Source of the DNA: Planctomycetaceae bacterium
GTDB lineage: Bacteria > Planctomycetota > Planctomycetia > Pirellulales > Pirellulaceae
Direction of reading: 5' to 3'
NCBI GenBank assembly: GCA_002862205.1
Contig: PKCN01000249.1
Location: 1 to 64,000, forward strand
DNA: 64,000 nt
The notes under the pieces were generated by a model. It had not been told where the DNA came from. It made no database searches and saw only the letters and a program-made list of their open reading frames with translations. Shown one piece after another: positions 1 through 64,000 of this stretch. The position numbers and the translations under genes were made by a program. How positions within the stretch are numbered: the stretch's first letter is position 1; the number at the start of each line of letters is the position of its first letter.

Positions 1-164
1 GCCTCTTCCAAATCTGTTGGATGTTCTTTCGCTACTGCCAGCAAAGGATGGGCTTCCATTGCCACAAGCCCGGCAGCACCGAGTTGCATAAAGAATCGGC
101 GAGTCCTGCGACGGTGCTCGGCCACAAGTTCGTCATTCAACGTCACGCCCGGTTTCTGATTCAT
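1..164 (-). CDS. N-terminus of a Tat-type exported protein (partial)
   Basis: This is the 5' end of a minus-strand gene whose remainder lies left of the window. It was too short for the ORF track. The ATG at 162-164 opens a frame reading MNQKPGVTLNDELVAEHRRR, then TRRFFMQLGAAGL. The RR-x-F-F-x-x-L pattern followed by a short hydrophobic Ala/Gly stretch and LLAVA looks like a twin-arginine signal of the type found on planctomycete redox enzymes and Gfo/Idh proteins. Nothing of the mature domain is visible beyond about 54 codons, so no function can be given; a cofactor-containing oxidoreductase would be a guess based only on the Tat-like leader. Confidence 0.6.
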   Translation of the reverse strand, partial: MNQKPGVTLNDELVAEHRRRTRRFFMQLGAAGLVAMEAHPLLAVAKEHPTDLEE

Positions 165-1204
165 GAGTCCAAACCATCTAAATGAGTGATCAACGCAACC
201 GCTACAAAGTTGTCCTTGGCTCTATGCTAGAGGATATTTGCCCTCGATAGGCAATCAACTTCGCTGACAGAACCGTCATTCAACGAAAAGACGCAATGGT
301 GGTTTTATGGCACAAACGCGTGTCCTCGCCGGCCTGACTACAAACTCTGCGACGCTCTTGCGGATCGCTGGATTTTTTCAGGTAATCAGCCAGAGTCAGG
401 ATCTGGACCGAGTCGTATCTGAACATCAGAAATACACCTCCCCAAAGACAACACCACTCGCTGCAGATACTGCGAGTTGTCCGACCGACCTACGTAACAC
501 GGGGAATTGTGAGAGGGTGACACCTCATCCCATACCGGGCGACACAATCAACCTAAGTGTGCAGCACTCGATTGCACAATTTAACTTTAGCGCACAGAAA
601 GACTTTGGATCACTGACGCCTGTTGTGGCGGAAAACCAAGTGCTGCATCAGCAATCAACGATTTTGTATAAATCTCGCACACTACAACTACTGAGTTGGG
701 AAAAACGGCCCATCCACAGAAAGACACACTCGGCTTGAGAAGTGGCCTTCGTGCAGACAGCGAATGCGGTGTACCGCATTTACCTGGTTAGTAGCGATTG
801 TTCATATGCCGTAATTCATCACGACCGGAGAGTCAGAGTCTTCCCCGAATCCTTGTTACTTCGCTACAGAGAGCTCAACGGTGAGGGCAAACGTCGAACA
901 CCCTACGCCGTGGTTCTTGGCCTGTTCTCATCCGAATCGCCTTTCATTAATGTTGGCTTTCCTGCGCCGCGTGGGACAGTGACGCCAAGTTGAATGAATG
1001 CGGCATGAATCAGACAGAAACTCGTAACTTCCGAGTAATCTCATCCAATCAACGTTGGTTCAGATATCGGGTCAATCACCGGGTGAGGGTTGTTGAGCGG
1101 TCAATTTTGAAACACGTTGGTGCTGCCGGTTTTTGAAATGCATCGGTTGGGCAATTCTCAAAACCTGTTCACAGAAACGGATTGGTGCCTGACTCGGTTG
1201 ATCA
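165..1204. other. About 1 kb with no convincing gene
   Basis: Two plus-strand frames are open here, 307-738 (143 codons) and 742-993 (83 codons, GTG start). Neither has a recognisable domain, hydrophobic core pattern or good ribosome binding site, and the residue composition looks like chance translation. They are left as unsupported. The stretch must hold the promoter of the divergent minus-strand partial gene, and it lies downstream of the sulfatase ending at 1205. I see no strong terminator hairpin or repeat. Confidence 0.5.
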
Positions 1205-2779
1205 TTACCGCTCTTTCCGCGTTTTCCTGCCTGCACGTTTCTTGCGTTTCGGTGCAGACTTCTCCCGACTTTTCCAGAGTTCAATGTTGGCGACATCATT
1301 ATTGGATTTGGGTCCTTGCGTGCTTCGTCCATGCTCGACGTCGTTTTGGAGCATGACAAGTAAGTCTTGCACGATCTGCGGGTGTTTGCTGCTGAGATTT
1401 TCTTGTTCTGCGAGATCGACGCGCATGTCGTAAAGTTGCATCTCCGGTTGTGCGCTGGAGATTTCATTTTCTTTGGGAGAACTCCACCCCCCAGAACCCT
1501 TCGCGAGCAATAACTTCCATCGACCGTGACGGTAGGCAAAGTGCCCACTGACGGAATGATGAATCACTCCATTTCTTGAAGAGACAATCTTTTGTCCGAG
1601 GAGAGTGGGCATGAAGCTGACACTGTCTTCGGCGGCCCCGTTTGGCAAAGGTTTTTTGGTCAGTGTTGCGAGCGTTGCGAACAAATCTGTATGGCAGATC
1701 AGTTGATCTGACTGAGTTCCGGGGAGAATTGTGCCCGGCCATCTAACAATGAAAGGCAAACGATGCCCGCCATCCCACAAATCCGCTTTTGAACCTCGCA
1801 GTTTGCCACTGACGAGGTGTCCTTGCTCCGCAAGTTTCTTGATGTTTGCAGCCTTGGAGCATCCGTTGTCACTGGTAAAAATAAGGATGGTATTATTGAG
1901 TTGGCCAATGTCTTTTAAAGCTGTGTTGATTTCTCCCAACACATTATCTGTTTGCATGACGAAATCGCCGTAGGAACCGAGGCCACTTTTTCCTTGCCAT
2001 TCGGGAGTTGGGACGATGGGCGTGTGTGGAGAACCCAGAGGAACGTAAAGGAAAAAGGGCTTCGGATTGTTTTTCCGTGACTCAAGATAATCCACAGACT
2101 TTTGGGTCAACCGTGGCAACATGTTGATCACCGCATCATGCTGAATCACACGATCGCCTTCGATCACGGCTTCCATATTACGGGCATGGTGAAAACCGTG
2201 AAAAAAATCAAATCCCCTGTGGATAGGACCATCAGGGATGGTGGCTCCCACGGGCGGAGTCTTGTGTTGCTGTTGCTTGTAAGGCTCGCCATTGGCGGGA
2301 TTCAAGTATTGGAAATCGAGGTGCCATTTACCAATGATTGCGGTGTCATAGCCCGCGCTGCTCAGGAACGTAGCAACGGTTGGCCGGTTGGCGTCAATCA
2401 AACAGGGCGCGAAACCTGTCACAACTCCCTTCTGCAGCCGAGTCCGCCAACTATAGCGGCCAGTTAACAGCCCATAACGTGTCGGAGTACAAACCGATGA
2501 TCCTGAGTGTGCATCGGTAAACACCATTCCTTCAGTAGCCAATTTGTCAGCATGTGGCGTTGGAATCCGGCTGGTTGCAGGGGCCAAGCATTGAATGTCC
2601 CCGTAACCAAGGTCATCACACATGATATAGATGATGTTCGGGGGTCTGCTGCTGGAGTCATTCGGATCCTCAGCCAACGCCGAGAAACTTGCCAATGCTA
2701 GTGCCGAGTAAACAACGAACGCCATGACGGACATACTGCGCATGACTCTCTGGTGACTGACCGAATGAATGCGTTTCAT
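1205..2779 (-). CDS. Secreted arylsulfatase-type sulfatase (S1 family)
   Basis: The 524-residue protein has an N-terminal signal peptide (about residues 1-36, ending ...SALA). The mature part begins with the metal-binding Asp pair in CDDLGYGD (about residues 55-56). The formylglycine motif CTPTR (Cys97) is followed by YGLLTGRY, then GKWH and, further on, FTSDNG, another metal-ligand block. All hallmarks of type I formylglycine-dependent sulfatases are present, so it should hydrolyse a sulfate ester on a polysaccharide or glycoside outside the cytoplasm. The exact substrate cannot be read. The C-terminus is strongly basic (APKRKKRAGRKTRKER), an unusual tail that could bind polyanions. The esterase at 2829 lies immediately upstream on the same strand with a 49-bp gap, so the two may be co-transcribed. 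Confidence 0.93.
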   Translation of the reverse strand: MKRIHSVSHQRVMRSMSVMAFVVYSALALASFSALAEDPNDSSSRPPNIIYIMCDDLGYGDIQCLAPATSRIPTPHADKLATEGMVFTDAHSGSSVCTPTRYGLLTGRYSWRTRLQKGVVTGFAPCLIDANRPTVATFLSSAGYDTAIIGKWHLDFQYLNPANGEPYKQQQHKTPPVGATIPDGPIHRGFDFFHGFHHARNMEAVIEGDRVIQHDAVINMLPRLTQKSVDYLESRKNNPKPFFLYVPLGSPHTPIVPTPEWQGKSGLGSYGDFVMQTDNVLGEINTALKDIGQLNNTILIFTSDNGCSKAANIKKLAEQGHLVSGKLRGSKADLWDGGHRLPFIVRWPGTILPGTQSDQLICHTDLFATLATLTKKPLPNGAAEDSVSFMPTLLGQKIVSSRNGVIHHSVSGHFAYRHGRWKLLLAKGSGGWSSPKENEISSAQPEMQLYDMRVDLAEQENLSSKHPQIVQDLLVMLQNDVEHGRSTQGPKSNNDVANIELWKSREKSAPKRKKRAGRKTRKER

Positions 2780-2828
2780 CTGTTCCTCAAATCTCAGTTT
2801 GCGATTTCCGCGACTGGTGGAAAGTAAC

Positions 2829-3734
2829 TCAGTTGCCAGCGGGTTGCTTAAGCAGTGAATTCAACTTGCTGTCATCAACGGGACCATCGAGCCATTCGAG
2901 TTTCTGAAGGAATTTATCCATCTTTTTGACAGTGTCAATGAACGCTTTCTGGTTCTTTTGCTCGTTAAAAAATCCATGTGGCTGACCATCATAGACCCAC
3001 AGTTCTGAGCGGACGCCAACTGCTTTCAAGTCACCGTCAAATTTTTCGGCGGTGGAAACAGGAATGAGACTGTCTTCGGAGCCGAGGAAGACAATGGTGG
3101 GAGGGTCATCCTTGCTAATGTTGTGTGCTGGTGAGATTGCTGGAAACCAAGGTTTAGCCCGGTTGTGGCCGTAGCCTTTGGGCCCATTGTCATAGACTGG
3201 ATTGAACAGCAGCAACGCATTTGACTTTGAACTGATAGTCGACCCCTTTTCGGCGGAATCATCCAACCCATCGCAGATTCCGGTGGCCGCAGCAACGTGT
3301 CCACCGGCCGAGCCACCACCTGCAGCGATCCGCGACGGATCGATTCCCAATCGTCCCGAATTCTTTCGAATCCAACGGATGGCAGATTTTCCGTCTGCAA
3401 CGCATGCATCAGGCCCGGTCTTTTGTCGACTGTTTACCCGGTAGTCGGCAACGAAACTCACAATGCCACGCGATGCAAGGTAACGAGCATGCTGCTCAAA
3501 CTGGGCCACACTTCCACCATTCCAACCCCCGCCAAAGAAAAATACTACCGCTGGTTTTGCGGTTGCGTCTTTTTCGGAGGGATCAAAACGGTAGATCCAA
3601 AGTTTGTCACCCGAGGCCTCCTTGTATACCTCAGCAACGAAATTACTTTTGAAATCGTGCTTCGTCGTCTTTGCCAAAACGCTTGAAGCGAGTGCGACGA
3701 CAATTAACAATGTGGTGGGCAGTCTCTCAATCAT
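2829..3734 (-). CDS. Exported alpha/beta hydrolase (acetyl-esterase/HSL-like)
   Basis: The 301-residue protein has a signal peptide (about residues 1-21). The oxyanion-hole block FFFGGGWNGG (about 65-74) resembles the HGGG of hormone-sensitive-lipase and BD-FAE esterases, with the His replaced by Phe. The nucleophile elbow is GGSAG (Ser142 within GGGSAGGH). The acid is probably the Asp of GSEDSLIP, and the His is in GQPHGF. Planctomycete homologues often sit beside sulfatases and are thought to deacylate polysaccharides; that is context, not proof. It lies upstream of the sulfatase ending at 1205 on the same strand. The substrate is unknown. Confidence 0.88.
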   Translation of the reverse strand: MIERLPTTLLIVVALASSVLAKTTKHDFKSNFVAEVYKEASGDKLWIYRFDPSEKDATAKPAVVFFFGGGWNGGSVAQFEQHARYLASRGIVSFVADYRVNSRQKTGPDACVADGKSAIRWIRKNSGRLGIDPSRIAAGGGSAGGHVAAATGICDGLDDSAEKGSTISSKSNALLLFNPVYDNGPKGYGHNRAKPWFPAISPAHNISKDDPPTIVFLGSEDSLIPVSTAEKFDGDLKAVGVRSELWVYDGQPHGFFNEQKNQKAFIDTVKKMDKFLQKLEWLDGPVDDSKLNSLLKQPAGN

Positions 3735-3918
3735 GGATTTTTACCGGATAGGAATCAATTCGTGGGGACGCGGGGCGGCTGCAATGAACCTAGCTAAGAC
3801 TTCAATATAATCTACTAAGAATAGACGCAGGTATCGGCGCCGTCTATTCAGATAAAGAAGTGACTCGACCGCCGTAGGTCGCAAGCCGATTGGATAAGCG
3901 AAAGGTAACTTGCGTTCG

Positions 3919-5709
3919 CTAGGGTTTCTCAACAGAGTGTGCAAGGGTCCAACTGGTCATGCGTTGCAAAGGAACGACATTGAATGTTTCTTCAATGGTT
4001 CCATATTCTGCGGGGAGCCCCGTTCGGCACGCCTGAAACAGGTGATTCAAGCCCGGATACACATTGATCTCTACATTACGGTTACCAGACTCAGCCAAGG
4101 TGTCACGTATCGCAGGGAGATTCAGTACCGGGTCAACCTGTAAATCTTTGGTGCCGTTGATAGCCAGCACAGGGCACTTTACTTTTGCGAGTGCTACCTT
4201 GGGGTCAAGCTTTAGGAATTCTCTTAGCCAAGGCGTCCCTTGTTGACTCAGGCCGGCCTGCACTTTCTGGACCAATTGAGGCATCTCATCAAGGTCATCA
4301 CCTAACGCCTCACGGAGCAAGTTGGCAAGCAAATCGTCGTCAGCTTGCTGATCATCACGAATCATCTTCAGAACTATTTTTTGGATCGCTTGCTGAGTTG
4401 TGATATCTGCTTCAGAAATGCCTCGAGCTCGCATGAGTAACGGCCCCTGGCTGAGGATGATTTCCTCACCATTGACACCTGGAGCGGCCAGCAGAACCAG
4501 AAAACCGACTCTCGGATTTCGTGCTGCGATCAGTGGCGCTAGCAGACCGCCCTCGCTGTGACCGCAGATACCGATCATCGTGTGCTGGAACTCGCCGCGC
4601 CGCGCAACAAAGTCGAATGCAGCCTCTGCATCTTCGGCAAGATCATATGAGGTTGCCGTTGAAAAGGTTCCCGTCGATTTGGCAACACCACGATCATCAT
4701 ACCTCAATGTAGCGATCCCATTTCTTGCAAAATGATCAGCAATAACCCAGAAAGGCTTGTGCTCGAAGATCGTTTCATCTCGATCTTGTGGACCGGAACC
4801 AGAGATGAGGACCACTGCGGATTTGATTTCACCCTCAGGGATGGTCAGAGTACCGGCCAGCGTCACATTACAATTCGGGACCTCCACTTTTACCTGTTCA
4901 CGCTTGTATCGAAATGGCGGCTGGGGCGTCTGTGGGCGGGCTACTTTCTTTTCGACCACGCCCAACTTGTCAGACCCTGCCTTTTGCGAGGTGAGTTCCA
5001 AATCGAGACTCACCAATCCCTGTGTCCACTTACCTTTCAACCTGGTGTTCTGGCCATTTTGATATCGTCCGTGGAAGGTGCCATCCACTGCGGGCACACG
5101 GAACGTGATTTCACCATCCTTGTTGACTTCTTTCGATGCCACGAATCCTCCAACCTTTTGGGAAATGCTATTGAAATAGATTTCCCCCGTCTCGAGTTCG
5201 ACAAACGAAACCTCAATCCTTTGAACGATTGCATTGACGGTGCCGATGTAGGTTAATTTGATGTCGGGCTTGGGTACCGTCTTCACCTTTGTCAAAGAGA
5301 GCGGCAGCTTGACGCCACGCTGTATCCAATGACCCGTAGCACGGGTCGCATTCTCGCTTAATTCCCCTTCGTAGGTTGCAAGGGTCACTGGCAAGCTGAA
5401 CTTGAGGGTATGATCGTCAGTGGTCACTCGACTGAGCTCGAAAAGCTGATTTCCTTCGTCAAGGCTTCTTAATGTCCCTGACGACGCACCCTCCGCTGGA
5501 TCCAACTCAATCACAAACCGGAATTCACGAGTGGTGGTTTTGAGAACCCCATACCACAATTTATATTCTGCTGCAGGATTGGTGGCGGTTTGCGACTCTG
5601 GTTCAGGGATTGGGCGACTTGGCGGTGACTGTCCCCAGGCCATTGGATTCAATGCCAGCAAAGAGGCAACCAGGGTGGCGTAGGTCCGGTAACTCAGTGT
5701 CCGAGACAT
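3919..5709 (-). CDS. Exported alpha/beta hydrolase with N-terminal beta-rich region
   Basis: The 596-residue protein has a signal peptide (about 1-26, ...NPMAWGQ). Residues 45-270 form a region with repeated patterns (two similar stretches around TYEGELSENATRATGHWIQ and TFHGRYQNGQNTRLKGKWTQ), probably a beta-rich accessory domain. The hydrolase domain follows: LISGSGPQDRDE, then the nucleophile elbow GHSEGG (Ser near residue 384), the acid in NGTKDLQVDP and the His in GLNHLFQ. This layout matches the alpha/beta hydrolases of unknown substrate common in Planctomycetota and Bacteroidota (serine aminopeptidase S33-like core). Start is ATG at 5709. The gene is separated from its neighbours by 184 bp and about 180 bp and may be monocistronic. 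Confidence 0.88.
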   Translation of the reverse strand: MSRTLSYRTYATLVASLLALNPMAWGQSPPSRPIPEPESQTATNPAAEYKLWYGVLKTTTREFRFVIELDPAEGASSGTLRSLDEGNQLFELSRVTTDDHTLKFSLPVTLATYEGELSENATRATGHWIQRGVKLPLSLTKVKTVPKPDIKLTYIGTVNAIVQRIEVSFVELETGEIYFNSISQKVGGFVASKEVNKDGEITFRVPAVDGTFHGRYQNGQNTRLKGKWTQGLVSLDLELTSQKAGSDKLGVVEKKVARPQTPQPPFRYKREQVKVEVPNCNVTLAGTLTIPEGEIKSAVVLISGSGPQDRDETIFEHKPFWVIADHFARNGIATLRYDDRGVAKSTGTFSTATSYDLAEDAEAAFDFVARRGEFQHTMIGICGHSEGGLLAPLIAARNPRVGFLVLLAAPGVNGEEIILSQGPLLMRARGISEADITTQQAIQKIVLKMIRDDQQADDDLLANLLREALGDDLDEMPQLVQKVQAGLSQQGTPWLREFLKLDPKVALAKVKCPVLAINGTKDLQVDPVLNLPAIRDTLAESGNRNVEINVYPGLNHLFQACRTGLPAEYGTIEETFNVVPLQRMTSWTLAHSVEKP

Positions 5710-5814
5710 GCTTGTTGCAGCCCAAAGAGTAAATGTTCCAGTGTGGACTTTTCAGTGTCTGTTATGCGGGGGAGCAATGCAAACACGTACACATACAACA
5801 CCTTGAATAGTGCA

Positions 5815-5843
5815 TAAAAAAAGGGAAGCAACAGCTTCCCTTG
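5815..5843 (-). terminator. Rho-independent terminator of the DUF1559 gene
   Basis: A perfect 9-bp inverted repeat (AAGGGAAGC, 4-nt loop, GCTTCCCTT) is flanked on the plus strand by a run of seven A. Read on the minus strand this is a stem-loop followed by a U-tract, about 45 nt after the stop codon of the DUF1559 gene. This is the clearest intrinsic terminator in the window. Confidence 0.88.
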
Positions 5844-5888
5844 GTAAACCGATCACTTGACGATCGCCATGTCTAGAAACGAGGTTCG

Positions 5889-6854
5889 TTAAAATTCCTC
5901 GACGACCTCTCGTCCGTTTCGCGTCGCCAACGAATCGTAGACTTCCGCGTCGATGTGTTCCGTGATCGCCCGCACCGAACCGTCACACAACGCGAACTGG
6001 CAAAGACCCGAGTGTGGTGCCGCCAACCCTTTGTCATCACCATCTTGTTGGTTCGGGCGAAACTGCGTTTCGAATAAGACCATGTGCGCATGATCGTCAG
6101 CGGGCTCATCTACATCGCGAACAGCACCGATCCAGGCATTTTCGAAGACGGTGTGTCCACCCGCCGTGGAACGACTTTGGGGGATGGGACCGTTGTGTCG
6201 CTCTCCGAACGCAAGCGTGTTGGACAATCCATCCAACAATGCCGACACTCGTAGTCTGCTGTTGCGAAAAAACACGCCGCGGCTCGCGAGAGGTGTGGCG
6301 TCCAGATTGGTATTCGCATCCGCTGGTCCCCAGTTCGCTGCATAACTTGCAGCTGCGTATCGTTCTTCTGGGGCACGATAAACGAACGAGGAGTCCGAGT
6401 AGGTATCACTGGGACAAAGAAATACGGGCAGGCTGATGTCGCGAGCAGCACGATTGGATTTCGCCCATAGCGGAACGTCATAATTTATCCTCCGTGCGAC
6501 CGCACCCTGCTCCAGTTGGGGCAACATCGCTGCCGCCCAAGACAGACCCATGTGGTTGGCTGCTTCGTCCCCGCTCCCCGCTGGACCGAACTTGTGCAGA
6601 TAACCCGACGGGAGATGTCGAAATGTGGATTCGTAGTTGTGGAGCGCCAGCGACAACTGCGAAAGGTTGTTCTGGCAGGACATCCGCCGAGCTGCCTCGC
6701 GGGCAGCCTGTATTGCGGGCATCATGAGCCCAATGAGAATCCCGATCACAGCAAGCACGACGAGCAACTCGACTAGTGTGAAACCGTTCTCTTTCTCGTT
6801 TCTTCTTGTCATCCTGCCGCGACCGCATTGAAGTGAACTGAGGTTGGAATTCAT
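5889..6854 (-). CDS. DUF1559 protein with type II/IV prepilin-like leader
   Basis: The 321-residue protein has the prepilin peptidase site and N-terminal helix NGFTLVELLVVLAVIGILIG (Glu at +5 after the Gly), followed by MPAIQAAREAARRMSCQNNL. That signature defines the DUF1559 (SBP_bac_10) family, which is hugely expanded in planctomycetes. The C-terminal part contains PHSGLCQFALCDGSVRAI, the His...Asp-Gly motif of the family. The role is likely as a pseudopilin-like, surface or periplasmic protein; the molecular function is unproven. The assigned start (MNSNLSSLQ...) leaves a longer leader than usual; MTRRNEKENGF, 15 codons downstream, is an alternative. The next gene upstream, a His-rich lipoprotein, ends 19 bp away, so the two are probably co-transcribed. 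Confidence 0.95.
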   Translation of the reverse strand: MNSNLSSLQCGRGRMTRRNEKENGFTLVELLVVLAVIGILIGLMMPAIQAAREAARRMSCQNNLSQLSLALHNYESTFRHLPSGYLHKFGPAGSGDEAANHMGLSWAAAMLPQLEQGAVARRINYDVPLWAKSNRAARDISLPVFLCPSDTYSDSSFVYRAPEERYAAASYAANWGPADANTNLDATPLASRGVFFRNSRLRVSALLDGLSNTLAFGERHNGPIPQSRSTAGGHTVFENAWIGAVRDVDEPADDHAHMVLFETQFRPNQQDGDDKGLAAPHSGLCQFALCDGSVRAITEHIDAEVYDSLATRNGREVVEEF

Positions 6855-6873
6855 CCGCTGAGACTTCCTGCAT

Positions 6874-7563
6874 TTACTGTAGAGACAAGGACAGTTCTTT
6901 GTTCTGAAAGTATAGCCGCTCCCGCGGTAAAAAGCGCGAATTACCGATGTTAATCGAAAATTCGGAGATCCGCAGGCGGCTGTTTCCCGTGGTCAGCACA
7001 TGGCGAAGGGAGAGCGGGATCTGTTGCTTGAAGCCGTGAATTGCGACCCCAGCCCCTTCCCCAGCTCGAACCTGCTGGTTGAGGCATCTCAATGAAAAGC
7101 GATTTTCGGCGGCTTGGATCACAATCGTAATCTCCGGCACGTCATTCCCCCAATAGGACCAACCGGATTCAGCCTTTTCTGTGAGTAGACACACAGTCAA
7201 TGTATCGGGAAGTCCTGAGAGCACCTCCAAATGCAGACGGGGAGGTATTTTGAGCGTATCACCCTGAACCTGACCGGCTGTGGCAACGCGGTACAAACTG
7301 ACCACGGTACCGCTGAGCGATGTCTCAGCGTGGCGGTGGGTGTGTCCGTGCGGATGATCGTGTCCGCCAACGAATCCAGAATCGTGCTCATGGTCGTGTA
7401 GTTGGATCTCGTCGTGGACATGCCGATGACCATGCCACAAATCACTTTGTAGGTCCGTCGACACAGGAACTGCCGGAACATCGCTCGACGGCGCACCATC
7501 TCCACCATCGCCGCAACCGACGAATATCACCAGACTGACAAGCACTGTTTTCAAGTGTTTCAT
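6874..7563 (-). CDS. Histidine-rich putative lipoprotein
   Basis: The 229-residue protein begins with a short hydrophobic leader ending in FVGC (Cys17), an acceptable though not perfect lipobox, so it is probably a lipoprotein. Residues about 43-81 hold 13 His in 39 residues (HGHRHVH, HDHEHD, HDHPHGHTHRH), typical of Zn/Ni/Co-binding metal buffers or chaperones. The remaining 140 residues look like a beta-rich domain with no family I recognise. The stop is only 19 bp before the DUF1559 start, suggesting an operon. It could deliver metal to, or be presented with, the DUF1559 protein; this is inference. Confidence 0.75.
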   Translation of the reverse strand: MKHLKTVLVSLVIFVGCGDGGDGAPSSDVPAVPVSTDLQSDLWHGHRHVHDEIQLHDHEHDSGFVGGHDHPHGHTHRHAETSLSGTVVSLYRVATAGQVQGDTLKIPPRLHLEVLSGLPDTLTVCLLTEKAESGWSYWGNDVPEITIVIQAAENRFSLRCLNQQVRAGEGAGVAIHGFKQQIPLSLRHVLTTGNSRLRISEFSINIGNSRFLPRERLYFQNKELSLSLQ

Positions 7564-7637
7564 GTGTGATACTACCGCAAGATCAAGTGGTGAACGTACC
7601 TGACTCCCGAGGTGCCAAAGGTCGTTTCAGATCAGAA

Positions 7638-8312
7638 CTAAGAAGGCTTCATTCTAGCCGATCTCCAAAAACAACTCCACAAACCGATCGTCATGGTGAC
7701 ATATGCAGGGACAAATAGCCACCACCAGAAACCATGCGGAACAAATTCCACAACACCAGTGATACCTCTTGCCCACCAGGCCGGAATTGCTGGTTGAATG
7801 AAAGTGACGAGGCCTGCTACCGAACCACATGTAAACGTAAGAACACCTCTTTTCCCCAGGAATCGTTCCTCTCGACTTAGCAGTACGGCAGTTCCCCAAA
7901 TTGAAAACAACACAGCGATCATGGCTGGACAGATCCAGGGGCCAAGCCAGATGGTCGGAATCAGGAACAATACATCCCACTCGAACCAGTCCTGAGGCCA
8001 CCCAATCAATATTTTTAGCCACGCGTAATACATCAGGTCCCACAATCCGAACGTGAACACAAACGCTGCAAATGTTCGCGTCAGGCTCGTCCGCTCAGCC
8101 AAGAAAGCAACTGCAAGCAACATCACGATGGTGGAGACTTCGCGAGCAAACTCAAGATACGGGTCGTAGCTGAGTAAGAATCGTAGAGGAAAAAGCTCAA
8201 GCGGATTTTCGGGATAATGCAACCGTCGCATGTAAATAACGACAGTCGCCTCCAGCAATGCCATCGCTACCGCAAAAATCACCAACGTAGAATAAGTGAA
8301 CCTCCGTTCCAT
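7638..8312 (-). CDS. Polytopic membrane protein of unknown function
   Basis: The 224-residue protein has about six hydrophobic segments: residues 7-27, 60-73, 80-100, 113-140, 155-175 and 196-214. It is rich in Trp and aromatic residues (WWWLFVPAYV near the C-terminus). There are no catalytic motifs I recognise. ATG at 8312 gives MERRFTYSTLV, a positive-inside N-terminus leading straight into the first helix. It lies 74 bp upstream of the His-rich lipoprotein gene on the same strand and may share its transcript. Confidence 0.75.
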   Translation of the reverse strand: MERRFTYSTLVIFAVAMALLEATVVIYMRRLHYPENPLELFPLRFLLSYDPYLEFAREVSTIVMLLAVAFLAERTSLTRTFAAFVFTFGLWDLMYYAWLKILIGWPQDWFEWDVLFLIPTIWLGPWICPAMIAVLFSIWGTAVLLSREERFLGKRGVLTFTCGSVAGLVTFIQPAIPAWWARGITGVVEFVPHGFWWWLFVPAYVTMTIGLWSCFWRSARMKPS

Positions 8313-9040
8313 GGGTCTATTCTTGGTATCAAGCAGTTCGAAGGTTCCGATATCCGCAAATAAGATTGTTGTGGGCCAACGAGTTTGCCAAACTTCTGCG
8401 TTCTGAACAAGGAGCTTTCATTCGACATTCATGGATCCAAAGGATGCCCTAGATCCGACGGTGCTGGCTCCAATGTAGGATTTCAATCGATTCAGGATAT
8501 CACTGGCTCACTCATTAATCCGAAAAAGTAATTTACACCATGCTCCGAATAGGAATTTCGCAAGACAGAGTTGCTCGGTCCCAAAAAGCCCTTTAACTAT
8601 GATCATCACTGGGAAACTGTGCCTTGGTGATCCACATGGAACCCCAACACCATCCGAAAACAACGTACTCATAGCATTTGTCATTCTTCGTTTGAACGCA
8701 GATCTCAAAGTGGGAATATTTCACATCAAATTGCGAACATCATTTTTAAAGGTGTCATGAGCGTACGAAAGCTTGCCTGCCGTAGCGGCAAAATGTTGGC
8801 GCAATCCGACCAATCGTTGCAATCCCACCCACCTTTGCAGATGCTCTGCCGGATCGCTTGACATGCGAGTCGCTTGAGCTACGTTTCCAACAGATAGTGC
8901 AAGCTAATGAGCCGTTTCAATTTTACTTTGAAGCCGTTGTTGACTCCTTGTATTGCTCTACTCTTGCCACCCTCGGCCTGTCGGTTCACAACGGCAACCA
9001 GCGTGGTGCTTGTCAACACTTTCACACGAATGGGCAACGG
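8313..9040. other. Gene-free stretch before the Flp pilin
   Basis: The only open frame (8508-8708, minus, 66 codons) has no recognisable features. The upstream extension of the pilin ORF (8858-9040) reads as non-coding. The region is relatively AT-rich around 8500-8760 and should carry the promoters of the divergent membrane protein and pilin genes. I see no repeat or hairpin worth naming. Confidence 0.5.
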
Positions 9041-9217
9041 ATGAAAAAGGACACTGGTGCGATAGTTGAGTTCCTACGGGAAGAAGACGGTCCTACTTCA
9101 GTCGAGTATGCGGTAATGCTTGCCCTGATCGTCGTGGTGTGCCTGACCGCCGTAGGTACGGTTGGCACAGAAGCGTTTGCAAAATTCTGTGATGTCGCAG
9201 ACGCCCTTGCCAATTGA
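9041..9217 (+). CDS. Flp-family type IVb pilin
   Basis: A 58-residue protein starting at the internal ATG of the 119-codon track ORF. The sequence MKKDTGAIVEFLREEDG, then PTSVEYAVMLALIVVV, is a classic Flp/Fap class III signal: prepilin cleavage after the Gly, Glu at +5 and Tyr at +6, followed by a hydrophobic helix and a short polar tail. It would be processed by a TadV-type peptidase and assembled into a thin Flp/Tad pilus. The tad machinery genes are not in the window, so this is an orphan pilin gene here. The longer start at 8858 is rejected because Flp prepilins have short leaders. Confidence 0.9.
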   Translation: MKKDTGAIVEFLREEDGPTSVEYAVMLALIVVVCLTAVGTVGTEAFAKFCDVADALAN

Positions 9218-9686
9218 CGCGGCGATGATGGGTCCCGCAACGCAACCAAGCCGTCAAGAAAAATTGCCAGAGACTGTGCGCGAATTCATCTGATTTTCCG
9301 CGTCCCACCATCTCAACCAATCGATTATGTTTGCATAACTTAACGTAAATCCGGACGACCTTTGTCCATATCACATTCCTTGCTTGGATTCTTCCAACGA
9401 ACTTAAACGCACAAACGTGTATCCAATGGCTTCCTATCTCTGGAACGCCTCAAAAATGCTTCCCAATGTCGGGAACATAGCATTCAATCACCTTGATCCT
9501 TCGGTTCAAGCATTCCCCAATGACGAAATCGTCATCTCGCATGGCAGCGGATACCTTCCAAAGAATCAATTGACCTCGGTATCATGCTTAGCATCTCTTC
9601 GCAGAGGGACTACCGGGTCATAGTGCTCATTCGGTTTGGCCTTCAACAATGCGGTTTAAAAACCATGAACGCCTGGACAAAGTGTG
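9218..9686. other. Intergenic stretch between pilin and HD genes
   Basis: Open frames at 9384-9623 (plus) and 9093-9374 (minus) show no domain or coding-like pattern. I see no clear terminator after the pilin and no repeats. Confidence 0.45.
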
Positions 9687-10310
9687 ATGTCATCTCAACA
9701 AGCAGTGGTAGATCATGTAGCTACAATCGTCTGTTCACGGCTAGAAGGACAAGGAGCGGGGCATGGTTTTGACCATATTCAACGGGTTTGGAACACGGCT
9801 CGTGTGCTCCAAAAGAAAGTAGGAGGCGACTCGTTCGTCATCGAACTTGCTGCGTTGTTACATGACATTGGTGATGCAAAGTTTCATGATGGAGAGGAGC
9901 GAAGCAAAGAGTTCTCAACCGAAATCCTTCAGACTCTCGGCGTTGCTGTGGATGTCATCCAACACGTGGGAATGATTGTAGATAACATTTCGTTCCGAAA
10001 GCGGCAATCCGCTGAGCCGCTATCGATTGAGGGACAGATTGTTCAGGACGCCGACCGTTTAGATGCACTAGGAGCGATTGGTATTGTCCGCACGATTGAG
10101 TTTGGCGTTGCCTTCAATCAGCCCTTCTATTCAGATGACGCTGAAGACAAGAAAACTGGCATTGGACATTTCTACGAGAAGTTATTCAAATTGCGTGATT
10201 TGATGAATACCGATGCAGGACGAGAGCTAGCCAAAGTTCGAGAAGAGTTCATGCATGCATTCGTTGCACAATTCAAAGAGGAATGGACAGGGACGAGCGA
10301 AAAACAGTAA
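9687..10310 (+). CDS. HD-domain phosphohydrolase (YedJ-like)
   Basis: The protein is about 207 residues if started at the ATG directly after the GTG used in the ORF track. The HD superfamily metal ligands are all visible: HGFDHIQRVW (first His), LLHDIGD (the His-Asp pair) and QDADRLDALGAIGI (distal Asp). The arrangement and the LDALGAIG motif match the small stand-alone HD hydrolases of the YedJ/YpgQ type, which cleave nucleotides or other phosphates. It is cytoplasmic, with no signal peptide. The neighbours give no clue to its substrate. Confidence 0.9.
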   Translation: MSSQQAVVDHVATIVCSRLEGQGAGHGFDHIQRVWNTARVLQKKVGGDSFVIELAALLHDIGDAKFHDGEERSKEFSTEILQTLGVAVDVIQHVGMIVDNISFRKRQSAEPLSIEGQIVQDADRLDALGAIGIVRTIEFGVAFNQPFYSDDAEDKKTGIGHFYEKLFKLRDLMNTDAGRELAKVREEFMHAFVAQFKEEWTGTSEKQ

Positions 10311-10372
10311 CCCGAGCTTTGAACATCCGCAGCTTCAACACCTGAAGTTTGGCATAAGCAAATGCAATTGAT

Positions 10373-12007
10373 TTAGCGTTGGCTAGCGACTTGTTGGATC
10401 CTTTTTATCCCGATCGGCCGTCGATTCAGGGGCGCACTGCGGCCCGAGCTTTTAAGTCTGCTCAACAGCGTTTGCAACTCCGTTCTTTTATCAGCCTGTT
10501 CGAAATAGAGATTTCGAGTCTCGCCCGGATCATCATCCAGATTGTAAAGCTGCCCTGGGGCATCAGGTGCCGTTTCGGTTAAGGCATAGGGTTTGAGCGG
10601 TAAGCGATCATAATTATTCCCACCCGATCCGACGTGGTCGAGGTACTTCCAGTTGCCTTGGCGAATCTGGAACTCTCCGCGAAAACTTTGCGTCAACATG
10701 TGCGGGCGTACTTGCTGAGAGGAGTCATGTGTTCCCAGCAACACAGGCATCAAGTCAAAACTGTCGGTAGCGTCTTTGTTTTGCAATTCGTATCCTGTCA
10801 GCGACGCCAGAGTCGCAAAGAGATCTGTGGTGTTGGCCATTTGTGCTGAGACCTGACCCGGCGGGATAATTTCAGGCCATCTCGCGAGCATCGGTACGCG
10901 GTGCCCACCTTCCCAACCGTCACGTTTCATTCCGCGATATCCACCGGAAGCATCGTGCTGATGGTCCCGCCGCATCCAGTCCACGTGAAGCGTCTCGGCT
11001 CCATTGTCAGCGTTGAAAATCACCAATGTATTCTCGTCAATTCCCAAATTCTCAACCAAATCGAGAACACGTCCCACGAGCACATCGAGCTCCCACACAA
11101 AGTCGCCTCTCGGACCTGCCTTGGTTGCGTTATTGAATTCCGCGGCCGGGAGCACCGGCGCATGGGCGATTTGGGTTGACAACACTGCAAAAAACGGCAT
11201 CTCCGCATTTTCAGCGCGGTGTTCTTCAATGAATTGTTTGGTCTTCTGATAGAACAGCAGATCAGCATTCATGAAGTCGTAGCCGGGTGCTTTCCAGCCC
11301 TCATCATTGTCCCAGAGCCATTTCCCACCGAGGTTGGGCAAGGTACTCCGTTTGTGTCTCTGATTCGCGGGCTGATGAACCATTCCGTTTTCGATGTAAA
11401 CATACAGTGGATCAGTGTTGGGGCAGTTTGGAGTCACAAATGACTCGTCGAACCCTCGGGCGTTTGGACCATCGACCAGGGGAGTACTTTTGGCGTAGTC
11501 AATCAGGAGTGAATTCTCAAACCCACCTCCAAGGCGTTTGTTGTCGCCATCAACCCAAGTCAGGCCCACGTGCCACTTGCCAAAGACGCCTGTCCGATAA
11601 CCTTGAGCCTTCAGCATTTGTGGTAGGGTCAGCGTTTGGGGTTTCAAATAGCTTGGCCCGCCCGGCCCCTCAAAGGCCCCACCACCTCGCCCTGTTGAAC
11701 GATAGATTTGTTGCCCTGAAAAAAGGCCATAACGTGATGGTGAACAGATCGTCGAAGGGCTATGTGCGTCGGTGAACCGAATTCCTTCAGTCGCCATCTG
11801 GTCCAGTCGCGGTGTTCGATAAGCTGCTTTGGGGTTGTAGCAGGACAGGTCCCCGTACCCCAAGTCATCTGCATAAATGATAATGATATTGGGAAGAGAT
11901 TGAGCCTTTCCTGACGGGCTCAGAGTGACCTGTAGTAGCAGTGCAGTCAAAACGCCAAAACACACTGGCGCTGTTAGTTTCTGTGGTGACAAGATGCTGG
12001 GACTCAT
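10373..12007 (-). CDS. Secreted arylsulfatase-type sulfatase (S1 family)
   Basis: The start was moved from 12079 to the ATG at 12007 because MSPSILSPQKL then leads directly into a signal-peptide hydrophobic core. Protein length is then 544 residues. Motifs: YADDLGYGD (metal-binding Asp), CSPSR followed by YGLFSGQ (formylglycine Cys near residue 88), GKWHVGL, FNADNGAE, and a Lys in GMKRDGWEGGHRVP. These are complete type I sulfatase signatures, resembling the arylsulfatase A/GALNS-like branch. It is the last gene of a minus-strand run of five, separated by about 147 bp from the next sulfatase. The substrate is likely a sulfated polysaccharide, inferred from the cluster. Confidence 0.93.
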   Translation of the reverse strand: MSPSILSPQKLTAPVCFGVLTALLLQVTLSPSGKAQSLPNIIIIYADDLGYGDLSCYNPKAAYRTPRLDQMATEGIRFTDAHSPSTICSPSRYGLFSGQQIYRSTGRGGGAFEGPGGPSYLKPQTLTLPQMLKAQGYRTGVFGKWHVGLTWVDGDNKRLGGGFENSLLIDYAKSTPLVDGPNARGFDESFVTPNCPNTDPLYVYIENGMVHQPANQRHKRSTLPNLGGKWLWDNDEGWKAPGYDFMNADLLFYQKTKQFIEEHRAENAEMPFFAVLSTQIAHAPVLPAAEFNNATKAGPRGDFVWELDVLVGRVLDLVENLGIDENTLVIFNADNGAETLHVDWMRRDHQHDASGGYRGMKRDGWEGGHRVPMLARWPEIIPPGQVSAQMANTTDLFATLASLTGYELQNKDATDSFDLMPVLLGTHDSSQQVRPHMLTQSFRGEFQIRQGNWKYLDHVGSGGNNYDRLPLKPYALTETAPDAPGQLYNLDDDPGETRNLYFEQADKRTELQTLLSRLKSSGRSAPLNRRPIGIKRIQQVASQR

Positions 12008-12153
12008 TTTCACAAGCAGGTAGAGTTGGGCGTAGGAGCGGCCCCACGACTTTCGAGAACTGAGAATCCAACTCAACATACCTCAGAATAGCGTCTGCTG
12101 CAGGTGCATGGCAGGCAATGTCGCGTCAGCACTCGGGAAAGCCTGCCGTGCTG

Positions 12154-13674
12154 CTATTTACCGTCCCGTTGCCATTGTTTCATTAGCGATATGTTGTCTT
12201 CCAGTACCTTTGCTTTTGCTGGGTCTCTGCGACCCGTCCTGTCCAGATAAGGCTTCATGTCACTATCATACCTATCCATGCTTTCGAACTGCTGGCCTTG
12301 GTCACCAGACTGCTGCTCCCAGTCATGCAGGAGCCCTCGAAAGGCAATCAACCGTTTCTTCTGAGCGTCCTTCCTGGCTAGATTATTGAGTTCCCATGGG
12401 TCGTCGTCCAGGTTGTAAAGTTCTTCGGGCGGGCGTGTCTCTGCCATGATTAACGCTTCCGCTGTCGAAAGCTTACCTTCAGCATGCAGTTGCCGCAAAA
12501 CTGGCATGAAGGGTTTCGAGTCTTTGTAGCTGCACGGCTGAAGGTAGGGACGCTGCGGCAAATAGTTTCTGATGTATTTGTAGTTGTTCTTGCGAATACT
12601 GCGGATGTGATCAACCGTTTCGTCACAGCGATCGCGCGCAGAAACCACGAATTCTCTTGCCTTTCGTTGCGGTTTGAATAGTGGACGTCCTTCCATCGTG
12701 CTTGGCACTTCGATGCCCGCCAAATGAAGACTGGTTGCTGCAAGATCGATGTGTGCAATCAGATCCGAGCGTTTCGAGCGATCTCGGGGAAGCCCGGCGC
12801 CCCATGCCAGAAAGGGAATCTTTAACCCCTCCTCGTACAGAAACTGCTTTCCGCGGGCATGACTGATGCCATGGTCGGTGAGAAAAAAGACAATCGTATT
12901 CTCGAGGCACCCATCCTGTTCGAGCCTGCCGAAAATGCGTCCTACTTCGATATCGGTGTAGTTGACTGAATCAAGGTAGGCAGCCCAATCCTCTCGCAGC
13001 ACAGGATGATCGGGATAATACGGCGGGAGTGCAACGCTGGATGGATCGATGGTGCGGGGTAATTCGGAGCATATTTTCTGATACGCCGTGGCGATATTCC
13101 TGTGTTTGCCACCACTCAATTGAACCTGCGCAAAGAATGGCTGATTCGCAGCTCGCCCCTGCCAATTGATTCCGTCGTAAAAGTCGGTGGGTTTATACTC
13201 GAAATTATAATCCTCTTTTCCGCGCCGTGACCCGTCAGCGTTACTGTTGCAGGTGTAGTAGCCCGCATTACGGAACAACGTTGGAATGGGCGTCACCGCC
13301 TCGGGTAACTTGATCTTTAACGCACCGCGTGAACTACGGTGATGATGGGCACCGATGCTGGTCTGATACATGCCTGTGATCAAAGCCGACCGAAAGGTTG
13401 AGCACACGGGAGCAGTGGCGTAGGCATTTGAAAAGACAATGCCTTCCTTGGCGAGACGGTCGACATGCGGTGTTGAAACAAGTTTCTCACCCTGATAGCC
13501 AAAATGCCCCGACATGTCATCGACAAGAATCCAAACAATGTTCGGACGTCCATTAACCCGGGCTTGCTGGGGAGCATCCGGTTGCTGTGACTGTGTTAGC
13601 GTTGCCTGTGAGACGAGCATGCTTAGCGACAACGCCATGATTGTGATGGCGGAACGATAGCTTTGTTGGGGCAT
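12154..13674 (-). CDS. Heparan N-sulfatase-like sulfatase with atypical CSTFR motif
   Basis: A 506-residue secreted protein with a signal peptide over the first ~30 residues. The metal block is [12 protein letters not shown], and [13 protein letters not shown] stands where other sulfatases have SDNG. It lacks the GKWH motif. With the [16 protein letters not shown] region, this matches the SGSH/heparan N-sulfatase-like branch common in planctomycetes. The formylglycine site reads CSTFR (Cys91), followed by SALITGMY. Position 3 is Thr rather than the Pro or Ala expected by the formylglycine-generating enzyme, while Cys and Arg are kept. It sits 71 bp downstream of the next sulfatase in the same orientation. 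It is probably active, but modification efficiency is open to question. Confidence 0.9.
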
Positions 13675-13744
13675 GGGATACGATACAAACGTGGGTATTG
13701 GAATGTCAGTAGGAACGTGTGTGTGTCAGACTGAGATCATGAGT

Positions 13745-15367
13745 TCAGTCAGGTTTCAAGTATTTGACCTTCAAATCTTTGGGAAGCGGCGTGACATGAT
13801 TGCGATCGGCCCACGCTATCCACGCAGTGTCCAACTCTTTGACCTTATTAGGCAGTCTCGCTGCTAAGTCTATCGACTCAATACGATCGACCCGGAGGTC
13901 ATAAAGTTCCCAAGGAGCGTCATCCAAGGCCACGAGTTTCCAATGCCCCTGACGAACAGCACGATTTCCCTGATGCTCAAAAAAGAGCATGCGGTCAGCG
14001 GACGGTTCCTGAAGCTGCAAAATCAAATCCCTGCCGGGAAGCGGCTGACCACCACTGTACTGCGCTTGGGCGGCTGCTAATGCCGTAGGAAAAACGTCAA
14101 TCAAGTGGGTCGGCTGTGTCTGAATGCTGCCGCCAGTAAGAGCCAACCCTTTTGGCCAGTGGATGATGGCCGGGGATGCTATTCCTCCCTCATGATTGAA
14201 ATGCTTGTAAAGTCGCCACGGAGTATTGCAAGCATTCGCCCAGCCCGAACCAAGGCTGTGAAACGTACCGATACTGCCCATTTTTTCTATCGCGGGCCCT
14301 TCATGCAAAATGTTCTGGTTGCTCGAAACAATATCAAACCCAAAAGGATCCCATTCAAAACATGCACCGTTGTCCGACGTGAACAGGATGAGGGTATTCG
14401 AAAGTTGGTTCGAGTCTTTCAAGCGTTTGATGATGCGGCCAATTTGTTGGTCCATGCGATCTACCATCGCAGCATAGATTGCCATACGACGCGCAAGATC
14501 CTCACGTCGCTTTTGTGGCAAACTGTCCCACTCGGGATTAGAGCCAGATGCTGTCTCACCGTAGTTGGTCCACCTGGAACGCTGACTAAGTTGTGTTTGG
14601 TCAGGGATGATTCGCTTGCGTTTCATCTGCTCAAGCCGCTGTACTCGTAACTGATCCCATCCGGCAGCGTATCGCTTGCTGTATTTCTCAATCAAATCAG
14701 GTGGGGCTTGGAGTGGAAAATGAGGCGCGTTGTAAGCGACGTAAAGAAAGAATGGTCGAGTCGGTGTGAGACGTGCCATTTCAAGAAAATCCAGAGCATG
14801 ATCGGTAACCGCATCGGTGGCATAGAACGAACCTTGGGTGTAGGAACGTGACTTTTCGCCGTCGGGCTTGCGCAACAAGTGGTTGGGATCAAAAAACCGT
14901 TTGGCACTCACCAGAGTTCCGTAAAACTGCTCAAAGCCATGTTGAGTTGGGTCGTCGGTGCCTAAATGCCACTTTCCCGCCATGAACGTCCGGTAACCCG
15001 ACTGGGAAAGATTTTCGGCGATGGTGATGGCTTGCTCAGAAATACGTCCCTGGTAGCCAGGCTGGCCAAGGTTATTCCCCGCCATATGTCCCAATCCCAC
15101 CCGATGTGGGTATTGGCCCGTGAGCAGTGACGCTCGAGACGGACAGCATCGGCCAGTGTTGTAAAAATGGGTGAGTCGCACTCCATCCGCTGCCAATGAA
15201 TCCAGAACCGGAGTTTCAATCTCTCCTCCGAAACACCCCAAATCGCTGTATCCGAGATCGTCTGCTAACAGTACTAGTATGTTGGGACGCGTTGAAGTTT
15301 CGGCCATGCAGGCAGTGGCAATGATCAAAGTTAGAAGAACGCCGAGCCAATGAACTCGCATGATCAT
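13745..15367 (-). CDS. Secreted arylsulfatase-type sulfatase (S1 family)
   Basis: A 540-residue protein. The signal peptide covers about residues 1-22 (...IIATACMAE). Motifs: LADDLGYSD, CCPSR then ASLLTGQYPHRVG (catalytic Cys74, with a second Cys at 75), GKWHLG, FTSDNGACF, and the GGIASPAIIHWP region. It resembles the planctomycete arylsulfatases of the AtsA type. A strong GAGGAG ribosome binding site lies 8 nt before the ATG at 15367. The ATG overlaps the stop codon (ATGA-type) of a doubtful 61-codon ORF. It belongs to the 10.4-17.4 kb cluster with two other sulfatases, an esterase and a DUF1080 protein. Confidence 0.94.
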   Translation of the reverse strand: MIMRVHWLGVLLTLIIATACMAETSTRPNILVLLADDLGYSDLGCFGGEIETPVLDSLAADGVRLTHFYNTGRCCPSRASLLTGQYPHRVGLGHMAGNNLGQPGYQGRISEQAITIAENLSQSGYRTFMAGKWHLGTDDPTQHGFEQFYGTLVSAKRFFDPNHLLRKPDGEKSRSYTQGSFYATDAVTDHALDFLEMARLTPTRPFFLYVAYNAPHFPLQAPPDLIEKYSKRYAAGWDQLRVQRLEQMKRKRIIPDQTQLSQRSRWTNYGETASGSNPEWDSLPQKRREDLARRMAIYAAMVDRMDQQIGRIIKRLKDSNQLSNTLILFTSDNGACFEWDPFGFDIVSSNQNILHEGPAIEKMGSIGTFHSLGSGWANACNTPWRLYKHFNHEGGIASPAIIHWPKGLALTGGSIQTQPTHLIDVFPTALAAAQAQYSGGQPLPGRDLILQLQEPSADRMLFFEHQGNRAVRQGHWKLVALDDAPWELYDLRVDRIESIDLAARLPNKVKELDTAWIAWADRNHVTPLPKDLKVKYLKPD

Positions 15368-15549
15368 AATTTTTTCTCCTCAACGGTGAGTGACGGGGTG
15401 CAACGGTGGGGAGGCCAGTTGAGTCTCACATCAATCAACCAATTCTCCTGACTCGAATATGTGACGATGCCTTCCTCGATGCCAGCCACTGCATCAGGCT
15501 TTGACGCCAGCGGTTCAAAACAGATCAGGCAATTTTGCAGCGGCAGCAA
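15364..15549 (-). CDS. Possible 61-residue ORF coupled to the sulfatase
   Basis: The frame from a TTG at 15549 ends TGA, overlapping the ATG of the sulfatase in the ATGA arrangement typical of translational coupling. The peptide reads MLPLQNCLICFEPLASKPDA... with two Cys (CLIC) near the start and VEEKKL at the end. There is no signal peptide, no known domain and no clear ribosome binding site before the TTG. It fills the only sizeable gap in the cluster between the esterase and sulfatase genes. It could be a chance frame whose last codons overlap the sulfatase RBS. Confidence 0.25.
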   Translation of the reverse strand: MLPLQNCLICFEPLASKPDAVAGIEEGIVTYSSQENWLIDVRLNWPPHRCTPSLTVEEKKL

Positions 15550-15589
15550 GTCTGGAGATTTATCAGGGGGCCTGATTGCGTATCTCCAC

Positions 15590-16669
15590 TCATCGTTTTT
15601 GCCCCGTCAAGGATTGAATCAAAAAGTCGGTGGGGGTGGGGTACTGAGGACTGGGCGCCTCGGCGTGAATCAGCACACACTTGGTTCCTGTTGCTAAGCA
15701 GTGTTCCTGCAATTTAACGCCAAAGTTTGAAGTGTGAGTCGGGTCTTTTTGTGGTTTTCCGACGCCGGGTTTGCCTTGGTAGTACAACGCGACAGGCGGA
15801 TCGTCACTGGTAACCAACGCATAAGGAGAATATTCCCGAATCCACGGCAAAAGTTTGGTGCGTGCGTCGTAGAACGCGTCAAACCGATTACCCGGGATCC
15901 CAAACGCATGTCCACCGTACTTACTGTTGGGTGTCCATTCACGCATCTGTTTCGGATCAAGCGTCGTTTGAGCCCCCATGACAGCGGCGGCTTGAAGCCG
16001 AGTGGATTGCTGCGACACCGGGTCGCTGCTGGTGACGTCCTTCATGTCGTCATGAAACGCCAGCCATAGGCTTGAGCATGCACCTGCCGAACCGCCGGCG
16101 GCGCCAACGCTATCTTTGTCAAGTTTCCAATCCCCTGCCTTCATACGCACAAACTGGAGGGCTCGGGCCGCGTCATGGAGCGGCGCGTGGACCGGTGGCT
16201 CGCCGTTGTTGACATCAGCCTGGGTGACATACCGATAGTTGATCGCGACCACAGAGATGCCCGCTTTGAGAAGACGGTTGATGTCCACAAAACGATCCAA
16301 CCTCTCCTTGGAGCCCCCTTTCCAACCCCCACCATGAATCACAAACACAACTGGGGTTGGCGTGGACGAAGCCGCTTTCCAGAAGTCAAGCCTCTGACGT
16401 GGATGAGCCCCATAGGCAATTTCCGATACGGTTGCGGTAGGGACGGTGCCCGCGTACTGCGGCGAGGATCCAACCAGCTTTGCCCGCGGGGCAAGACCGC
16501 CACCGCTTTGCGGTCCCGCGGCCCTTGGATTCCCACCTTCCTGAGCCGCCACACGCGGTAGTGAGCCGGAACTGTACACTCCAATCCACCAAAGACTGAT
16601 CAACAAAAAACTGAGCAACAAGGCAGAATTGGAGCCAACGAGTTTAGCCATCATGTTTGCCTGTTCCAT
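15590..16669 (-). CDS. Exported alpha/beta hydrolase (BD-FAE/HSL-like esterase)
   Basis: A 359-residue protein with an N-terminal hydrophobic segment (about 15-33) that is a signal peptide or anchor. A Gly/Pro-rich linker (about 43-65) precedes the catalytic domain. The oxyanion motif is HGGGW (112-116, in VIHGGGWKGGS), and the nucleophile elbow GGSAG contains Ser194. The Asp/His part of the triad should lie in the last 100 residues, with a His in HAEAPSPQYP as candidate. The family removes acyl (acetyl or feruloyl) groups from carbohydrates. Its position in the sulfatase cluster suggests trimming of ester decorations before or after desulfation. ATG at 16669 is used; MMAKLVG six codons in is an alternative start. 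Confidence 0.88.
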   Translation of the reverse strand: MEQANMMAKLVGSNSALLLSFLLISLWWIGVYSSGSLPRVAAQEGGNPRAAGPQSGGGLAPRAKLVGSSPQYAGTVPTATVSEIAYGAHPRQRLDFWKAASSTPTPVVFVIHGGGWKGGSKERLDRFVDINRLLKAGISVVAINYRYVTQADVNNGEPPVHAPLHDAARALQFVRMKAGDWKLDKDSVGAAGGSAGACSSLWLAFHDDMKDVTSSDPVSQQSTRLQAAAVMGAQTTLDPKQMREWTPNSKYGGHAFGIPGNRFDAFYDARTKLLPWIREYSPYALVTSDDPPVALYYQGKPGVGKPQKDPTHTSNFGVKLQEHCLATGTKCVLIHAEAPSPQYPTPTDFLIQSLTGQKR

Positions 16670-16729
16670 TCATCTTGCGCATCAGTAAACGAGTCAATCG
16701 ATCAACAGATAGATCACTTGCCGGGCATC

Positions 16730-17449
16730 CTATTTCTCTTTGGCAGCTTCAAGTACCTTTTTCGCCTCTTGGCCAGAGAGAGGGCGGTATCTGATGTCTT
16801 GAAACTCAACACGCATCGGGGCACCTGCGTGCAACTGCAATCCAAGAACTCCCTTGCTGAACGCTTCAGGGTGGTTGTCCTTCAATTCCATGGTGTTGAC
16901 ACCATTGACTTGGTGCACCAGTTCATTGCCCACCGCCACAATGCGAAGAGTGTTCCACTCCCAGTCCACGAGTTTTTGCTTGGGATCTCCAATTGCGGCG
17001 ATGACTTCAGGTTTCCCCTTCTCGCCCGCAACCGCCCGCTGAAAACGTTGAGCAATAATGCCACGACCCGTCTTTTCGCCGTACATCATCCCAAAGTATT
17101 CAGGTTTTGGATGCAGGTCCGCCTGATAGCCCTTCAATGCGAACTTTTCAGGATCCGTCAATTCACTACGATATTGAACCCCCGAGTTGTTGCCGCGAAA
17201 GCGAACCTTGCAGGTCAATTCAAAGTCTGACACGTCACCCCCTTGCCAAACCAGGAACGTGTTCGGTTTGGCCGGTTTATCTTTTGTGGTTTCCCCAACG
17301 ATCGAGCCATCGTTGACGCTCCAAAATCCAGCCTGTCCGGCCCACCCGTCGAGATCCTTCCCGTTAAAAAGACTTTTGAATTCCTCGGCTGATGCGTAGG
17401 GCAAATAGCTCAGGCAAAAACACAAAATCAACGATTGAAAAATTCTCAT
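16730..17449 (-). CDS. DUF1080 protein (3-keto-disaccharide hydrolase type)
   Basis: A 239-residue protein with a signal peptide (about 1-21, ...LPYASAE), then FKSLFNGKDLDGWAGQAGFW. That is the characteristic opening of the DUF1080 concanavalin/LamG-like fold. Later motifs include FRGNNSGVQYRSE and the C-terminal LGLQLHAGAPMRVEFQDIRYRPL. The family is abundant in planctomycetes and Bacteroidota, and some members hydrolyse 3-keto-glycosides or bind sugars. It is the first gene of the minus-strand cluster, with 60 bp to the esterase start downstream, so its promoter probably sits in 17450-17850. Confidence 0.93.
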   Translation of the reverse strand: MRIFQSLILCFCLSYLPYASAEEFKSLFNGKDLDGWAGQAGFWSVNDGSIVGETTKDKPAKPNTFLVWQGGDVSDFELTCKVRFRGNNSGVQYRSELTDPEKFALKGYQADLHPKPEYFGMMYGEKTGRGIIAQRFQRAVAGEKGKPEVIAAIGDPKQKLVDWEWNTLRIVAVGNELVHQVNGVNTMELKDNHPEAFSKGVLGLQLHAGAPMRVEFQDIRYRPLSGQEAKKVLEAAKEK

Positions 17450-17850
17450 GGTGCTCTAGTTCAAGTGGTTGGATGGGGAGTTGGTCACAACGCTCGCGGC
17501 AATCGCATTAGTTCATCTTCGATTTTCTAAAATCTGACTCATGACCTTTGTTATTCTAACGCAAATTCTGTGCGTTGGAGATAAGGGTGTCCACCACTGG
17601 GGCGGCTGTGAGCGATTTTACAACCATGATAGGTGTAGACCCTGTCATTCGTAGCTCGCCGAAAGCCTGCCCCTGTGGGCCTGCAGCGTTAGGCCCTTCG
17701 CCCTTCAATGTTTTCATCAGTGGGTTGAATCAACGCGGTGTTTGTTTGGCCCAAGTGGCTTTTTAGGTCGCTGACGCAATCAGAGCCCAAGGACGACTGG
17801 TATAATCGGCCTCGTTCATAATCGTAACCCGCGCAGTGATTCGACAACCT
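17450..17850. other. Divergent promoter region between DUF1080 and helicase genes
   Basis: About 400 bp separate two divergent genes and should hold both promoters. The frame at 17575-17766 (63 codons) has no domain and is probably not a gene. I can point to no convincing -35/-10 pair or operator. Confidence 0.45.
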
Positions 17851-20800
17851 ATGGCCAATCATTCACCTTCGCTCAACCATCGGCTGGCTAGCTATTTCCA
17901 TGATTGTCTTGCCGCGCAGACTGATTGGGCAGGATCGGTCAATGTGGTGGGGCAGAAGGATGTGGCATTGTTGCCACTGAGTTGCGATGAACAGCGGAGT
18001 CTGAATGTTCAAGGTGTTCTCACGCTTGATGATGACGAATCGCTTGACTTTGGAAAGCGTGCTGCACTGATGAGTTCGGATTCGTCGCTCACCTTGGGTG
18101 CTCTATTTCTGGTGGGGCGTTTGCCAACACAAGAGTCACAGAAGTTCAAGCAGTTTTGCGCTCCGATCCTTGAGGTCCCACTTGAACTGACTCAGGGAGA
18201 AAGCGGAGGCATCCACATCCAAGTGATCGAAGCCGAGTTCAGCGTCAACCACAGCTTGTTAGCTGAAATTCTGCAAGGCGAGGATGATGATCTTCAGGAT
18301 CGTCTCGCCGAACTTTCGGACATCGTGCCTGACTTTCCCATTGATGATGACGAAATCGAATCATTTTGGGAACGGTTTCAGGTGATTGCCCCGGAATTGC
18401 CATTGAAACATGATTTGCCACGCCCGCGGCGCAATCAGTCCCAACGCATACCCAAACCCTCAGCACCATCGTCCGCCTCAGCACCATCGTCCGCCTCAGC
18501 ACCAAAGAGCGGCGAGGAGGAGGTGAGCGATTCTGCGGCTGAAGACAACGCACGAACGAGTGAAACTGAGCTGTTGGACTTTTATGTACCCCAAGCCGCG
18601 AAGGATGATTTCTTCCGAGTCCTGCCCGCGACCGCCATCGTCTTGGGCAAGAAAACTGGTCATGCCATGTCGGCGCTGAATGAACTGCGGATGATGCAGG
18701 AAATGCCTTTGGAAAAAACAGCCTTTGGTTGCTTATTCGATCCTGACACTGCAATTCCTTGGAAACTGAAACCGCATGAGCGAGAATTCCCTGACGAAGT
18801 CAGACCGCTGCCATTGACCCCGGCACAAAGCGCGATTGTTGATAGCGCTCGCTCGGCACCGCTGACAGTGGTCACTGGTCCACCGGGAACCGGCAAGTCG
18901 TACACGATCGCGGCAATCATGCTCGACGCAATGCTCAATGGTCAAACGGTTTTATTAGCTTCGCAAATGGAAAAAGCGGTCGAAGTGGTAGCGACCAAGG
19001 TAGAGCAGCAAGCCGGACCGTTGTCCGTGGCACGATCGGGTGGCCGAAAAACACAGCGGGAATTGGCTGCAAAAATTGCAAAACTGACGGGACCAAAGAA
19101 CAACCTGGGCTATGCAACTCAGGGAACCGTTCAGGAGTGTGCGGAACATCATTTTTCCATGACGCGTCAAACTCAGGAACTCAATGATTCATTCGAGATA
19201 GCGATTCGTGCAGAGGAACAGTGGAGCAAGCTGCACAAGGAATGCACCCGCAGTGAACCCCTTTTGCCATTTCAATCGATGCAGTTTCCAAAGAAATTGA
19301 CGCAAAAAACTGCGGCGATCTTCGAACGCATGCAGCGTTACCAGGCAAAAAGTAGCGGCATCCTGAAAAGATGGTGGAGCCGTCTGGATCGAGCCAGAGT
19401 GATCAGGCTGCTGAAGATCTCCAAAGGCTACTCAGATGTGACTGATCGGGATCTAGAACTCATGATCGAGTTTTATAAGCTTCGGATTGAATTGGAAGAA
19501 GTCGAAGCTCGTTTGAAGCACCCGTTTGTGGTGGATCTTGTTTGGGATCAAATCCTTGAACTCAAGACGAAGCGTCATCAGTGTGCGCTCGACTTACTAA
19601 AATTGAAGCGGGAACGGCAGTTGAAACAGTTGGTTGACAACCAGAAAAACCGAACTGCATTGAGAAATCTCAGTAAGTTGTTACGTCGCCGTGATCGCAA
19701 ACTGAAGTCAGAGTTGAAGCGTGACATGGATGAACGTGTTCTGACCGACGCGTTTCCCGGGTGGGCGTCAACCAATCGCGCCCTCTGCGAGGTTTTGCCG
19801 GCAGAACCCGGGTTGTTTGACATTGTTGTGATTGATGAGGCTTCGCAATGCGATCTCGCTTTGGCGGGCGTTGCATTGATGCGCGGCAAGCGTGCTGTGG
19901 TGGTGGGCGACCCCAATCAGTTGCGGCATGTATGTTTCCTCAGTCGAACGCGTGAGCAGGCATACTGTGTAAAGAACGACATGGACGAGAGCGAACAAAG
20001 GAACTTTCACTTTCGTCGCAGTGTGTTTGATGTCGCCGCCGATGCAGTTGAGCAGCAACATTTCTATCTGCTTGATGAACATTTTCGCTCTCATCCGCAC
20101 ATAATCAATTTCTCCAATCAAAAATTCTACGATGGTGATCTGAAGATCATGACGGGCCGACCTGGAACGTCAGCCGATTCAGCAATCGAGCTTCACGAAA
20201 TTCAGGGGCAACGCGAGAAAGACAGCAGTGTGAATCTTGCCGAGGCCGAAGCGACCTTGGATCAGGTTGCGAGGTTTGTTGATTCGCAACGCTCCGGCAA
20301 GCCGTTATCCATCGGAGTGGTGAGCCCCTTTCGTGATCATGCCGATGAAATTCAACGGCGGATCATGGATACATTCAGCTCGGAAACCATCTTGAGGCAC
20401 GAATTGACCGTAGGTACGGCTCATGCGTTGCAAGGGGATGAGAAGGATGTGGTGGTCATGACCACATCCATCGATCAAAACTCCCATCGCGCATCGCTAC
20501 AGTTCCTCGAAACCCCGAATCTGTTCAATGTGGCAATCACACGAGCTAGAAAAACATTGGTAATCGTGACGTCTGTGACTGCCAACAAATTGCCCACGGG
20601 ACTTCTAAGAGACTTTTTAGTGCATGCCGCAAAACCTGCAGACTCCGTGTGGCGTGACACACCAACCCAGACCCGAGTCGAACGTGACCTTGCAGCCAGC
20701 CTGAGAGAAGAGGGGATGGAGGTCTGGAAAAATTTTGATGCCACCGGAACCATCGTGCCCCTGATTGCGGGTGCTGCTGACTCGAGGTTGGCCGTGATGT

Positions 20801-20970
20801 GCGACCTGCACCGGGACGAACAGTCCACGACCTGGCAGATACTTGAGCAACAACTGAGGCTAGCAAGGGCCGGATGGAAAACGACACGCATCTCACACCG
20901 TACGCTGGTTCGCGATCCTGCCGCCGTCGCCGGATATATTTCCGACCGCATCTACGAGCCGTTGGCCTGA
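17851..20970 (+). CDS. DNA2/NAM7-like SF1 helicase with C-terminal nuclease-like domain
   Basis: A 1,039-residue cytoplasmic protein from ATG 17851 (the track's GTG at 17836 is five codons earlier). The N-terminal 200 residues are an acidic unassigned domain. A linker near 208-222 contains an 18-bp DNA duplication giving repeated SAPSSA. Walker A is VTGPPGTGKSYT (about 340). A coiled-coil-prone insertion spans about 430-640. Walker B is VVIDEASQCDLA (about 660), then GDPNQLRHV, the LDEHFRSHPHI motif, the VGTAHALQGDEKDVVV block (about 855) and NVAITRARKTLVIV (about 890). Together these define a UPF1/DNA2-type SF1B helicase. The last ~110 residues (RVERDLAASLREEGMEVWKN ... MCDLHRDEQSTTW ... LARAGWKTTRIS) resemble the MTES_1575-type restriction-endonuclease-like domain often fused to such helicases, with some catalytic positions apparently lost. 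The role is nucleic-acid unwinding, possibly repair or defence. Confidence 0.9.
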   Translation: MANHSPSLNHRLASYFHDCLAAQTDWAGSVNVVGQKDVALLPLSCDEQRSLNVQGVLTLDDDESLDFGKRAALMSSDSSLTLGALFLVGRLPTQESQKFKQFCAPILEVPLELTQGESGGIHIQVIEAEFSVNHSLLAEILQGEDDDLQDRLAELSDIVPDFPIDDDEIESFWERFQVIAPELPLKHDLPRPRRNQSQRIPKPSAPSSASAPSSASAPKSGEEEVSDSAAEDNARTSETELLDFYVPQAAKDDFFRVLPATAIVLGKKTGHAMSALNELRMMQEMPLEKTAFGCLFDPDTAIPWKLKPHEREFPDEVRPLPLTPAQSAIVDSARSAPLTVVTGPPGTGKSYTIAAIMLDAMLNGQTVLLASQMEKAVEVVATKVEQQAGPLSVARSGGRKTQRELAAKIAKLTGPKNNLGYATQGTVQECAEHHFSMTRQTQELNDSFEIAIRAEEQWSKLHKECTRSEPLLPFQSMQFPKKLTQKTAAIFERMQRYQAKSSGILKRWWSRLDRARVIRLLKISKGYSDVTDRDLELMIEFYKLRIELEEVEARLKHPFVVDLVWDQILELKTKRHQCALDLLKLKRERQLKQLVDNQKNRTALRNLSKLLRRRDRKLKSELKRDMDERVLTDAFPGWASTNRALCEVLPAEPGLFDIVVIDEASQCDLALAGVALMRGKRAVVVGDPNQLRHVCFLSRTREQAYCVKNDMDESEQRNFHFRRSVFDVAADAVEQQHFYLLDEHFRSHPHIINFSNQKFYDGDLKIMTGRPGTSADSAIELHEIQGQREKDSSVNLAEAEATLDQVARFVDSQRSGKPLSIGVVSPFRDHADEIQRRIMDTFSSETILRHELTVGTAHALQGDEKDVVVMTTSIDQNSHRASLQFLETPNLFNVAITRARKTLVIVTSVTANKLPTGLLRDFLVHAAKPADSVWRDTPTQTRVERDLAASLREEGMEVWKNFDATGTIVPLIAGAADSRLAVMCDLHRDEQSTTWQILEQQLRLARAGWKTTRISHRTLVRDPAAVAGYISDRIYEPLA
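18460..18503 (+). repeat. 18-bp direct repeat inside the helicase linker
   Basis: The unit CAGCACCATCGTCCGCCT is present twice in tandem, followed by a partial third copy (cagcacca). It encodes Ser-Ala-Pro-Ser-Ser-Ala repeats in a low-complexity linker between the N-terminal acidic domain and the helicase core. The unit is a multiple of 3, so copy-number change would keep the frame. Confidence 0.75.
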
Positions 20971-21021
20971 GGGATAAGGGCCCGAGGCCTGAGGGATAAG
21001 GGCCTGAGGGTTAAGGGCCTG
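20964..21021 (+). repeat. Short direct repeats overlapping the helicase stop codon
   Basis: Three copies of a 17-bp element (GGCCTGAGGGATAAGGG, the last one with T for A) begin at 20964, 20986 and 21001. The TGA stop of the helicase gene lies inside the first copy. There are no inverted arms of note and no T-tract, so this is not a simple terminator. Confidence 0.8.
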
Positions 21022-21121
21022 TTTCAACGCCAGACTGTCGTTGCTCAAATAAGAACATCAAGCGCGTTCGCGGCGGCAGCACGTTCATCGGCACCCTCGG
21101 CTGCACAGTACAAAGCAGGTT

Positions 21122-23002
21122 CTACCAGCCATTGAGTTGTGCGATGCGTCCGAGGACTCCAATCCCGTATCGGCCCTGACGGTTCCCGCCTTGGTCAATG
21201 TACTTTTTGACAAGTGGCAAGGCTGGTTCACCCATCCAATCAAGCACGTTATGCAGCATCGTAGTGTTGGCAGCTTTTTCTGGCTTTTGAAACAACAGTG
21301 TGTCAAGGGTCGCCATGGCAGGCTGCTGATCTCCCAGCTTCACAAGGGTCCAAGCCGCCATGATTTTCACCTCATCGGTCGGATCATTTAAGGCTTTCGT
21401 GAGTGAGACCTTAGCCTTCTCTGCATCAGGCCCCAGCAAATGGAGCCCCACAATCCCCCACCACCGCATGCCCTCGTCCTCGTCTTGCAACCAAAGCACA
21501 AATTTATCTCGATTGCGGGTATCGCGTGACAGGGCCAGATCCGCAGCATCAAGGTATTGCGCCAGAGGATACAGCTTTTCATCACGAACCATCTCGTAGA
21601 TCGTGATATTGTTGTCGGCCGCTCGCCTTTCACGCATTTTTTCCGGCAATAAACCCGAATCACGCAATTCCAATTGACGTTTGCGTAATGCGAGCTTCAA
21701 CTCATCGATCTTCTCTTGATGTTCAGACGCGTTGATGAGGTTGTTCACGTTATCGAAATCAACTTTGTTATCGTAGAACTCCTCTGAAACTCTTGGTTCG
21801 AAAAACCGGCCGGTGACCTCGTCGGTTTTTCCTTCAAGGTGATGCTTTTCCCAAGCAGGCGTCAAAGGTGCCTTCCATAAGTAAGCGAGATGTTGCCCCG
21901 CTGGTGCGTAGGGCATGTAATTTTTGTGATACGCGAAACGAGCATCACGCATCAGGCGGACATGGTCCAGACGCCCATCAGCACGCTCACGGAACCCGAG
22001 GTGATGTTTCGGCGCAGATTCGGTATCCGGACCCAGGAAAATCGTGCCTTGATAGGTGTCGGGAATATCCGCACTCGCCAGACTCAGCCAGGTTTTCGGC
22101 ATATCGACGAAACTCACGATTCTGCCCACGGTATCGCCAGGTGCGTCGGCGGGGTAGAGATGCTTGTACTTCTCGGGGATGCGGACAATCAAGGGGCAAT
22201 GCACGCCACTGGAGTACAGGAAACGCTTGCTACGAGCCATCACGCCTCCATGGTCAGAGTTGTAGACGATGATCGTGTCGTCGTACAAACCGTCCTGCTT
22301 CAAAGCATCGATCGTTACTTTGACCTTGCTGTCCATATTCTCAACAGCGTCCGCATACTTGGCGTAATTCCTGCGTACCGCGGGCAGGTCAGGATGATAG
22401 GAAAACAATTTCATCTTGGCAGGATCGTTGCGGACCTTTCCACCAGCGCCATGGGCACGACTCTCGTGACTATCACCTATGTTGACTATGGCAAAGAACG
22501 GTTGCCCCTCTGCTCGATAACGCCAGCCGTATTGAGATTGTTTTTTTCCGCCCTTGTAGTCCCAGCACTGCTTGTCCTCACGCCCACCAATGTTGTAATC
22601 CGTTTTGCCTGGATTTGAGGTGTGGTAGCCAACTTGCTTGAGTAAATCAGGGTAGTAACTGATTTTGTCGTGTGGGATTACGTTCCTGCTTCTCATTGGC
22701 TGTGTTCCGTTTGAAATCCCGTACATGCCGGTAATCCAACACGATCTCGTCGGCGCACAAACAGCAGCGTTATCAAAACAGTTCAGGTATCGAAACCCTT
22801 CCTTGGCAAGTTGATCGATGGCCGGAGTTTTCGCATTTGTGCCCCCATAACATCCGACCCACGCAACGCCGTTGTCCTCACTGGTAATCCAGAGGATGTT
22901 CGGCTTGACAGTTTGAGCCCACAAAGTCTGGCTGGAGAACGCCAGGCAAAGGCTGAAACACAGGGCAACTTGACGGATGGAAAGGCGGCGGAAAATGATC
23001 AT
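21122..23002 (-). CDS. Secreted sulfatase with C-terminal HEAT-like repeats
   Basis: The start was moved from 23134 to ATG 23002 (MIIFRRLSIRQV...), which places a signal peptide at residues 1-30 (...SSQTLWAQ). Length is then 626 residues. Motifs: ITSEDNG (metal block), CAPTR followed by SCWITGMYG (formylglycine Cys near 82), GKTDYN in place of GKWH, and NSDHGG. Like the 12154 gene it belongs to the SGSH-like branch. After the sulfatase domain (about 480) the chain holds two or three helical repeats (WLQDEDEGMRWWGIVGLHLL, LNDPTDEVKIMAAWTLVKLGD, ...LDWMGEPALP) that look like HEAT repeats and may mediate protein contacts. It converges on the plus-strand helicase. Confidence 0.92.
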   Translation of the reverse strand: MIIFRRLSIRQVALCFSLCLAFSSQTLWAQTVKPNILWITSEDNGVAWVGCYGGTNAKTPAIDQLAKEGFRYLNCFDNAAVCAPTRSCWITGMYGISNGTQPMRSRNVIPHDKISYYPDLLKQVGYHTSNPGKTDYNIGGREDKQCWDYKGGKKQSQYGWRYRAEGQPFFAIVNIGDSHESRAHGAGGKVRNDPAKMKLFSYHPDLPAVRRNYAKYADAVENMDSKVKVTIDALKQDGLYDDTIIVYNSDHGGVMARSKRFLYSSGVHCPLIVRIPEKYKHLYPADAPGDTVGRIVSFVDMPKTWLSLASADIPDTYQGTIFLGPDTESAPKHHLGFRERADGRLDHVRLMRDARFAYHKNYMPYAPAGQHLAYLWKAPLTPAWEKHHLEGKTDEVTGRFFEPRVSEEFYDNKVDFDNVNNLINASEHQEKIDELKLALRKRQLELRDSGLLPEKMRERRAADNNITIYEMVRDEKLYPLAQYLDAADLALSRDTRNRDKFVLWLQDEDEGMRWWGIVGLHLLGPDAEKAKVSLTKALNDPTDEVKIMAAWTLVKLGDQQPAMATLDTLLFQKPEKAANTTMLHNVLDWMGEPALPLVKKYIDQGGNRQGRYGIGVLGRIAQLNGW

Positions 23003-23927
23003 GGCGATAAAGTTCTTGCGATGGCTTGCGATACGTGAAGGGATTTTTTGTGAGCGGTCGGACGGCTGGCGATTGGCTAATCCGTGTCTCGCGAACCCAT
23101 AGAATACCATGATTGTCGTTTTAGGTCCCGTCATCGCATGTAACGAGTGCTCAGGACTCGTCAGAGCGTCGCTCGCCGCGTGTCATCTTCCGTTTCCCTA
23201 CGGTGAATCAGCGTCACGACAAACACACCACGCGTCATTATGGCAGTGGCGATGGGAGAACGACTGAGCTGGGAAGTTGGAATCAAGAACCAGCGGATCG
23301 GACCATAGCGCTGTGATTTCAGCACCATCGCAGTTGTGTCGTGGGTGCTGGGAACGAATTGTCGCACGTACACTTTCTTCCCTGCACTGATCAAATCAGG
23401 CCCGCAGGACCGGGGAACGTCGGACCGTATCGTTCTAGGTCAAGGATCAACATCCGACTCAGTCGCCTTGCCAATGGGTGGATCTATTTGAAGTTGTTGT
23501 CGCTCAAATTCTGATTTTCGATTATACTCAGCGGTCCGGAAAACCAAGTCATGGTGGTTGGATCCCGATGCCCGCTTTTGATTGTACGCGAAGCCACAAT
23601 CGAGCTAAGGCGGGCAACGCTTTGAGCGTGATCCAGTACGAACAGTCTGTGGTTTTGACGGCCGTTTTAGCGAATCGTTCCTCCTGTAAATTACCAGGAC
23701 TCTGGTGCTGCCTATCCATTTCTGCTTGCCGTGTGCAAGATTGGTCATCATCATTAGCCTTGTACGCTGGAGTGAACTGAAAGCGAAATTGGAACTGAAT
23801 CACCCAGACCCACCCGTGGATGCTCCTCAGCAATCCAGACCCATAGCCATCACGATCACCTACGATTGGGCCGCTGGCACCGACCTAAATTTTGAAGTCA
23901 TTCCCGAATCCTTTTGATGGAAGAAGC
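23003..23927. other. About 0.9 kb without a supportable gene
   Basis: Frames at 23161-23394 (minus, 77 codons) and 23478-23780 (plus, 100 codons) show no domain, leader or coding-like composition. The stretch separates the divergent sulfatase and heme-dehydrogenase genes and should carry both promoters. The dehydrogenase start is preceded by a good GGAAGAAG ribosome binding site at about 23919-23926. Confidence 0.45.
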
Positions 23928-26561
23928 ATGTTGAACGAAGTAAAACGCCCATCGATGTTGGCCAAGTTGCTAACGATTTGCATGATTTGCATATTCAGCT
24001 CGACAGGTTTCGCGCAGACGCAAAAGAAGAAAAAAGGTAACGATCGCAAAGGAAAATCCAAGGCAGCAGGAGCAGCAGTTGGAGGTAACACCGCAACACC
24101 TGTCGATCTGATCAGTGCTGCTGAAGGTTTTCAGGTCGAACTGCTCTATTCGGTTCCAAGTCAAGAGCAGGGGTCCTGGGTGAACCTCTGCACTGACGAT
24201 CAAGGACGCCTTCTGGTGAGTGATCAATTTGGCGGACTTTACAGGATTACCCCTCCGCCAGCTGGTAAACCTGTCACGGCAGGCAGCGTGGAAAAAGTGC
24301 CTGCTGATATCCGGGCAGTCAACGGAATGATTTGGTCCAATGGAGCCCTGTACGTTGGTGTCAATGACTATGAACGCAAGATCCCCTCTGGCCTTTATCG
24401 CATTTCCGATAGCAACGGGGATGATCAACTCGACAAAGTAGAAACACTCCGTGAAGTGAGTTCCAAGAGTGATCATGGTGTTCATGCACTTGTACCTACT
24501 CCCGACGGGGAGGGGTTTTATATGATCACCGGAAACAACACTTTGCCACCAGACTTGGCAGGCTCATCGCAGGTGGCACAGATATGGGGAGAGGATCACC
24601 TGCTACCCAGCATGCCGGATGGACGTGGGCATAACCGTGGAGTGTTGGCTCCAGGTGGAATCGTCTACCGCGTCACTGAAGATGGAAAGAAGTTTGAAGC
24701 CTATGCGTCGGGCTTCCGCAATATTTTTGATGCCGCAGTCAATCGTGATGGTGAGCTATTCACCTATGACGCTGACATGGAATATGACTTCAATACTCCC
24801 TGGTATCGCCCCACCCGGATCTGTCACGTGGTAAGCGGCGGGGAATTCGGATGGAGAAATGGTGCTGGCAAAAGGATGCCATTCTACGCGGACAACTTGC
24901 CGCCAACCCTTGATATTGGACCTGGTTCCCCCACGGGTGTCACTTTTGGCTACGGCGCCAAGTTTCCATCCAAGTATCAGAACGCTTTGTACGCACTGGA
25001 CTGGAGTTGGGGCAAACTCTATGCCGTCCACTTGGAAGAAGACGGTTCGTCTTACAAGGCGACCAAAGAGGAGTTCGTGACGGGCGCACCGTTGCCAATC
25101 ACAGATGCAATCATTCATCCAGGAGATGGCGCGATGTACTTTACAATCGGAGGACGCCGAGTTCAGTCCGGTTTGTATCGTGTCACTTACGTGGGGAAGG
25201 AATCGACTGCTCCGGCAACTGATGTTGCGACGGACAATCCATTGCGCAACCTGCGCCATGAATTAGAGAAATATCATGGTAATTCCAACCCGGCTGGTGT
25301 CGAGGCAGCATGGAAGCATCTGGGCCATGAGGATCGTTTTGTACGATTCGCGGCCAGAACCGTCTTGGAGCACCAACCTCTGGAACGGTGGCTGGAAAAA
25401 GCTCTCGCGGAAAAAGATTCTGCCAAACAGGTTGTTGCGTTGCTTGCACTATCAAGGGCTGCAGGAGTCTGTCCACAGCACAGAAAAGGTGACTCACCCG
25501 CGGTCGATGTCGAATTGCGAGACAGAATGTTGGCCGCCATGTTGCGGATCGACGCATCCAAACTTAGTGAAGAACAGCGCCAGACATTGGTTCGTGGCGT
25601 GCAAATCATCCTGAACCGGTTCGGCATGCCCGAAACGGAAATGGTTGAGCAGTTACGGGCAGGTCTGGAGCCGTTGTTTCCAGCGTCGACTGCCGAAACC
25701 AACTGGCTGTTGTGCGAAACCCTCGCCTTTCTGCAATCACCCGTGACAGCAGAGGTTGCAATGGATTTGATTTCCCAGGCCCCAGCTCAGGAAGAGCAAA
25801 TGCAATACGCCCGATCCATCCGCATGTTGAAGGCGGGATGGACTCCGGAACTGCGTGCTGCCTATTTCGAATGGTTTCTCAAAGCCGCTAATTATCGAGG
25901 GGGAGCGAGCTTCGCCAAATTCATTCAATTTATCCGTGATGACGCGGTCGCTTCGTTGACTGATCAGGAAAAGGAATCGATGGCGGATCTGTTGGCTCGC
26001 AAACCCAAAGTGAAGTCAGCATTGGAAAATCTTGGCGAGGTATTCGTCGGACGCACACCAACCGAGTGGAGTTTAGAGGACCTTTCCAACGCAGCAAAAA
26101 CCGGCTTGGTCAAACGTGATTTCACCAATGGAAAAAAGATGTTCGCGGCATCGGGTTGTTATGCCTGCCACCGTTTCGGCAATCAGGGTGGGATGACGGG
26201 CCCGGATCTGACATCCGCGGGCAGACGATACTCGCCCCATGACCTGCTCGATCAAGTGGTCCATCCGAGCAAGGTGATCAATGAGCAATTCTCGGCAGTA
26301 AAAGTGCTGACCCTCGATGGGGTCGTCCATACGGGAGTCGTCGTCAACCTGAATGGCGACCGTATGACATTGAATACAGACTTGACTGATCCCAACAAGC
26401 GAGTCGCTATCGATCGCAAGGAAATTGATTTACTTGAGGTTTCGGACGTCTCAGCGATGCCCTCAGGTTTGCTGAATCCCATGACCACCGAAGAAGTACT
26501 GGATTTGGTCGCCTATCTGTTGAGCGGAGGAGAGGAATCTCACCGCTATTTCACTGACTGA
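23928..26561 (+). CDS. PVC-type dehydrogenase: beta-propeller, helical repeats, c-type heme
   Basis: The start is set at ATG 23928, preceded by GGAAGAAG; the track's TTG at 23892 is rejected. The protein is 877 residues. The signal peptide ends ...STGFAQ. A Lys/Gly-rich linker (KKKKGNDRKGKSKAAG) follows, then a beta-propeller glucose/sorbosone-dehydrogenase-like domain (GFQVELLYSV, DDQGRLLVSDQ, GFRNIFDAAVNRDGELF). A helical-repeat region (about 430-700) comes next. The C-terminal heme-binding domain has CYACH at about 743 and a distal Met candidate in GGMTGPDL. This is the TIGR02603-type membrane-bound dehydrogenase/heme-binding architecture typical of planctomycetes, probably a periplasmic sugar-type dehydrogenase passing electrons through the heme. 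The substrate is unknown. Confidence 0.92.
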   Translation: MLNEVKRPSMLAKLLTICMICIFSSTGFAQTQKKKKGNDRKGKSKAAGAAVGGNTATPVDLISAAEGFQVELLYSVPSQEQGSWVNLCTDDQGRLLVSDQFGGLYRITPPPAGKPVTAGSVEKVPADIRAVNGMIWSNGALYVGVNDYERKIPSGLYRISDSNGDDQLDKVETLREVSSKSDHGVHALVPTPDGEGFYMITGNNTLPPDLAGSSQVAQIWGEDHLLPSMPDGRGHNRGVLAPGGIVYRVTEDGKKFEAYASGFRNIFDAAVNRDGELFTYDADMEYDFNTPWYRPTRICHVVSGGEFGWRNGAGKRMPFYADNLPPTLDIGPGSPTGVTFGYGAKFPSKYQNALYALDWSWGKLYAVHLEEDGSSYKATKEEFVTGAPLPITDAIIHPGDGAMYFTIGGRRVQSGLYRVTYVGKESTAPATDVATDNPLRNLRHELEKYHGNSNPAGVEAAWKHLGHEDRFVRFAARTVLEHQPLERWLEKALAEKDSAKQVVALLALSRAAGVCPQHRKGDSPAVDVELRDRMLAAMLRIDASKLSEEQRQTLVRGVQIILNRFGMPETEMVEQLRAGLEPLFPASTAETNWLLCETLAFLQSPVTAEVAMDLISQAPAQEEQMQYARSIRMLKAGWTPELRAAYFEWFLKAANYRGGASFAKFIQFIRDDAVASLTDQEKESMADLLARKPKVKSALENLGEVFVGRTPTEWSLEDLSNAAKTGLVKRDFTNGKKMFAASGCYACHRFGNQGGMTGPDLTSAGRRYSPHDLLDQVVHPSKVINEQFSAVKVLTLDGVVHTGVVVNLNGDRMTLNTDLTDPNKRVAIDRKEIDLLEVSDVSAMPSGLLNPMTTEEVLDLVAYLLSGGEESHRYFTD

Positions 26562-26598
26562 GTGAACAGCAAGTGGGCATCGCTTGAATTGCGTCCAA

Positions 26599-26734
26599 CC
26601 CGGTGTTTGCCGAAACCCGGTGTTTGCCGAAACCCGGTGTTTGCCGAAACCCGGTGTTTGCCGAAACCCGGTGTTTGCCGAAACCCGGTGTTTGCCGAAA
26701 CCCGGTGTTTGCCGAAACCCGGTGTTTGCCGAAA
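26599..26734 (+). repeat. Eight perfect tandem copies of a 17-bp unit
   Basis: CCCGGTGTTTGCCGAAA is repeated head to tail eight times without a mismatch (136 bp), starting 37 bp after the stop of the heme dehydrogenase. There are no spacers, so it is not a CRISPR. Since 17 is not a multiple of 3 the array cycles through reading frames and is open in several. This explains the artificially long 5' ends of ORFs at 26562, 26584, 26603 and of the minus-strand frames at 26463 and 26546. The core contains no strong palindrome. Confidence 0.97.
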
Positions 26735-26861
26735 CGTCGAGGCGCAGATCCAACAACCTGCCACCAATCGCTTCCGCATGTTTATACTTTCGGATCGGTT
26801 GCGGCGCGGGGTGTGCTCAGCGTGCCGAGCCAGTCACCATCTCATTCATGGACTCTGTTTT

Positions 26862-28517
26862 ATGCTGCAGCGAACCAGTTTGCCCTCCGCATTGACGGCT
26901 TTGGCAACCGTGTTAGTAATCACGGTTTTAAATTACTTGCCGGTTCACGCTCAGGACGATGACGTGGTCAGGGTCTTTGTGTTCGCGGGGCAGTCGAACA
27001 TGGTCGGATCTGATTCCAAGGTTGCAGACATTCAACGTTTTCCACCCTTTCGCGGCCTCGGTGAACCGCAACCTGAGGTCCGCTTTTCCTATTGCATCGG
27101 ACGTGAAAACAAATCCCGGTCGGAGGGCTGGGTACCGCTGGCACCGGTCAACGGTGTCGTAGGCCCCGAATTGAGTTTTGCTCGTCGAGTGACGAGGCAG
27201 ACTACCGCGCCCGTTGCGATCATCAAGTGTGCCGCAGGCGGTACTCATTTGGGAGGTGACTGGAACCCGGATAGCCCCGAGGGTTTTAAAATGTACCCTC
27301 TCACCCTGAAACTGATTCAGGACTCACTCAAACAATTGAGTGATGCTGGAACCAGATATCGCATTGAGGGCTTCATGTGGCATCAGGGTGAAAATGACAT
27401 GTTCAATGAAGGTTACATGGCTGATTACGGAAAAAATCTTAAGCGTTTTTTTCAGTGTTGGCGGCGTGATCTGAACCAACCTGATTTGAAATTCTACGTG
27501 GGGGAACTGTGCACCAAGACCATTTGGGGCATGGATCTTCGGCCACGCATGTACGCGATCAGTTTGGGTCAGAAACAAGTCACCCAAGCAGACCCAAAGG
27601 CCGAGTACGTGCCCACTTCACATGTAGGGGTTGAGATCGGGTCAGGCGTTGGGCTCCATTATCACTATGGAACGTTAGGCCAGCTTGAGCATGGAATCAA
27701 CTATGCGGACGCTTACCTTCGAACCATTGGTCACAAGAGCGAGGAGAGACCCAAACTCGCTGCCTGGCCTTACCGCAAAAACAGTACCGTACAACTGTAT
27801 GTTCTCGCTGGCCACCGCAACATGGAAGGAGAACGTGCGTTCACGCAGGACTTGGAATTGCGACATGGGCACCTGCTCAATCCAAATCAAACCGTGGCGT
27901 ACAAATACAACCTTGCCGGCGGTCAACGAGTTTCGCAAGGCTGGGAGCCTCTATCGCCTGCTGGACTGTACGACACCTTTGGTCCAGAGTTGTCTTTTGC
28001 TAACCACCTCCAGTCACAGGGTCATCAACAATTCGCAGTCGCCAAGTTCACGCACAGCGGGTCACAGATGAATGACTGGACTCCGGCAGGCAGCATGGCA
28101 AAATCAAGAAACCTATACCCCAAATTTCTCGCCTTTATACAAGAATCGCTGCAAGATCTCAGAGATCAGGGGAATGAGGTTGAATTGGCGGGGATTGTTT
28201 ACCACGTGGGTGAAAACGATATGTCGATGCCGCCTTATCGGCGCGACGCGCCGAGTCGGCTCAATGAAATGATTGTGCAAAGCCGAACGGACCTCGAACT
28301 ACCATCCCTTGCCTGGTATGTGAGTCAGCAACCGCCGACGAGGAACGAACGCGTGGATGCGATCGATGTTCGCTCGGCGATCGCAAAAGTGTGCTCCGAA
28401 GACCCAAATACGCACCTCAATTTTGTTGAAGGTTTTCCTGAACAGGAAAAACAGTTGGTTCTGGACAGCGAAGGGATCCTGTTTTTAGGCGTACAGATGG
28501 CTCAGCAGTTCAAATGA
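26862..28517 (+). CDS. Two-domain SASA (sialate O-acetylesterase-type) protein, second domain degenerate
   Basis: The start is set at ATG 26862 because it opens a clean signal peptide (MLQRTSLPSALTALATVLV..., ...PVHAQ). The track frame upstream is repeat array. The protein is 551 residues. Domain 1 (about 33-295) has VFVFAGQSNMVGSDSK with the catalytic Ser in GQSN, and WHQGENDM. Domain 2 (about 305-545) has the same layout but GHRNMEG replaces GQSNMVG and YHVGENDM replaces WHQGENDM, so the nucleophile Ser is Arg. The SASA/DUF303 (SGNH-like) family removes acetyl groups from sugars. Here domain 1 should be active and domain 2 structural or sugar-binding. A role in polysaccharide deacetylation fits the neighbourhood. 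Confidence 0.88.
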   Translation: MLQRTSLPSALTALATVLVITVLNYLPVHAQDDDVVRVFVFAGQSNMVGSDSKVADIQRFPPFRGLGEPQPEVRFSYCIGRENKSRSEGWVPLAPVNGVVGPELSFARRVTRQTTAPVAIIKCAAGGTHLGGDWNPDSPEGFKMYPLTLKLIQDSLKQLSDAGTRYRIEGFMWHQGENDMFNEGYMADYGKNLKRFFQCWRRDLNQPDLKFYVGELCTKTIWGMDLRPRMYAISLGQKQVTQADPKAEYVPTSHVGVEIGSGVGLHYHYGTLGQLEHGINYADAYLRTIGHKSEERPKLAAWPYRKNSTVQLYVLAGHRNMEGERAFTQDLELRHGHLLNPNQTVAYKYNLAGGQRVSQGWEPLSPAGLYDTFGPELSFANHLQSQGHQQFAVAKFTHSGSQMNDWTPAGSMAKSRNLYPKFLAFIQESLQDLRDQGNEVELAGIVYHVGENDMSMPPYRRDAPSRLNEMIVQSRTDLELPSLAWYVSQQPPTRNERVDAIDVRSAIAKVCSEDPNTHLNFVEGFPEQEKQLVLDSEGILFLGVQMAQQFK

Positions 28518-28733
28518 TCTATAGTTTTGTTAGCAGATACTGAAACGCAATTCGTGGCGTCAGGCAAAGCCAGAAGCAATCCCCCTCCCGCTTGCCGGAC
28601 TCATCGAACTATTTGTTTTGCCAGCGAACTGAGTGACCGTACCAGGAATTCGAGTTCCCCACCGAGTGCTACACCGAATTCAACACCGAGCATCAGTAGA
28701 TGATGCGACTCACCCACTTGATCGAGGCCGCAG

Positions 28734-30116
28734 ATGTCTTTCTTTAACCGCATGAGCCGTCGACGCTTTGTGGCTGGTTCTGGTTCTCTGTTGGCAAGTT
28801 CCGTCGGGATCAGCAGAGGTCGCATGGCGTACGGCTTCGTGTCGCCAAATGAACGTCCTACCGTTGGAGTGATTGGATGCGGACTGCGTTGGGATAAACG
28901 CGTCATGGTCGAGAATGCCAATTACGGACTGGGGAAACAGTTTCCCCGATTTGCAGATGTCGTTGCGGTGTGTGACGTCGACAGCGAGCGGGTGCAGCGT
29001 GCTGGTCTGATTGTCAAGGATTGGACGAGCAGGAATCCTCAGCAATTCGCCGATTACCGCAAAGTCATTGACGATAAGGCGATTGACATCGTGCACATCG
29101 TCACACCCGATCACTGGCATGCGAAAATAGCGATCGAAGCGATGCTCGCGGGCAAAGATGTCTACTGCGAAAAGCCCATGACTCTGACGATTCAGGAAGG
29201 AAAGTTAATACGAGACATTCAGCGGCAGACGGGCGCGGTGTTTCAGGTAGGAACACAGCAACGCAGCACTGGACAGTTCATCAAGGCCGTTGCCATGATC
29301 CGTGACGGAAGAATCGGCAAGGTCAAGAAGGTTGTGTGTGGGATTGATTCAAGCCCACAAAGTCCACGTCTGAAAGTCGCGGCCCCGCCAACCACGCTCA
29401 ACTGGGATCAGTGGCTTGGTCCTGCACCCGCGACAGAGTATCGGTTTCAGGATGGCGCAAAAAACATCATGAAAAACTGGTCCAACGGGCACTACGAATT
29501 TCGTTGGTGGTACGATTTTTCCGGTGGCAAACTGACGGATTGGGGAGCCCATCATGTTGACATCGCCACTTGGGGGATGGGAAAGACCGAAACAGGTCCC
29601 ATCAAGGTTGACCCGGTGATGGTCGAACATCCGGTTGATTTTAAAAATGGTTATCCCGTTCGCAATGATTGCTACAACACAGCAACACGGTTTCTGATCA
29701 ACGCGAGTTACGCCGATGGAATGGAACTTTCGATCCGCCACGATACTGATAACGGAATTCTGTTTGAGGGAACGACAGGGCGTATTTTCGTCAATCGGGG
29801 ACGGTTGACCGGAAGACCTGTTGAGGATCTGAAACAGAATCCGTTACCTGATGGAGCGTTGCAGGAGGCATACAAAGGGCAGCCACTCACTGATCACGTC
29901 GCAAACTTTTTTGCTGCCGTCAAAGCGCGGAGAGACCCGATTTCAGACGTTGCAAGCCACCATAGGGCGCTCACAACGTGTCATCTCGCGGGAATTGCAG
30001 CGAGGTTGGGGCAGCCAGTGAACTGGGATCCCAACAACGAGAAGGTGATTGGAAACCCACAGGCTCAGGCGTTGGTTGAACGTCCCAAACGTGCCGGCTA
30101 TCACATTGAGATGTGA
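28734..30116 (+). CDS. Tat-exported Gfo/Idh/MocA family oxidoreductase
   Basis: A 460-residue protein. The N-terminus MSFFNRMSRRRFVAGSGSLL is a twin-arginine leader. The Rossmann NAD(P) site is VGVIGCGLRW, and ADVVAVCDVD ends beta-2. The family EKPM motif appears in DVYCEKPMTLT, and ITPDHWHA-like TPDHWHAKIA precedes it. A C-terminal GFO_IDH_MocA domain includes DWGAHHVDIATWGMG. Such exported oxidoreductases are widespread in planctomycetes and act on sugars or polyols, with a tightly bound cofactor. The substrate is unknown. It lies 216 bp downstream of the SASA gene in the same direction, and the two may be functionally linked. Confidence 0.93.
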   Translation: MSFFNRMSRRRFVAGSGSLLASSVGISRGRMAYGFVSPNERPTVGVIGCGLRWDKRVMVENANYGLGKQFPRFADVVAVCDVDSERVQRAGLIVKDWTSRNPQQFADYRKVIDDKAIDIVHIVTPDHWHAKIAIEAMLAGKDVYCEKPMTLTIQEGKLIRDIQRQTGAVFQVGTQQRSTGQFIKAVAMIRDGRIGKVKKVVCGIDSSPQSPRLKVAAPPTTLNWDQWLGPAPATEYRFQDGAKNIMKNWSNGHYEFRWWYDFSGGKLTDWGAHHVDIATWGMGKTETGPIKVDPVMVEHPVDFKNGYPVRNDCYNTATRFLINASYADGMELSIRHDTDNGILFEGTTGRIFVNRGRLTGRPVEDLKQNPLPDGALQEAYKGQPLTDHVANFFAAVKARRDPISDVASHHRALTTCHLAGIAARLGQPVNWDPNNEKVIGNPQAQALVERPKRAGYHIEM

Positions 30117-30199
30117 GGTGAACCAGACTCGCAACCGCGGTGTCTCGGTCCACGGCAGCGGCCTTGAGGAGGGCAGTAAAAGCACCGTTGTTGGCAGAT

Positions 30200-30781
30200 C
30201 TAGAACTCGGCAATCAACGAGTAGCCCAACTGCAAAATTCTTTTGAGAGAGACTGCGGCTGTTTCTGTATCTGAAAGCCACGCTGAGTCCGGCATCGTGA
30301 TCACTGCGCGGCGTTTTGTGAAGCGGAGATCGTAACCTTCTGACAAGACCAACTGGACGCCTTGATTGAACAAGGGGTCCAAAAGATATTCACGGCAAGC
30401 CTCCGGATTGTCTGTAATCAAACGATAGCGTTCATCAAATTTCCTGTCTTCCAGCAGAGTGTCACCGGCCTCGCTGGCTGCATGTGGATCAAACGAGCCT
30501 TTTCTGTGCTCGACCTGGAGCGAGAATGGCAGTGCTTTTTCGAACGTTAAGTCGACTCGTTCAGGTAAATTTTCGACCGCCGGTTCATACTTGACTTTGA
30601 ACGGTACATCATCGATTTTCCCACTGATACTGCGTCCCCCGGGATCGACCGAGGTATTGAGGATGGGCGCTAAAGCCAGCAGCTTCGCTTGTATTTGTTT
30701 CGTTTTCCGTCCTTTGATAAAACGAAAAACGGAAGTCCCGACTACCACCAGGAACATCAGCAGTTCAAAAATATTGTCCAT
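30200..30781 (-). CDS. Membrane-anchored protein of unknown function
   Basis: The start is moved from 30859 to ATG 30781 (MDNIFELLMFLVVVGTSVF) so the protein begins with a transmembrane helix followed by basic RFIKGRKTKQ. The length is about 193 residues. The rest is a soluble domain, probably alpha/beta, with no motif I recognise (FKVKYEPAVENLPERVDLTF, YRLITDNPEACREYLLDPL). One N-terminal anchor with the bulk in the cytoplasm is the likely topology. It converges on the plus-strand oxidoreductase ending at 30116. Conservation would need a search. Confidence 0.7.
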   Translation of the reverse strand: MDNIFELLMFLVVVGTSVFRFIKGRKTKQIQAKLLALAPILNTSVDPGGRSISGKIDDVPFKVKYEPAVENLPERVDLTFEKALPFSLQVEHRKGSFDPHAASEAGDTLLEDRKFDERYRLITDNPEACREYLLDPLFNQGVQLVLSEGYDLRFTKRRAVITMPDSAWLSDTETAAVSLKRILQLGYSLIAEF

Positions 30782-31048
30782 TCCAGTTGTCCACCCTGTT
30801 TTGGTTGCTACCTCAGTCGCAGTCGCGGGTGAATCCGCTGTGCTGCCATAAAGTTGCAATCATCCAGAAGGTGTGTTTTTCCTCATTCAGTATTTTGAGT
30901 GCAGAGCAGTTCTTGACATTGTTGCAGGTGTTCAAGCGTTGTGAGCGGGATTTTCAAGTCATACCTGTAGGGCGACCAGAGTACGACCGATTGCTCAGGG
31001 TGATCGTTCTCATCGTAAACAAAACGAAACGGCGAGGATCTGCCGGCG

Positions 31049-32008
31049 TTAGCGGCCATGCTCGCGTGCTTTGCGAGCTGCCTTCTGTTTATCACGAAAC
31101 CGCTTCTTTCGCTTGGCATCTTTCTCACGATCGCGTTCTGCTTTTTCAGCAACCGCAATTGCGGTACGTTTTCTCTCGTGTTTCATGGACTCAGGTGTCT
31201 CCAAGGTCAGTCGTCCCATCCCTCCAGAACGCAATTCGGTAACTAGAATTCGCGAGGCCCTGTCCAGATCCACCGTGTTATGTTTGCCGAGACATCCCCG
31301 CTTGCGGCCAATTGCCTCGATCAATTCCAGTTCCGAGTCCGGAATCTGCTCCAGATGGTATCGTTCCCGGAGCCGCTCGGGAAAATCCTGTGCCATGCAC
31401 TTGGCAGCGAAAAAACCGATGTCGGCGTAATCCATCGCGGTTTCCTTGATCGAGCCAAGAATGGCCAATCGATAGCCACTATTGGGGTTCTCGACGTTCG
31501 GCCACATAACGCCGGGCGTGTCCAGCAGTGTGACGCTGTCACCAATGGGGACGCGTTGTTGCTGTTTTGTCACGGCTGGAGTGTTACCTGTCTTGGCGAT
31601 CTTTCTGCCCGCAAGGACGTTGATCAGCGTTGACTTTCCGACGTTGGGAATGCCGGCAACCATCACGGTCACAGTACGTCCTTCGCGATGCGGCACCATG
31701 CGGGCAGCCGTATGCTTCAATCTTCGAATGGTGGGAATGTCCTCGGTTGTTACCGCGCGCGCTCGAACATTTTCCATCTGATCCAGAAATTCAACCCACT
31801 GCTTCGTTCTTGCTTCATCTGCAAGATCGCTCTTGGCCAACACCTTCAAACAGGGCTTATTACCCCTCAACTCCTGCAACATCGGATTCTCGCTTGAATA
31901 AGGAATCCTTGCATCGAGTACCTCAATCAGAACATCGACCTTTGGCAGCGTAGCCTGCATTTCGAGGCGGGCTTTGTGCATGTGCCCTGGGAACCACTGG
32001 ATAGCCAT
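31049..32008 (-). CDS. rbgA: Ribosome biogenesis GTPase YlqF/RbgA
   Basis: A 319-residue cytoplasmic GTPase. It opens with IQWFPGHMHKARLEMQ, diagnostic of YlqF/RbgA. The G motifs are circularly permuted as in that family: G4 KSDLAD (about 59-64), then G1 GIPNVGKST (about 120), then G3 DTPGVMWP (about 163). RbgA drives a late step of 50S subunit assembly. The C-terminal ~50 residues are extremely basic (KRKKRFRDKQKAARKAREHGR), plausible for rRNA binding; this extension is longer than in the Bacillus protein. It is probably expressed on its own. Confidence 0.93.
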   Translation of the reverse strand: MAIQWFPGHMHKARLEMQATLPKVDVLIEVLDARIPYSSENPMLQELRGNKPCLKVLAKSDLADEARTKQWVEFLDQMENVRARAVTTEDIPTIRRLKHTAARMVPHREGRTVTVMVAGIPNVGKSTLINVLAGRKIAKTGNTPAVTKQQQRVPIGDSVTLLDTPGVMWPNVENPNSGYRLAILGSIKETAMDYADIGFFAAKCMAQDFPERLRERYHLEQIPDSELELIEAIGRKRGCLGKHNTVDLDRASRILVTELRSGGMGRLTLETPESMKHERKRTAIAVAEKAERDREKDAKRKKRFRDKQKAARKAREHGR

Positions 32009-32173
32009 TTGATCTGCGACGGGTTGTATGAGTGTGGAGCGTGGGGTGCGCCGATAGTGTCTCTGGTGGAGAGGATCCTGCGAACCCCCTCAGGCAGCCG
32101 CTGACTGGGATTTTGAAGAAGAGGTGTTTACCCGATGCATCATTTCTAACGGGATGGGCACTTGCTGTGGTTC

Positions 32174-33154
32174 TCAAATTCCCTTGATTTGCATCCCAGC
32201 AATCTGGGTTTTGATTTTCCATAAACTGCCACCAGCAGTCACAAAAAGAGTCTTTCCGTCATCCTCGCCGAATGCACAGTTGGTTGTTTCGTCTCGCGGA
32301 ATGGAGCAAAAGGTGATCAGCTTTCCACTTGGGCCGAACACATAGATTCCGGCAGTGGGTCTGATCGCTGTTTCCTGCGGCAAATTCGGGCGATTCAAAC
32401 CAGCCGCTACGTACAAGCGTCCCTGCTGATCAAGTTTCATTCCGTCCGGGCCCCGTGTGGTTCCCCAGTCGTGAATCAATTTTTGTGTATCGTGGTCAAC
32501 GGAACCGTCGCTTTTCAGATCAAACCGCCATAATTTCCGACTGCCTCCTGGACCATTATTGTTATCCGCCACAAATAAAAACCGGTCGTCGGGGGTGATG
32601 ATCAGACCGTTAGGACGATCAACTTCGTGAGTGATGATTCGGCTGACCGTCCCATCGAGATCAATCCGATAAACGCCCTCGATCTGTTTTCCAGTCGGGT
32701 CACGCATCTCCATCTCAGAGCGGTTCCCATATTGTGGGTCGGTAAAATAGATCCGGTTTTGGGAGTCAATCGCCAAGTCGTTTGGCTGGTTGTATCTGCT
32801 GCCAGCATAGGAGTGGCTAAGAACGGTAACCGTACCGTCTGAATTGGTTCGTGTGATACGGCGTTTGCGGTTCTCGCAGACCACCAGACGTCCTGCTCGA
32901 TCGAATAGAAGACCGTTGGACCCTGCCCCTTCTCGGAAAACCGAAGTCTTACCATCTCGAGCCATTCGATTGATGTTGCCGTCACCACTGGTCAATAGGC
33001 CCAGTTCAGGATGCCACACCGGCCCTTCGCCCGCGCCCGACTCCAGCACAAGCTCTGGTTGGGAGGTAAACACGGGGTCCTGGCCATGCGTGTGTTCGAT
33101 CCTGACGAACAAGGTCAGCAACAGTGTCAGAACGGTAAGAAGATGGATGGACAT
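32174..33154 (-). CDS. Exported SMP-30/gluconolactonase/LRE-like protein
   Basis: The track ORF runs 96 codons too far upstream. ATG 33154 gives MSIHLLTVLTLLLTLFV..., a proper signal peptide (ending ...EHTHGQ), and a 326-residue protein. The six-bladed propeller of the SMP-30/LRE family is visible: EGPVWHPELGLLTSGDGN (metal Glu), NQPNDLAIDSQNRIYFTDPQYG (Asn-Asp region), RPNGLIITPDDRFLFVADN and GPDGMKLDQQGRLYVA. The family includes calcium- or zinc-dependent lactonases. A gluconolactonase-like role in sugar oxidation would suit the nearby dehydrogenases, but this is inference. It is divergent from the globin gene at 33353. Confidence 0.92.
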   Translation of the reverse strand: MSIHLLTVLTLLLTLFVRIEHTHGQDPVFTSQPELVLESGAGEGPVWHPELGLLTSGDGNINRMARDGKTSVFREGAGSNGLLFDRAGRLVVCENRKRRITRTNSDGTVTVLSHSYAGSRYNQPNDLAIDSQNRIYFTDPQYGNRSEMEMRDPTGKQIEGVYRIDLDGTVSRIITHEVDRPNGLIITPDDRFLFVADNNNGPGGSRKLWRFDLKSDGSVDHDTQKLIHDWGTTRGPDGMKLDQQGRLYVAAGLNRPNLPQETAIRPTAGIYVFGPSGKLITFCSIPRDETTNCAFGEDDGKTLFVTAGGSLWKIKTQIAGMQIKGI

Positions 33155-33352
33155 GGGCAGGCAGGATTCCACTGGCGGATTGCGACGTGATCTTGAAACT
33201 GGACTACAGTTTACTTGCTTTTGACAACAACGGAGACAGCTGTTCGCGGGACCGGTGGAGTATCCGATTCGGGTAGTGTGCTCTATGTTGATCATCCAAC
33301 ACGGGTGGGGATTGCATGCCGTCGTTGGAGCGGAAAAACAGATAGCAACGAC

Positions 33353-33766
33353 ATGGTGGGTGAGTACATGGGAGAAGAAACGCTTTACAGTCAATTGGGT
33401 GGCGAAAAAGGCGTACGCATGTTGGTGGATCGATTCTATCAACTGATGGACGAACTTCCTGAGGCAAAGGGAATTCGCGAGCTACATCCACCCGATCTGA
33501 CGGTTTCGGCAGACAAACTATTCATGTTCTTGAGTGGTTTTTTTGGGGGACCCGCGTTGTATGTGACCGAATTTGGTCACCCCCGGTTGAGAGCCCGACA
33601 TTTGCCTTTTCCCATTGGGGTTAGCGAACGTGACCAGTGGGTGCTGTGCATGGAGACGGCACTTCAGGAAGTAGATGTCTCGGATCCGCTGCGATTAACT
33701 CTATTGGGCTATTTCAGACGGACAGCGGACCACATGCGGAACCTTCATCCTGAGCCAGAGATTTAA
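33353..33766 (+). CDS. Group 2 truncated hemoglobin (TrHbII)
   Basis: Started at ATG 33353 (MVGEYMGEETLYSQLGG...); the ATG at 33368 is equally possible. The length is about 137 residues. The sequence carries TrHbII signatures: LYSQLGGEKGVRMLVDRFY (B helix), FLSGFFGGPALYVTEFGHPRLRARHLPF with the proximal His in RHLPF, and DQWVLCM with the G8 Trp. These proteins bind O2, NO or peroxide and protect against oxidative or nitrosative stress. The 200 bp between it and the divergent lactonase gene must hold both promoters. It has no signal peptide and is cytoplasmic. Confidence 0.92.
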   Translation: MVGEYMGEETLYSQLGGEKGVRMLVDRFYQLMDELPEAKGIRELHPPDLTVSADKLFMFLSGFFGGPALYVTEFGHPRLRARHLPFPIGVSERDQWVLCMETALQEVDVSDPLRLTLLGYFRRTADHMRNLHPEPEI

Positions 33767-33797
33767 GTTCGTCCCGCACGAACCGCACAGGAGCAGG

Positions 33798-34220
33798 TCA
33801 TTTCCCTGCCGCTTGCACCAATTTTGTCAGCTCACCGGCGTCGAGAAAAATCACACCACACGGAAAGCATGTATCGATTATCGCATTTCCAGGTCCACAA
33901 AATGCATGCGTTTCAAGACGCCCACCGCAAGTGGGACATCGTCGACGTACTTTAAGTTCCCTCGCGTCCATGGGCGAGGGAATCAACTTCGGAAGCTGTG
34001 CTTGATTCCTCAAACGCTGACTAACGCGTGCAAAGACGGGTTGCTGGAACATCATGCCTTTGCAACTCACACAGCCCGCAAATTCATTCGTTCCCAGTTC
34101 GCAGAACACCATCTCCGCTCGACATGCCGGACAAGGAATTCCACATTGACGCAGTTGGCTTGTTCCCCCCAGTTCAAATGCCTGTGGGTCGGAAGTGGCG
34201 GGTACGCGTGAGTCGGGCAT
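33798..34220 (-). CDS. Double zinc-ribbon protein (zf-TFIIB type)
   Basis: A 140-residue protein with two zinc ribbons. The first has CPAC...CVSC (about 30-60). The second has CPTC...CFPC followed by GVIFLDAGELTKLVQ (about 95-130), the typical zf-TFIIB ending (C-x-x-C-G-x-x-W/F-L-D-x-G-E-L). The proteins are small and cytoplasmic, and their function is generally unknown though nucleic-acid or protein binding is assumed. It converges on the globin gene with a 31-bp gap. Confidence 0.85.
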   Translation of the reverse strand: MPDSRVPATSDPQAFELGGTSQLRQCGIPCPACRAEMVFCELGTNEFAGCVSCKGMMFQQPVFARVSQRLRNQAQLPKLIPSPMDARELKVRRRCPTCGGRLETHAFCGPGNAIIDTCFPCGVIFLDAGELTKLVQAAGK

Positions 34221-34751
34221 TGAACAGTGCTGGCATGCGGGAACGGTATCGTTTTAAAACTGGCTTGGAGCGTTGTGGGAAACGCCATTTTCCGATGAAG
34301 CCCTGATGGCGCGGCTCCCGCCGGTTGGCATAGATCCGACAAGCTCCTGCAACGTTGCCAGCCTAGTTCCGTTCACCAGAGGAACGGCGTACGCCGAGGG
34401 AATCGGCAAAAAACTCGACGTATGAAATCGGCGTAGTCATTACACCTTGCACAACCCTCGTTAGGGAGAGACGGGCCCTTCGGGGGTGATTCCACAAAGC
34501 ACAGCAGAGCCAAGACTGATTGAGATTGTATTTTGACTTGTTGAAAACGTTCATCTCGCGGTTCAGGATTCGCCGAACAGAAAATCCACTTGCCAACTGC
34601 CAGCGAGACCTGTTAACAGAAATCCAGCGAACAAGGGCCTTGAACGTCGTTTGCGCGGTGTTATCGGCCCTGAAGGGTGTCCCGTTCCCAGCGATGAGAC
34701 ACCAGAGAGACAATAGGTTATGCTGCTTTTCGTACAACTTTCTTTGGAACC
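34221..34751. other. Intergenic stretch before the thioredoxin gene
   Basis: About 530 bp. Frames at 34363-34761 (minus) and 34520-34975 (plus) overlap and look like chance. It should hold the divergent promoters of the zinc-ribbon and thioredoxin genes. No clear hairpin or repeat is seen. Confidence 0.4.
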
Positions 34752-35435
34752 ATGATTTCACAGACCATCAATATGTTGCACCGATTCCTGACTCCGAGCG
34801 TCTTCGTTCTTGTATGCGGTATTGCGTCCCTGCTCGCAACCACGTCACGCGCGAAAGAACGAACTGTCGAGGAGTTCATCGACTACTCCACTCGCCGAAT
34901 CGGATCGCCGGATTTGGATTTGATTGCCAAATTTGCAGAGGCGGTGGACGTCGACAAGAATGGGAAGATCTCTGACGAGGAATTCTCGCGACGCATCGAA
35001 GCATATCAGGCAGTTTTTCTGACAGTTCAGCCCACGCGGCGGCAAGCTGAACACGCTTTACCTGACAATTGGTTCAACGACTTCCAGAAGGCAACTGCCG
35101 AAGCAAAGAAAACGAACCGGCCCATGTTGGTCATGTTTTCAGCATCGTGGTGTGCACCCTGCAAAATGATGATCGCACAGGTTTTTCCTGACGACAAAGT
35201 CAAGGCTGCTCTGAAAGATGTGGTGCCTGTTTACGTAGATTCCGAGGTTGATGTCGCACTTGCGACCGAGAACGGAATCCGCGCTTACCCAACGTTCGTG
35301 TGTCTCTCGGCAACCGGGCAAGCGGTCACCAGTCGTGTCGGGGGTGGTGACGTGCCAAAATTCATTGAGATGATCGATACATTCAAACTTGCTGCTGAGG
35401 CAGCGCAGATCGATGCAGCTCAGGCCACAGAATAG
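34752..35435 (+). CDS. Exported EF-hand/thioredoxin-fold protein
   Basis: A 227-residue protein. The signal peptide or anchor covers about residues 8-33 (LTPSVFVLVCGIASLLATTSRA). An EF-hand loop DVDKNGKISDEE (about 74-85) provides Asp, Asp, Asn, Ser and Glu calcium ligands. The thioredoxin domain follows: MLVMFSASWCAPCKMM with the active-site WCAPC (about 136-140), a cis-Pro region in IRAYPTFVCLS and GVGGGDVPKF. It would act as a periplasmic thiol-disulfide oxidoreductase, with calcium binding perhaps regulating or stabilising it. The fusion is unusual. It is separated from its neighbours by long gaps and is probably monocistronic. Confidence 0.9.
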   Translation: MISQTINMLHRFLTPSVFVLVCGIASLLATTSRAKERTVEEFIDYSTRRIGSPDLDLIAKFAEAVDVDKNGKISDEEFSRRIEAYQAVFLTVQPTRRQAEHALPDNWFNDFQKATAEAKKTNRPMLVMFSASWCAPCKMMIAQVFPDDKVKAALKDVVPVYVDSEVDVALATENGIRAYPTFVCLSATGQAVTSRVGGGDVPKFIEMIDTFKLAAEAAQIDAAQATE

Positions 35436-35897
35436 ATCATTTGGCCGGCAACCTGCACATGATCTCATTTGAGCTTCCCAAAGCGGAGACAGGTTGAGCA
35501 TCTTCGGCAAGGCTGTCAAACGCGAGTTGAATCAGTCGTTGCGATGGTGTTCATCAGGCAGACGCGCTGCTCATGCCGAATGTTGTCCACGCTGCCAGGT
35601 CACACAGCTCAGCAATTAAAGCAAACTGCAGGTAAGACGCTGTCAGGTTGTTTGGTGACTGTCAGGTCGCGTGGTGTTTGGGCGGCAGGAATAATCCAAC
35701 GGAAGACGGGTTCGCGTACCGTAAATTCAGGCAATCTGGGAGGATTCAACCCGATCGAGACGCATTTGTTCGGATTTGCCCCTGCGAAACGGTTTGTTTT
35801 CAACAGCAATGACCTTAAAAAGCGTGTTTTAGCGTTTCCCATGCGGTTCAGGTGGCTTAAAATTGGCGACGAACCAACACAACGAATGGAGTGTTCA
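35436..35897. other. Intergenic stretch before 35898, open upstream by chance
   Basis: The ORF track extends the next gene to 35469, but codons before ATG 35898 read as chance translation without hydrophobic or domain pattern, while the ATG itself opens a signal peptide and follows a GGAG. I see no repeat or RNA gene here. Confidence 0.45.
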
Positions 35898-36962
35898 ATG
35901 TCACGTTTGCTCATGGGGCTGCTGGCTTGTGCGGTAATGATGCCGCTATGCGAAGCAGCAGAATCCGATTCAGTCGCACTGAAATATCGAAGTTACCGTA
36001 CTTGGTCTCTCAAGTTACCGAGTGAAAAGTGGTTCCCGGTGAAAGAGGGGATACGGATTCCCCATGCTGGAGGTGATCTCTTCGCTTTTGAATTCTCGGG
36101 CGCAAGCCTCAAAGTTGATAGCAATGGCGACGGCAACTTGGACCGCACCATCAAGGCGTTGGTTGACCCCAAGACCATGGTTTCTACGACGCGGGTGATC
36201 CTGACTGGCAAAGATTCGTCGGGAAAAACGTTCCGCTATGCGGCACGCCTTCGCAACGATGCTGATGGTTGGGAATGGGCACCGGGAGGTGCCATGGTGG
36301 GTTCGATCCCAACAACTGCTGGACCGGTCCCAGTCAAACTGATCGATCAAAATGGAAACGGCAAATTCAACGACATCGGTCTTGATGCGATGATCGTGGG
36401 AAATACGGACCATGCGATGATGCTTTCCAGCACGATCTTTGTTGATGACAAATTGCAGCAGATTCGTTTTGAAGACGATGGTCAATCGTTCCAGCTGTCG
36501 CCATATCAAGGAGACACGTCTCAAATCGACATGTCCACCTCGTTCAATTCAAAAGCTGTGTTATTGTCCTCCGTCATTCTTTCGTCTGACCGACAACACT
36601 CGTTCGATATAGGAGCGATTGAAGGTCCGGTGCAAGTACCTGCAGGCAAGTACAACGTGGTGTCTGGAGTGGTTGGCCTCGGGCAGCATCGCGTGAAAAT
36701 CAAAGCCGGAAAAATGAAGCCCCTTACGCTCAAGGCGGATCGCTCCAGAAGCTTCGACTGGGGTGGCCCAGTTTCCTCAGAATTCCAATTTGCCAGGGTC
36801 GGCAATCAGGTCCAGTTCTCGCCCGACGCCATTTGGTATTTTGGAAAGGCGGGTGAGCAATACACAGGCTGGCATCCCATCGGCAAGTCGCCCGAGTTCA
36901 AGGTCGTGGACGCCGAGACGCAGGTGGTGCTCGAGGTGGCGATCTTGCCAGGATCCTGCTGA
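35898..36962 (+). CDS. Exported protein of unknown function, beta-rich
   Basis: Start at ATG 35898 (MSRLLMGLLACAVMMPLCEAA), a signal peptide preceded by GGAG; length 354 residues. The mature part has two calcium-like acidic loops, DSNGDGNLDR (about 73) and DQNGNGKFNDIGLDAM (about 144), of the kind seen in dockerin/EF-hand-like turns. The rest is beta-rich with no family I recognise. It lies downstream of the EF-hand thioredoxin gene in the same direction; both secreted proteins carry acidic calcium-type loops, which hints at a shared extracytoplasmic setting. Confidence 0.75.
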   Translation: MSRLLMGLLACAVMMPLCEAAESDSVALKYRSYRTWSLKLPSEKWFPVKEGIRIPHAGGDLFAFEFSGASLKVDSNGDGNLDRTIKALVDPKTMVSTTRVILTGKDSSGKTFRYAARLRNDADGWEWAPGGAMVGSIPTTAGPVPVKLIDQNGNGKFNDIGLDAMIVGNTDHAMMLSSTIFVDDKLQQIRFEDDGQSFQLSPYQGDTSQIDMSTSFNSKAVLLSSVILSSDRQHSFDIGAIEGPVQVPAGKYNVVSGVVGLGQHRVKIKAGKMKPLTLKADRSRSFDWGGPVSSEFQFARVGNQVQFSPDAIWYFGKAGEQYTGWHPIGKSPEFKVVDAETQVVLEVAILPGSC

Positions 36963-37158
36963 GGACGCGGCTTTGATCCGGTCGCCGTGAGCGTACCATC
37001 CACTACCAACATCAATGTAGAAATGATTGCCGACACTTTTGCTTTCGGTAAAATCGAAGGAAAGCCAAAAAATTGACCTCTGTCGCGGCGTCTTTCGCTT
37101 GCTAGCTGATGATTGACCTTCCTTCAAACCGGCGCGGAAAAGTTTCGTTGCCGGTCCC

Positions 37159-37237
37159 TCCCATGGGGCTTGCCCACCTCGGGGCTTGCCCACCATGGGG
37201 CTTGCCTACCAAGGGGCTTGCCTACCAAGGGGCCTGG
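37159..37237 (+). repeat. 16-bp tandem array, about five imperfect copies
   Basis: The unit is roughly YACCNNGGGGCTTGCC (CACCTCGGGGCTTGCC, CACCATGGGGCTTGCC, then TACCAAGGGGCTTGCC and a final TACCAAGGGGCCTGG). The first copy is partial at its left end. The last two are nearly identical. There are no spacers and no inverted arms. Confidence 0.9.
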
Positions 37238-37250
37238 ATCGCCGCCTGGT

Positions 37251-37330
37251 GAACCGTTGGATCGCTGAACACTTGAACTACCAAACCCTTGAATCACTGA
37301 ACCCTTGAATCACTGATCATTTGGATCCAT
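37251..37330 (+). repeat. Second 16-bp tandem array, five degenerate copies
   Basis: Aligned in 16-bp steps: GAACCGTTGGATCGCT, GAACACTTGAACTACC, AAACCCTTGAATCACT, GAACCCTTGAATCACT, GATCATTTGGATCCAT. The two central copies differ at one position only, and the flanking copies have decayed. It starts 13 bp after the first array, has the same period and a different sequence. Confidence 0.85.
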
Positions 37331-37586
37331 ACGTGTGTCCGGCGTCCTGCTCCCTGGCAGTTCATTTTGAGAACGGGCAGGATTTTTTTGAGCGATCCTG
37401 CTGTGTTCCAAACGGTCAGCGTTTGTCATCTTACTAGCCCCCAAAACATAGCGGGGAACCGACTCGTTCTCCGATTGTGCCAACATCCGTGGCCATCGAC
37501 TGGGACAGCTCATGAAAACTGCCGGTTTCTGTGTGCATGAAAGGGTTTCCTCAGCTAATATGCGTTTTTCGAAAACGGTTTAATTG

Positions 37587-40016
37587 ATGCTCCGAAATTG
37601 TTCTTTTCCAAGCTGCGTCCGATCCTGCTTCCTGTTGGTGGCGGTGTTGCTGTGGGCGCCTATATCCCTGTTTGGGCAATCCAGCAATTCAGTCGATCGC
37701 CCTCCTGTGATCAGCGATGACGGCGGCTCGATCCCGGTGAAGGTCATTGACGGGCGATTGATCGTGGGATGTGATATCTCGGGACCAAAACTTCGGGTAC
37801 CCGTCAACCTCTGGTTGGATTTTGATGGGGCCTATGGTTTGCAACTGCACAATCGAGCAGCAGACCCATTGCCGGCAGAGACTCGGGCAGGCAAACCCAA
37901 CCCTTTGACTCTTCACTTTGGCGACTTCACACTTGATGTGGCCCGTCGAGAGTTGGGGCCTGAAGAAGATTTCGAGGAGTTCACGAAATACCATTCAAAG
38001 GAAATTGGCGAGAACGCTCTGACCGGTGCGATTGGAGCGCACCTATTGAAGCACTTTGACGTGATTTTCGACTTGCCACAGGACCGCATCACATTGGCTC
38101 CCCCTGGCCAACTCGCAAACTATCAGGCAGAGGTTGATGGGGGGGAAATGCTGACACCGATCACGCTGCAGAATGACCTGGTTTGGCTTCCTGTGAGCCT
38201 TCCAGGTCCCGAAACGGCGAAGCCCCAAGAGCTCCAGGACAAGACGAAGGTATTGACCCGTGCTCTCGCAATTGGTTCCTCAAGATACGACACTGCTCTC
38301 GAACGACGTTTGTGCAACTCCTTAAGGCGACCGGCTGGAAATGTAGGCCCCTTGTTGTGCGAGACAATTGATTTCTCTCCCTACGTTGCATTTCGACCTT
38401 CGGAGGTGGTGCAGGTACATCCCGACGGTGTTGCTGGGGTCATGGGAATCAACTTGTTGGAGAAGTTCCGCATTCACGTGGATCGCCAATCTCTGCTGGC
38501 CACCCTACGCGCCGCAGGTTCACCGCAATTTCCTGATGAGGACTTGAAGTGGTTTCAGGCGATGGTGGCAGAGAATCGCGATTTGGTTCTGGCGTGGCTT
38601 GATGAACACGCCAATACACGACTTGGCCGTGAGGCTGCAGAATTTCTACTCACACTCATGCTGGATGAAGGAGCCGAAACCGACGAGCTTGCGTCCGCGA
38701 TTCAATGGGTCAATGACACCATGGTTGCTGACCTAAGGGCGACTCGGCTTTTCGATCTGATGGAAGAGTTGGTCAACGAGGGTGAGGTTGATCACGGTAT
38801 TGCGGCGGGAGAAATGGGCGTCAAGAGCGCCCGCAAGGATCGCTACCCGGAGGCAAGTTACAAACTGCACGGTCGATTGGGGGAGCTTCTTTTACCGCGA
38901 GACACACGCGAGGCATGGCGGCACCTCTTGTCTGCCGCCTTTGGTCTCCCCGATGACGGCATGATCAACTTGAACTTGGCGCGGGTTTACGAAGCCGATG
39001 GAAAATCAAAACGAGCCTTCAGTCGGTACATTCAAGCATTAGTCAAAGAAGAAAGTAGCGAGCTGGCAATGCAGGCTCTCGTCCGTATGGACAAGGATCT
39101 TCCGCCTGAGGACCGGATGACCATCGAATCCATTGACCGAATGATCAGCGGGCGTGTGCGAAATTTCTCTGCACCCGATGTCTATCAGAGCCCCCCTGAT
39201 CAACGCACCAATCGAACGAGTGTCGTTGAATTTTTTACCAACGCGTACATCGGTACCGAGCAGCGGGGAGGCGCAATCGGTGGAGCATTGGGGAACCAGG
39301 GGGTGCAATCACACTTCAATGATACCGAGTGCGTTTTCCTTTCGTACCATCTGCCGGTACCCCGAATTGAACCGCTTGTCACACCGCTGGGGCAATACAT
39401 GGCTGGTTGGCTTGGGGTACGAGGCCCTGTGGTGCAGGTTGTTGATGGCGTGCGTACGGCACCCGGTGCGGGCAAGCATCGCCAAGCGGCGGAAATTTAT
39501 GAGACGACCCGTGACGCTGTAGCCAACCGCCTTGCGCGGAGCAGCCCTGTTGAATTGAACGCAAACGCAATCCTCAAGGGTAACCAGTTAACAGGTAGCG
39601 TCACTGTGATTGGCCCAAAGATCGGCAGCGATGAGGATCTAGCACTGAAACCACTGGTGATTCAGGTGGTGGTGGCAGAGCGGGGAGTGGTGTTCCATGG
39701 ATCAAGCGGAGTGGTGATCCATCGTATGCTCGCTCGTGGCTTGGCGACTCGTGGGTCGCTATCAGGCGTTGCGTTTCTACCCGATGATGAGGGAGTTCTG
39801 GAATTCAGTTTTAATAGGGATCTGACGGATCTTGAGAATGAAAACCGCGAATTCATCGATCAACTCGAAGCGGAAGAAACCAAGGGTGGAGCACGGATGG
39901 GGCTACGAATTGAACCCAAGAGTGTTGAACTGATTGTGTTGGTGCGAAACGCTGAGACGGGTGAGGTCCTGCAGTCGACACATTGCGATCTGATACGTGA
40001 GGATCGACAGAAATGA
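37587..40016 (+). CDS. Exported retropepsin-like protein, first gene of the MoxR/Bat-type operon
   Basis: ATG 37587 (the track uses the TTG just before); about 809 residues. A signal peptide covers about 1-32 (...APISLFGQ). Residues 50-165 look like an aspartic-protease-fold domain (VNLWLDFDGAYGLQLH, then TGAIGAHLLKHFDVIFDLPQDRITLAPP), and a second similar lobe appears near 255-310 (VAGVMGINLLEKFRIHVDRQSLLATL). The usual catalytic Asp-Thr/Ser-Gly is not present (LDFDG stands in its place), so activity is doubtful. The middle is helical and TPR-like (about 330-520). The C-terminal third is beta-rich. Its stop overlaps the start of the next gene (ATGA). Confidence 0.75.
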   Translation: MLRNCSFPSCVRSCFLLVAVLLWAPISLFGQSSNSVDRPPVISDDGGSIPVKVIDGRLIVGCDISGPKLRVPVNLWLDFDGAYGLQLHNRAADPLPAETRAGKPNPLTLHFGDFTLDVARRELGPEEDFEEFTKYHSKEIGENALTGAIGAHLLKHFDVIFDLPQDRITLAPPGQLANYQAEVDGGEMLTPITLQNDLVWLPVSLPGPETAKPQELQDKTKVLTRALAIGSSRYDTALERRLCNSLRRPAGNVGPLLCETIDFSPYVAFRPSEVVQVHPDGVAGVMGINLLEKFRIHVDRQSLLATLRAAGSPQFPDEDLKWFQAMVAENRDLVLAWLDEHANTRLGREAAEFLLTLMLDEGAETDELASAIQWVNDTMVADLRATRLFDLMEELVNEGEVDHGIAAGEMGVKSARKDRYPEASYKLHGRLGELLLPRDTREAWRHLLSAAFGLPDDGMINLNLARVYEADGKSKRAFSRYIQALVKEESSELAMQALVRMDKDLPPEDRMTIESIDRMISGRVRNFSAPDVYQSPPDQRTNRTSVVEFFTNAYIGTEQRGGAIGGALGNQGVQSHFNDTECVFLSYHLPVPRIEPLVTPLGQYMAGWLGVRGPVVQVVDGVRTAPGAGKHRQAAEIYETTRDAVANRLARSSPVELNANAILKGNQLTGSVTVIGPKIGSDEDLALKPLVIQVVVAERGVVFHGSSGVVIHRMLARGLATRGSLSGVAFLPDDEGVLEFSFNRDLTDLENENREFIDQLEAEETKGGARMGLRIEPKSVELIVLVRNAETGEVLQSTHCDLIREDRQK

Positions 40017-41608
40017 GCACTCATGATTCCGACCAACTCCAACAGGATATCAAGACGGTCGCCTGGAATGCGTCGAACCAGATCCAATCGACTGACCAAC
40101 GCGCCGCACTGGCTGCGCACGTTCCTCGAGCATTGGGTTTGCTGCTTGTCGTTCCAATCGCCGGACTGTTGTTGCAGGGGATCCGTTATCTCGAGGGTTG
40201 GCAGGCAGCCTCCATTTTTCCGCTCGTGGTTTGGGTGGGGCTGACCGTCGCAGTGCCGCTAGGCTGGTTCCTTTACAAGGCGGGTACTTTACGGATCAGT
40301 ATCGATCGTCAACGGGCGTTGCTGGCGGCAGACCGACAACTAGGTTCGGCAGACCGTATCACAACCGCTGATGAGTTCATGCAGAAGTCGACCACCAGCG
40401 GTTTTATGGAAGCGGCTGTTGACGACGCGGCAACTTGGGCAGAGCAGGGTCGTGACACCCGCCTGAGCATGAATGTCGATTCACAACCGCGTAAAATACT
40501 TGCGTGGCTAGCGGTTCCCGCCAGTGCGCTGTTATTAGGTCTGGTCTTTCTAGCTGGGCACTACACGCGACCAGTGGCAGTCCTCAATGCTGACTCGCCG
40601 GGCATGTTTACACCACTGATTGACAACCCCGAGTCGCCCAACAGTGACAACGACGTCGATCTCAAGGAACCTCAACCCGAGGACACGGATGATTCGCTGA
40701 AAAAACCCGCAAAAGAACCCCGCAAACAGCGTGCTGTGAATCGGCAAGGCGAAGCCAATGCAGCTATCCCCGACAGTGCCGAAGAATCAGACGGGAAATT
40801 GAACGAGGGTGAAACCCGGGAAAGCCAGCAAGCTTCAAACCCTTCAAGTGCGAGAGGTGCTCCGTCGGCATCTGGCCAGCCTTCGAAGTCTGATGATGAA
40901 CAAAAGCCCCGTAAGAAATCCAAAAAGAAGAGTAAACCAGAACGGGAACGAGACAAAAAAGAACGAAAGGAAGATGAAAAGCCCTCGGGTGCAAGTGCCG
41001 GACAGGGCTCGTCAAAGGGGTCTGATAATAATGCGGCGCCGAGCGATTGGGCCAGCACAAGTCAAGCTGCAACCCCCGAGGATGAAAACATTGAAGACGA
41101 AGATGACGTTGATGATGAAGAAGAAGAACAGGAATCTCGCGGAGGCGTGCAGCCCAACATGCGGGATCGTCGAACCCCTGTGAATCGTGACTTGCAAATC
41201 GGCTTTGGAAACGCCCGTCCTAACCCCGATGCCAATGGTCGCGGTGGTCCCAGTGGTCAGAAAAAATCGCGTGGAGTGGCGTCACTTGTCTTGGGCGTCC
41301 CCATTCCCGACCGCATCAATGGTCAACCCAACAAGGGAAGAATCCGTATTACGCAGCAACGTATCACTCCCGAAATCGAGGAAAGTGAACAGGTGCCCGC
41401 ACAGGGACGCACGACGCTAAACGGACCTGTGGGGCCGATGCACCACCCCAAACTCGAGCCATGGTTGCAAAACCTGGTTCGTACCTACTTTCTTAATCAG
41501 CGTGAGCAGACTCCTCTGCGTACGTCTGAAAAAGATGACGAAACAAATATTTCCGATGATTCCTTGCAGACATCAAGTAATGCAGAAAGTGACAGCCCGC
41601 AATCATGA
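40013..41608 (+). CDS. Membrane protein with long charged linker
   Basis: A 531-residue protein. Two transmembrane helices lie near 35-55 and 60-82, and another near 160-180 (WLAVPASALLLGLVFLAGHY). After that come about 200 residues of low-complexity charged sequence (KPRKKSKKKSKPERERDKKE..., DENIEDEDDVDDEEEEQESR), alternating basic and acidic blocks. The C-terminal part (about 410-500) is more ordered. It starts with an ATGA overlap with the gene before and ends with one into moxR. Its place in the operon, between exported and MoxR genes, suggests it is a membrane scaffold for the complex; no domain is recognised. Confidence 0.8.
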   Translation: MSTHDSDQLQQDIKTVAWNASNQIQSTDQRAALAAHVPRALGLLLVVPIAGLLLQGIRYLEGWQAASIFPLVVWVGLTVAVPLGWFLYKAGTLRISIDRQRALLAADRQLGSADRITTADEFMQKSTTSGFMEAAVDDAATWAEQGRDTRLSMNVDSQPRKILAWLAVPASALLLGLVFLAGHYTRPVAVLNADSPGMFTPLIDNPESPNSDNDVDLKEPQPEDTDDSLKKPAKEPRKQRAVNRQGEANAAIPDSAEESDGKLNEGETRESQQASNPSSARGAPSASGQPSKSDDEQKPRKKSKKKSKPERERDKKERKEDEKPSGASAGQGSSKGSDNNAAPSDWASTSQAATPEDENIEDEDDVDDEEEEQESRGGVQPNMRDRRTPVNRDLQIGFGNARPNPDANGRGGPSGQKKSRGVASLVLGVPIPDRINGQPNKGRIRITQQRITPEIEESEQVPAQGRTTLNGPVGPMHHPKLEPWLQNLVRTYFLNQREQTPLRTSEKDDETNISDDSLQTSSNAESDSPQS

Positions 41609-42603
41609 GTTCTACCTTGTCCGCTAATACCCCCGCCGAAGCCCGCGAAGCTGCTGAAGAGTTTCGCACTGTTCATAGTGCCATTCGCAAGGAAGTTGGT
41701 CGCATGATGGTGGGACAGGATGCTACCGTTGACGGGGTGCTCGCTGCTCTGTTCGCAGCGGGCCATGTCTTGCTGGAAGGTGTACCCGGTTTAGGGAAAA
41801 CGCTGCTAGTCAGCTCTCTTGGCAAAGCCATTGACCTCAGCTTCAGCCGTATACAGTTCACCCCAGACATGATGCCTGCCGATATTCGTGGCACCAATGT
41901 GCTGTCGGAAACTGAAACGGGTGGCACGAAACTGGAGTTTCAGTCCGGTCCACTCGTGGCCAACCTTGTGCTGGCTGACGAGATCAACAGGGCGACGCCA
42001 CGGACACAAGCCGCTCTGCTGGAGTCGATGCAGGAGAAACAGATCTCAGTCGGTAAAAGAACAATAAAATTGGACGACCCCTTTTGTGTGATGGCGACGC
42101 AAAACCCCGTCGAGCAGGAGGGCACCTATCCCCTGCCCGAGGCACAGTTGGATCGCTTCTTGTTCAAATTGGTTGTTGGTTACCCCGCCGAGAACGACTA
42201 TCGAACGATTCTCAGACGCACAACCTCCAATGAAGAGATAGATCTTAAACCTGTCTCCGATGCCAACACGGTGATTCGCATGAGGCAAGTGGTGCGAGCA
42301 GTGCCGGTGCCCGAACATGTTGAGACCGATGCCATCCGTCTGGTGATGGCAACCCAACCGGGTAACGAGTACACCGCGTCGATGGTAAATGAAGTGGTAG
42401 CACTTGGGGCATCACCTCGTGGTGTTCAGGCGTTGATTCTTGCAGGGAAGGTCCGTGCCTTGCTGGAGGGGAGATTTGCCGTCGCGACGGAAGATCTCAA
42501 AGCCGTAGCCCCGGATGTCTTGCGACATCGTGTTCTGGTCAACTTTCAAGGCATGTCCGAGGGCATTACTTCGGATGATGTCATTGCTGAAGTTCTGAAG
42601 TAG
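41605..42603 (+). CDS. MoxR-family AAA+ ATPase
   Basis: A 332-residue cytoplasmic protein. Walker A is GVPGLGKT (59-66), Walker B VLADEINRA (122-130), and sensor 1 is in MATQNPVEQEGTYPLPEAQLDRFLF, which is the MoxR hallmark. The arginine-rich C-terminal lid region (AAA_lid_2) follows. MoxR ATPases act as chaperones with adjacent DUF58 and vWA proteins, often in metal-cofactor insertion or cell-envelope stress. The ATGA overlap with the upstream gene and only 94 bp to the DUF58 start downstream make an operon almost certain. Confidence 0.96.
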   Translation: MSSTLSANTPAEAREAAEEFRTVHSAIRKEVGRMMVGQDATVDGVLAALFAAGHVLLEGVPGLGKTLLVSSLGKAIDLSFSRIQFTPDMMPADIRGTNVLSETETGGTKLEFQSGPLVANLVLADEINRATPRTQAALLESMQEKQISVGKRTIKLDDPFCVMATQNPVEQEGTYPLPEAQLDRFLFKLVVGYPAENDYRTILRRTTSNEEIDLKPVSDANTVIRMRQVVRAVPVPEHVETDAIRLVMATQPGNEYTASMVNEVVALGASPRGVQALILAGKVRALLEGRFAVATEDLKAVAPDVLRHRVLVNFQGMSEGITSDDVIAEVLK

Positions 42604-42697
42604 AACTTTGTTTCGCACCGGCGGCACATCAAATCGTTGTTCCAATCCGTCTGTGTTTATCGACTTCACTCCTTCACGCTTCCCAACCCAGTTCCGA

Positions 42698-43600
42698 ATG
42701 AACGATCCTTTCAATCTGCTTGATCCTGACTTCCTGCAACAGGCAAACGCAATGCGCGTTGTGGCAAGGCGAGTCGCACCAGCTGGTCGCTGGGCCGAGC
42801 ATCGGTCACGAGATCGGGGTCAGGGCATGGAGTTCCGCGATTACCGACCGTATTCTCCTGGTGACGAATTGAAGTCGATTGACTGGAATGTCTACCAGCG
42901 ACTTGGCCGTTTTGTCGTTCGGCTTTTTGAAGAGATGGAAGATTTACCCATCTATTTGATGCCGGATCTGTCAAAGAGCATGTGGCATGAGGATCCACCA
43001 CGCGCGATCACTGCGATGAAAGTGGCCGTCGCATTTGCCTCGATCGGCTTGGATCAGCACGATCGTGTTGGTGTTCTGCCTTTCAGTGATGCTCTGGACA
43101 GCACTGTCCGACCGACGTCAGGACGCGGTCGACTGAGTCTGATTGCAGATACCATGAGTCGCGCCGCAGAGAAGGCCCGTGATAACCCAGGCGGCACCGA
43201 TCTTGCAGCCGCGCTGGCGAAACTCAGGGGGCTACGAATGCGTGAAGGTCTGCTCGTGATCGTATCCGACTTCCTTGATCCTCACGGGATTGAAGTCATG
43301 ACATCCGAGTTGAAGAAAACGCGACATCGTCCGTTGCTTGTGTCAATCACTCGCCACAGTGACCGCGAACCAGACGTGCACGGCGATATCCGCGTGCGGG
43401 ATTGTGAGACAGGCGATATGCAGGATGTTTCGGTCACCACCCATGTCATGGAACAGTACCGCGAAGCATACGACGCCCATTTCCAGAAACTGCAGGATTT
43501 TGCTCGCAGCCGGCAGGGAAACTTCCTGTTTCTGGACCATGAGCTTGATGTCATGAAACAGTTGGCCCAACTATTTGAGGGTGGGAGTTTCGTCGCATGA
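42698..43600 (+). CDS. DUF58 (vWA-like) protein of the MoxR operon
   Basis: Started at ATG 42698 (MNDPFNLLDPDFLQQ), not at the track's 42608, because the DUF58 domain begins here; 300 residues. The family signature GQGMEFRDYRPYSPGDELKSIDWN is clear, followed by the vWA-like MPDLSKSMW (Asp-x-Ser-x-Ser MIDAS), VGVLPFSD and VIVSDFLD. DUF58 proteins are the standard partners of MoxR. No transmembrane helix is seen, so it is cytoplasmic or peripheral. It ends in an ATGA overlap with the BatA-like gene. Confidence 0.95.
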   Translation: MNDPFNLLDPDFLQQANAMRVVARRVAPAGRWAEHRSRDRGQGMEFRDYRPYSPGDELKSIDWNVYQRLGRFVVRLFEEMEDLPIYLMPDLSKSMWHEDPPRAITAMKVAVAFASIGLDQHDRVGVLPFSDALDSTVRPTSGRGRLSLIADTMSRAAEKARDNPGGTDLAAALAKLRGLRMREGLLVIVSDFLDPHGIEVMTSELKKTRHRPLLVSITRHSDREPDVHGDIRVRDCETGDMQDVSVTTHVMEQYREAYDAHFQKLQDFARSRQGNFLFLDHELDVMKQLAQLFEGGSFVA

Positions 43601-45180
43601 CTTTCACTTTCCTGTCTACTATCGCGACCCTTGCTGGAATTCTGAGTCTGGCGTTGGCATTGGTACTGTTGCAGCGTTTGCGTGTACAACACCGCGAGAT
43701 CGAAGTCGTCAGTACGCTCTTTTGGCAGGCAGCCGTGAAAGAGACGCGTGCACGGGTCTTTATCAAGGAGTTCCGACATTGGCCGGCATGGCTACTTCTC
43801 GTGCTGATCGCATCGGCTCTATGGGTGTTGTTGGCCGGGCCACGTTGGTCAGGCAACGACCAGATGCAGCATGTCGTGTTACTGGACGGCAGTATATCGG
43901 ACCCTTCCGTGTCGAACTCAGATCTTGCCTTGGCAACGGAAAAAGCGTCCAAACTACCAATCATGAATCGCGAAATCATTCACGCGGGTCCACGATTGGA
44001 AACGTTGTTGCGACCCGGCGAACCGGTGCAGCTAGCGCAACTACGGTGGGAAGCAAAACGGATTCCCAGTTCAACAGGACTCGAGTGGGCTCTGGATGCG
44101 TTGTCATCGCGGGTTGCCGCGGATCAGCCACTCACTGTTCATGTCATTGGTGATGCGGAGTTCGATGATCGGTTTCTTGACGGTTTGCCTGCGGAACTTA
44201 CTGTGTATCGCATTGACCGCGGGCCAAGACCAGAGAAGCCCTTGCTGCGGTCGCTCGGTTTGTCCAGTGCGTCCTCTGGTGTCTGGCAAAATGTTGATGT
44301 GTTGTTTTCCCCGGAAAACGCAGATGCATTTCAAATCACGGACTTGGAACTGACCCTCGACACCCAACCAATCGCTAATCGCGTTGTCTCGACAAACGAC
44401 GGTAATTACATCGTGGAGGGAGTTCCTGCTCGGGGCGGGATCTTCCGTTTGAGCTACCAAAACAGTCAGGTCGGTGCGCTTACCCTCCCCAAACGCGAAC
44501 CGATCAAAATCCTGTTCGAGTCCACGACGCCGAAGACATTGAAAGATCTGGTGTTGCTGGATCCCGCATGCATCGAGGTCACAACGGATGCAGACTTGGT
44601 GGTTGGCCCAAGTGATCAAGCAGATCTTTGTTTGGTGTCCGATGCGGAAGCTGCGTTTCAAATCGATACCGAAATCGAAGATGCAGAGTCGGCTCTGAAT
44701 TCATTGATTGATGAATTGGCCTTACGACAGATTGATGCGACAGGATTAGCAGAGCAAAGCGGACGGGTTGTTGATGTACGCGTTGCGGTAGCCGATTCCA
44801 GACGTATTTCTCTCTGGAGAAATCTCTTCACATCAACCTATAACTTTCAGCAGAGCCGCGCGTGTCCGATTTTCGTGGCACGTTCGATTCGCTGGCTGGC
44901 TGGACAACCTGAGTTGGTACCGTGGGCTGAACAGGGAATGCGGCTACCGGAAGCTCGCCCCGTATTTGACCGCATTTCTGGCTCGACTGCCCAAACCAAT
45001 GACGGCCGCAACTTGCAGGTCACCCGATTGACCCGGCCCACGCAGATTCAGGGGTTGTTAGCAGATTCTCCGAGCTCAAGCGTTGTGGCGGGCGTTGGAG
45101 TGGCTGCGTGGATTGGTGCGTTTGCGATTCTGTTGCTGCTTGCTGAATGGACGCTTTTTCAGAAGGGACGCATGCCATGA
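43597..45180 (+). CDS. BatA-like membrane protein (BatA/aerotolerance N-terminal domain)
   Basis: A 527-residue protein. Two N-terminal helices (about 5-24 and 62-82, WPAWLLLVLIASALWVLLAG) flank the basic patch RLRVQHREIEV, as in the BatA N-terminal domain. A partial MIDAS (LLDGSIS, about 97-101) follows, but no full vWA metal site is evident. The middle is beta-rich. A C-terminal transmembrane helix lies at about 500-520 (VGVAAWIGAFAILLLLAEW). It would present a periplasmic domain to, or from, the MoxR complex. ATGA overlaps on both sides (43597, 45177). Confidence 0.88.
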   Translation: MTFTFLSTIATLAGILSLALALVLLQRLRVQHREIEVVSTLFWQAAVKETRARVFIKEFRHWPAWLLLVLIASALWVLLAGPRWSGNDQMQHVVLLDGSISDPSVSNSDLALATEKASKLPIMNREIIHAGPRLETLLRPGEPVQLAQLRWEAKRIPSSTGLEWALDALSSRVAADQPLTVHVIGDAEFDDRFLDGLPAELTVYRIDRGPRPEKPLLRSLGLSSASSGVWQNVDVLFSPENADAFQITDLELTLDTQPIANRVVSTNDGNYIVEGVPARGGIFRLSYQNSQVGALTLPKREPIKILFESTTPKTLKDLVLLDPACIEVTTDADLVVGPSDQADLCLVSDAEAAFQIDTEIEDAESALNSLIDELALRQIDATGLAEQSGRVVDVRVAVADSRRISLWRNLFTSTYNFQQSRACPIFVARSIRWLAGQPELVPWAEQGMRLPEARPVFDRISGSTAQTNDGRNLQVTRLTRPTQIQGLLADSPSSSVVAGVGVAAWIGAFAILLLLAEWTLFQKGRMP

Positions 45181-48100
45181 TACTGTTACATCCCTACATG
45201 CTGTTGTTTGCGTTGGTAGCATTCATTCCCTGGTTTGGTCCTTGGAAGGGCCCGCGCGCGACACAGAATTTGTTGCGTTCGCTTGTGTTCGTTGCAATCT
45301 CGGTGGCCATGGCCATGCCGCACCTACCATCTGGACAGACGACACCATGCAAAGTACTGATCATCGACCGTAGCCCTAGCATTTCGCAGGCTTCACGAGC
45401 ATTGGCTCTCTCGCAACTGGCAGAGTTTGCTCAAGAGCCCGACAGCCATCTGGTCACCTTTGGTGCTCCGTTGCAGTCTGCAGCGTTGTCTGGATTTTCA
45501 TCCGTAACGGCAATTCAGGACCACCCCTCGAGGGGAACTTCGCCACTCTCCGCGGCCATTGCCCGTGCTCAGACACTAATTCCAAGAGGGACTGGTGGAA
45601 GCGTGACGATAGCCAGTGACTCGCTTGCAACGCGTCCCGACGACAATCGAGCCATCGCTGCGTTGCGAGAACAGGAAATTCCCGTGCATTGGGTTCAGTT
45701 GGAAACGGTCCCGAGAACCACAACCCCGGTAGCAGTCAGTTGGTCAACGCCACTTCGCAAAGGTGCAAATTCGCGGATTGATGTACGTCTTGTTTCCACG
45801 ACAACAGCAACATCTGGCACTTTGATTCTGAGGGCAGGGGAAACCGAATTGACGCGTGCAAATTTCAGCGCTGCTGCTGAACAAACAATTCAGCTGAGTT
45901 TTGAACCGGACGAGTCAGGTTTTGTTGATGCGGTGGTTGTCGCTCAAAATTCAGACGGCAGCGAGAACGCACTTGCTGCTGTCCTGCCGATTATGCGTCC
46001 CCATCAGTTGTTGTATCTCGGTGATCGACAGACTGGCGGTAACGAAAAGTTAAGCGATATGCTGGGGCCAAGCTTCGATGTCGTGACCGTGGACCTCAGT
46101 GATACTCGTGGACTGCGGGACGCACTGAAACGCTGCGACCTTGTATTGCTGGATGATCAGCCTGCGGAGAACGTATCATCCCGGAATGAGGAAAGCATTG
46201 TTGATGCGGTGCGGGATGAAGGACTCGGCCTGGTGATGAGCGGTGGTCGTGCATCCTTTGGGGGTGGAGGCTGGCATGACCGTCCAATTGAAACGCTATT
46301 GCCCATCGAGCTTGTACAAAAGGAAGAGAAAAGAGACCCTTCGACTTCTCTGGTGATTGTGATTGATACGTCTGGCTCCATGAGTGGTGTGCGAGTGCAA
46401 CTCGCCAAAGAGGTTTCGCGATTGGCAATGAAGCGGTTGCTGCCACACGACAAAGTTGGAATCGTCGAGTTCTATGGTGCGAAACGTTGGGCTGCTCCTC
46501 TTCAACCAGCATCCAACGCGATTGAATTGCAACGGGCACTCAACCGCATGGACGCGGGCGGGGGAACCGTCATTCTGCCTGCATTGGAAGAAGCGTTTTA
46601 TGGGCTTCAGAATGTCGATACACGTTACAAACACGTGCTCGTGCTCACCGACGGAGGAGTCGAGTCAGGCGATTTTGAATCGTTGATGAGGCGGATGGCG
46701 AACGAAGGTATTAATGTATCGACCGTACTTGCAGGTGGCGGGTATCACAGCGAATTCCTCGTCAACATCGCGAACTGGGGCAAGGGGCGTTTTTACAACG
46801 TACCCAACCGCTTTAATCTGCCAGAGATTCTGCTCAAACAACCCTCAACGACCAAGCTTCCTTCCTATCGGCCAGGGCAGCACATTGTTCAGGCTCGTGG
46901 CGGTCCGGGATGGTGGGGCGAGGTCGATACGAGCAGTTTGCCGCCGCTGGCAGGATACGTTGAATCCAAGCCACGCGAGGGTAGCGAAATATTATTGGAA
47001 ACGGTTGCCGAAAAGCACCCCATACTGGCTACCTGGCGTTATGGTCTGGGACGTGTCACAACACTCAGCACCGAACCCTTGGGCGAGGGTACCGAACCCT
47101 GGCAGAAGTGGTCTGATTATGGCAATGCGTTAGCGAGAATCCTGCAACGTAGCACGGGCGACATACGTGAACCCTTCGAATTTGAGTTTGAGTTTGACGG
47201 TGGGGACGTGCTGATCCATGCAATCCGTCAGCAACCACGGAACCTCACCGCAGAAAAGATCAATCCACTTGCAAGGCTGCACGACTCAAATACCGAGATC
47301 GAATTTGTGCGACGAAGCCCGGATCGGTATTTGGCGCGACTGCCAACCCCCGCGATTGGAGAAACGATCAAACTGGAAACCTCGGCGACGAATACTCAGG
47401 ACCGTTGGAAGATCATGTCGGTAATGTCACCAGTGATGGCTGAGCATTTCGTTGACCCGGACAACGCCATGGATGCTACAACGCTTGTAACACTTACGGG
47501 AGGTCAGCGCATGTCACCCAAGTCAGTTTGGTCAAATGGATCCACTTCACAGCCAGAGGGTGACACACTGATCCCGTTGTCTCCTCTGTTGTACGGCATT
47601 GCCTTGCTGCTGTTTCTGGCCGAAATCATCTACCGCCGACTTCCTCGGCGGACGCAGGCAGTTGCAATGCAGGCCCCCTCAATCGTGCTGTTGTTCTGGT
47701 TGAGCTTGCAAGCGGCGACAGTCCACGCACAGGAACCCTTGAGTAACGAGGTGGCTGTAGCGGCAACCGAGGTTATTGACGTCGGGCTGCGAGACGGTGT
47801 CAGTGATACTGCAGTCGCTCAGCTTTTTGACCGTGCGATCCTGAAAGAGGGAAACCTGCAAAGCACGCTCGATTGGCTGTCGGAATCGACAGGGGATTTA
47901 GCCGACCCGCGGAACCGGATCATTGCTGAAATCGAAGTCAAGTTGGCAGCACGACGAGGCGATCTGCAACGCGCATCTGATCTGTTGAAGGATCTGCTTG
48001 AACAACAGCAAGTACTTGAGTCGCGGCTCGATTTGGTCCTGATTCAGGCAAAATTCCATGACGCCCTTGGTGAGACTGATGCCGCAAAAGAGCTGTACAC

Positions 48101-51100
48101 GAAACTCACTGTGTCAGAACTCGCAGAAGCCGATAGGCAGACGGTAAGCCTCCGCCTGGCGTTGATGGGCTTGTTAGGCGACGCACAGGCGAAACAGGGC
48201 AGCGATGCACAACCGTTAATCGATCTGGCGACAAAGTCGGACGATGTCGGTTTCAAAAATCGCGCAGCAAATGTCCTGGCCGTACAGAATCGACATGCCG
48301 ATGCCCTGAAATTGTTCACCATTACTGGATTGGGCACCCAGAAATTTCGAAGCGCCAGCCGCGTCACGGAGTGGGCCATCCGTGCGAAAGAGCGGGACAA
48401 AGCGATTGAGACTGCATGGCAGGCCGTTGAAACTGCGCAGTTACGGCGGGACCGCAATTACGCCCTAGCGTTACTTGTCGAAGCCTATCGCCTGAAGAAG
48501 CAGACAGCTGGAATTGAGACCTTGGTCGATGAATTCAAACGCCGGAATGATGCAGCTGAACCGATGACGGTGGAGATGCAGAGAGTGTGGATTGATCTGC
48601 TCCGCGAGTTGGGACGATACGACGACGCAATCGCACTGTTTCGGGAGAGTGCAAGTGCAGCGTCGACATTCACGGTTGAAATGCGACGTGAGTTGCTGGA
48701 ACTCGAGGGGGAAGCTGGCAATACGAAACGAATGATTTCAACTTACCGCGAGCTGATTGAAACGGAACCTGATGAACTCGCTTGGCGCGGTGGGCTCACC
48801 CAGATATTGCTCGAACGAGGTGATAACGAACAAGCAAAAGCATTATGGAGCGACTACGTTAACGAAACGGAACGTAGTACAGTGTTGATGAATGCCGCAC
48901 AGACTCTTGGTGAACTGGGTCTGGATCTGTTGGCTAAAAACACCGTTGAGCGAATGGTTAAACTGAGGGTCAATCATGGTCAAGCTTTGCTCTATTGGGC
49001 AGATTTGCAGCAACGCCGAGGCGATGTGGAGGGCGCGGAAGCCTCTTTGAATCGAGTGCAGGGGTTTGAGGATGTCGGAGACGATGTCAGGGCGGAACTG
49101 GCCAGTGCCTATGAGCGGATTGGCAGGCAGGACAAGGCGATTGAGGTCAACGAGGCAATTCGTGCTACGCGAAAAGTCGTTGCTGAGGATCTGGAAATGC
49201 GACTTGCCTGGTTGTACAGCGAAGTCGGCGACGAGGAGAAAGCGCTTGACCAATGGTTGGCTTTGTGGCGCAAAATAACCTCGATTCCACGTCGCAGGTA
49301 TGTCGAAGACCGCTTGATGACGGTGGCAAGCCGACTGGGAACCCTTGCAGACATAGCGATTGAAATTGAGGAAAAACTTGCCGATGGAACCGCCGATTCG
49401 CGTGAGGCCGGCCTACTGGTCCGTATCTACAGTCGAGTCAATGACTCGGTTGCTGCCACCGAAATCTCTGAAGAGTATATGGCACAAACCGGAAAAGACC
49501 TGGTGGACCAACTGCAGGAGAAAGGCCGGATCTACCAGATCTGCAACGACTATTGGAACTATGAGAAGGTCATTGAGGAGTTGATTGAGGTCGATCCTGA
49601 AGGGGAGACTGAGTACCTGAGACAACTGGCGCTGAGCATGTTGGAAAGAGGAAAGGCGCAGGATGCCCGCAATGTATTGATGAACTTGCGAACAGCTGAT
49701 GATGGCAAAGACTCAATTGGTGGTGAATTTGAAGCCGGTGTACTCTCACTGGTCGGGATGAAAGACGAAGCCGCAGACGCCTACCGGCAGGCCATTGCGA
49801 CGCACCCAGACCGAATTGAATCCTATCTGCTTTTGGCAAATCTGCTCAAGGAAAACAACCAGACCGAGCGTGCTGTCGGGATGTTTCAGTATCTCGCTGA
49901 AAATGCCCAACGCGATGATCTGTTTACCATTGCAATTGACGGCCTTCTGAACATGGAGGCCAAGGGTCGCAACATCCAGTGGGCACGTCGGATCACTCTC
50001 GAGCGACTCGCAGGTCGCGAGGACAAGAACTATCTCTATCAGCTATTGTCCGATCTCTCTGCCGAAGTGAACGATAAATCCGGACAGATTCGGGCCATGG
50101 AGAACTCATTGGCTGTATCTGGAACGAGGCGTTTATCCGTACTCCGCGAATGCATGGAACTCTCGTCCAGAATCCGCGGAGGAGTCTACTACTCTAGTTC
50201 ATCTCGTGGACCCTCGAATAAAGGGAACCTGCCGTTCTTTGCCTTTGGTCGAAGACTGATCGGACTGAATGAACTGATGCCCCCACAGGTATTCCTTGAT
50301 CTGGGCAAAGCGTTTCTCGATGACGGTGATACACAAAGCGCGGAACGCACGTTTGGCATGGCCAGGAATCTTGCCGATCCACGTAGTTATCAAAGGGAAG
50401 TTGCGGAGATCTTTGAGAAAGCGGGCAAAACCCCCGAAGCATTGGCGCGATATGATCGTCTACTGCGCACCAGCCCTTCAGATGTTCCGTTGATGGCTCG
50501 TGTCGCAAAGCTGAACGAAAGTGAAAAGAAAGATGCCATCGCGTTCAGGTTCTATCAGGGAGGTTTGAACCTACTATTGTCGCAAACACCGTTGACGACA
50601 AGAGAAGCAAGCAACACGGGACAACAGAGTTTTTGGAGCAACAATCGCGATGCGTATCAAACGTATTCGGATGAACTTTTGATGGGCATGTTGGTCACCG
50701 TCCCTGAAAAGGAACTTGATGCAATGGTTACCGACCAACGTGAGCGACTGTTCGCTGATCTCAAGCAAATTACTGAACTGCGCAAAGACCAAAAAGTTGC
50801 CAACACGCTATCCGAAGCGCCAAGGGTCGAAAAACGCTTCACACAATTGCAACGAATCTACCTCGCTCTTGCACAGATGGAATCGCTCGAAGCAGTCGAC
50901 GCGGTTCTGCTGAAACAATTCCCAGATGATGGAGCGTTATTCGCTAACATTACAACACTGCGTCTCAATGCCGGACGCCGTGACAGTCTGGCAAGGTTGA
51001 TGCAAAGTAACCTGATCTCGGCAACACAGCAGGCAACTATCAAAACCATGCTCGGCGAAACTGACGTGGACGTTGGAAACGCCACCCTCACCCCGACCCA

Positions 51101-54100
51101 GATGTGGAAAGCACTGTTGCCCGCATGGATCAAAGATGACCGTGAGTTAACACTTAAATTACTGAGACGGTTGAATCAACAGAGCGTGCGGGGCAGGGCG
51201 GGAACACCTTCTTACGTCGTGGTCAATGGCCGCGCCGTTCGCCAGACTCGTTCAAACCTGGGTGACGCTCGCACATGGATGCAGTTGGCGGTGACTCTGG
51301 GTGATGACAGCCTTGCACTCCAATTGGCAAGGGCCAACTGCGATCGTTTGACATACCAAAACCAGCAATCTTTCTATCAGATGTGTCGGGAGATACTCCC
51401 CGAGACACGCTTCTCCGAGTTAGTACGATACGCGACCAATCAGCAAAGTCAGAAACCGGAAAGGCTGGCTAATTATCTCTGGTTGCTGGCGGAGATGAAA
51501 GAATATGTGTCCGACTTGCAACCAAGTGACGGCGATTTGCTTGGATTGATCCAAAATGGCACCCTGCGTCTTGGTTACTCATTTCCCTTTCCCGTTGCGA
51601 TGCAGGTCTTTCCTGAATCGATTCGCGCGGATGCATTTGCCGAGACCATGGAATCCGTCACCCCGAAAATTCTGCCCCAAGAGCTGATCCGGGTTCCATT
51701 CAACTATGACAAACCCATTGATGAGGCAACGCAGAAAGTGGTTTTGGCTGCTTTTGCCGAAGGAATTGATGCCGCCTTGCAGGACAATTACTTGCGCTAT
51801 TGCTCGTACTATATGCCAAGAACTGGCACTGTTATCAAACTCAAGGAAAATCAGACGCTTGCAGTCAAAATGCTTGATCTCTTGACAGCAGACAAGGTGC
51901 AGAAAAGAGAGCCGAATATTTCAAAGATGGCTCAACTTGTCAAAGCGATGGTTTTATATCAATCCGGTGAGAAGAATGAAGGAATCAAACTTGCGCTCAA
52001 GGCAGGGTCCCCATTCGAAACTGTCTCTGATAGCTATCTCAGGATGACCCGCACGTGGGTCTACAATCAATTCCTCAGTGGGGATGATACACAGATGTTT
52101 CTCGATGCGTTGCCTGGCAAGCAAAACGGGAAAAAACTTTCAGTCGAAGATCTGGACAAGCGATTTGCCTTGCTGCAGCGGGTGCGGGCAACTGCTGCAC
52201 TGAACATGTTGTATGCACAGGCCGCAGAAATGTATCCGAACGAGTCCAAATACAAAAGAGCGAGGTCGACATCGACGGCCAAACCCGAAAACGTTTTCAA
52301 GGATATCACGCTGCAAGAAAAACGCATTCAGGAATTGCAGGGGAAGAACGTGAACGGTCCGCAGAATGCAAACCAGAAAAGCCAGGATGCAATCAGGTCC
52401 CGATTGGCTGCATTGTGGAACTCCGTTGACCATCGCGTGAACGCCATGAAGTACTGGACAGTGGTGGATGACCATCAACGACAAGCATCAGAAGCAGCGA
52501 AAAAGCAGAAAAATAATGCTGATGCTGCGAAGAGCAACCAAAAAGCTGCCGAGCGAGTGGTTAAGCCCAAAACTACACCCAGTCAGTCCAACAAGGCGAC
52601 CGCCTCTAGCGACGAGACCGAGAAAAAATACGCGAAGGGTCTGTTGGGTGTCAAAGCAGCACTTGACGCTGGTGATGAATCGGGTGTGTTACGGACTTTG
52701 CGAACTGTGTGGCGAACATTGCCTCCAGCTGTCTCGAGCCCGTATGGCTCGAGAGTTGTGGTACGGCCGTTGAGCGTTTCGTGGCCTACTTCCAAAGCCC
52801 CTAAGAAACCCAAAAACCTCCCAACAATACAAAAGAATGGGACGCGTGTAACCAATTCTGACTCGGCTCGACGTCAGAAACGCGGTGGGCTGTCGACGTT
52901 CGTCCCTCCCGCACGCGTGGCCGCAACTCCGCGTCCCAAGGCGTGGGATGTCCTTGCGGAGCATCCCTATGTATTGCCTGAGATGCATCGCATCGTACGT
53001 GCGAGCTTTCTAGCACCAGCAAATGCCCAAGCCGTTTCACTTGGTTTACTCAAGGCTGAGCGACTTGCGAACGGTGACGAGGTGGTTCTTGCAGGCTTGG
53101 TCAAAAAACTTCAGCAGGGTCAACTAACCGCGCCTGTGTTGGATGGATTTTTTGAGATCGTTCGTGAACGCCCTGAGCTGATTAATGACAGCAACAAGTG
53201 GGTGCTCGACAATTTAATGGACCAACTGGGAATTAAGAATGGTGATCAGGCCAGATTGCTTGCACCTCTTTATGCGCGAACCGGTGACCTCAACACGGCC
53301 TCGGCATTGTTTCGCGTGAGTGCATTCTTTCCATCAAAGACGGGAAGCGGTTTCGCTCGACTGATTGATCAAGCTCAACCCTTTTTTCAAGGCGCTGATC
53401 TGCTTGTACTCGCTGAGGCAATGTTTGAAACGGCATACAGCAGAAAAATGGCACTTCCCACAGTACTTGAACTGCGTCGCGACACGTTACCCGTGGCTGC
53501 AGCTGCGGAAGTAACCCGCAAGGATTTTCCAAGTATCCGTCTCATCCATGATGCGTACGACGTCAACACACTGATTGCTGGCACCAGTATTTATGCAGGT
53601 AGCGGCAACCATCAGGCAGCAATTGATTTTCTGTATACGCTTCTCAAACAACACGGAAAGCCGCTCGCTCCGCTCACAACCAGTGCGTCCCAGTATTACG
53701 TCAATCGCGGCAGCAAGCGCCCATGGTTGTTGACGCGAACCAATCTCTTGGATCTGTTCTCGGTTTCATCCTCTGCATCAACGCAGCAAAAAGATACCTG
53801 GTGGCGTGCTGCCGCTACCGCGGTTGCCACACTACGTGATGATGAAACGGTCAGCCGAGAAATTATTTGCGAGGCGCTTTTGACAATTGCGTATTGGCAA
53901 ACACAGGGAGAATTCACTGAGGCTGGCAAGATCACACTTTCAATGGTTGATGACGAATTGCTCCAAGACGCAAAGAAGCTGGAACCGCTGGCTGTGGACC
54001 TGTATCGTGAGGCTGGATTGATTGGACGCTCATTTGAACTGCAACGCCGGATGCAGCAAGAAGGAAATCTATCGTACACTCGCTTTGGAGAATTCGTCCG

Positions 54101-54446
54101 TGTTTGCGCCGGCCGTGAGGGAGCGGACAGCGGCAAGAAACTATTCAATGAGCTTGTAAAATTGAGTTTGGACGATGCTTTACTGTCGGCTGGAAAAGAG
54201 ATTGCAGCAGATGACACAGAATTCCTTGGTACGATCGAGGCCTTGGAAAAAGAGAAAAAGGCGGCCGAGCAAGCGTATCAGAAACGTGCAGCATCCGCGG
54301 CTGCAAGAAATACGCCGAAAGTGTCCCAGGCGTCCCGCACTGGGGCTTCCCAGGTTCGGGCTACCGGGAAAGGTGTCGCCCTGCCCCTGTCTGCTCCTCT
54401 GAAACTGAGAGCACTGCCACTGAAGCGAGTCTTGAAGAAGCCCTGA
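45177..54446 (+). CDS. Giant BatA/vWA protein fused to a long TPR region
   Basis: Start at ATG 45177, an ATGA overlap with the gene before; about 3,089 residues. N-terminal helices at about 5-20 and 30-47 are followed by a vWA-like segment (VLIIDRSPSIS). A GATase1-like stretch (MRPHQLLYLGDRQ ... LVMSGGRASFGGGGW) leads to a complete vWA domain with MIDAS VIDTSGSMSG (about 400) and VLTDGGVESGD. A transmembrane helix lies near 805-825 (LLYGIALLLFLAEII). Directly after RRLPRR comes MQAPSIVLLFWLSLQAATVHAQ, which reads like a complete signal peptide at residue 831. The remaining ~2,240 residues are mostly helical repeats of TPR type, with one charged low-complexity patch (about 2,360-2,490). It could be an envelope scaffold driven by MoxR. 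Confidence 0.88.
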   Translation: MILLHPYMLLFALVAFIPWFGPWKGPRATQNLLRSLVFVAISVAMAMPHLPSGQTTPCKVLIIDRSPSISQASRALALSQLAEFAQEPDSHLVTFGAPLQSAALSGFSSVTAIQDHPSRGTSPLSAAIARAQTLIPRGTGGSVTIASDSLATRPDDNRAIAALREQEIPVHWVQLETVPRTTTPVAVSWSTPLRKGANSRIDVRLVSTTTATSGTLILRAGETELTRANFSAAAEQTIQLSFEPDESGFVDAVVVAQNSDGSENALAAVLPIMRPHQLLYLGDRQTGGNEKLSDMLGPSFDVVTVDLSDTRGLRDALKRCDLVLLDDQPAENVSSRNEESIVDAVRDEGLGLVMSGGRASFGGGGWHDRPIETLLPIELVQKEEKRDPSTSLVIVIDTSGSMSGVRVQLAKEVSRLAMKRLLPHDKVGIVEFYGAKRWAAPLQPASNAIELQRALNRMDAGGGTVILPALEEAFYGLQNVDTRYKHVLVLTDGGVESGDFESLMRRMANEGINVSTVLAGGGYHSEFLVNIANWGKGRFYNVPNRFNLPEILLKQPSTTKLPSYRPGQHIVQARGGPGWWGEVDTSSLPPLAGYVESKPREGSEILLETVAEKHPILATWRYGLGRVTTLSTEPLGEGTEPWQKWSDYGNALARILQRSTGDIREPFEFEFEFDGGDVLIHAIRQQPRNLTAEKINPLARLHDSNTEIEFVRRSPDRYLARLPTPAIGETIKLETSATNTQDRWKIMSVMSPVMAEHFVDPDNAMDATTLVTLTGGQRMSPKSVWSNGSTSQPEGDTLIPLSPLLYGIALLLFLAEIIYRRLPRRTQAVAMQAPSIVLLFWLSLQAATVHAQEPLSNEVAVAATEVIDVGLRDGVSDTAVAQLFDRAILKEGNLQSTLDWLSESTGDLADPRNRIIAEIEVKLAARRGDLQRASDLLKDLLEQQQVLESRLDLVLIQAKFHDALGETDAAKELYTKLTVSELAEADRQTVSLRLALMGLLGDAQAKQGSDAQPLIDLATKSDDVGFKNRAANVLAVQNRHADALKLFTITGLGTQKFRSASRVTEWAIRAKERDKAIETAWQAVETAQLRRDRNYALALLVEAYRLKKQTAGIETLVDEFKRRNDAAEPMTVEMQRVWIDLLRELGRYDDAIALFRESASAASTFTVEMRRELLELEGEAGNTKRMISTYRELIETEPDELAWRGGLTQILLERGDNEQAKALWSDYVNETERSTVLMNAAQTLGELGLDLLAKNTVERMVKLRVNHGQALLYWADLQQRRGDVEGAEASLNRVQGFEDVGDDVRAELASAYERIGRQDKAIEVNEAIRATRKVVAEDLEMRLAWLYSEVGDEEKALDQWLALWRKITSIPRRRYVEDRLMTVASRLGTLADIAIEIEEKLADGTADSREAGLLVRIYSRVNDSVAATEISEEYMAQTGKDLVDQLQEKGRIYQICNDYWNYEKVIEELIEVDPEGETEYLRQLALSMLERGKAQDARNVLMNLRTADDGKDSIGGEFEAGVLSLVGMKDEAADAYRQAIATHPDRIESYLLLANLLKENNQTERAVGMFQYLAENAQRDDLFTIAIDGLLNMEAKGRNIQWARRITLERLAGREDKNYLYQLLSDLSAEVNDKSGQIRAMENSLAVSGTRRLSVLRECMELSSRIRGGVYYSSSSRGPSNKGNLPFFAFGRRLIGLNELMPPQVFLDLGKAFLDDGDTQSAERTFGMARNLADPRSYQREVAEIFEKAGKTPEALARYDRLLRTSPSDVPLMARVAKLNESEKKDAIAFRFYQGGLNLLLSQTPLTTREASNTGQQSFWSNNRDAYQTYSDELLMGMLVTVPEKELDAMVTDQRERLFADLKQITELRKDQKVANTLSEAPRVEKRFTQLQRIYLALAQMESLEAVDAVLLKQFPDDGALFANITTLRLNAGRRDSLARLMQSNLISATQQATIKTMLGETDVDVGNATLTPTQMWKALLPAWIKDDRELTLKLLRRLNQQSVRGRAGTPSYVVVNGRAVRQTRSNLGDARTWMQLAVTLGDDSLALQLARANCDRLTYQNQQSFYQMCREILPETRFSELVRYATNQQSQKPERLANYLWLLAEMKEYVSDLQPSDGDLLGLIQNGTLRLGYSFPFPVAMQVFPESIRADAFAETMESVTPKILPQELIRVPFNYDKPIDEATQKVVLAAFAEGIDAALQDNYLRYCSYYMPRTGTVIKLKENQTLAVKMLDLLTADKVQKREPNISKMAQLVKAMVLYQSGEKNEGIKLALKAGSPFETVSDSYLRMTRTWVYNQFLSGDDTQMFLDALPGKQNGKKLSVEDLDKRFALLQRVRATAALNMLYAQAAEMYPNESKYKRARSTSTAKPENVFKDITLQEKRIQELQGKNVNGPQNANQKSQDAIRSRLAALWNSVDHRVNAMKYWTVVDDHQRQASEAAKKQKNNADAAKSNQKAAERVVKPKTTPSQSNKATASSDETEKKYAKGLLGVKAALDAGDESGVLRTLRTVWRTLPPAVSSPYGSRVVVRPLSVSWPTSKAPKKPKNLPTIQKNGTRVTNSDSARRQKRGGLSTFVPPARVAATPRPKAWDVLAEHPYVLPEMHRIVRASFLAPANAQAVSLGLLKAERLANGDEVVLAGLVKKLQQGQLTAPVLDGFFEIVRERPELINDSNKWVLDNLMDQLGIKNGDQARLLAPLYARTGDLNTASALFRVSAFFPSKTGSGFARLIDQAQPFFQGADLLVLAEAMFETAYSRKMALPTVLELRRDTLPVAAAAEVTRKDFPSIRLIHDAYDVNTLIAGTSIYAGSGNHQAAIDFLYTLLKQHGKPLAPLTTSASQYYVNRGSKRPWLLTRTNLLDLFSVSSSASTQQKDTWWRAAATAVATLRDDETVSREIICEALLTIAYWQTQGEFTEAGKITLSMVDDELLQDAKKLEPLAVDLYREAGLIGRSFELQRRMQQEGNLSYTRFGEFVRVCAGREGADSGKKLFNELVKLSLDDALLSAGKEIAADDTEFLGTIEALEKEKKAAEQAYQKRAASAAARNTPKVSQASRTGASQVRATGKGVALPLSAPLKLRALPLKRVLKKP

Positions 54447-54515
54447 GAGGCGACACTACGCATGTCTGCGAAAGCGTTAAGGTTTGGCTTGGGGCTCGCA
54501 GATCGTTGACCATCC

Positions 54516-55889
54516 CTAACGCTGGGAACGGGATGCAGCTTCCCAGTCTTTCATCAACTTCAAAAGCGTGCGAGTCAACTCGGGTTTGCTGCTGGAAAGA
54601 TCATGCTCTTCTTCAGGATCGCTGGACAGGTCAAAGACGGACTCGATGGGTTGCCCTTCACCGGTCTTGGTGACGAGCTTCTGGTTGCCATCACGCACGG
54701 CTTTCCATACACGATCCCCCCGTTTCCCTCGCCAATACAAAGTGCGCCGGACATCTGGTTTGCGTTCTACGATGTGATTGATGATGTCGTATCCATCCAA
54801 TTGCACGTCGGCTCGTTCGCCATCAGCTGCGTTGAATTTTCGATTTACATTGGATGCACCAGCAACATCTAGAATCGATTTCGTCAGGTCGAACGTGATG
54901 CAAACTTGATCACTGGTTTGTCCCGCAGGGATTCTTCCCGGCCATCTGATGATCAAGGGAACTCGGATTCCACCTTCGTAGGTCATGCTTTTACTGCCAC
55001 GCAACGGTCCCATGTTCGCCGCGTTCGCAAAGCCGCCGTTGTCAGATACAAAAATAACGACCGTGTTGTTTCGTTGACCGCTGTTGTCGACAGCATCCAC
55101 GATCTTCCCAACGCTCCGGTCAAGGGACTCTATCATTGCAATGTAAGCGTCCGCATCCAGTTCCATCCAGTTTTCGCTGGTCACCTTCTTGCTCGCGTCG
55201 CTCGGGCCTTGGAATGGAAAGTGAGGTGACTCATGTGAGATAAACAGCAAATAAGGCGTTTGCGTGTTTTCGATAAAATCAACCGATTCTGCAGTAATCA
55301 GATCAGTCATATACCCTTCCCGATAAACGGGCAAATCATTGGCGAATAGCACATGCAAGTCGCTGGTTTCACGATGATTAAAGTAATGCACGTTGCCACC
55401 CAAATAGCCAAAAAACTCATTCCAGCCATGCTCGATTGGATTGAATCTGGGTTCGTATCCCAAATGCCACTTGCCGAACACCGCAGACCGGTATCCTTGG
55501 GCATTCACCATTGCCGGCAGCACGGTCTGCTCTGCCGGTAACCCCAGTTCGTGCTTTTTCGCGAGTCGCACTGCATCGTCGTAGCGGCCGACATTGCCAG
55601 TTCCGATTGCACATTCCAGTCCACCGGCATATTGCTGATACCTTCCCGTCAGGAATGCAGTACGAGTGGGACTGCACTCAGGCCCATTTGCATAGTGTTG
55701 CGTGAAACGTACTCCATCCTTTGCAAGCTGATCGATATGGGGCGTTTTAACCTGGGGATGCCCGTAGCAGCCCAAGTCACCGTATCCAAGATCGTCAGCC
55801 ATGATCAAAACAATGTTCGGTTTCGCTCCATTGGCATGGCTGGCTAAGAATATCAGGGCCATGAATGCAAAAAAGAAACGTGGTCCCAT
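54516..55889 (-). CDS. Secreted arylsulfatase-type sulfatase (S1 family)
   Basis: The start is moved from 55964 to ATG 55889 (MGPRFFFAFMALIFLASHANG), a clean signal peptide; 457 residues. Motifs: MADDLGYGD, CSPTR then TAFLTGRYQQ (formylglycine Cys near residue 72), GKWHLGYEP, FVSDNGG, and LRGSKSMTYEGGIRVP with the active-site Lys. It is a complete type I sulfatase. It converges on the giant vWA-TPR gene (69 bp apart) and lies about 220 bp downstream of the F5/8-containing sulfatase on the same strand. Confidence 0.93.
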   Translation of the reverse strand: MGPRFFFAFMALIFLASHANGAKPNIVLIMADDLGYGDLGCYGHPQVKTPHIDQLAKDGVRFTQHYANGPECSPTRTAFLTGRYQQYAGGLECAIGTGNVGRYDDAVRLAKKHELGLPAEQTVLPAMVNAQGYRSAVFGKWHLGYEPRFNPIEHGWNEFFGYLGGNVHYFNHRETSDLHVLFANDLPVYREGYMTDLITAESVDFIENTQTPYLLFISHESPHFPFQGPSDASKKVTSENWMELDADAYIAMIESLDRSVGKIVDAVDNSGQRNNTVVIFVSDNGGFANAANMGPLRGSKSMTYEGGIRVPLIIRWPGRIPAGQTSDQVCITFDLTKSILDVAGASNVNRKFNAADGERADVQLDGYDIINHIVERKPDVRRTLYWRGKRGDRVWKAVRDGNQKLVTKTGEGQPIESVFDLSSDPEEEHDLSSSKPELTRTLLKLMKDWEAASRSQR

Positions 55890-56112
55890 CGGCTCGTCTT
55901 TCGTGGTTTGGGTAAAATCAACAAACATCGGACCGTCAGGATGACGACGTCCAATATCACTCAAAGTTGGATTGCGTTAGTGGTCTGCAAATGGGTCGAT
56001 CGGGGAGCCAGATATCCGGAAGCGAACAAGTACCATGCAACTCGAGGACAATTCCACCAAGCGGGTCATGGTGGACTCTCTAAACCCGAGCATTGAATGG
56101 CACAAGCAACTG

Positions 56113-57927
56113 CTAGGAAGGCGGGTGAATTGGTTCCCAGTCCTCAATGGTGACCCAGCCTGATCCAACCGCTTCGACGGTGATCCGAAGATACCTTGCG
56201 GTAGCAGAGAACGAGAGTCTCTCATCTTGGATTTCGGACGATTTGTTGGATTCATGCACCTTGGTCCACTTCACGCCATCGTTTGAAACACTCACGTGGT
56301 AGCGGATATTTGTACGATTCTTAAAACGAATATTCGCACCCGACAATGATTTTTCGATTCCAAAGTCAAGTTGTATCCACTGTGGCGTGGTTCCATTTGA
56401 TGCGGCCCAGCGGGTCGCCTTGTCGCCGTCAACCGAATGATGCGGGTAGTTTCCCGATTGATGGGACGACGCCGAAATCGTTCCTTTCGGCGTCGACATC
56501 GGTTGACTGGGACGGGCTTGGGGTTTGCGACGTCGGTCAGGATCATAATCAGGGTTCGGCGTCGGCATTTGAGCCGCAACCGATGTTCTCCAGTTTTGGA
56601 GCCGTTTTGCCAGATCATCTGCGAGCTCACGCTGCTCACTCGCTAGATTACTTCGTTCAGCGGGATCCGTTTCAAGATCGTACAGCTCCAAGTTCCCCCC
56701 TTCATAAAACTCGATCAGCTTCCAATTACCTTTTCGGATCGCGCCATAAGGAGTGGTGCGATGGTAGTGTGGGTAGTGCCAATACAATTCGTCTCGCGGC
56801 CAGACGGCTTTGGAATTCTTCAACAGGGGTACAAGACTAAGTCCATCCACGTGTTGCATGGGTAGAGGTGCGCTCCCGGACATCTCCAACAGAGTTGGGA
56901 AAAAATCATTCCCGATGATAGGTACGTCGCACTCTGAGCCCGGGGCCGTGATCCCGGGCCAGTGGATCATCGTTGCGACGCGGGTGCCACCCTCATAGGC
57001 CAACGCTTTTGCCCCTCGCAAACCCGCCGATGCGAGCTCAGCGGTGCCTCCATTATCCGAGGTAAACACAATGATGGTATTCTCAGCGAGCCCCAATTCC
57101 TGCAGCTTGGCCCTCACTCGCCCCACACTTCGGTCGAGCAACTCAGTCATCGCCGCAAATGCGGGATTCACGCGCTGAGTGTAGGGTTTTGCCAACGACT
57201 CGGCTTTCTGCCGGTATTTCTGAACCAGCTTCGGCGGCGCCATGATCGGACCGTGAACTGTGTAGTAGGAGAAATAGAGAAAGAATGGTTGTTCTTGATT
57301 TGCATCGATAAATTCAATCGCCTCATCGGTGAGTGCGTCGGTCAGGAATTCGCCAGCACGTCCATCCTCCAGATTGGGCATTCCAAATGGCGAAAAGTAT
57401 TTCCCTGGACCTTTGGGTTGTCCCCACTCACGCCCCGCTATGTTTTGGTCAAAACCATGCGATGTTGGGTAATGTTGCTCGAAATCATCAGCGCCTATCG
57501 GCATCAAATGCCACTTGCCGACAAATTGGCTCTGATAGCCCTCGGTCTTTAACGCCTCTGGTAACGTTGTTTCCGACAAATTCATCCGCATGTTCCAATC
57601 GGGAATGTTGAGTGGAGCATTCCCTCGTCTGTGCCCAGCGATCCAGTCGGTCAGGTTGGTTCTGCCAGGGTATTTGCCCAATAGAATGGCCGCTCTACTT
57701 GGGGAGCACACCGTACACGCGGAGTAGGCCTGCGTAAATTTGACGCCATCGGCGCAGAGGCGATCAATATTTGGCGTTTCATGGAAGGTAGACCCAAAGC
57801 ACCCAACGTCCCCCAGCCCAAGATCATCAACAAGAAAAAATACAATGTTTGGCTTTTCGCTGCCACGCGCGGACGCGGCCACCAAGAGACAAAATAGTGT
57901 TATCAACGCAGGACGCATGGCAATCAT
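56113..57927 (-). CDS. Secreted sulfatase with C-terminal F5/8 type C (CBM32-like) domain
   Basis: Started at ATG 57927 (MIAMRPALITLFCLLVAASARG), a signal peptide; 604 residues. ATG 57918 is an alternative. Sulfatase motifs: LVDDLGLGD, CSPSR then AAILLGKYPGRT (Cys near 74), GKWHLMPIG, FTSDNGGTAE and LRGAKALAYEGGTRV. After a Pro/Arg-rich linker (about 455-480) comes an F5/8 type C domain: ISASSHQSGNYPHHSVDGD, TRWAASNGTTPQWIQLDFG, and RYLRITVEAVGSG. The discoidin module should bind a carbohydrate and target the enzyme to polysaccharide, in keeping with a sulfated-glycan substrate. Confidence 0.94.
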   Translation of the reverse strand: MIAMRPALITLFCLLVAASARGSEKPNIVFFLVDDLGLGDVGCFGSTFHETPNIDRLCADGVKFTQAYSACTVCSPSRAAILLGKYPGRTNLTDWIAGHRRGNAPLNIPDWNMRMNLSETTLPEALKTEGYQSQFVGKWHLMPIGADDFEQHYPTSHGFDQNIAGREWGQPKGPGKYFSPFGMPNLEDGRAGEFLTDALTDEAIEFIDANQEQPFFLYFSYYTVHGPIMAPPKLVQKYRQKAESLAKPYTQRVNPAFAAMTELLDRSVGRVRAKLQELGLAENTIIVFTSDNGGTAELASAGLRGAKALAYEGGTRVATMIHWPGITAPGSECDVPIIGNDFFPTLLEMSGSAPLPMQHVDGLSLVPLLKNSKAVWPRDELYWHYPHYHRTTPYGAIRKGNWKLIEFYEGGNLELYDLETDPAERSNLASEQRELADDLAKRLQNWRTSVAAQMPTPNPDYDPDRRRKPQARPSQPMSTPKGTISASSHQSGNYPHHSVDGDKATRWAASNGTTPQWIQLDFGIEKSLSGANIRFKNRTNIRYHVSVSNDGVKWTKVHESNKSSEIQDERLSFSATARYLRITVEAVGSGWVTIEDWEPIHPPS

Positions 57928-58080
57928 GTACGCAAGTTGGGTGAGACAAAGGCGGCAGCGGCCGCTGGTAGGTGGATGAATCGATAATTGTACCACGTGC
58001 TTGCCAAACTGTATTGGAAAGCATTTCCATTCTCAAACGGAACTGCTTATCGAGCAAGCTTGTGCCGTTGGCGATACCAT

Positions 58081-58110
58081 AAAAAAAGAACGCCCCGCTG
58101 CTCACAGGGC
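58081..58110 (-). terminator. Probable intrinsic terminator after the coiled-coil operon
   Basis: On the minus strand, GCCCT...GGGGC forms a short GC-rich stem (about 4 GC pairs plus a G-U and an inner GC) followed by a TTCTTTTTTT tract. It begins about 14 nt after the stop of the 58125 gene. The stem is short, so confidence is moderate. Confidence 0.6.
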
Positions 58111-58124
58111 AATGTAGTTCAAAC

Positions 58125-59237
58125 TCACTCGCCAACGACTGCGAAAATACTTTTTGCCAGTTTACGCGTGAGCACGCGAATTTCTGACTCGAGTCGCTGC
58201 GAGATGTTTTCTACCTCATGGTTCGCCGCACTCCCCATCGATGAACTCGAAATGCTTAACATACGGACAGTCAAATCTCGTGATACGCGTTCGGATCGCC
58301 AACGTTTCTGCAGAATCATCGGTTTGAATTTTTTGGTGTCGCCAAAGAACACTCGCCTATTATTCGTATTCACCCGATCAACGGAAGTCGACGAGTACTC
58401 TGGATTGAGATCTTTCAGAGTCCCTTTTCCTTTGAGTTGAATCTTGCATTCGAGCGGCAGCTTTCGAGTATCAAATGAATGGTCGATCGCAGTGGTCAGG
58501 TTTTCGCACTGTAGCTTAGGTGACTGCTGTAATTGCGATTCCCTCGTTAGCGGTTGCAAGGCATCAAGACGGGTGTACAACCGCCTCAGTCGGCGCACAT
58601 CAAGATAGAATCCTTCATCAACGTTCAGCCCACAAGAATGTTTTCGTGCAAGGGATCTGAATGACATGTTTCTCGCAGTAAGAGTAATGATTCTGGTGAT
58701 CGCATCCTCCTCCGCTTCTAATTGAGCTGATAATTGTGCCAATTGGTTCGCGAGAGCCTGGATTGCATACCGATCACTCTCAAGCCTGTCTGACAGATTG
58801 TGATATTCGGTTTTGGCAGCTTCCCATTCTTTTTTGGCATTTATGAGTGAGTGTTGAACCGCGGCCCATTGAATCTGAGAAGTGTTCGATTTCCTTGCGC
58901 GTGCTTCTACGCTGGGTTGTTGATGCAATAAACGCAAAAACACCAGTCCGATACAGTGGATCAAGCTCGTGATGTCATCACACTTCTTACAATAGTTTCC
59001 CCAGCAATCAGCTTCCTTGACGACGGCATCTTTATACACCGTCTCCGCTGCTTTCAGACGTGCTCGTGTGACTCGAAGTCTGGATTCGTGCTGATGCTCG
59101 TAATTCAGGATTCGTTCCGCGATGCTGTTGCGTTTCGCTTCAAGCTTTCCCTTGATCCCGAGCAGCCCTCGTCGAGTACGAAGATGAGTGTGAATCTGGT
59201 GCGTGTAGTCACCAAAGTAATCCGCTAATCGATTCAT
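58125..59237 (-). CDS. Coiled-coil protein of unknown function, second in a two-gene operon
   Basis: The start is moved to ATG 59237 (MNRLADYFGDYTHQ), which overlaps the stop of the upstream gene in an ATGA arrangement; about 370 residues. Long heptad-like helices cover about 25-70 and 120-190 (RLRVTRARLKAAETVYKDAV, LESDRYAIQALANQLAQLSAQLEAEEDAI). A more polar C-terminal third (about 200-370) follows, ending ISQRLESEIRVLTRKLAKS. There is no signal peptide and no clear transmembrane helix; a weakly hydrophobic stretch is ITSLIHCIGLVFLRLL. I recognise no family. Tight coupling to the HEAT/coiled-coil gene says the two proteins are made together and probably interact. Confidence 0.7.
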   Translation of the reverse strand: MNRLADYFGDYTHQIHTHLRTRRGLLGIKGKLEAKRNSIAERILNYEHQHESRLRVTRARLKAAETVYKDAVVKEADCWGNYCKKCDDITSLIHCIGLVFLRLLHQQPSVEARARKSNTSQIQWAAVQHSLINAKKEWEAAKTEYHNLSDRLESDRYAIQALANQLAQLSAQLEAEEDAITRIITLTARNMSFRSLARKHSCGLNVDEGFYLDVRRLRRLYTRLDALQPLTRESQLQQSPKLQCENLTTAIDHSFDTRKLPLECKIQLKGKGTLKDLNPEYSSTSVDRVNTNNRRVFFGDTKKFKPMILQKRWRSERVSRDLTVRMLSISSSSMGSAANHEVENISQRLESEIRVLTRKLAKSIFAVVGE

Positions 59238-61555
59238 CGCATCACTCCGAAATCTTGTTCCAGTTCGACGCGAATAAAAGAAACGCAATCGTTCAAAGAG
59301 CTGCTGGCGGCGGCAATTTCCGCCGTACGGATGGCGTGCAGTGCCTGCAAACTGCCAATTCGTGTGACGGATTTGTTCAGACCTTCAATCGACTTACGTA
59401 GTTTCTCTCCCCCTTGCCATTCAATCTGCTCAATTTGGTAGTTCACGCTCAGGTTGGCTTGGCCTTGGGCCTGCCCGATCAAGCGGTGAGTTGTACCCGT
59501 CGATGTGGATGCGGAACGGAACGCAACAGAACAGTTAACCTGTGTTTTCAACTTCCGATCCCGGGCACGATGAACAAATCCATCGGTAACAGCGTTGGCT
59601 ACCTCATTGGTTGACTTCGCAAACTGAACGACATCCTCATTTAGGGGCGATTCCAGCTCATGCATTTCACCTACCAGTAATTTCTGTTCAGCTTGATGCT
59701 GTTGAATCTCCTGACAGCATTGCCGCAACACAACGCCGCAGCTGGATTGATTCACCAAAGTATCAATGCGACGATTCAATCCATTTTGCGATGCCAAATT
59801 GATCACATTCAAGATCGCCTCATTGATCTGGATGCGGACGAGACTCAGTTCATGATTTGCTTTGGTAGACGCATCACTTGCGGACAACAGTTCCTGATCA
59901 ACGTCCTTGATTGGTGTGCTGACACTTCTTTCTTGTTCGTGTGCCGCGGCCAGTTTCTGCTTCGACTCCTCGACGCTTGATCCAACTTCACGCATCTTCG
60001 AATTCAGGTTGTTCTCAAGTGTCGTAAGGGCCTTCAGACGCATCGGCCAGAGCGTATTTGCAAGCGATGAAAGAAACCCCGCATTGCTGCGCCTTGTGAT
60101 GGATAGCGTTGCCGCGAGTGAACTCATCTCTTCCTGAAGATCAGTGTATGCATTGTCGTGCTCTTTTTGACTCTTGCGAGCAGTTTCAAGGTCATCCGCA
60201 AGGTCGGCATACACCAGGTCGTGTCGCAGGACAGCTTTCTCCAAGGCAATGTCAGCGTCCATGACATTGGCTTGCCGCTTACTTAATTCGTCATACAGAT
60301 TCGCCACGTCATTCAGATCTTCTCCAAAAAATGCGGCAAACCGCTTTGCGTTATCCCATTGAAAGTGTGCAGGGGGGGTTGGTAAGACCAGCGTTTCCCA
60401 AGCCACGGGATCCAGTTGTTGTTCGTATTTGGCAAGCTCAGGTATTGCCTGAAATGCGTTCTTGGCAGAATCTGTTTGAACAAGTTCGGCAAGCAGGACT
60501 TCCTCCTCACTCGTGGGCTCTCTTTGGATGCCTGCGCCGAACTCGTTTGATTCCAAATCGGATTCACTGCGTGCCCGTGGGGCTGGTTCGTCTGAGTTAT
60601 CCGATTGAGCTGAAACAGTTTCATGATTTGTATTATTAACATTTGACGCTGTAAATGAGGACTCATCACTGGCGACACGTTCCTCGCGTATGATTGAAGA
60701 TGAATCGTCGAAAGAACTTTTCTTGTCAGACGGGGAGTTCCCCAAACTTGCTTGCGATTCTTTTTCGGCGACGGATTTTGCATTTGTCTCACCAACCCCT
60801 GTACTGCTGGCCTCAGACCGGGTTCCGCCTTGCCGTGGTTGTTTTGGCTCATTTTCAGTGCGAATGGTCGCGTCTTGCTGGTGGTTTTTAACCGGGTGCG
60901 TTTGCTCCGACCGCGGTTCTCCTTGTGATTGATCAACGCCTGAGGGTTTGGCATCACCGGTGTTGTGTTCAGCCTCTAGCGTATCCAGGGCGGATTGAGC
61001 GGTTGGCGACTTGTTACTGTCGCTCTGAGGATCGGTGGATGCCTGGTTGGCGACAGCGGAATATTCATGCAGCACGGTGGCGTCAACCTCAATGGGTTCA
61101 ACGCCCTCTCTCTCCAGCAGTTCAATCGCTGACTCCGCAGCATGTCGTACTGCGTAACCTTTGTCCTCAAGCAGTTTCTTCAACGCAGCAATGGCGCGGC
61201 CATCGTTACGGTTCGCCAGTTCACTCGCGGCATCCCGACGGATATTGTCCGTGTCGTCGCTCAGACAATTAATCAGCGCGAGTACCGCTGCATCCGAGCG
61301 GTGCGTTCCGATGGCCTTTATGACATCTCGCCGAAGATAGCGATCATCGACGTTCAATAATTGAATCAGAGTCTTCAACGTCAACTCATCGTCCAGCTCG
61401 CCAAGTGCAGCTATCGCGTTCCGCCGTTCGTATGAAGTGGATGCATCGCCCAAAGCGACAGCAATCAGATTTTGATGATCAGCCAAATGTGAGTTTCCTT
61501 GATTGGGTGCCCGCAGGATCGCTCCGTTGTCCAGTCTAATACTGGGCTGGAGCAC
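59234..61555 (-). CDS. HEAT-repeat plus coiled-coil protein of unknown function
   Basis: Starts with GTG 61555, preceded by GGAAAGGAA eight to nine bases upstream; 773 residues. Residues 30-155 are three to four HEAT repeats (ERRNAIAALGELDDELTLKTLIQLL, YLRRDVIKAIGTHRSDAAVLALINCL, NIRRDAASELANRNDGRAIAALKKLL). A 200-residue acidic Ser/Glu/Asp-rich disordered stretch follows (about 165-360). The C-terminal half is long coiled coil (about 410-660) ending in a mixed region. No transmembrane helix and no signal peptide, so cytoplasmic. The architecture is reminiscent of large scaffold proteins, but I recognise no family. It overlaps the next gene by 4 bp. Confidence 0.75.
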   Translation of the reverse strand: MLQPSIRLDNGAILRAPNQGNSHLADHQNLIAVALGDASTSYERRNAIAALGELDDELTLKTLIQLLNVDDRYLRRDVIKAIGTHRSDAAVLALINCLSDDTDNIRRDAASELANRNDGRAIAALKKLLEDKGYAVRHAAESAIELLEREGVEPIEVDATVLHEYSAVANQASTDPQSDSNKSPTAQSALDTLEAEHNTGDAKPSGVDQSQGEPRSEQTHPVKNHQQDATIRTENEPKQPRQGGTRSEASSTGVGETNAKSVAEKESQASLGNSPSDKKSSFDDSSSIIREERVASDESSFTASNVNNTNHETVSAQSDNSDEPAPRARSESDLESNEFGAGIQREPTSEEEVLLAELVQTDSAKNAFQAIPELAKYEQQLDPVAWETLVLPTPPAHFQWDNAKRFAAFFGEDLNDVANLYDELSKRQANVMDADIALEKAVLRHDLVYADLADDLETARKSQKEHDNAYTDLQEEMSSLAATLSITRRSNAGFLSSLANTLWPMRLKALTTLENNLNSKMREVGSSVEESKQKLAAAHEQERSVSTPIKDVDQELLSASDASTKANHELSLVRIQINEAILNVINLASQNGLNRRIDTLVNQSSCGVVLRQCCQEIQQHQAEQKLLVGEMHELESPLNEDVVQFAKSTNEVANAVTDGFVHRARDRKLKTQVNCSVAFRSASTSTGTTHRLIGQAQGQANLSVNYQIEQIEWQGGEKLRKSIEGLNKSVTRIGSLQALHAIRTAEIAAASSSLNDCVSFIRVELEQDFGVMR

Positions 61556-62129
61556 GTCTATTATTTCCTTTCCAAAAGGGCAGTTGCGTTGATCGTAAGT
61601 GGGGCTAAAAGTCCGATTCTGGCCATTTTTCCGGTACCCGGGTTAGATTCAATCCCTGAACACACGCTCATTGAGCTCTATCAGTACGGCCCGTAATCCA
61701 TTGACTCATGGCGCAAGGAATCTGGATTTCCAGTTTTTTCGAACCCGCTTGCCTTTCCCTTGACCGTTGGGCCTTACTGCTCAATCGCTGGCTGGAGTCA
61801 TGATGGTGGTGATTTGATGTTGGAACCGATTGGCTGAACTGTGCCCCTGAATTGTGCCCCTGAACTGTGCCCCTGAACTGTGCCCCTGAACTGTGCCCCT
61901 CCTTGTGACGTGCACCTGTGACGTGCCCCTAGCCGTGTTGCGGTGACATGCCACAGGATGTGTTGCAGTGATCTGGATGCACGTCCGCCAATGGAGATCC
62001 TTGGCCATCCATCTACTGCCCCTATCGGGGGCGATCTGACAGGGGTTCTGTCGAACGGCCAGCCCGATTAAAACGGGGCTCTTCTGACGCTACTTCCAGA
62101 CCGTTTCTGGCGGAGCTGTTTTCAGAGTG
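61556..62129. other. Intergenic region with a 13-bp repeat array
   Basis: About 570 bp between divergent genes; it must hold the promoter of the coiled-coil operon and of the methyltransferase gene. The minus-strand frame 61781-62008 is a by-product of the array. Small inverted repeats are visible near 62019-62035 (GCCCC-TATCG-GGGGC) and 62062-62082 (AGCCCG..CGGGGCT), neither with a T-tract. Confidence 0.5.
61836..61930 (+). repeat. 13-bp tandem array (GAACTGTGCCCCT)
   Basis: GAACTGTGCCCCT is repeated five times head to tail (61836-61900), with one A-C/T substitution (GAATTGTGCCCCT in copy 2). After a 4-bp break come two copies of the related 13-mer GTGACGTGCACCT/GTGACGTGCCCCT (61905-61930). 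No spacers or palindromes. Confidence 0.92.
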
Positions 62130-62762
62130 ATGACGGAAAGAATCTTCGTGGGTTTCCAACAAATCGAAATGCCTGATCACTTTGGACTCGATTCGACTGA
62201 ACCCGAGGCTGATCGCCTGATTGGGGTGGCTAATGAACAGATCGAGCGGTTCATGTTGTCAGACCAGGAGGTGATTGAGAACTTCGTCACCTGTGATTTC
62301 CATCTGACGCAGTGTGCTCTTCAGTGGATTCGTGACAACCATTTACTTACGGGTGAGCGGTTTTGCGAACTTGGTAGTGGGTACGGGGTCGTGGCAATGT
62401 TGGCTGCCAGAATGGGGATGGAGTCCATTGGCATCGAAATTGAACAGGTACTGGTTGACGAAGCCAACGCATTGGCAGCTCAACTCAGCAACGATGCAGC
62501 TTTTCATTGTGGAAGTTTCATTCCGCGTGAAACACTTGAAAATCTGGACATGGATCGCGAAATTCGAAATGTAACCATCGAAGAAGATGATGTTTATCGT
62601 GAGATTGGGCTCGCAATGAACGATTTTGACCTGTTCTTTGCCTTTCCGTGGCCTGGTGAGCAGGTGTTCTTTGAACGGGTCGTTGATAAGTGGGCTGCGT
62701 CTGGCGCGATGCTACTAACTTATCGTGGCCGTGACGGAATGCAGTTGCAGCGTAAGGATTAA
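62130..62762 (+). CDS. Class I SAM-dependent methyltransferase-like protein
   Basis: The ATG at 62130 directly follows the track's GTG 62127; about 210 residues. Motif I is FCELGSGYGVVAML (about 82-95), followed by SIGIEIEQVLVDEANALA (motif II, acidic Glu after beta-2). The post-motif region DFDLFFAFPWPGEQVFFERVV corresponds to motif IV. The preceding QCALQWIRDNHLLTGERFC is typical of the helix leading into the Rossmann fold. Substrate unknown. It is cytoplasmic. Its neighbour downstream is the photolyase-associated gene set, with no obvious link. Confidence 0.82.
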   Translation: MTERIFVGFQQIEMPDHFGLDSTEPEADRLIGVANEQIERFMLSDQEVIENFVTCDFHLTQCALQWIRDNHLLTGERFCELGSGYGVVAMLAARMGMESIGIEIEQVLVDEANALAAQLSNDAAFHCGSFIPRETLENLDMDREIRNVTIEEDDVYREIGLAMNDFDLFFAFPWPGEQVFFERVVDKWAASGAMLLTYRGRDGMQLQRKD

Positions 62763-62945
62763 TATTCAACCGCCCGCGCAAGCGATGAGTGCCCCATCCC
62801 TCTGATATGCCCCGCTGAATCCCGGTCACCTTTTGAGCGATCCGCCTGCGTTTCACGGAATTGTTGCCACGCTCGTAAACTGTCAAGCGGCGGATGTGAT
62901 GAATGATTTCACATCTGGCAGTGGTTCTTACCAGCAGAGACCAGC

Positions 62946-63209
62946 ATGACCGAGTTAACACGTGCCCAGACGGATCGCATCATACAGATGGCGTGGGAGG
63001 ATCGCACCAGCTTTGATTCTATCCGCGTACAGTTCAAACTTTCCCCCGGTGATGTGATCAAACTGATGCGTCGGGAGATGACGCCCAACTCTTTTCGGAT
63101 GTGGCGAAAACGAACTCGTGGTCGTACGACGAAACACGAACAGAAATTCGACTTGCAACACCCCGACAGCCCTACACGCCGGTTTCGATGCAGATCACAA
63201 CGAGGCTGA
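62946..63209 (+). CDS. DUF2805 / TIGR03643 family protein
   Basis: An 87-residue protein opening MTELTRAQTDRIIQMAWEDR, then FDSIRVQFKLSPGDVIKLMRREM and SFRMWRKRTRGRTTKH. This is the signature of TIGR03643/DUF2805, a small helix-turn-helix-like family of unknown function. It is often found beside photolyase-related cryptochromes in marine bacteria, and such a gene follows on the opposite strand at 63505. A role in light-related regulation or repair is inference from context. It is followed after 2 bp by the zinc-ribbon gene at 63212. Confidence 0.9.
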   Translation: MTELTRAQTDRIIQMAWEDRTSFDSIRVQFKLSPGDVIKLMRREMTPNSFRMWRKRTRGRTTKHEQKFDLQHPDSPTRRFRCRSQRG

Positions 63210-63211
63210 GC

Positions 63212-63400
63212 ATGAAGATTAAGCGGGTCCGTATAAAATCGTGTCACGAGTGCCAACAGGAAAAGCAGACACTGTACCGGGTGCGACAATCCGCCGATGC
63301 GCCATGGCAGTTTGTCTGCAAAGTGTGTCTCCTACCCATACGCACCGGGAACCCAAGTTATCAGTACGGAGGCACTTGGAAGAGCAAGAAACGACACTGA
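63212..63400 (+). CDS. Small zinc-ribbon protein next to photolyase gene
   Basis: The track ORF begins too early (63101, inside the DUF2805 gene). ATG 63212 gives a 62-residue protein MKIKRVRIKSCHECQQEKQT... with CHEC (about 11-14), a central Tyr/Arg-rich YRVRQSADAPWQF, CKVC (about 35-38) and the C-terminal YQYGGTWKSKKRH. The four Cys form one zinc ribbon. The YGGTWK ending recurs, from memory, in small proteins encoded near photolyase genes. The start is 2 bp after the DUF2805 stop, so they are translated together. Confidence 0.78.
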   Translation: MKIKRVRIKSCHECQQEKQTLYRVRQSADAPWQFVCKVCLLPIRTGNPSYQYGGTWKSKKRH

Positions 63401-63504
63401 CATCCGATCTCCCTGCATTTTTAAAAACGTTTCGCGACAACCTGGCACACGATCCGATCCGTTGGTGTTGCTTTCTCGCGTACTGAGGCCAGATGACCGT
63501 TCGT

Positions 63505-64000
63505 TTAGGTTAGGTTTTCCATGTATTCCGATGCCAACGTCTGGTGCTTCTGCATACGGTCCGGATCCATCTTGCGAGCCATAGCGCACATCATGGCCCA
63601 GCGAGGATTCTTTCCCAGTTCGTCAACGTGGTTTGATATCCACCGCCAGTACAGAGCATCCCAGATTTCACACCACTCGCCCTTTCCATAGTTGCTCATT
63701 TTTTTTACGTAAGCGGAACCGGAAAAATACGGCTTTGTTGTGATGTTACCCCCATCCGCGTTTTGGCTCATGGCGTAGACGTTTGGCACCATTACCCAGT
63801 CGTAACTATCAACAAAAAGTTCCATGAACCAGCGATAAATCTCGTCGGGATCGATCTCGCAAAGGAACATGAACCCACCCAATACCATCAATCGTTCGAT
63901 GTGGTGACAGTAACCGGTTTCGAGTAATCGTTTGATAATCTCGTCGACTGGAGCAATCCCTGTGGTTCCATCATAGAAGGCTTGAGGCATTTTGCGATAA
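63505..64000 (-). CDS. Photolyase-related cryptochrome (DPRP type), C-terminal part
   Basis: The frame is open to the right edge of the window (codons before the track's Met are TAT CGC AAA), so the N-terminus is missing. The visible ~165 residues read RKMPQAFYDGTTGIAPVDE, GYCHHIERLMVLGGFMFL, PDEIYRWFMELFVDSYDWVMVPNVYAMSQ, and YVKKMSNYGKGEWCEIWDALYWRWI. These match the FAD-binding C-terminal half of deoxyribodipyrimidine photolyase-related proteins (PF04244 type). The FeS-type photolyases have a C-x-x-C and further Cys between MS.Y and LYW; here the stretch reads NYGKGEWCEIWDALYW, shorter and with one Cys only, so the 4Fe-4S cluster is unlikely. It converges on the zinc-ribbon/DUF2805 pair. 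Confidence 0.88.
   Translation of the reverse strand, partial: YRKMPQAFYDGTTGIAPVDEIIKRLLETGYCHHIERLMVLGGFMFLCEIDPDEIYRWFMELFVDSYDWVMVPNVYAMSQNADGGNITTKPYFSGSAYVKKMSNYGKGEWCEIWDALYWRWISNHVDELGKNPRWAMMCAMARKMDPDRMQKHQTLASEYMENLT

What the first reader, a model, noticed from the sequence alone, without database searches (positions are those of the whole stretch)
45177..54446. A ~3,090-residue BatA/vWA-TPR protein with an internal signal peptide
The frame joins a BatA-type module (two N-terminal helices, GATase1-like stretch, full vWA MIDAS DTSGS, C-terminal helix near residue 815) to ~2,240 residues of TPR-like repeats. At the junction, residue 831 is an in-frame ATG (47667) opening MQAPSIVLLFWLSLQAATVHAQ, which reads as a complete signal peptide with AxA-like site. 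It looks like a membrane vWA protein and a secreted TPR protein fused by loss of a stop, leaving both targeting signals. Either one giant chain crosses the membrane twice more, or the internal ATG or signal peptidase yields two products.
Basis: partly seen in the sequence, partly recalled or inferred. Interest (0 to 1): 0.78.

Follow-up and report, generated by a model that had tools for sequence, protein, structure and literature searches.

The report
vWA-TPR fusion with internal signal peptide
A group of planctomycete bacteria makes a membrane protein and an exported scaffold protein as one giant chain that still carries, in its middle, the export signal the second protein would have if made alone, so the cell's ordinary signal-cutting enzyme probably separates the two.

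Summary
The 3,089-residue frame at 45177-54446 is real. It joins a membrane vWA protein (residues 1-823) to a helical-repeat protein (from 852) through a short signal-peptide-like segment. It is not a sequencing slip: the fusion is open in all 12 fused copies found (own genome, nine of the same genus, one other Pirellulaceae, one Fuerstiella MAG). Two Pirellulaceae MAGs encode the halves as separate adjacent genes; in both, the downstream protein starts with a normal signal peptide. The internal segment varies in length (28-49 residues) and is the fastest-changing part in six of seven pairs, yet every copy keeps a hydrophobic core and A/G/S before the predicted signal peptidase I cut (Q next in 10 of 12). 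The internal ATG is not conserved, and two fused copies have no in-frame start codon there, so internal initiation is unlikely. Best reading: a Sec-targeted polyprotein cut by signal peptidase I into a membrane vWA protein and a periplasmic TPR scaffold, 1:1. Cleavage is inferred, not shown; an uncut four-helix chain remains possible. TPR-type repeats are supported only to about residue 1830. vWA-TPR fusions in Bat operons are in print; the retained internal signal peptide is the new variant.

The parts
45177..54446 (+). Fused frame, 3,089 aa (alternative upstream ATG at 45147)
   Evidence: ATGA overlap with the upstream gene
45192..45320 (+). N-terminal helices TM1 and TM2 (about residues 6-48), positively charged loop between them
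   Evidence: Sequence; loop charge +2 to +3 in 11 of 11 fused copies that have this part
46350..46829 (+). vWA domain (residues 392-551); MIDAS residues D397, S399, S401, T464, D492 invariant in 7 aligned full-length proteins
   Evidence: Pfam VWA 7.5e-15; alignment A2
47577..47639 (+). C-terminal membrane helix TM3 of the vWA half (residues 801-821), followed by RRLPRR
   Evidence: AlphaFold2 helix of 21 residues; conserved in the junction alignment
47646..47729 (+). Internal signal peptide (residues 824-851): positive n-region, 11-residue hydrophobic core near 836-846, VHA before the predicted cut
   Evidence: low-confidence 11-residue helix in AlphaFold2
47667..47669 (+). In-frame ATG (residue 831); not conserved, probably not a start
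47730..54443 (+). Predicted mature second product, starting QEPLSNE (residues 852-3089)
   Evidence: Cleavage column A/G/S in 12 of 12 fused and 2 of 2 split copies; cleavage itself inferred
47745..50666 (+). TPR-type helical repeat array (about residues 857-1830); 1337-1830 nearly invariant
   Evidence: Pfam TPR families; AlphaFold2 all-helical models; dN 0.011-0.059 in 1337-1830 in the six pairs with data
50667..54443 (+). C-terminal 1,259 residues, no recognised domain
   Evidence: No Pfam family at E<=0.01
43597..45180 (+). Upstream BatA-like membrane protein, 527 aa
   Evidence: Weak BatA hit, 17.7 bits, below cut-off 25.9
42608..43600 (+). DUF58 protein (ORF-finder start TTG; relatives suggest a start near residue 31)
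   Evidence: Pfam DUF58 2.2e-31
41605..42603 (+). MoxR-type AAA+ ATPase
   Evidence: Pfam AAA_3 5e-61
40013..41608 (+). Membrane protein of unknown function, 531 aa, conserved in the operon
   Evidence: No Pfam hit; conserved neighbour
37584..40016 (+). Exported protein of unknown function, about 810 aa, conserved in the operon
   Evidence: No Pfam hit; conserved neighbour

Best explanation
The gene encodes a Sec-targeted polyprotein. The vWA half inserts with helices 1 and 2, places its vWA domain in the periplasm and returns to the cytoplasm through helix 3. The RRxP-rich loop stays inside. The next hydrophobic segment, a leftover N-terminal signal peptide of a formerly separate gene, re-enters the translocon and carries the TPR half into the periplasm. 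Signal peptidase I then cuts after VHA (residue 851), leaving a three-helix membrane vWA protein and a periplasmic TPR scaffold made 1:1 and next to each other, probably parts of a MoxR/Bat-type complex. Shown by sequence: the conserved fusion, the split relatives with a signal peptide, the conserved cleavage motif. Inferred: topology, cutting, complex formation, function.
For: 12 of 12 fused copies are open across the junction, with 8 different lengths, all in frame. In two relatives the halves are separate: G132, 36 nt apart in the same frame, second protein starting MNNKTIMMLILLAAPLMARVSAAQ; G261, ATGA overlap in another frame, second protein starting MKSPISFTLVLLLLVPLGRPAGADQ. Residue before the cut is A/G/S in 12 of 12 fused and 2 of 2 split; next residue Q in 10 of 12 (G007 placed by eye). 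Motif [AVLISTG]x[AGS][QED] after the hydrophobic core: 11 of 12 at the internal segment against 1 of 34 at helices 1-3. The segment is the fastest in protein change (dN 0.16-1.05) in six of seven pairs, while vWA is 0-0.027, as expected of a signal peptide. Helix 3 is modelled as 21 residues, the internal segment as 11 low-confidence residues, and the ordered repeat begins at about 857, just after the cut. Net charge of the helix 3-signal loop is +1 to +6 in 12 of 12.
Against: No protein-level data, and no SignalP-type predictor was available. The motif was chosen after seeing the sequences, and the 12 copies are related, so counts are not independent tests. G007 has LHA|AD and lacks the strict motif. 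An uncleaved signal anchor is not excluded. In one pair of seven (G005/G008) the internal segment was not the fastest among segments with over 20 codons: the low-complexity segment was faster (0.317 against 0.221).
Confidence: 0.72

Rival explanations
1. Uncut giant chain: the second hydrophobic segment stays as a fourth membrane helix, so one protein has vWA and TPR parts both in the periplasm and permanently tethered.
For: One uninterrupted frame in 12 of 12 across the junction; vWA-TPR fusions are reported in Bat operons (PMC3557215, passages).
Against: The cleavage-type motif is kept in a segment that otherwise changes fastest; the segment is short and of variable length; it aligns with N-terminal signal peptides of split relatives.
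Confidence: 0.2
2. Internal initiation: ribosomes also start at ATG 831, giving a separately made secreted TPR protein besides the giant chain.
For: In the window the ATG sits where the signal peptide's own start would be.
Against: The ATG is not conserved; 5 of 12 have some ATG in the interval, at different places, 2 of 12 have no ATG, GTG or TTG. No clear Shine-Dalgarno sequence upstream by eye, though planctomycetes may not need one (recalled).
Confidence: 0.06
3. Artefact: a sequencing error or a recent decay event removed a stop near 47650.
For: In G132 only one in-frame stop and 36 nt separate the two frames.
Against: The fused frame is open across the junction in 12 separate genome assemblies down to about 50-55% identity, with strong purifying selection on both halves.
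Confidence: 0.01

Closest known systems
BatB-BatC fusion of the Bacteroides-aerotolerance (Bat) operon, e.g. Leptospira biflexa (PMC3557215, passages read)
   Same: vWA membrane protein fused to a TPR protein in a Bat operon; fused in some species, separate in others
   Different: Here the TPR half is joined to another ~1,260 residues, the vWA half has a long N-terminal region and weak GATase1-like similarity, and an internal signal peptide with cleavage site is retained. Whether the L. biflexa fusion has one was not tested here.
Cytochrome b/c1 precursor FbcH of Bradyrhizobium japonicum (recalled; five searches found no paper describing it)
   Same: Two exported or membrane proteins translated as one chain and separated at an internal signal peptide by signal peptidase
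   Different: Unrelated proteins; cleavage there was shown by experiment (recalled), here it is inferred
BB0173 of Borrelia burgdorferi (PMC5700661, start of abstract and passages read)
   Same: BatA-type vWA inner-membrane protein with three helices and vWA facing the periplasm
   Different: No giant TPR half described in what I read
Stand-alone vWA relatives (867-958 aa) in the same family and order (L066-L075)
   Same: Homologous to the vWA half over nearly its whole length (hmmsearch); MoxR and DUF58 upstream in 9 of 10 loci
   Different: About 30% identity; no homologue of the TPR half in the roughly 20 kb looked at

Membership tests
Bat / MoxR-vWA operon | MoxR AAA+ ATPase gene adjacent | tested here: met
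   41605-42603, AAA_3 5e-61
Bat / MoxR-vWA operon | DUF58 gene adjacent | tested here: met
   42608-43600, DUF58 2.2e-31
Bat / MoxR-vWA operon | vWA protein with MIDAS and flanking membrane helices | tested here: met
Bat / MoxR-vWA operon | BatA N-terminal domain (PF07584) | tested here: inconclusive
   17.7 bits in the 527-aa upstream protein, below cut-off 25.9; none in the fused protein
Bat / MoxR-vWA operon | TPR partner protein (BatB C-terminal part / BatC / BatE) | tested here: met
   TPR families in the fused protein; orthology to BatC or BatE not tested
Bat / MoxR-vWA operon | BatD present | tested here: inconclusive
   The 531- and 810-aa neighbours have no Pfam or NCBIfam hit
Signal-peptidase-processed bacterial polyprotein (FbcH type) | Internal signal peptide between two domains, homologous to an N-terminal one in split relatives | tested here: met
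Signal-peptidase-processed bacterial polyprotein (FbcH type) | Conserved signal peptidase I type cleavage site | tested here: met
   12 of 12 A/G/S at -1; 11 of 12 strict motif
Signal-peptidase-processed bacterial polyprotein (FbcH type) | Two separate products in the cell | not testable with these tools
   Needs protein data
Known anti-phage defence system (PADLOC) | Match to a PADLOC model | tested here: not met
   0 families for 5 of 5 operon proteins tested

The most novel reading that the evidence does not exclude
A clade-wide bacterial polyprotein in which signal peptidase I acts as the maturation protease. Two neighbouring genes of a MoxR operon fused once and kept the second gene's signal peptide under selection, so that a membrane vWA protein and a giant periplasmic TPR scaffold are made 1:1 at one translocon; the operon then reached a Fuerstiella lineage by horizontal transfer.
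Probability: 0.55. Interest if true: 0.66.

Novelty: new variant of a known kind. Interest (0 to 1): 0.56.

Why it matters
Naturally evolved bacterial proteins separated at an internal signal peptide are rarely documented (recalled). This case has the split form, the fused form and many diverged fused copies side by side, so it shows how operon partners can become one translated chain while keeping separate products, and it can be tested by ordinary proteomics. It also suggests that the vWA protein and a giant TPR scaffold of a MoxR operon work as a 1:1 pair, which bears on the unsolved function of Bat-type complexes.

Tried and rejected
Close-relative scan of genome contigs with the single window protein found nothing; the alignment A1 found 11 loci. 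The unknown 810-aa neighbour was used to look for more distant forms of the operon: 51 of 394 genomes matched, but in the ten weak matches inspected its homologues sit outside any such operon (in one of the ten, L126, my ORF filter did not even show the homologue), so no closer outgroup was found. Polarity of fusion against splitting: the vWA-half tree did not resolve it (the two split copies pair at 100/100, fused copies need 2 changes); the MoxR+DUF58 tree puts the 10 fused copies that have these genes in one clade, support only 81/47, with the split copies outside. A single fusion from separate genes is favoured, not shown. PDB sequence and fold searches gave only generic eukaryotic TPR/PPR scaffolds with low TM-scores, so no function follows. 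Anti-phage defence was considered and has no support. An RNA or recoding event was not pursued because the frame is simply open. Papers: PMC3557215 (search listing and passages), PMC5700661 (search listing, start of abstract, passages), PMC6256036 (search listing and passages; only cites the 1989 B. japonicum paper, no statement on cleavage), PMC5837995 (search listing, start of abstract, passages). Ten paper searches were answered; none listed a paper whose title or abstract start concerns this gene or internal signal peptides in planctomycetes.
Full report
What was checked. ATG 45177 overlaps the upstream stop as ATGA; three other junctions of the operon tested have the same overlap, and the aligned start in 7 of 7 relatives checked reads ATGA or GTGA. 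Pfam gives a vWA domain at 392-551 and several TPR families; GATase1_like is below its cut-off in the window protein but passes in two of three relatives scanned. Residues 1831-3089 have no Pfam hit. Upstream lie a BatA-like protein (weak), DUF58, MoxR and two conserved unknowns.

Relatives. Of 60 related genomes including the window's own, 57 have some match to the vWA half, but most are distant stand-alone proteins. With the TPR-half alignment, 13 of 241 genomes of the family match, 5 of 397 of the class sample, and 1 of 170 of the family of G407. Together these are 14 genomes: G000, G002, G005, G007, G008, G010, G013, G016, G017, G020 (window's genus), G066, G132, G261 (same family) and G407 (another family). 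Twelve are fused and two are split (G132, G261). Eight of the twelve fused frames run complete from start to stop (G000, G005, G010, G013, G016, G017, G020, G407); G002 and G007 run off their contigs, G008 is broken by contig ends and a run of N, and G066 has a shorter frame of about 2,506 residues that lacks the tail match.

The split relatives. In G132 the vWA gene ends with a stop after WRRRPQG and, 36 bases later and in the same frame, a separate gene begins MNNKTIMMLILLAAPLMARVSAAQES. In G261 the vWA gene ends in an ATGA overlap and the next gene, in another frame, begins MKSPISFTLVLLLLVPLGRPAGADQ. These align with the internal segment of the fused proteins. The internal segment is therefore most likely the homologue of a true N-terminal signal peptide.

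The junction in the fused proteins. Helix 3 and its RRxP end are conserved. The distance from there to the predicted cut takes 8 values between 28 and 49 residues in the 12 fused copies, always in frame and without stops. Chance of an open frame in base-shuffled junctions is 0.18-0.48 per copy; the copies are related, so I rest nothing on the joint probability. Residue -1 is A, G or S in 12 of 12, and +1 is Q in 10 of 12; in G007 I placed the site by eye at LHA|AD, where the automatic alignment puts another residue. A strict motif appears in 11 of 12 internal segments and in 1 of 34 ordinary helices (TM1-TM3) of the same proteins; this motif was chosen after inspection. In pairwise comparisons the segment has the highest dN in six of seven pairs among segments with more than 20 codons (0.158-1.05); in G005/G008 the low-complexity segment is faster. 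The vWA domain has dN 0-0.027 and the core repeat region 0.011-0.059 (six pairs with data), with dS mostly above 0.6 or saturated. Fast change with a kept core and cleavage site is the usual behaviour of signal peptides (established knowledge).

The internal ATG. In-frame ATG occurs in the interval in 5 of 12, at differing places; 10 of 12 have some ATG/GTG/TTG; G020 and G066 have none. A second start is thus not a conserved feature.

Structure. AlphaFold2 on 577-1210 (9 sequences) gives a 21-residue helix at 801-821, an 11-residue low-confidence helix at 834-844, a low-confidence stretch to about 853, then an all-helical repeat from about 857 (mean pLDDT 64.5). A second model of 851-1830 is all-helical (mean pLDDT 72.7). 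Fold search finds only generic TPR/PPR-like scaffolds.

Topology. Positive loops between TM1 and TM2 (11 of 11) and between TM3 and the signal segment (12 of 12) put both loops inside, the vWA domain outside and the TPR half outside, by the positive-inside rule. The related Borrelia protein BB0173 has its vWA domain in the periplasm by experiment (PMC5700661, start of abstract and passages).

Direction. A vWA-half tree does not settle fusion against splitting. A MoxR+DUF58 tree puts the 10 fused copies with these genes in one clade (81/47, 82% of bootstrap trees) with split copies outside. One fusion is favoured. The outgroup is very distant.

Reading. The simplest account is a polyprotein separated by signal peptidase I: Sec inserts the vWA half, the internal signal peptide restarts export of the TPR half, and the cut after VHA releases it. 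An uncut tethered chain is the main rival. Fused vWA-TPR proteins in Bat operons are in print for L. biflexa, with the separate form in pathogenic leptospires (PMC3557215, passages). Cutting at an internal signal peptide is known from a B. japonicum cytochrome precursor (recalled, not found in the library). The combination, with split and fused forms and a conserved cleavage site, is what appears new here, within the ten paper searches made.

Noticed in passing
46314-46856 and 49185-50666: vWA (residues 380-560) and repeat core (1337-1830) are almost invariant while neighbouring parts differ much more between the same genomes (dN near 0 with dS often saturated); suggests a tight shared interface.
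   Followed up: partly
L082 (G407, Fuerstiella MAG), 3-16633: The whole operon with the fusion occurs in one of 170 genomes of another planctomycete family, inside the Pirellulaceae fused clade in the MoxR+DUF58 tree; horizontal transfer likely, not shown.
   Followed up: partly
37584-40016: Unknown exported 810-aa protein; its C-terminal half has ~25-30% identity relatives in many other planctomycetes; in the ten loci inspected no such operon was seen around them. N-terminal half has a DFDG motif reminiscent of retropepsin-like folds (by eye only).
   Followed up: partly
window genus, G000-G021: The fused gene is patchy: 10 of 22 genomes of the genus hold it; loss, transfer or incomplete MAGs not separated.
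   Followed up: no
47730: Gln follows the predicted cut in 10 of 12 fused copies, like the Q-rule described for Bacteroidetes (PMC5837995, start of abstract and passages); whether planctomycetes share it genome-wide is untested.
   Followed up: no
L103, 5356-12876 (G066): Fused frame ends early in a charged Lys/Glu-rich run and lacks the match to the C-terminal tail; real shortening or frameshift not resolved.
   Followed up: no
54516-57996, - strand: Two sulfatase genes (one with an F5/8-type C domain) lie convergent to the operon.
   Followed up: no
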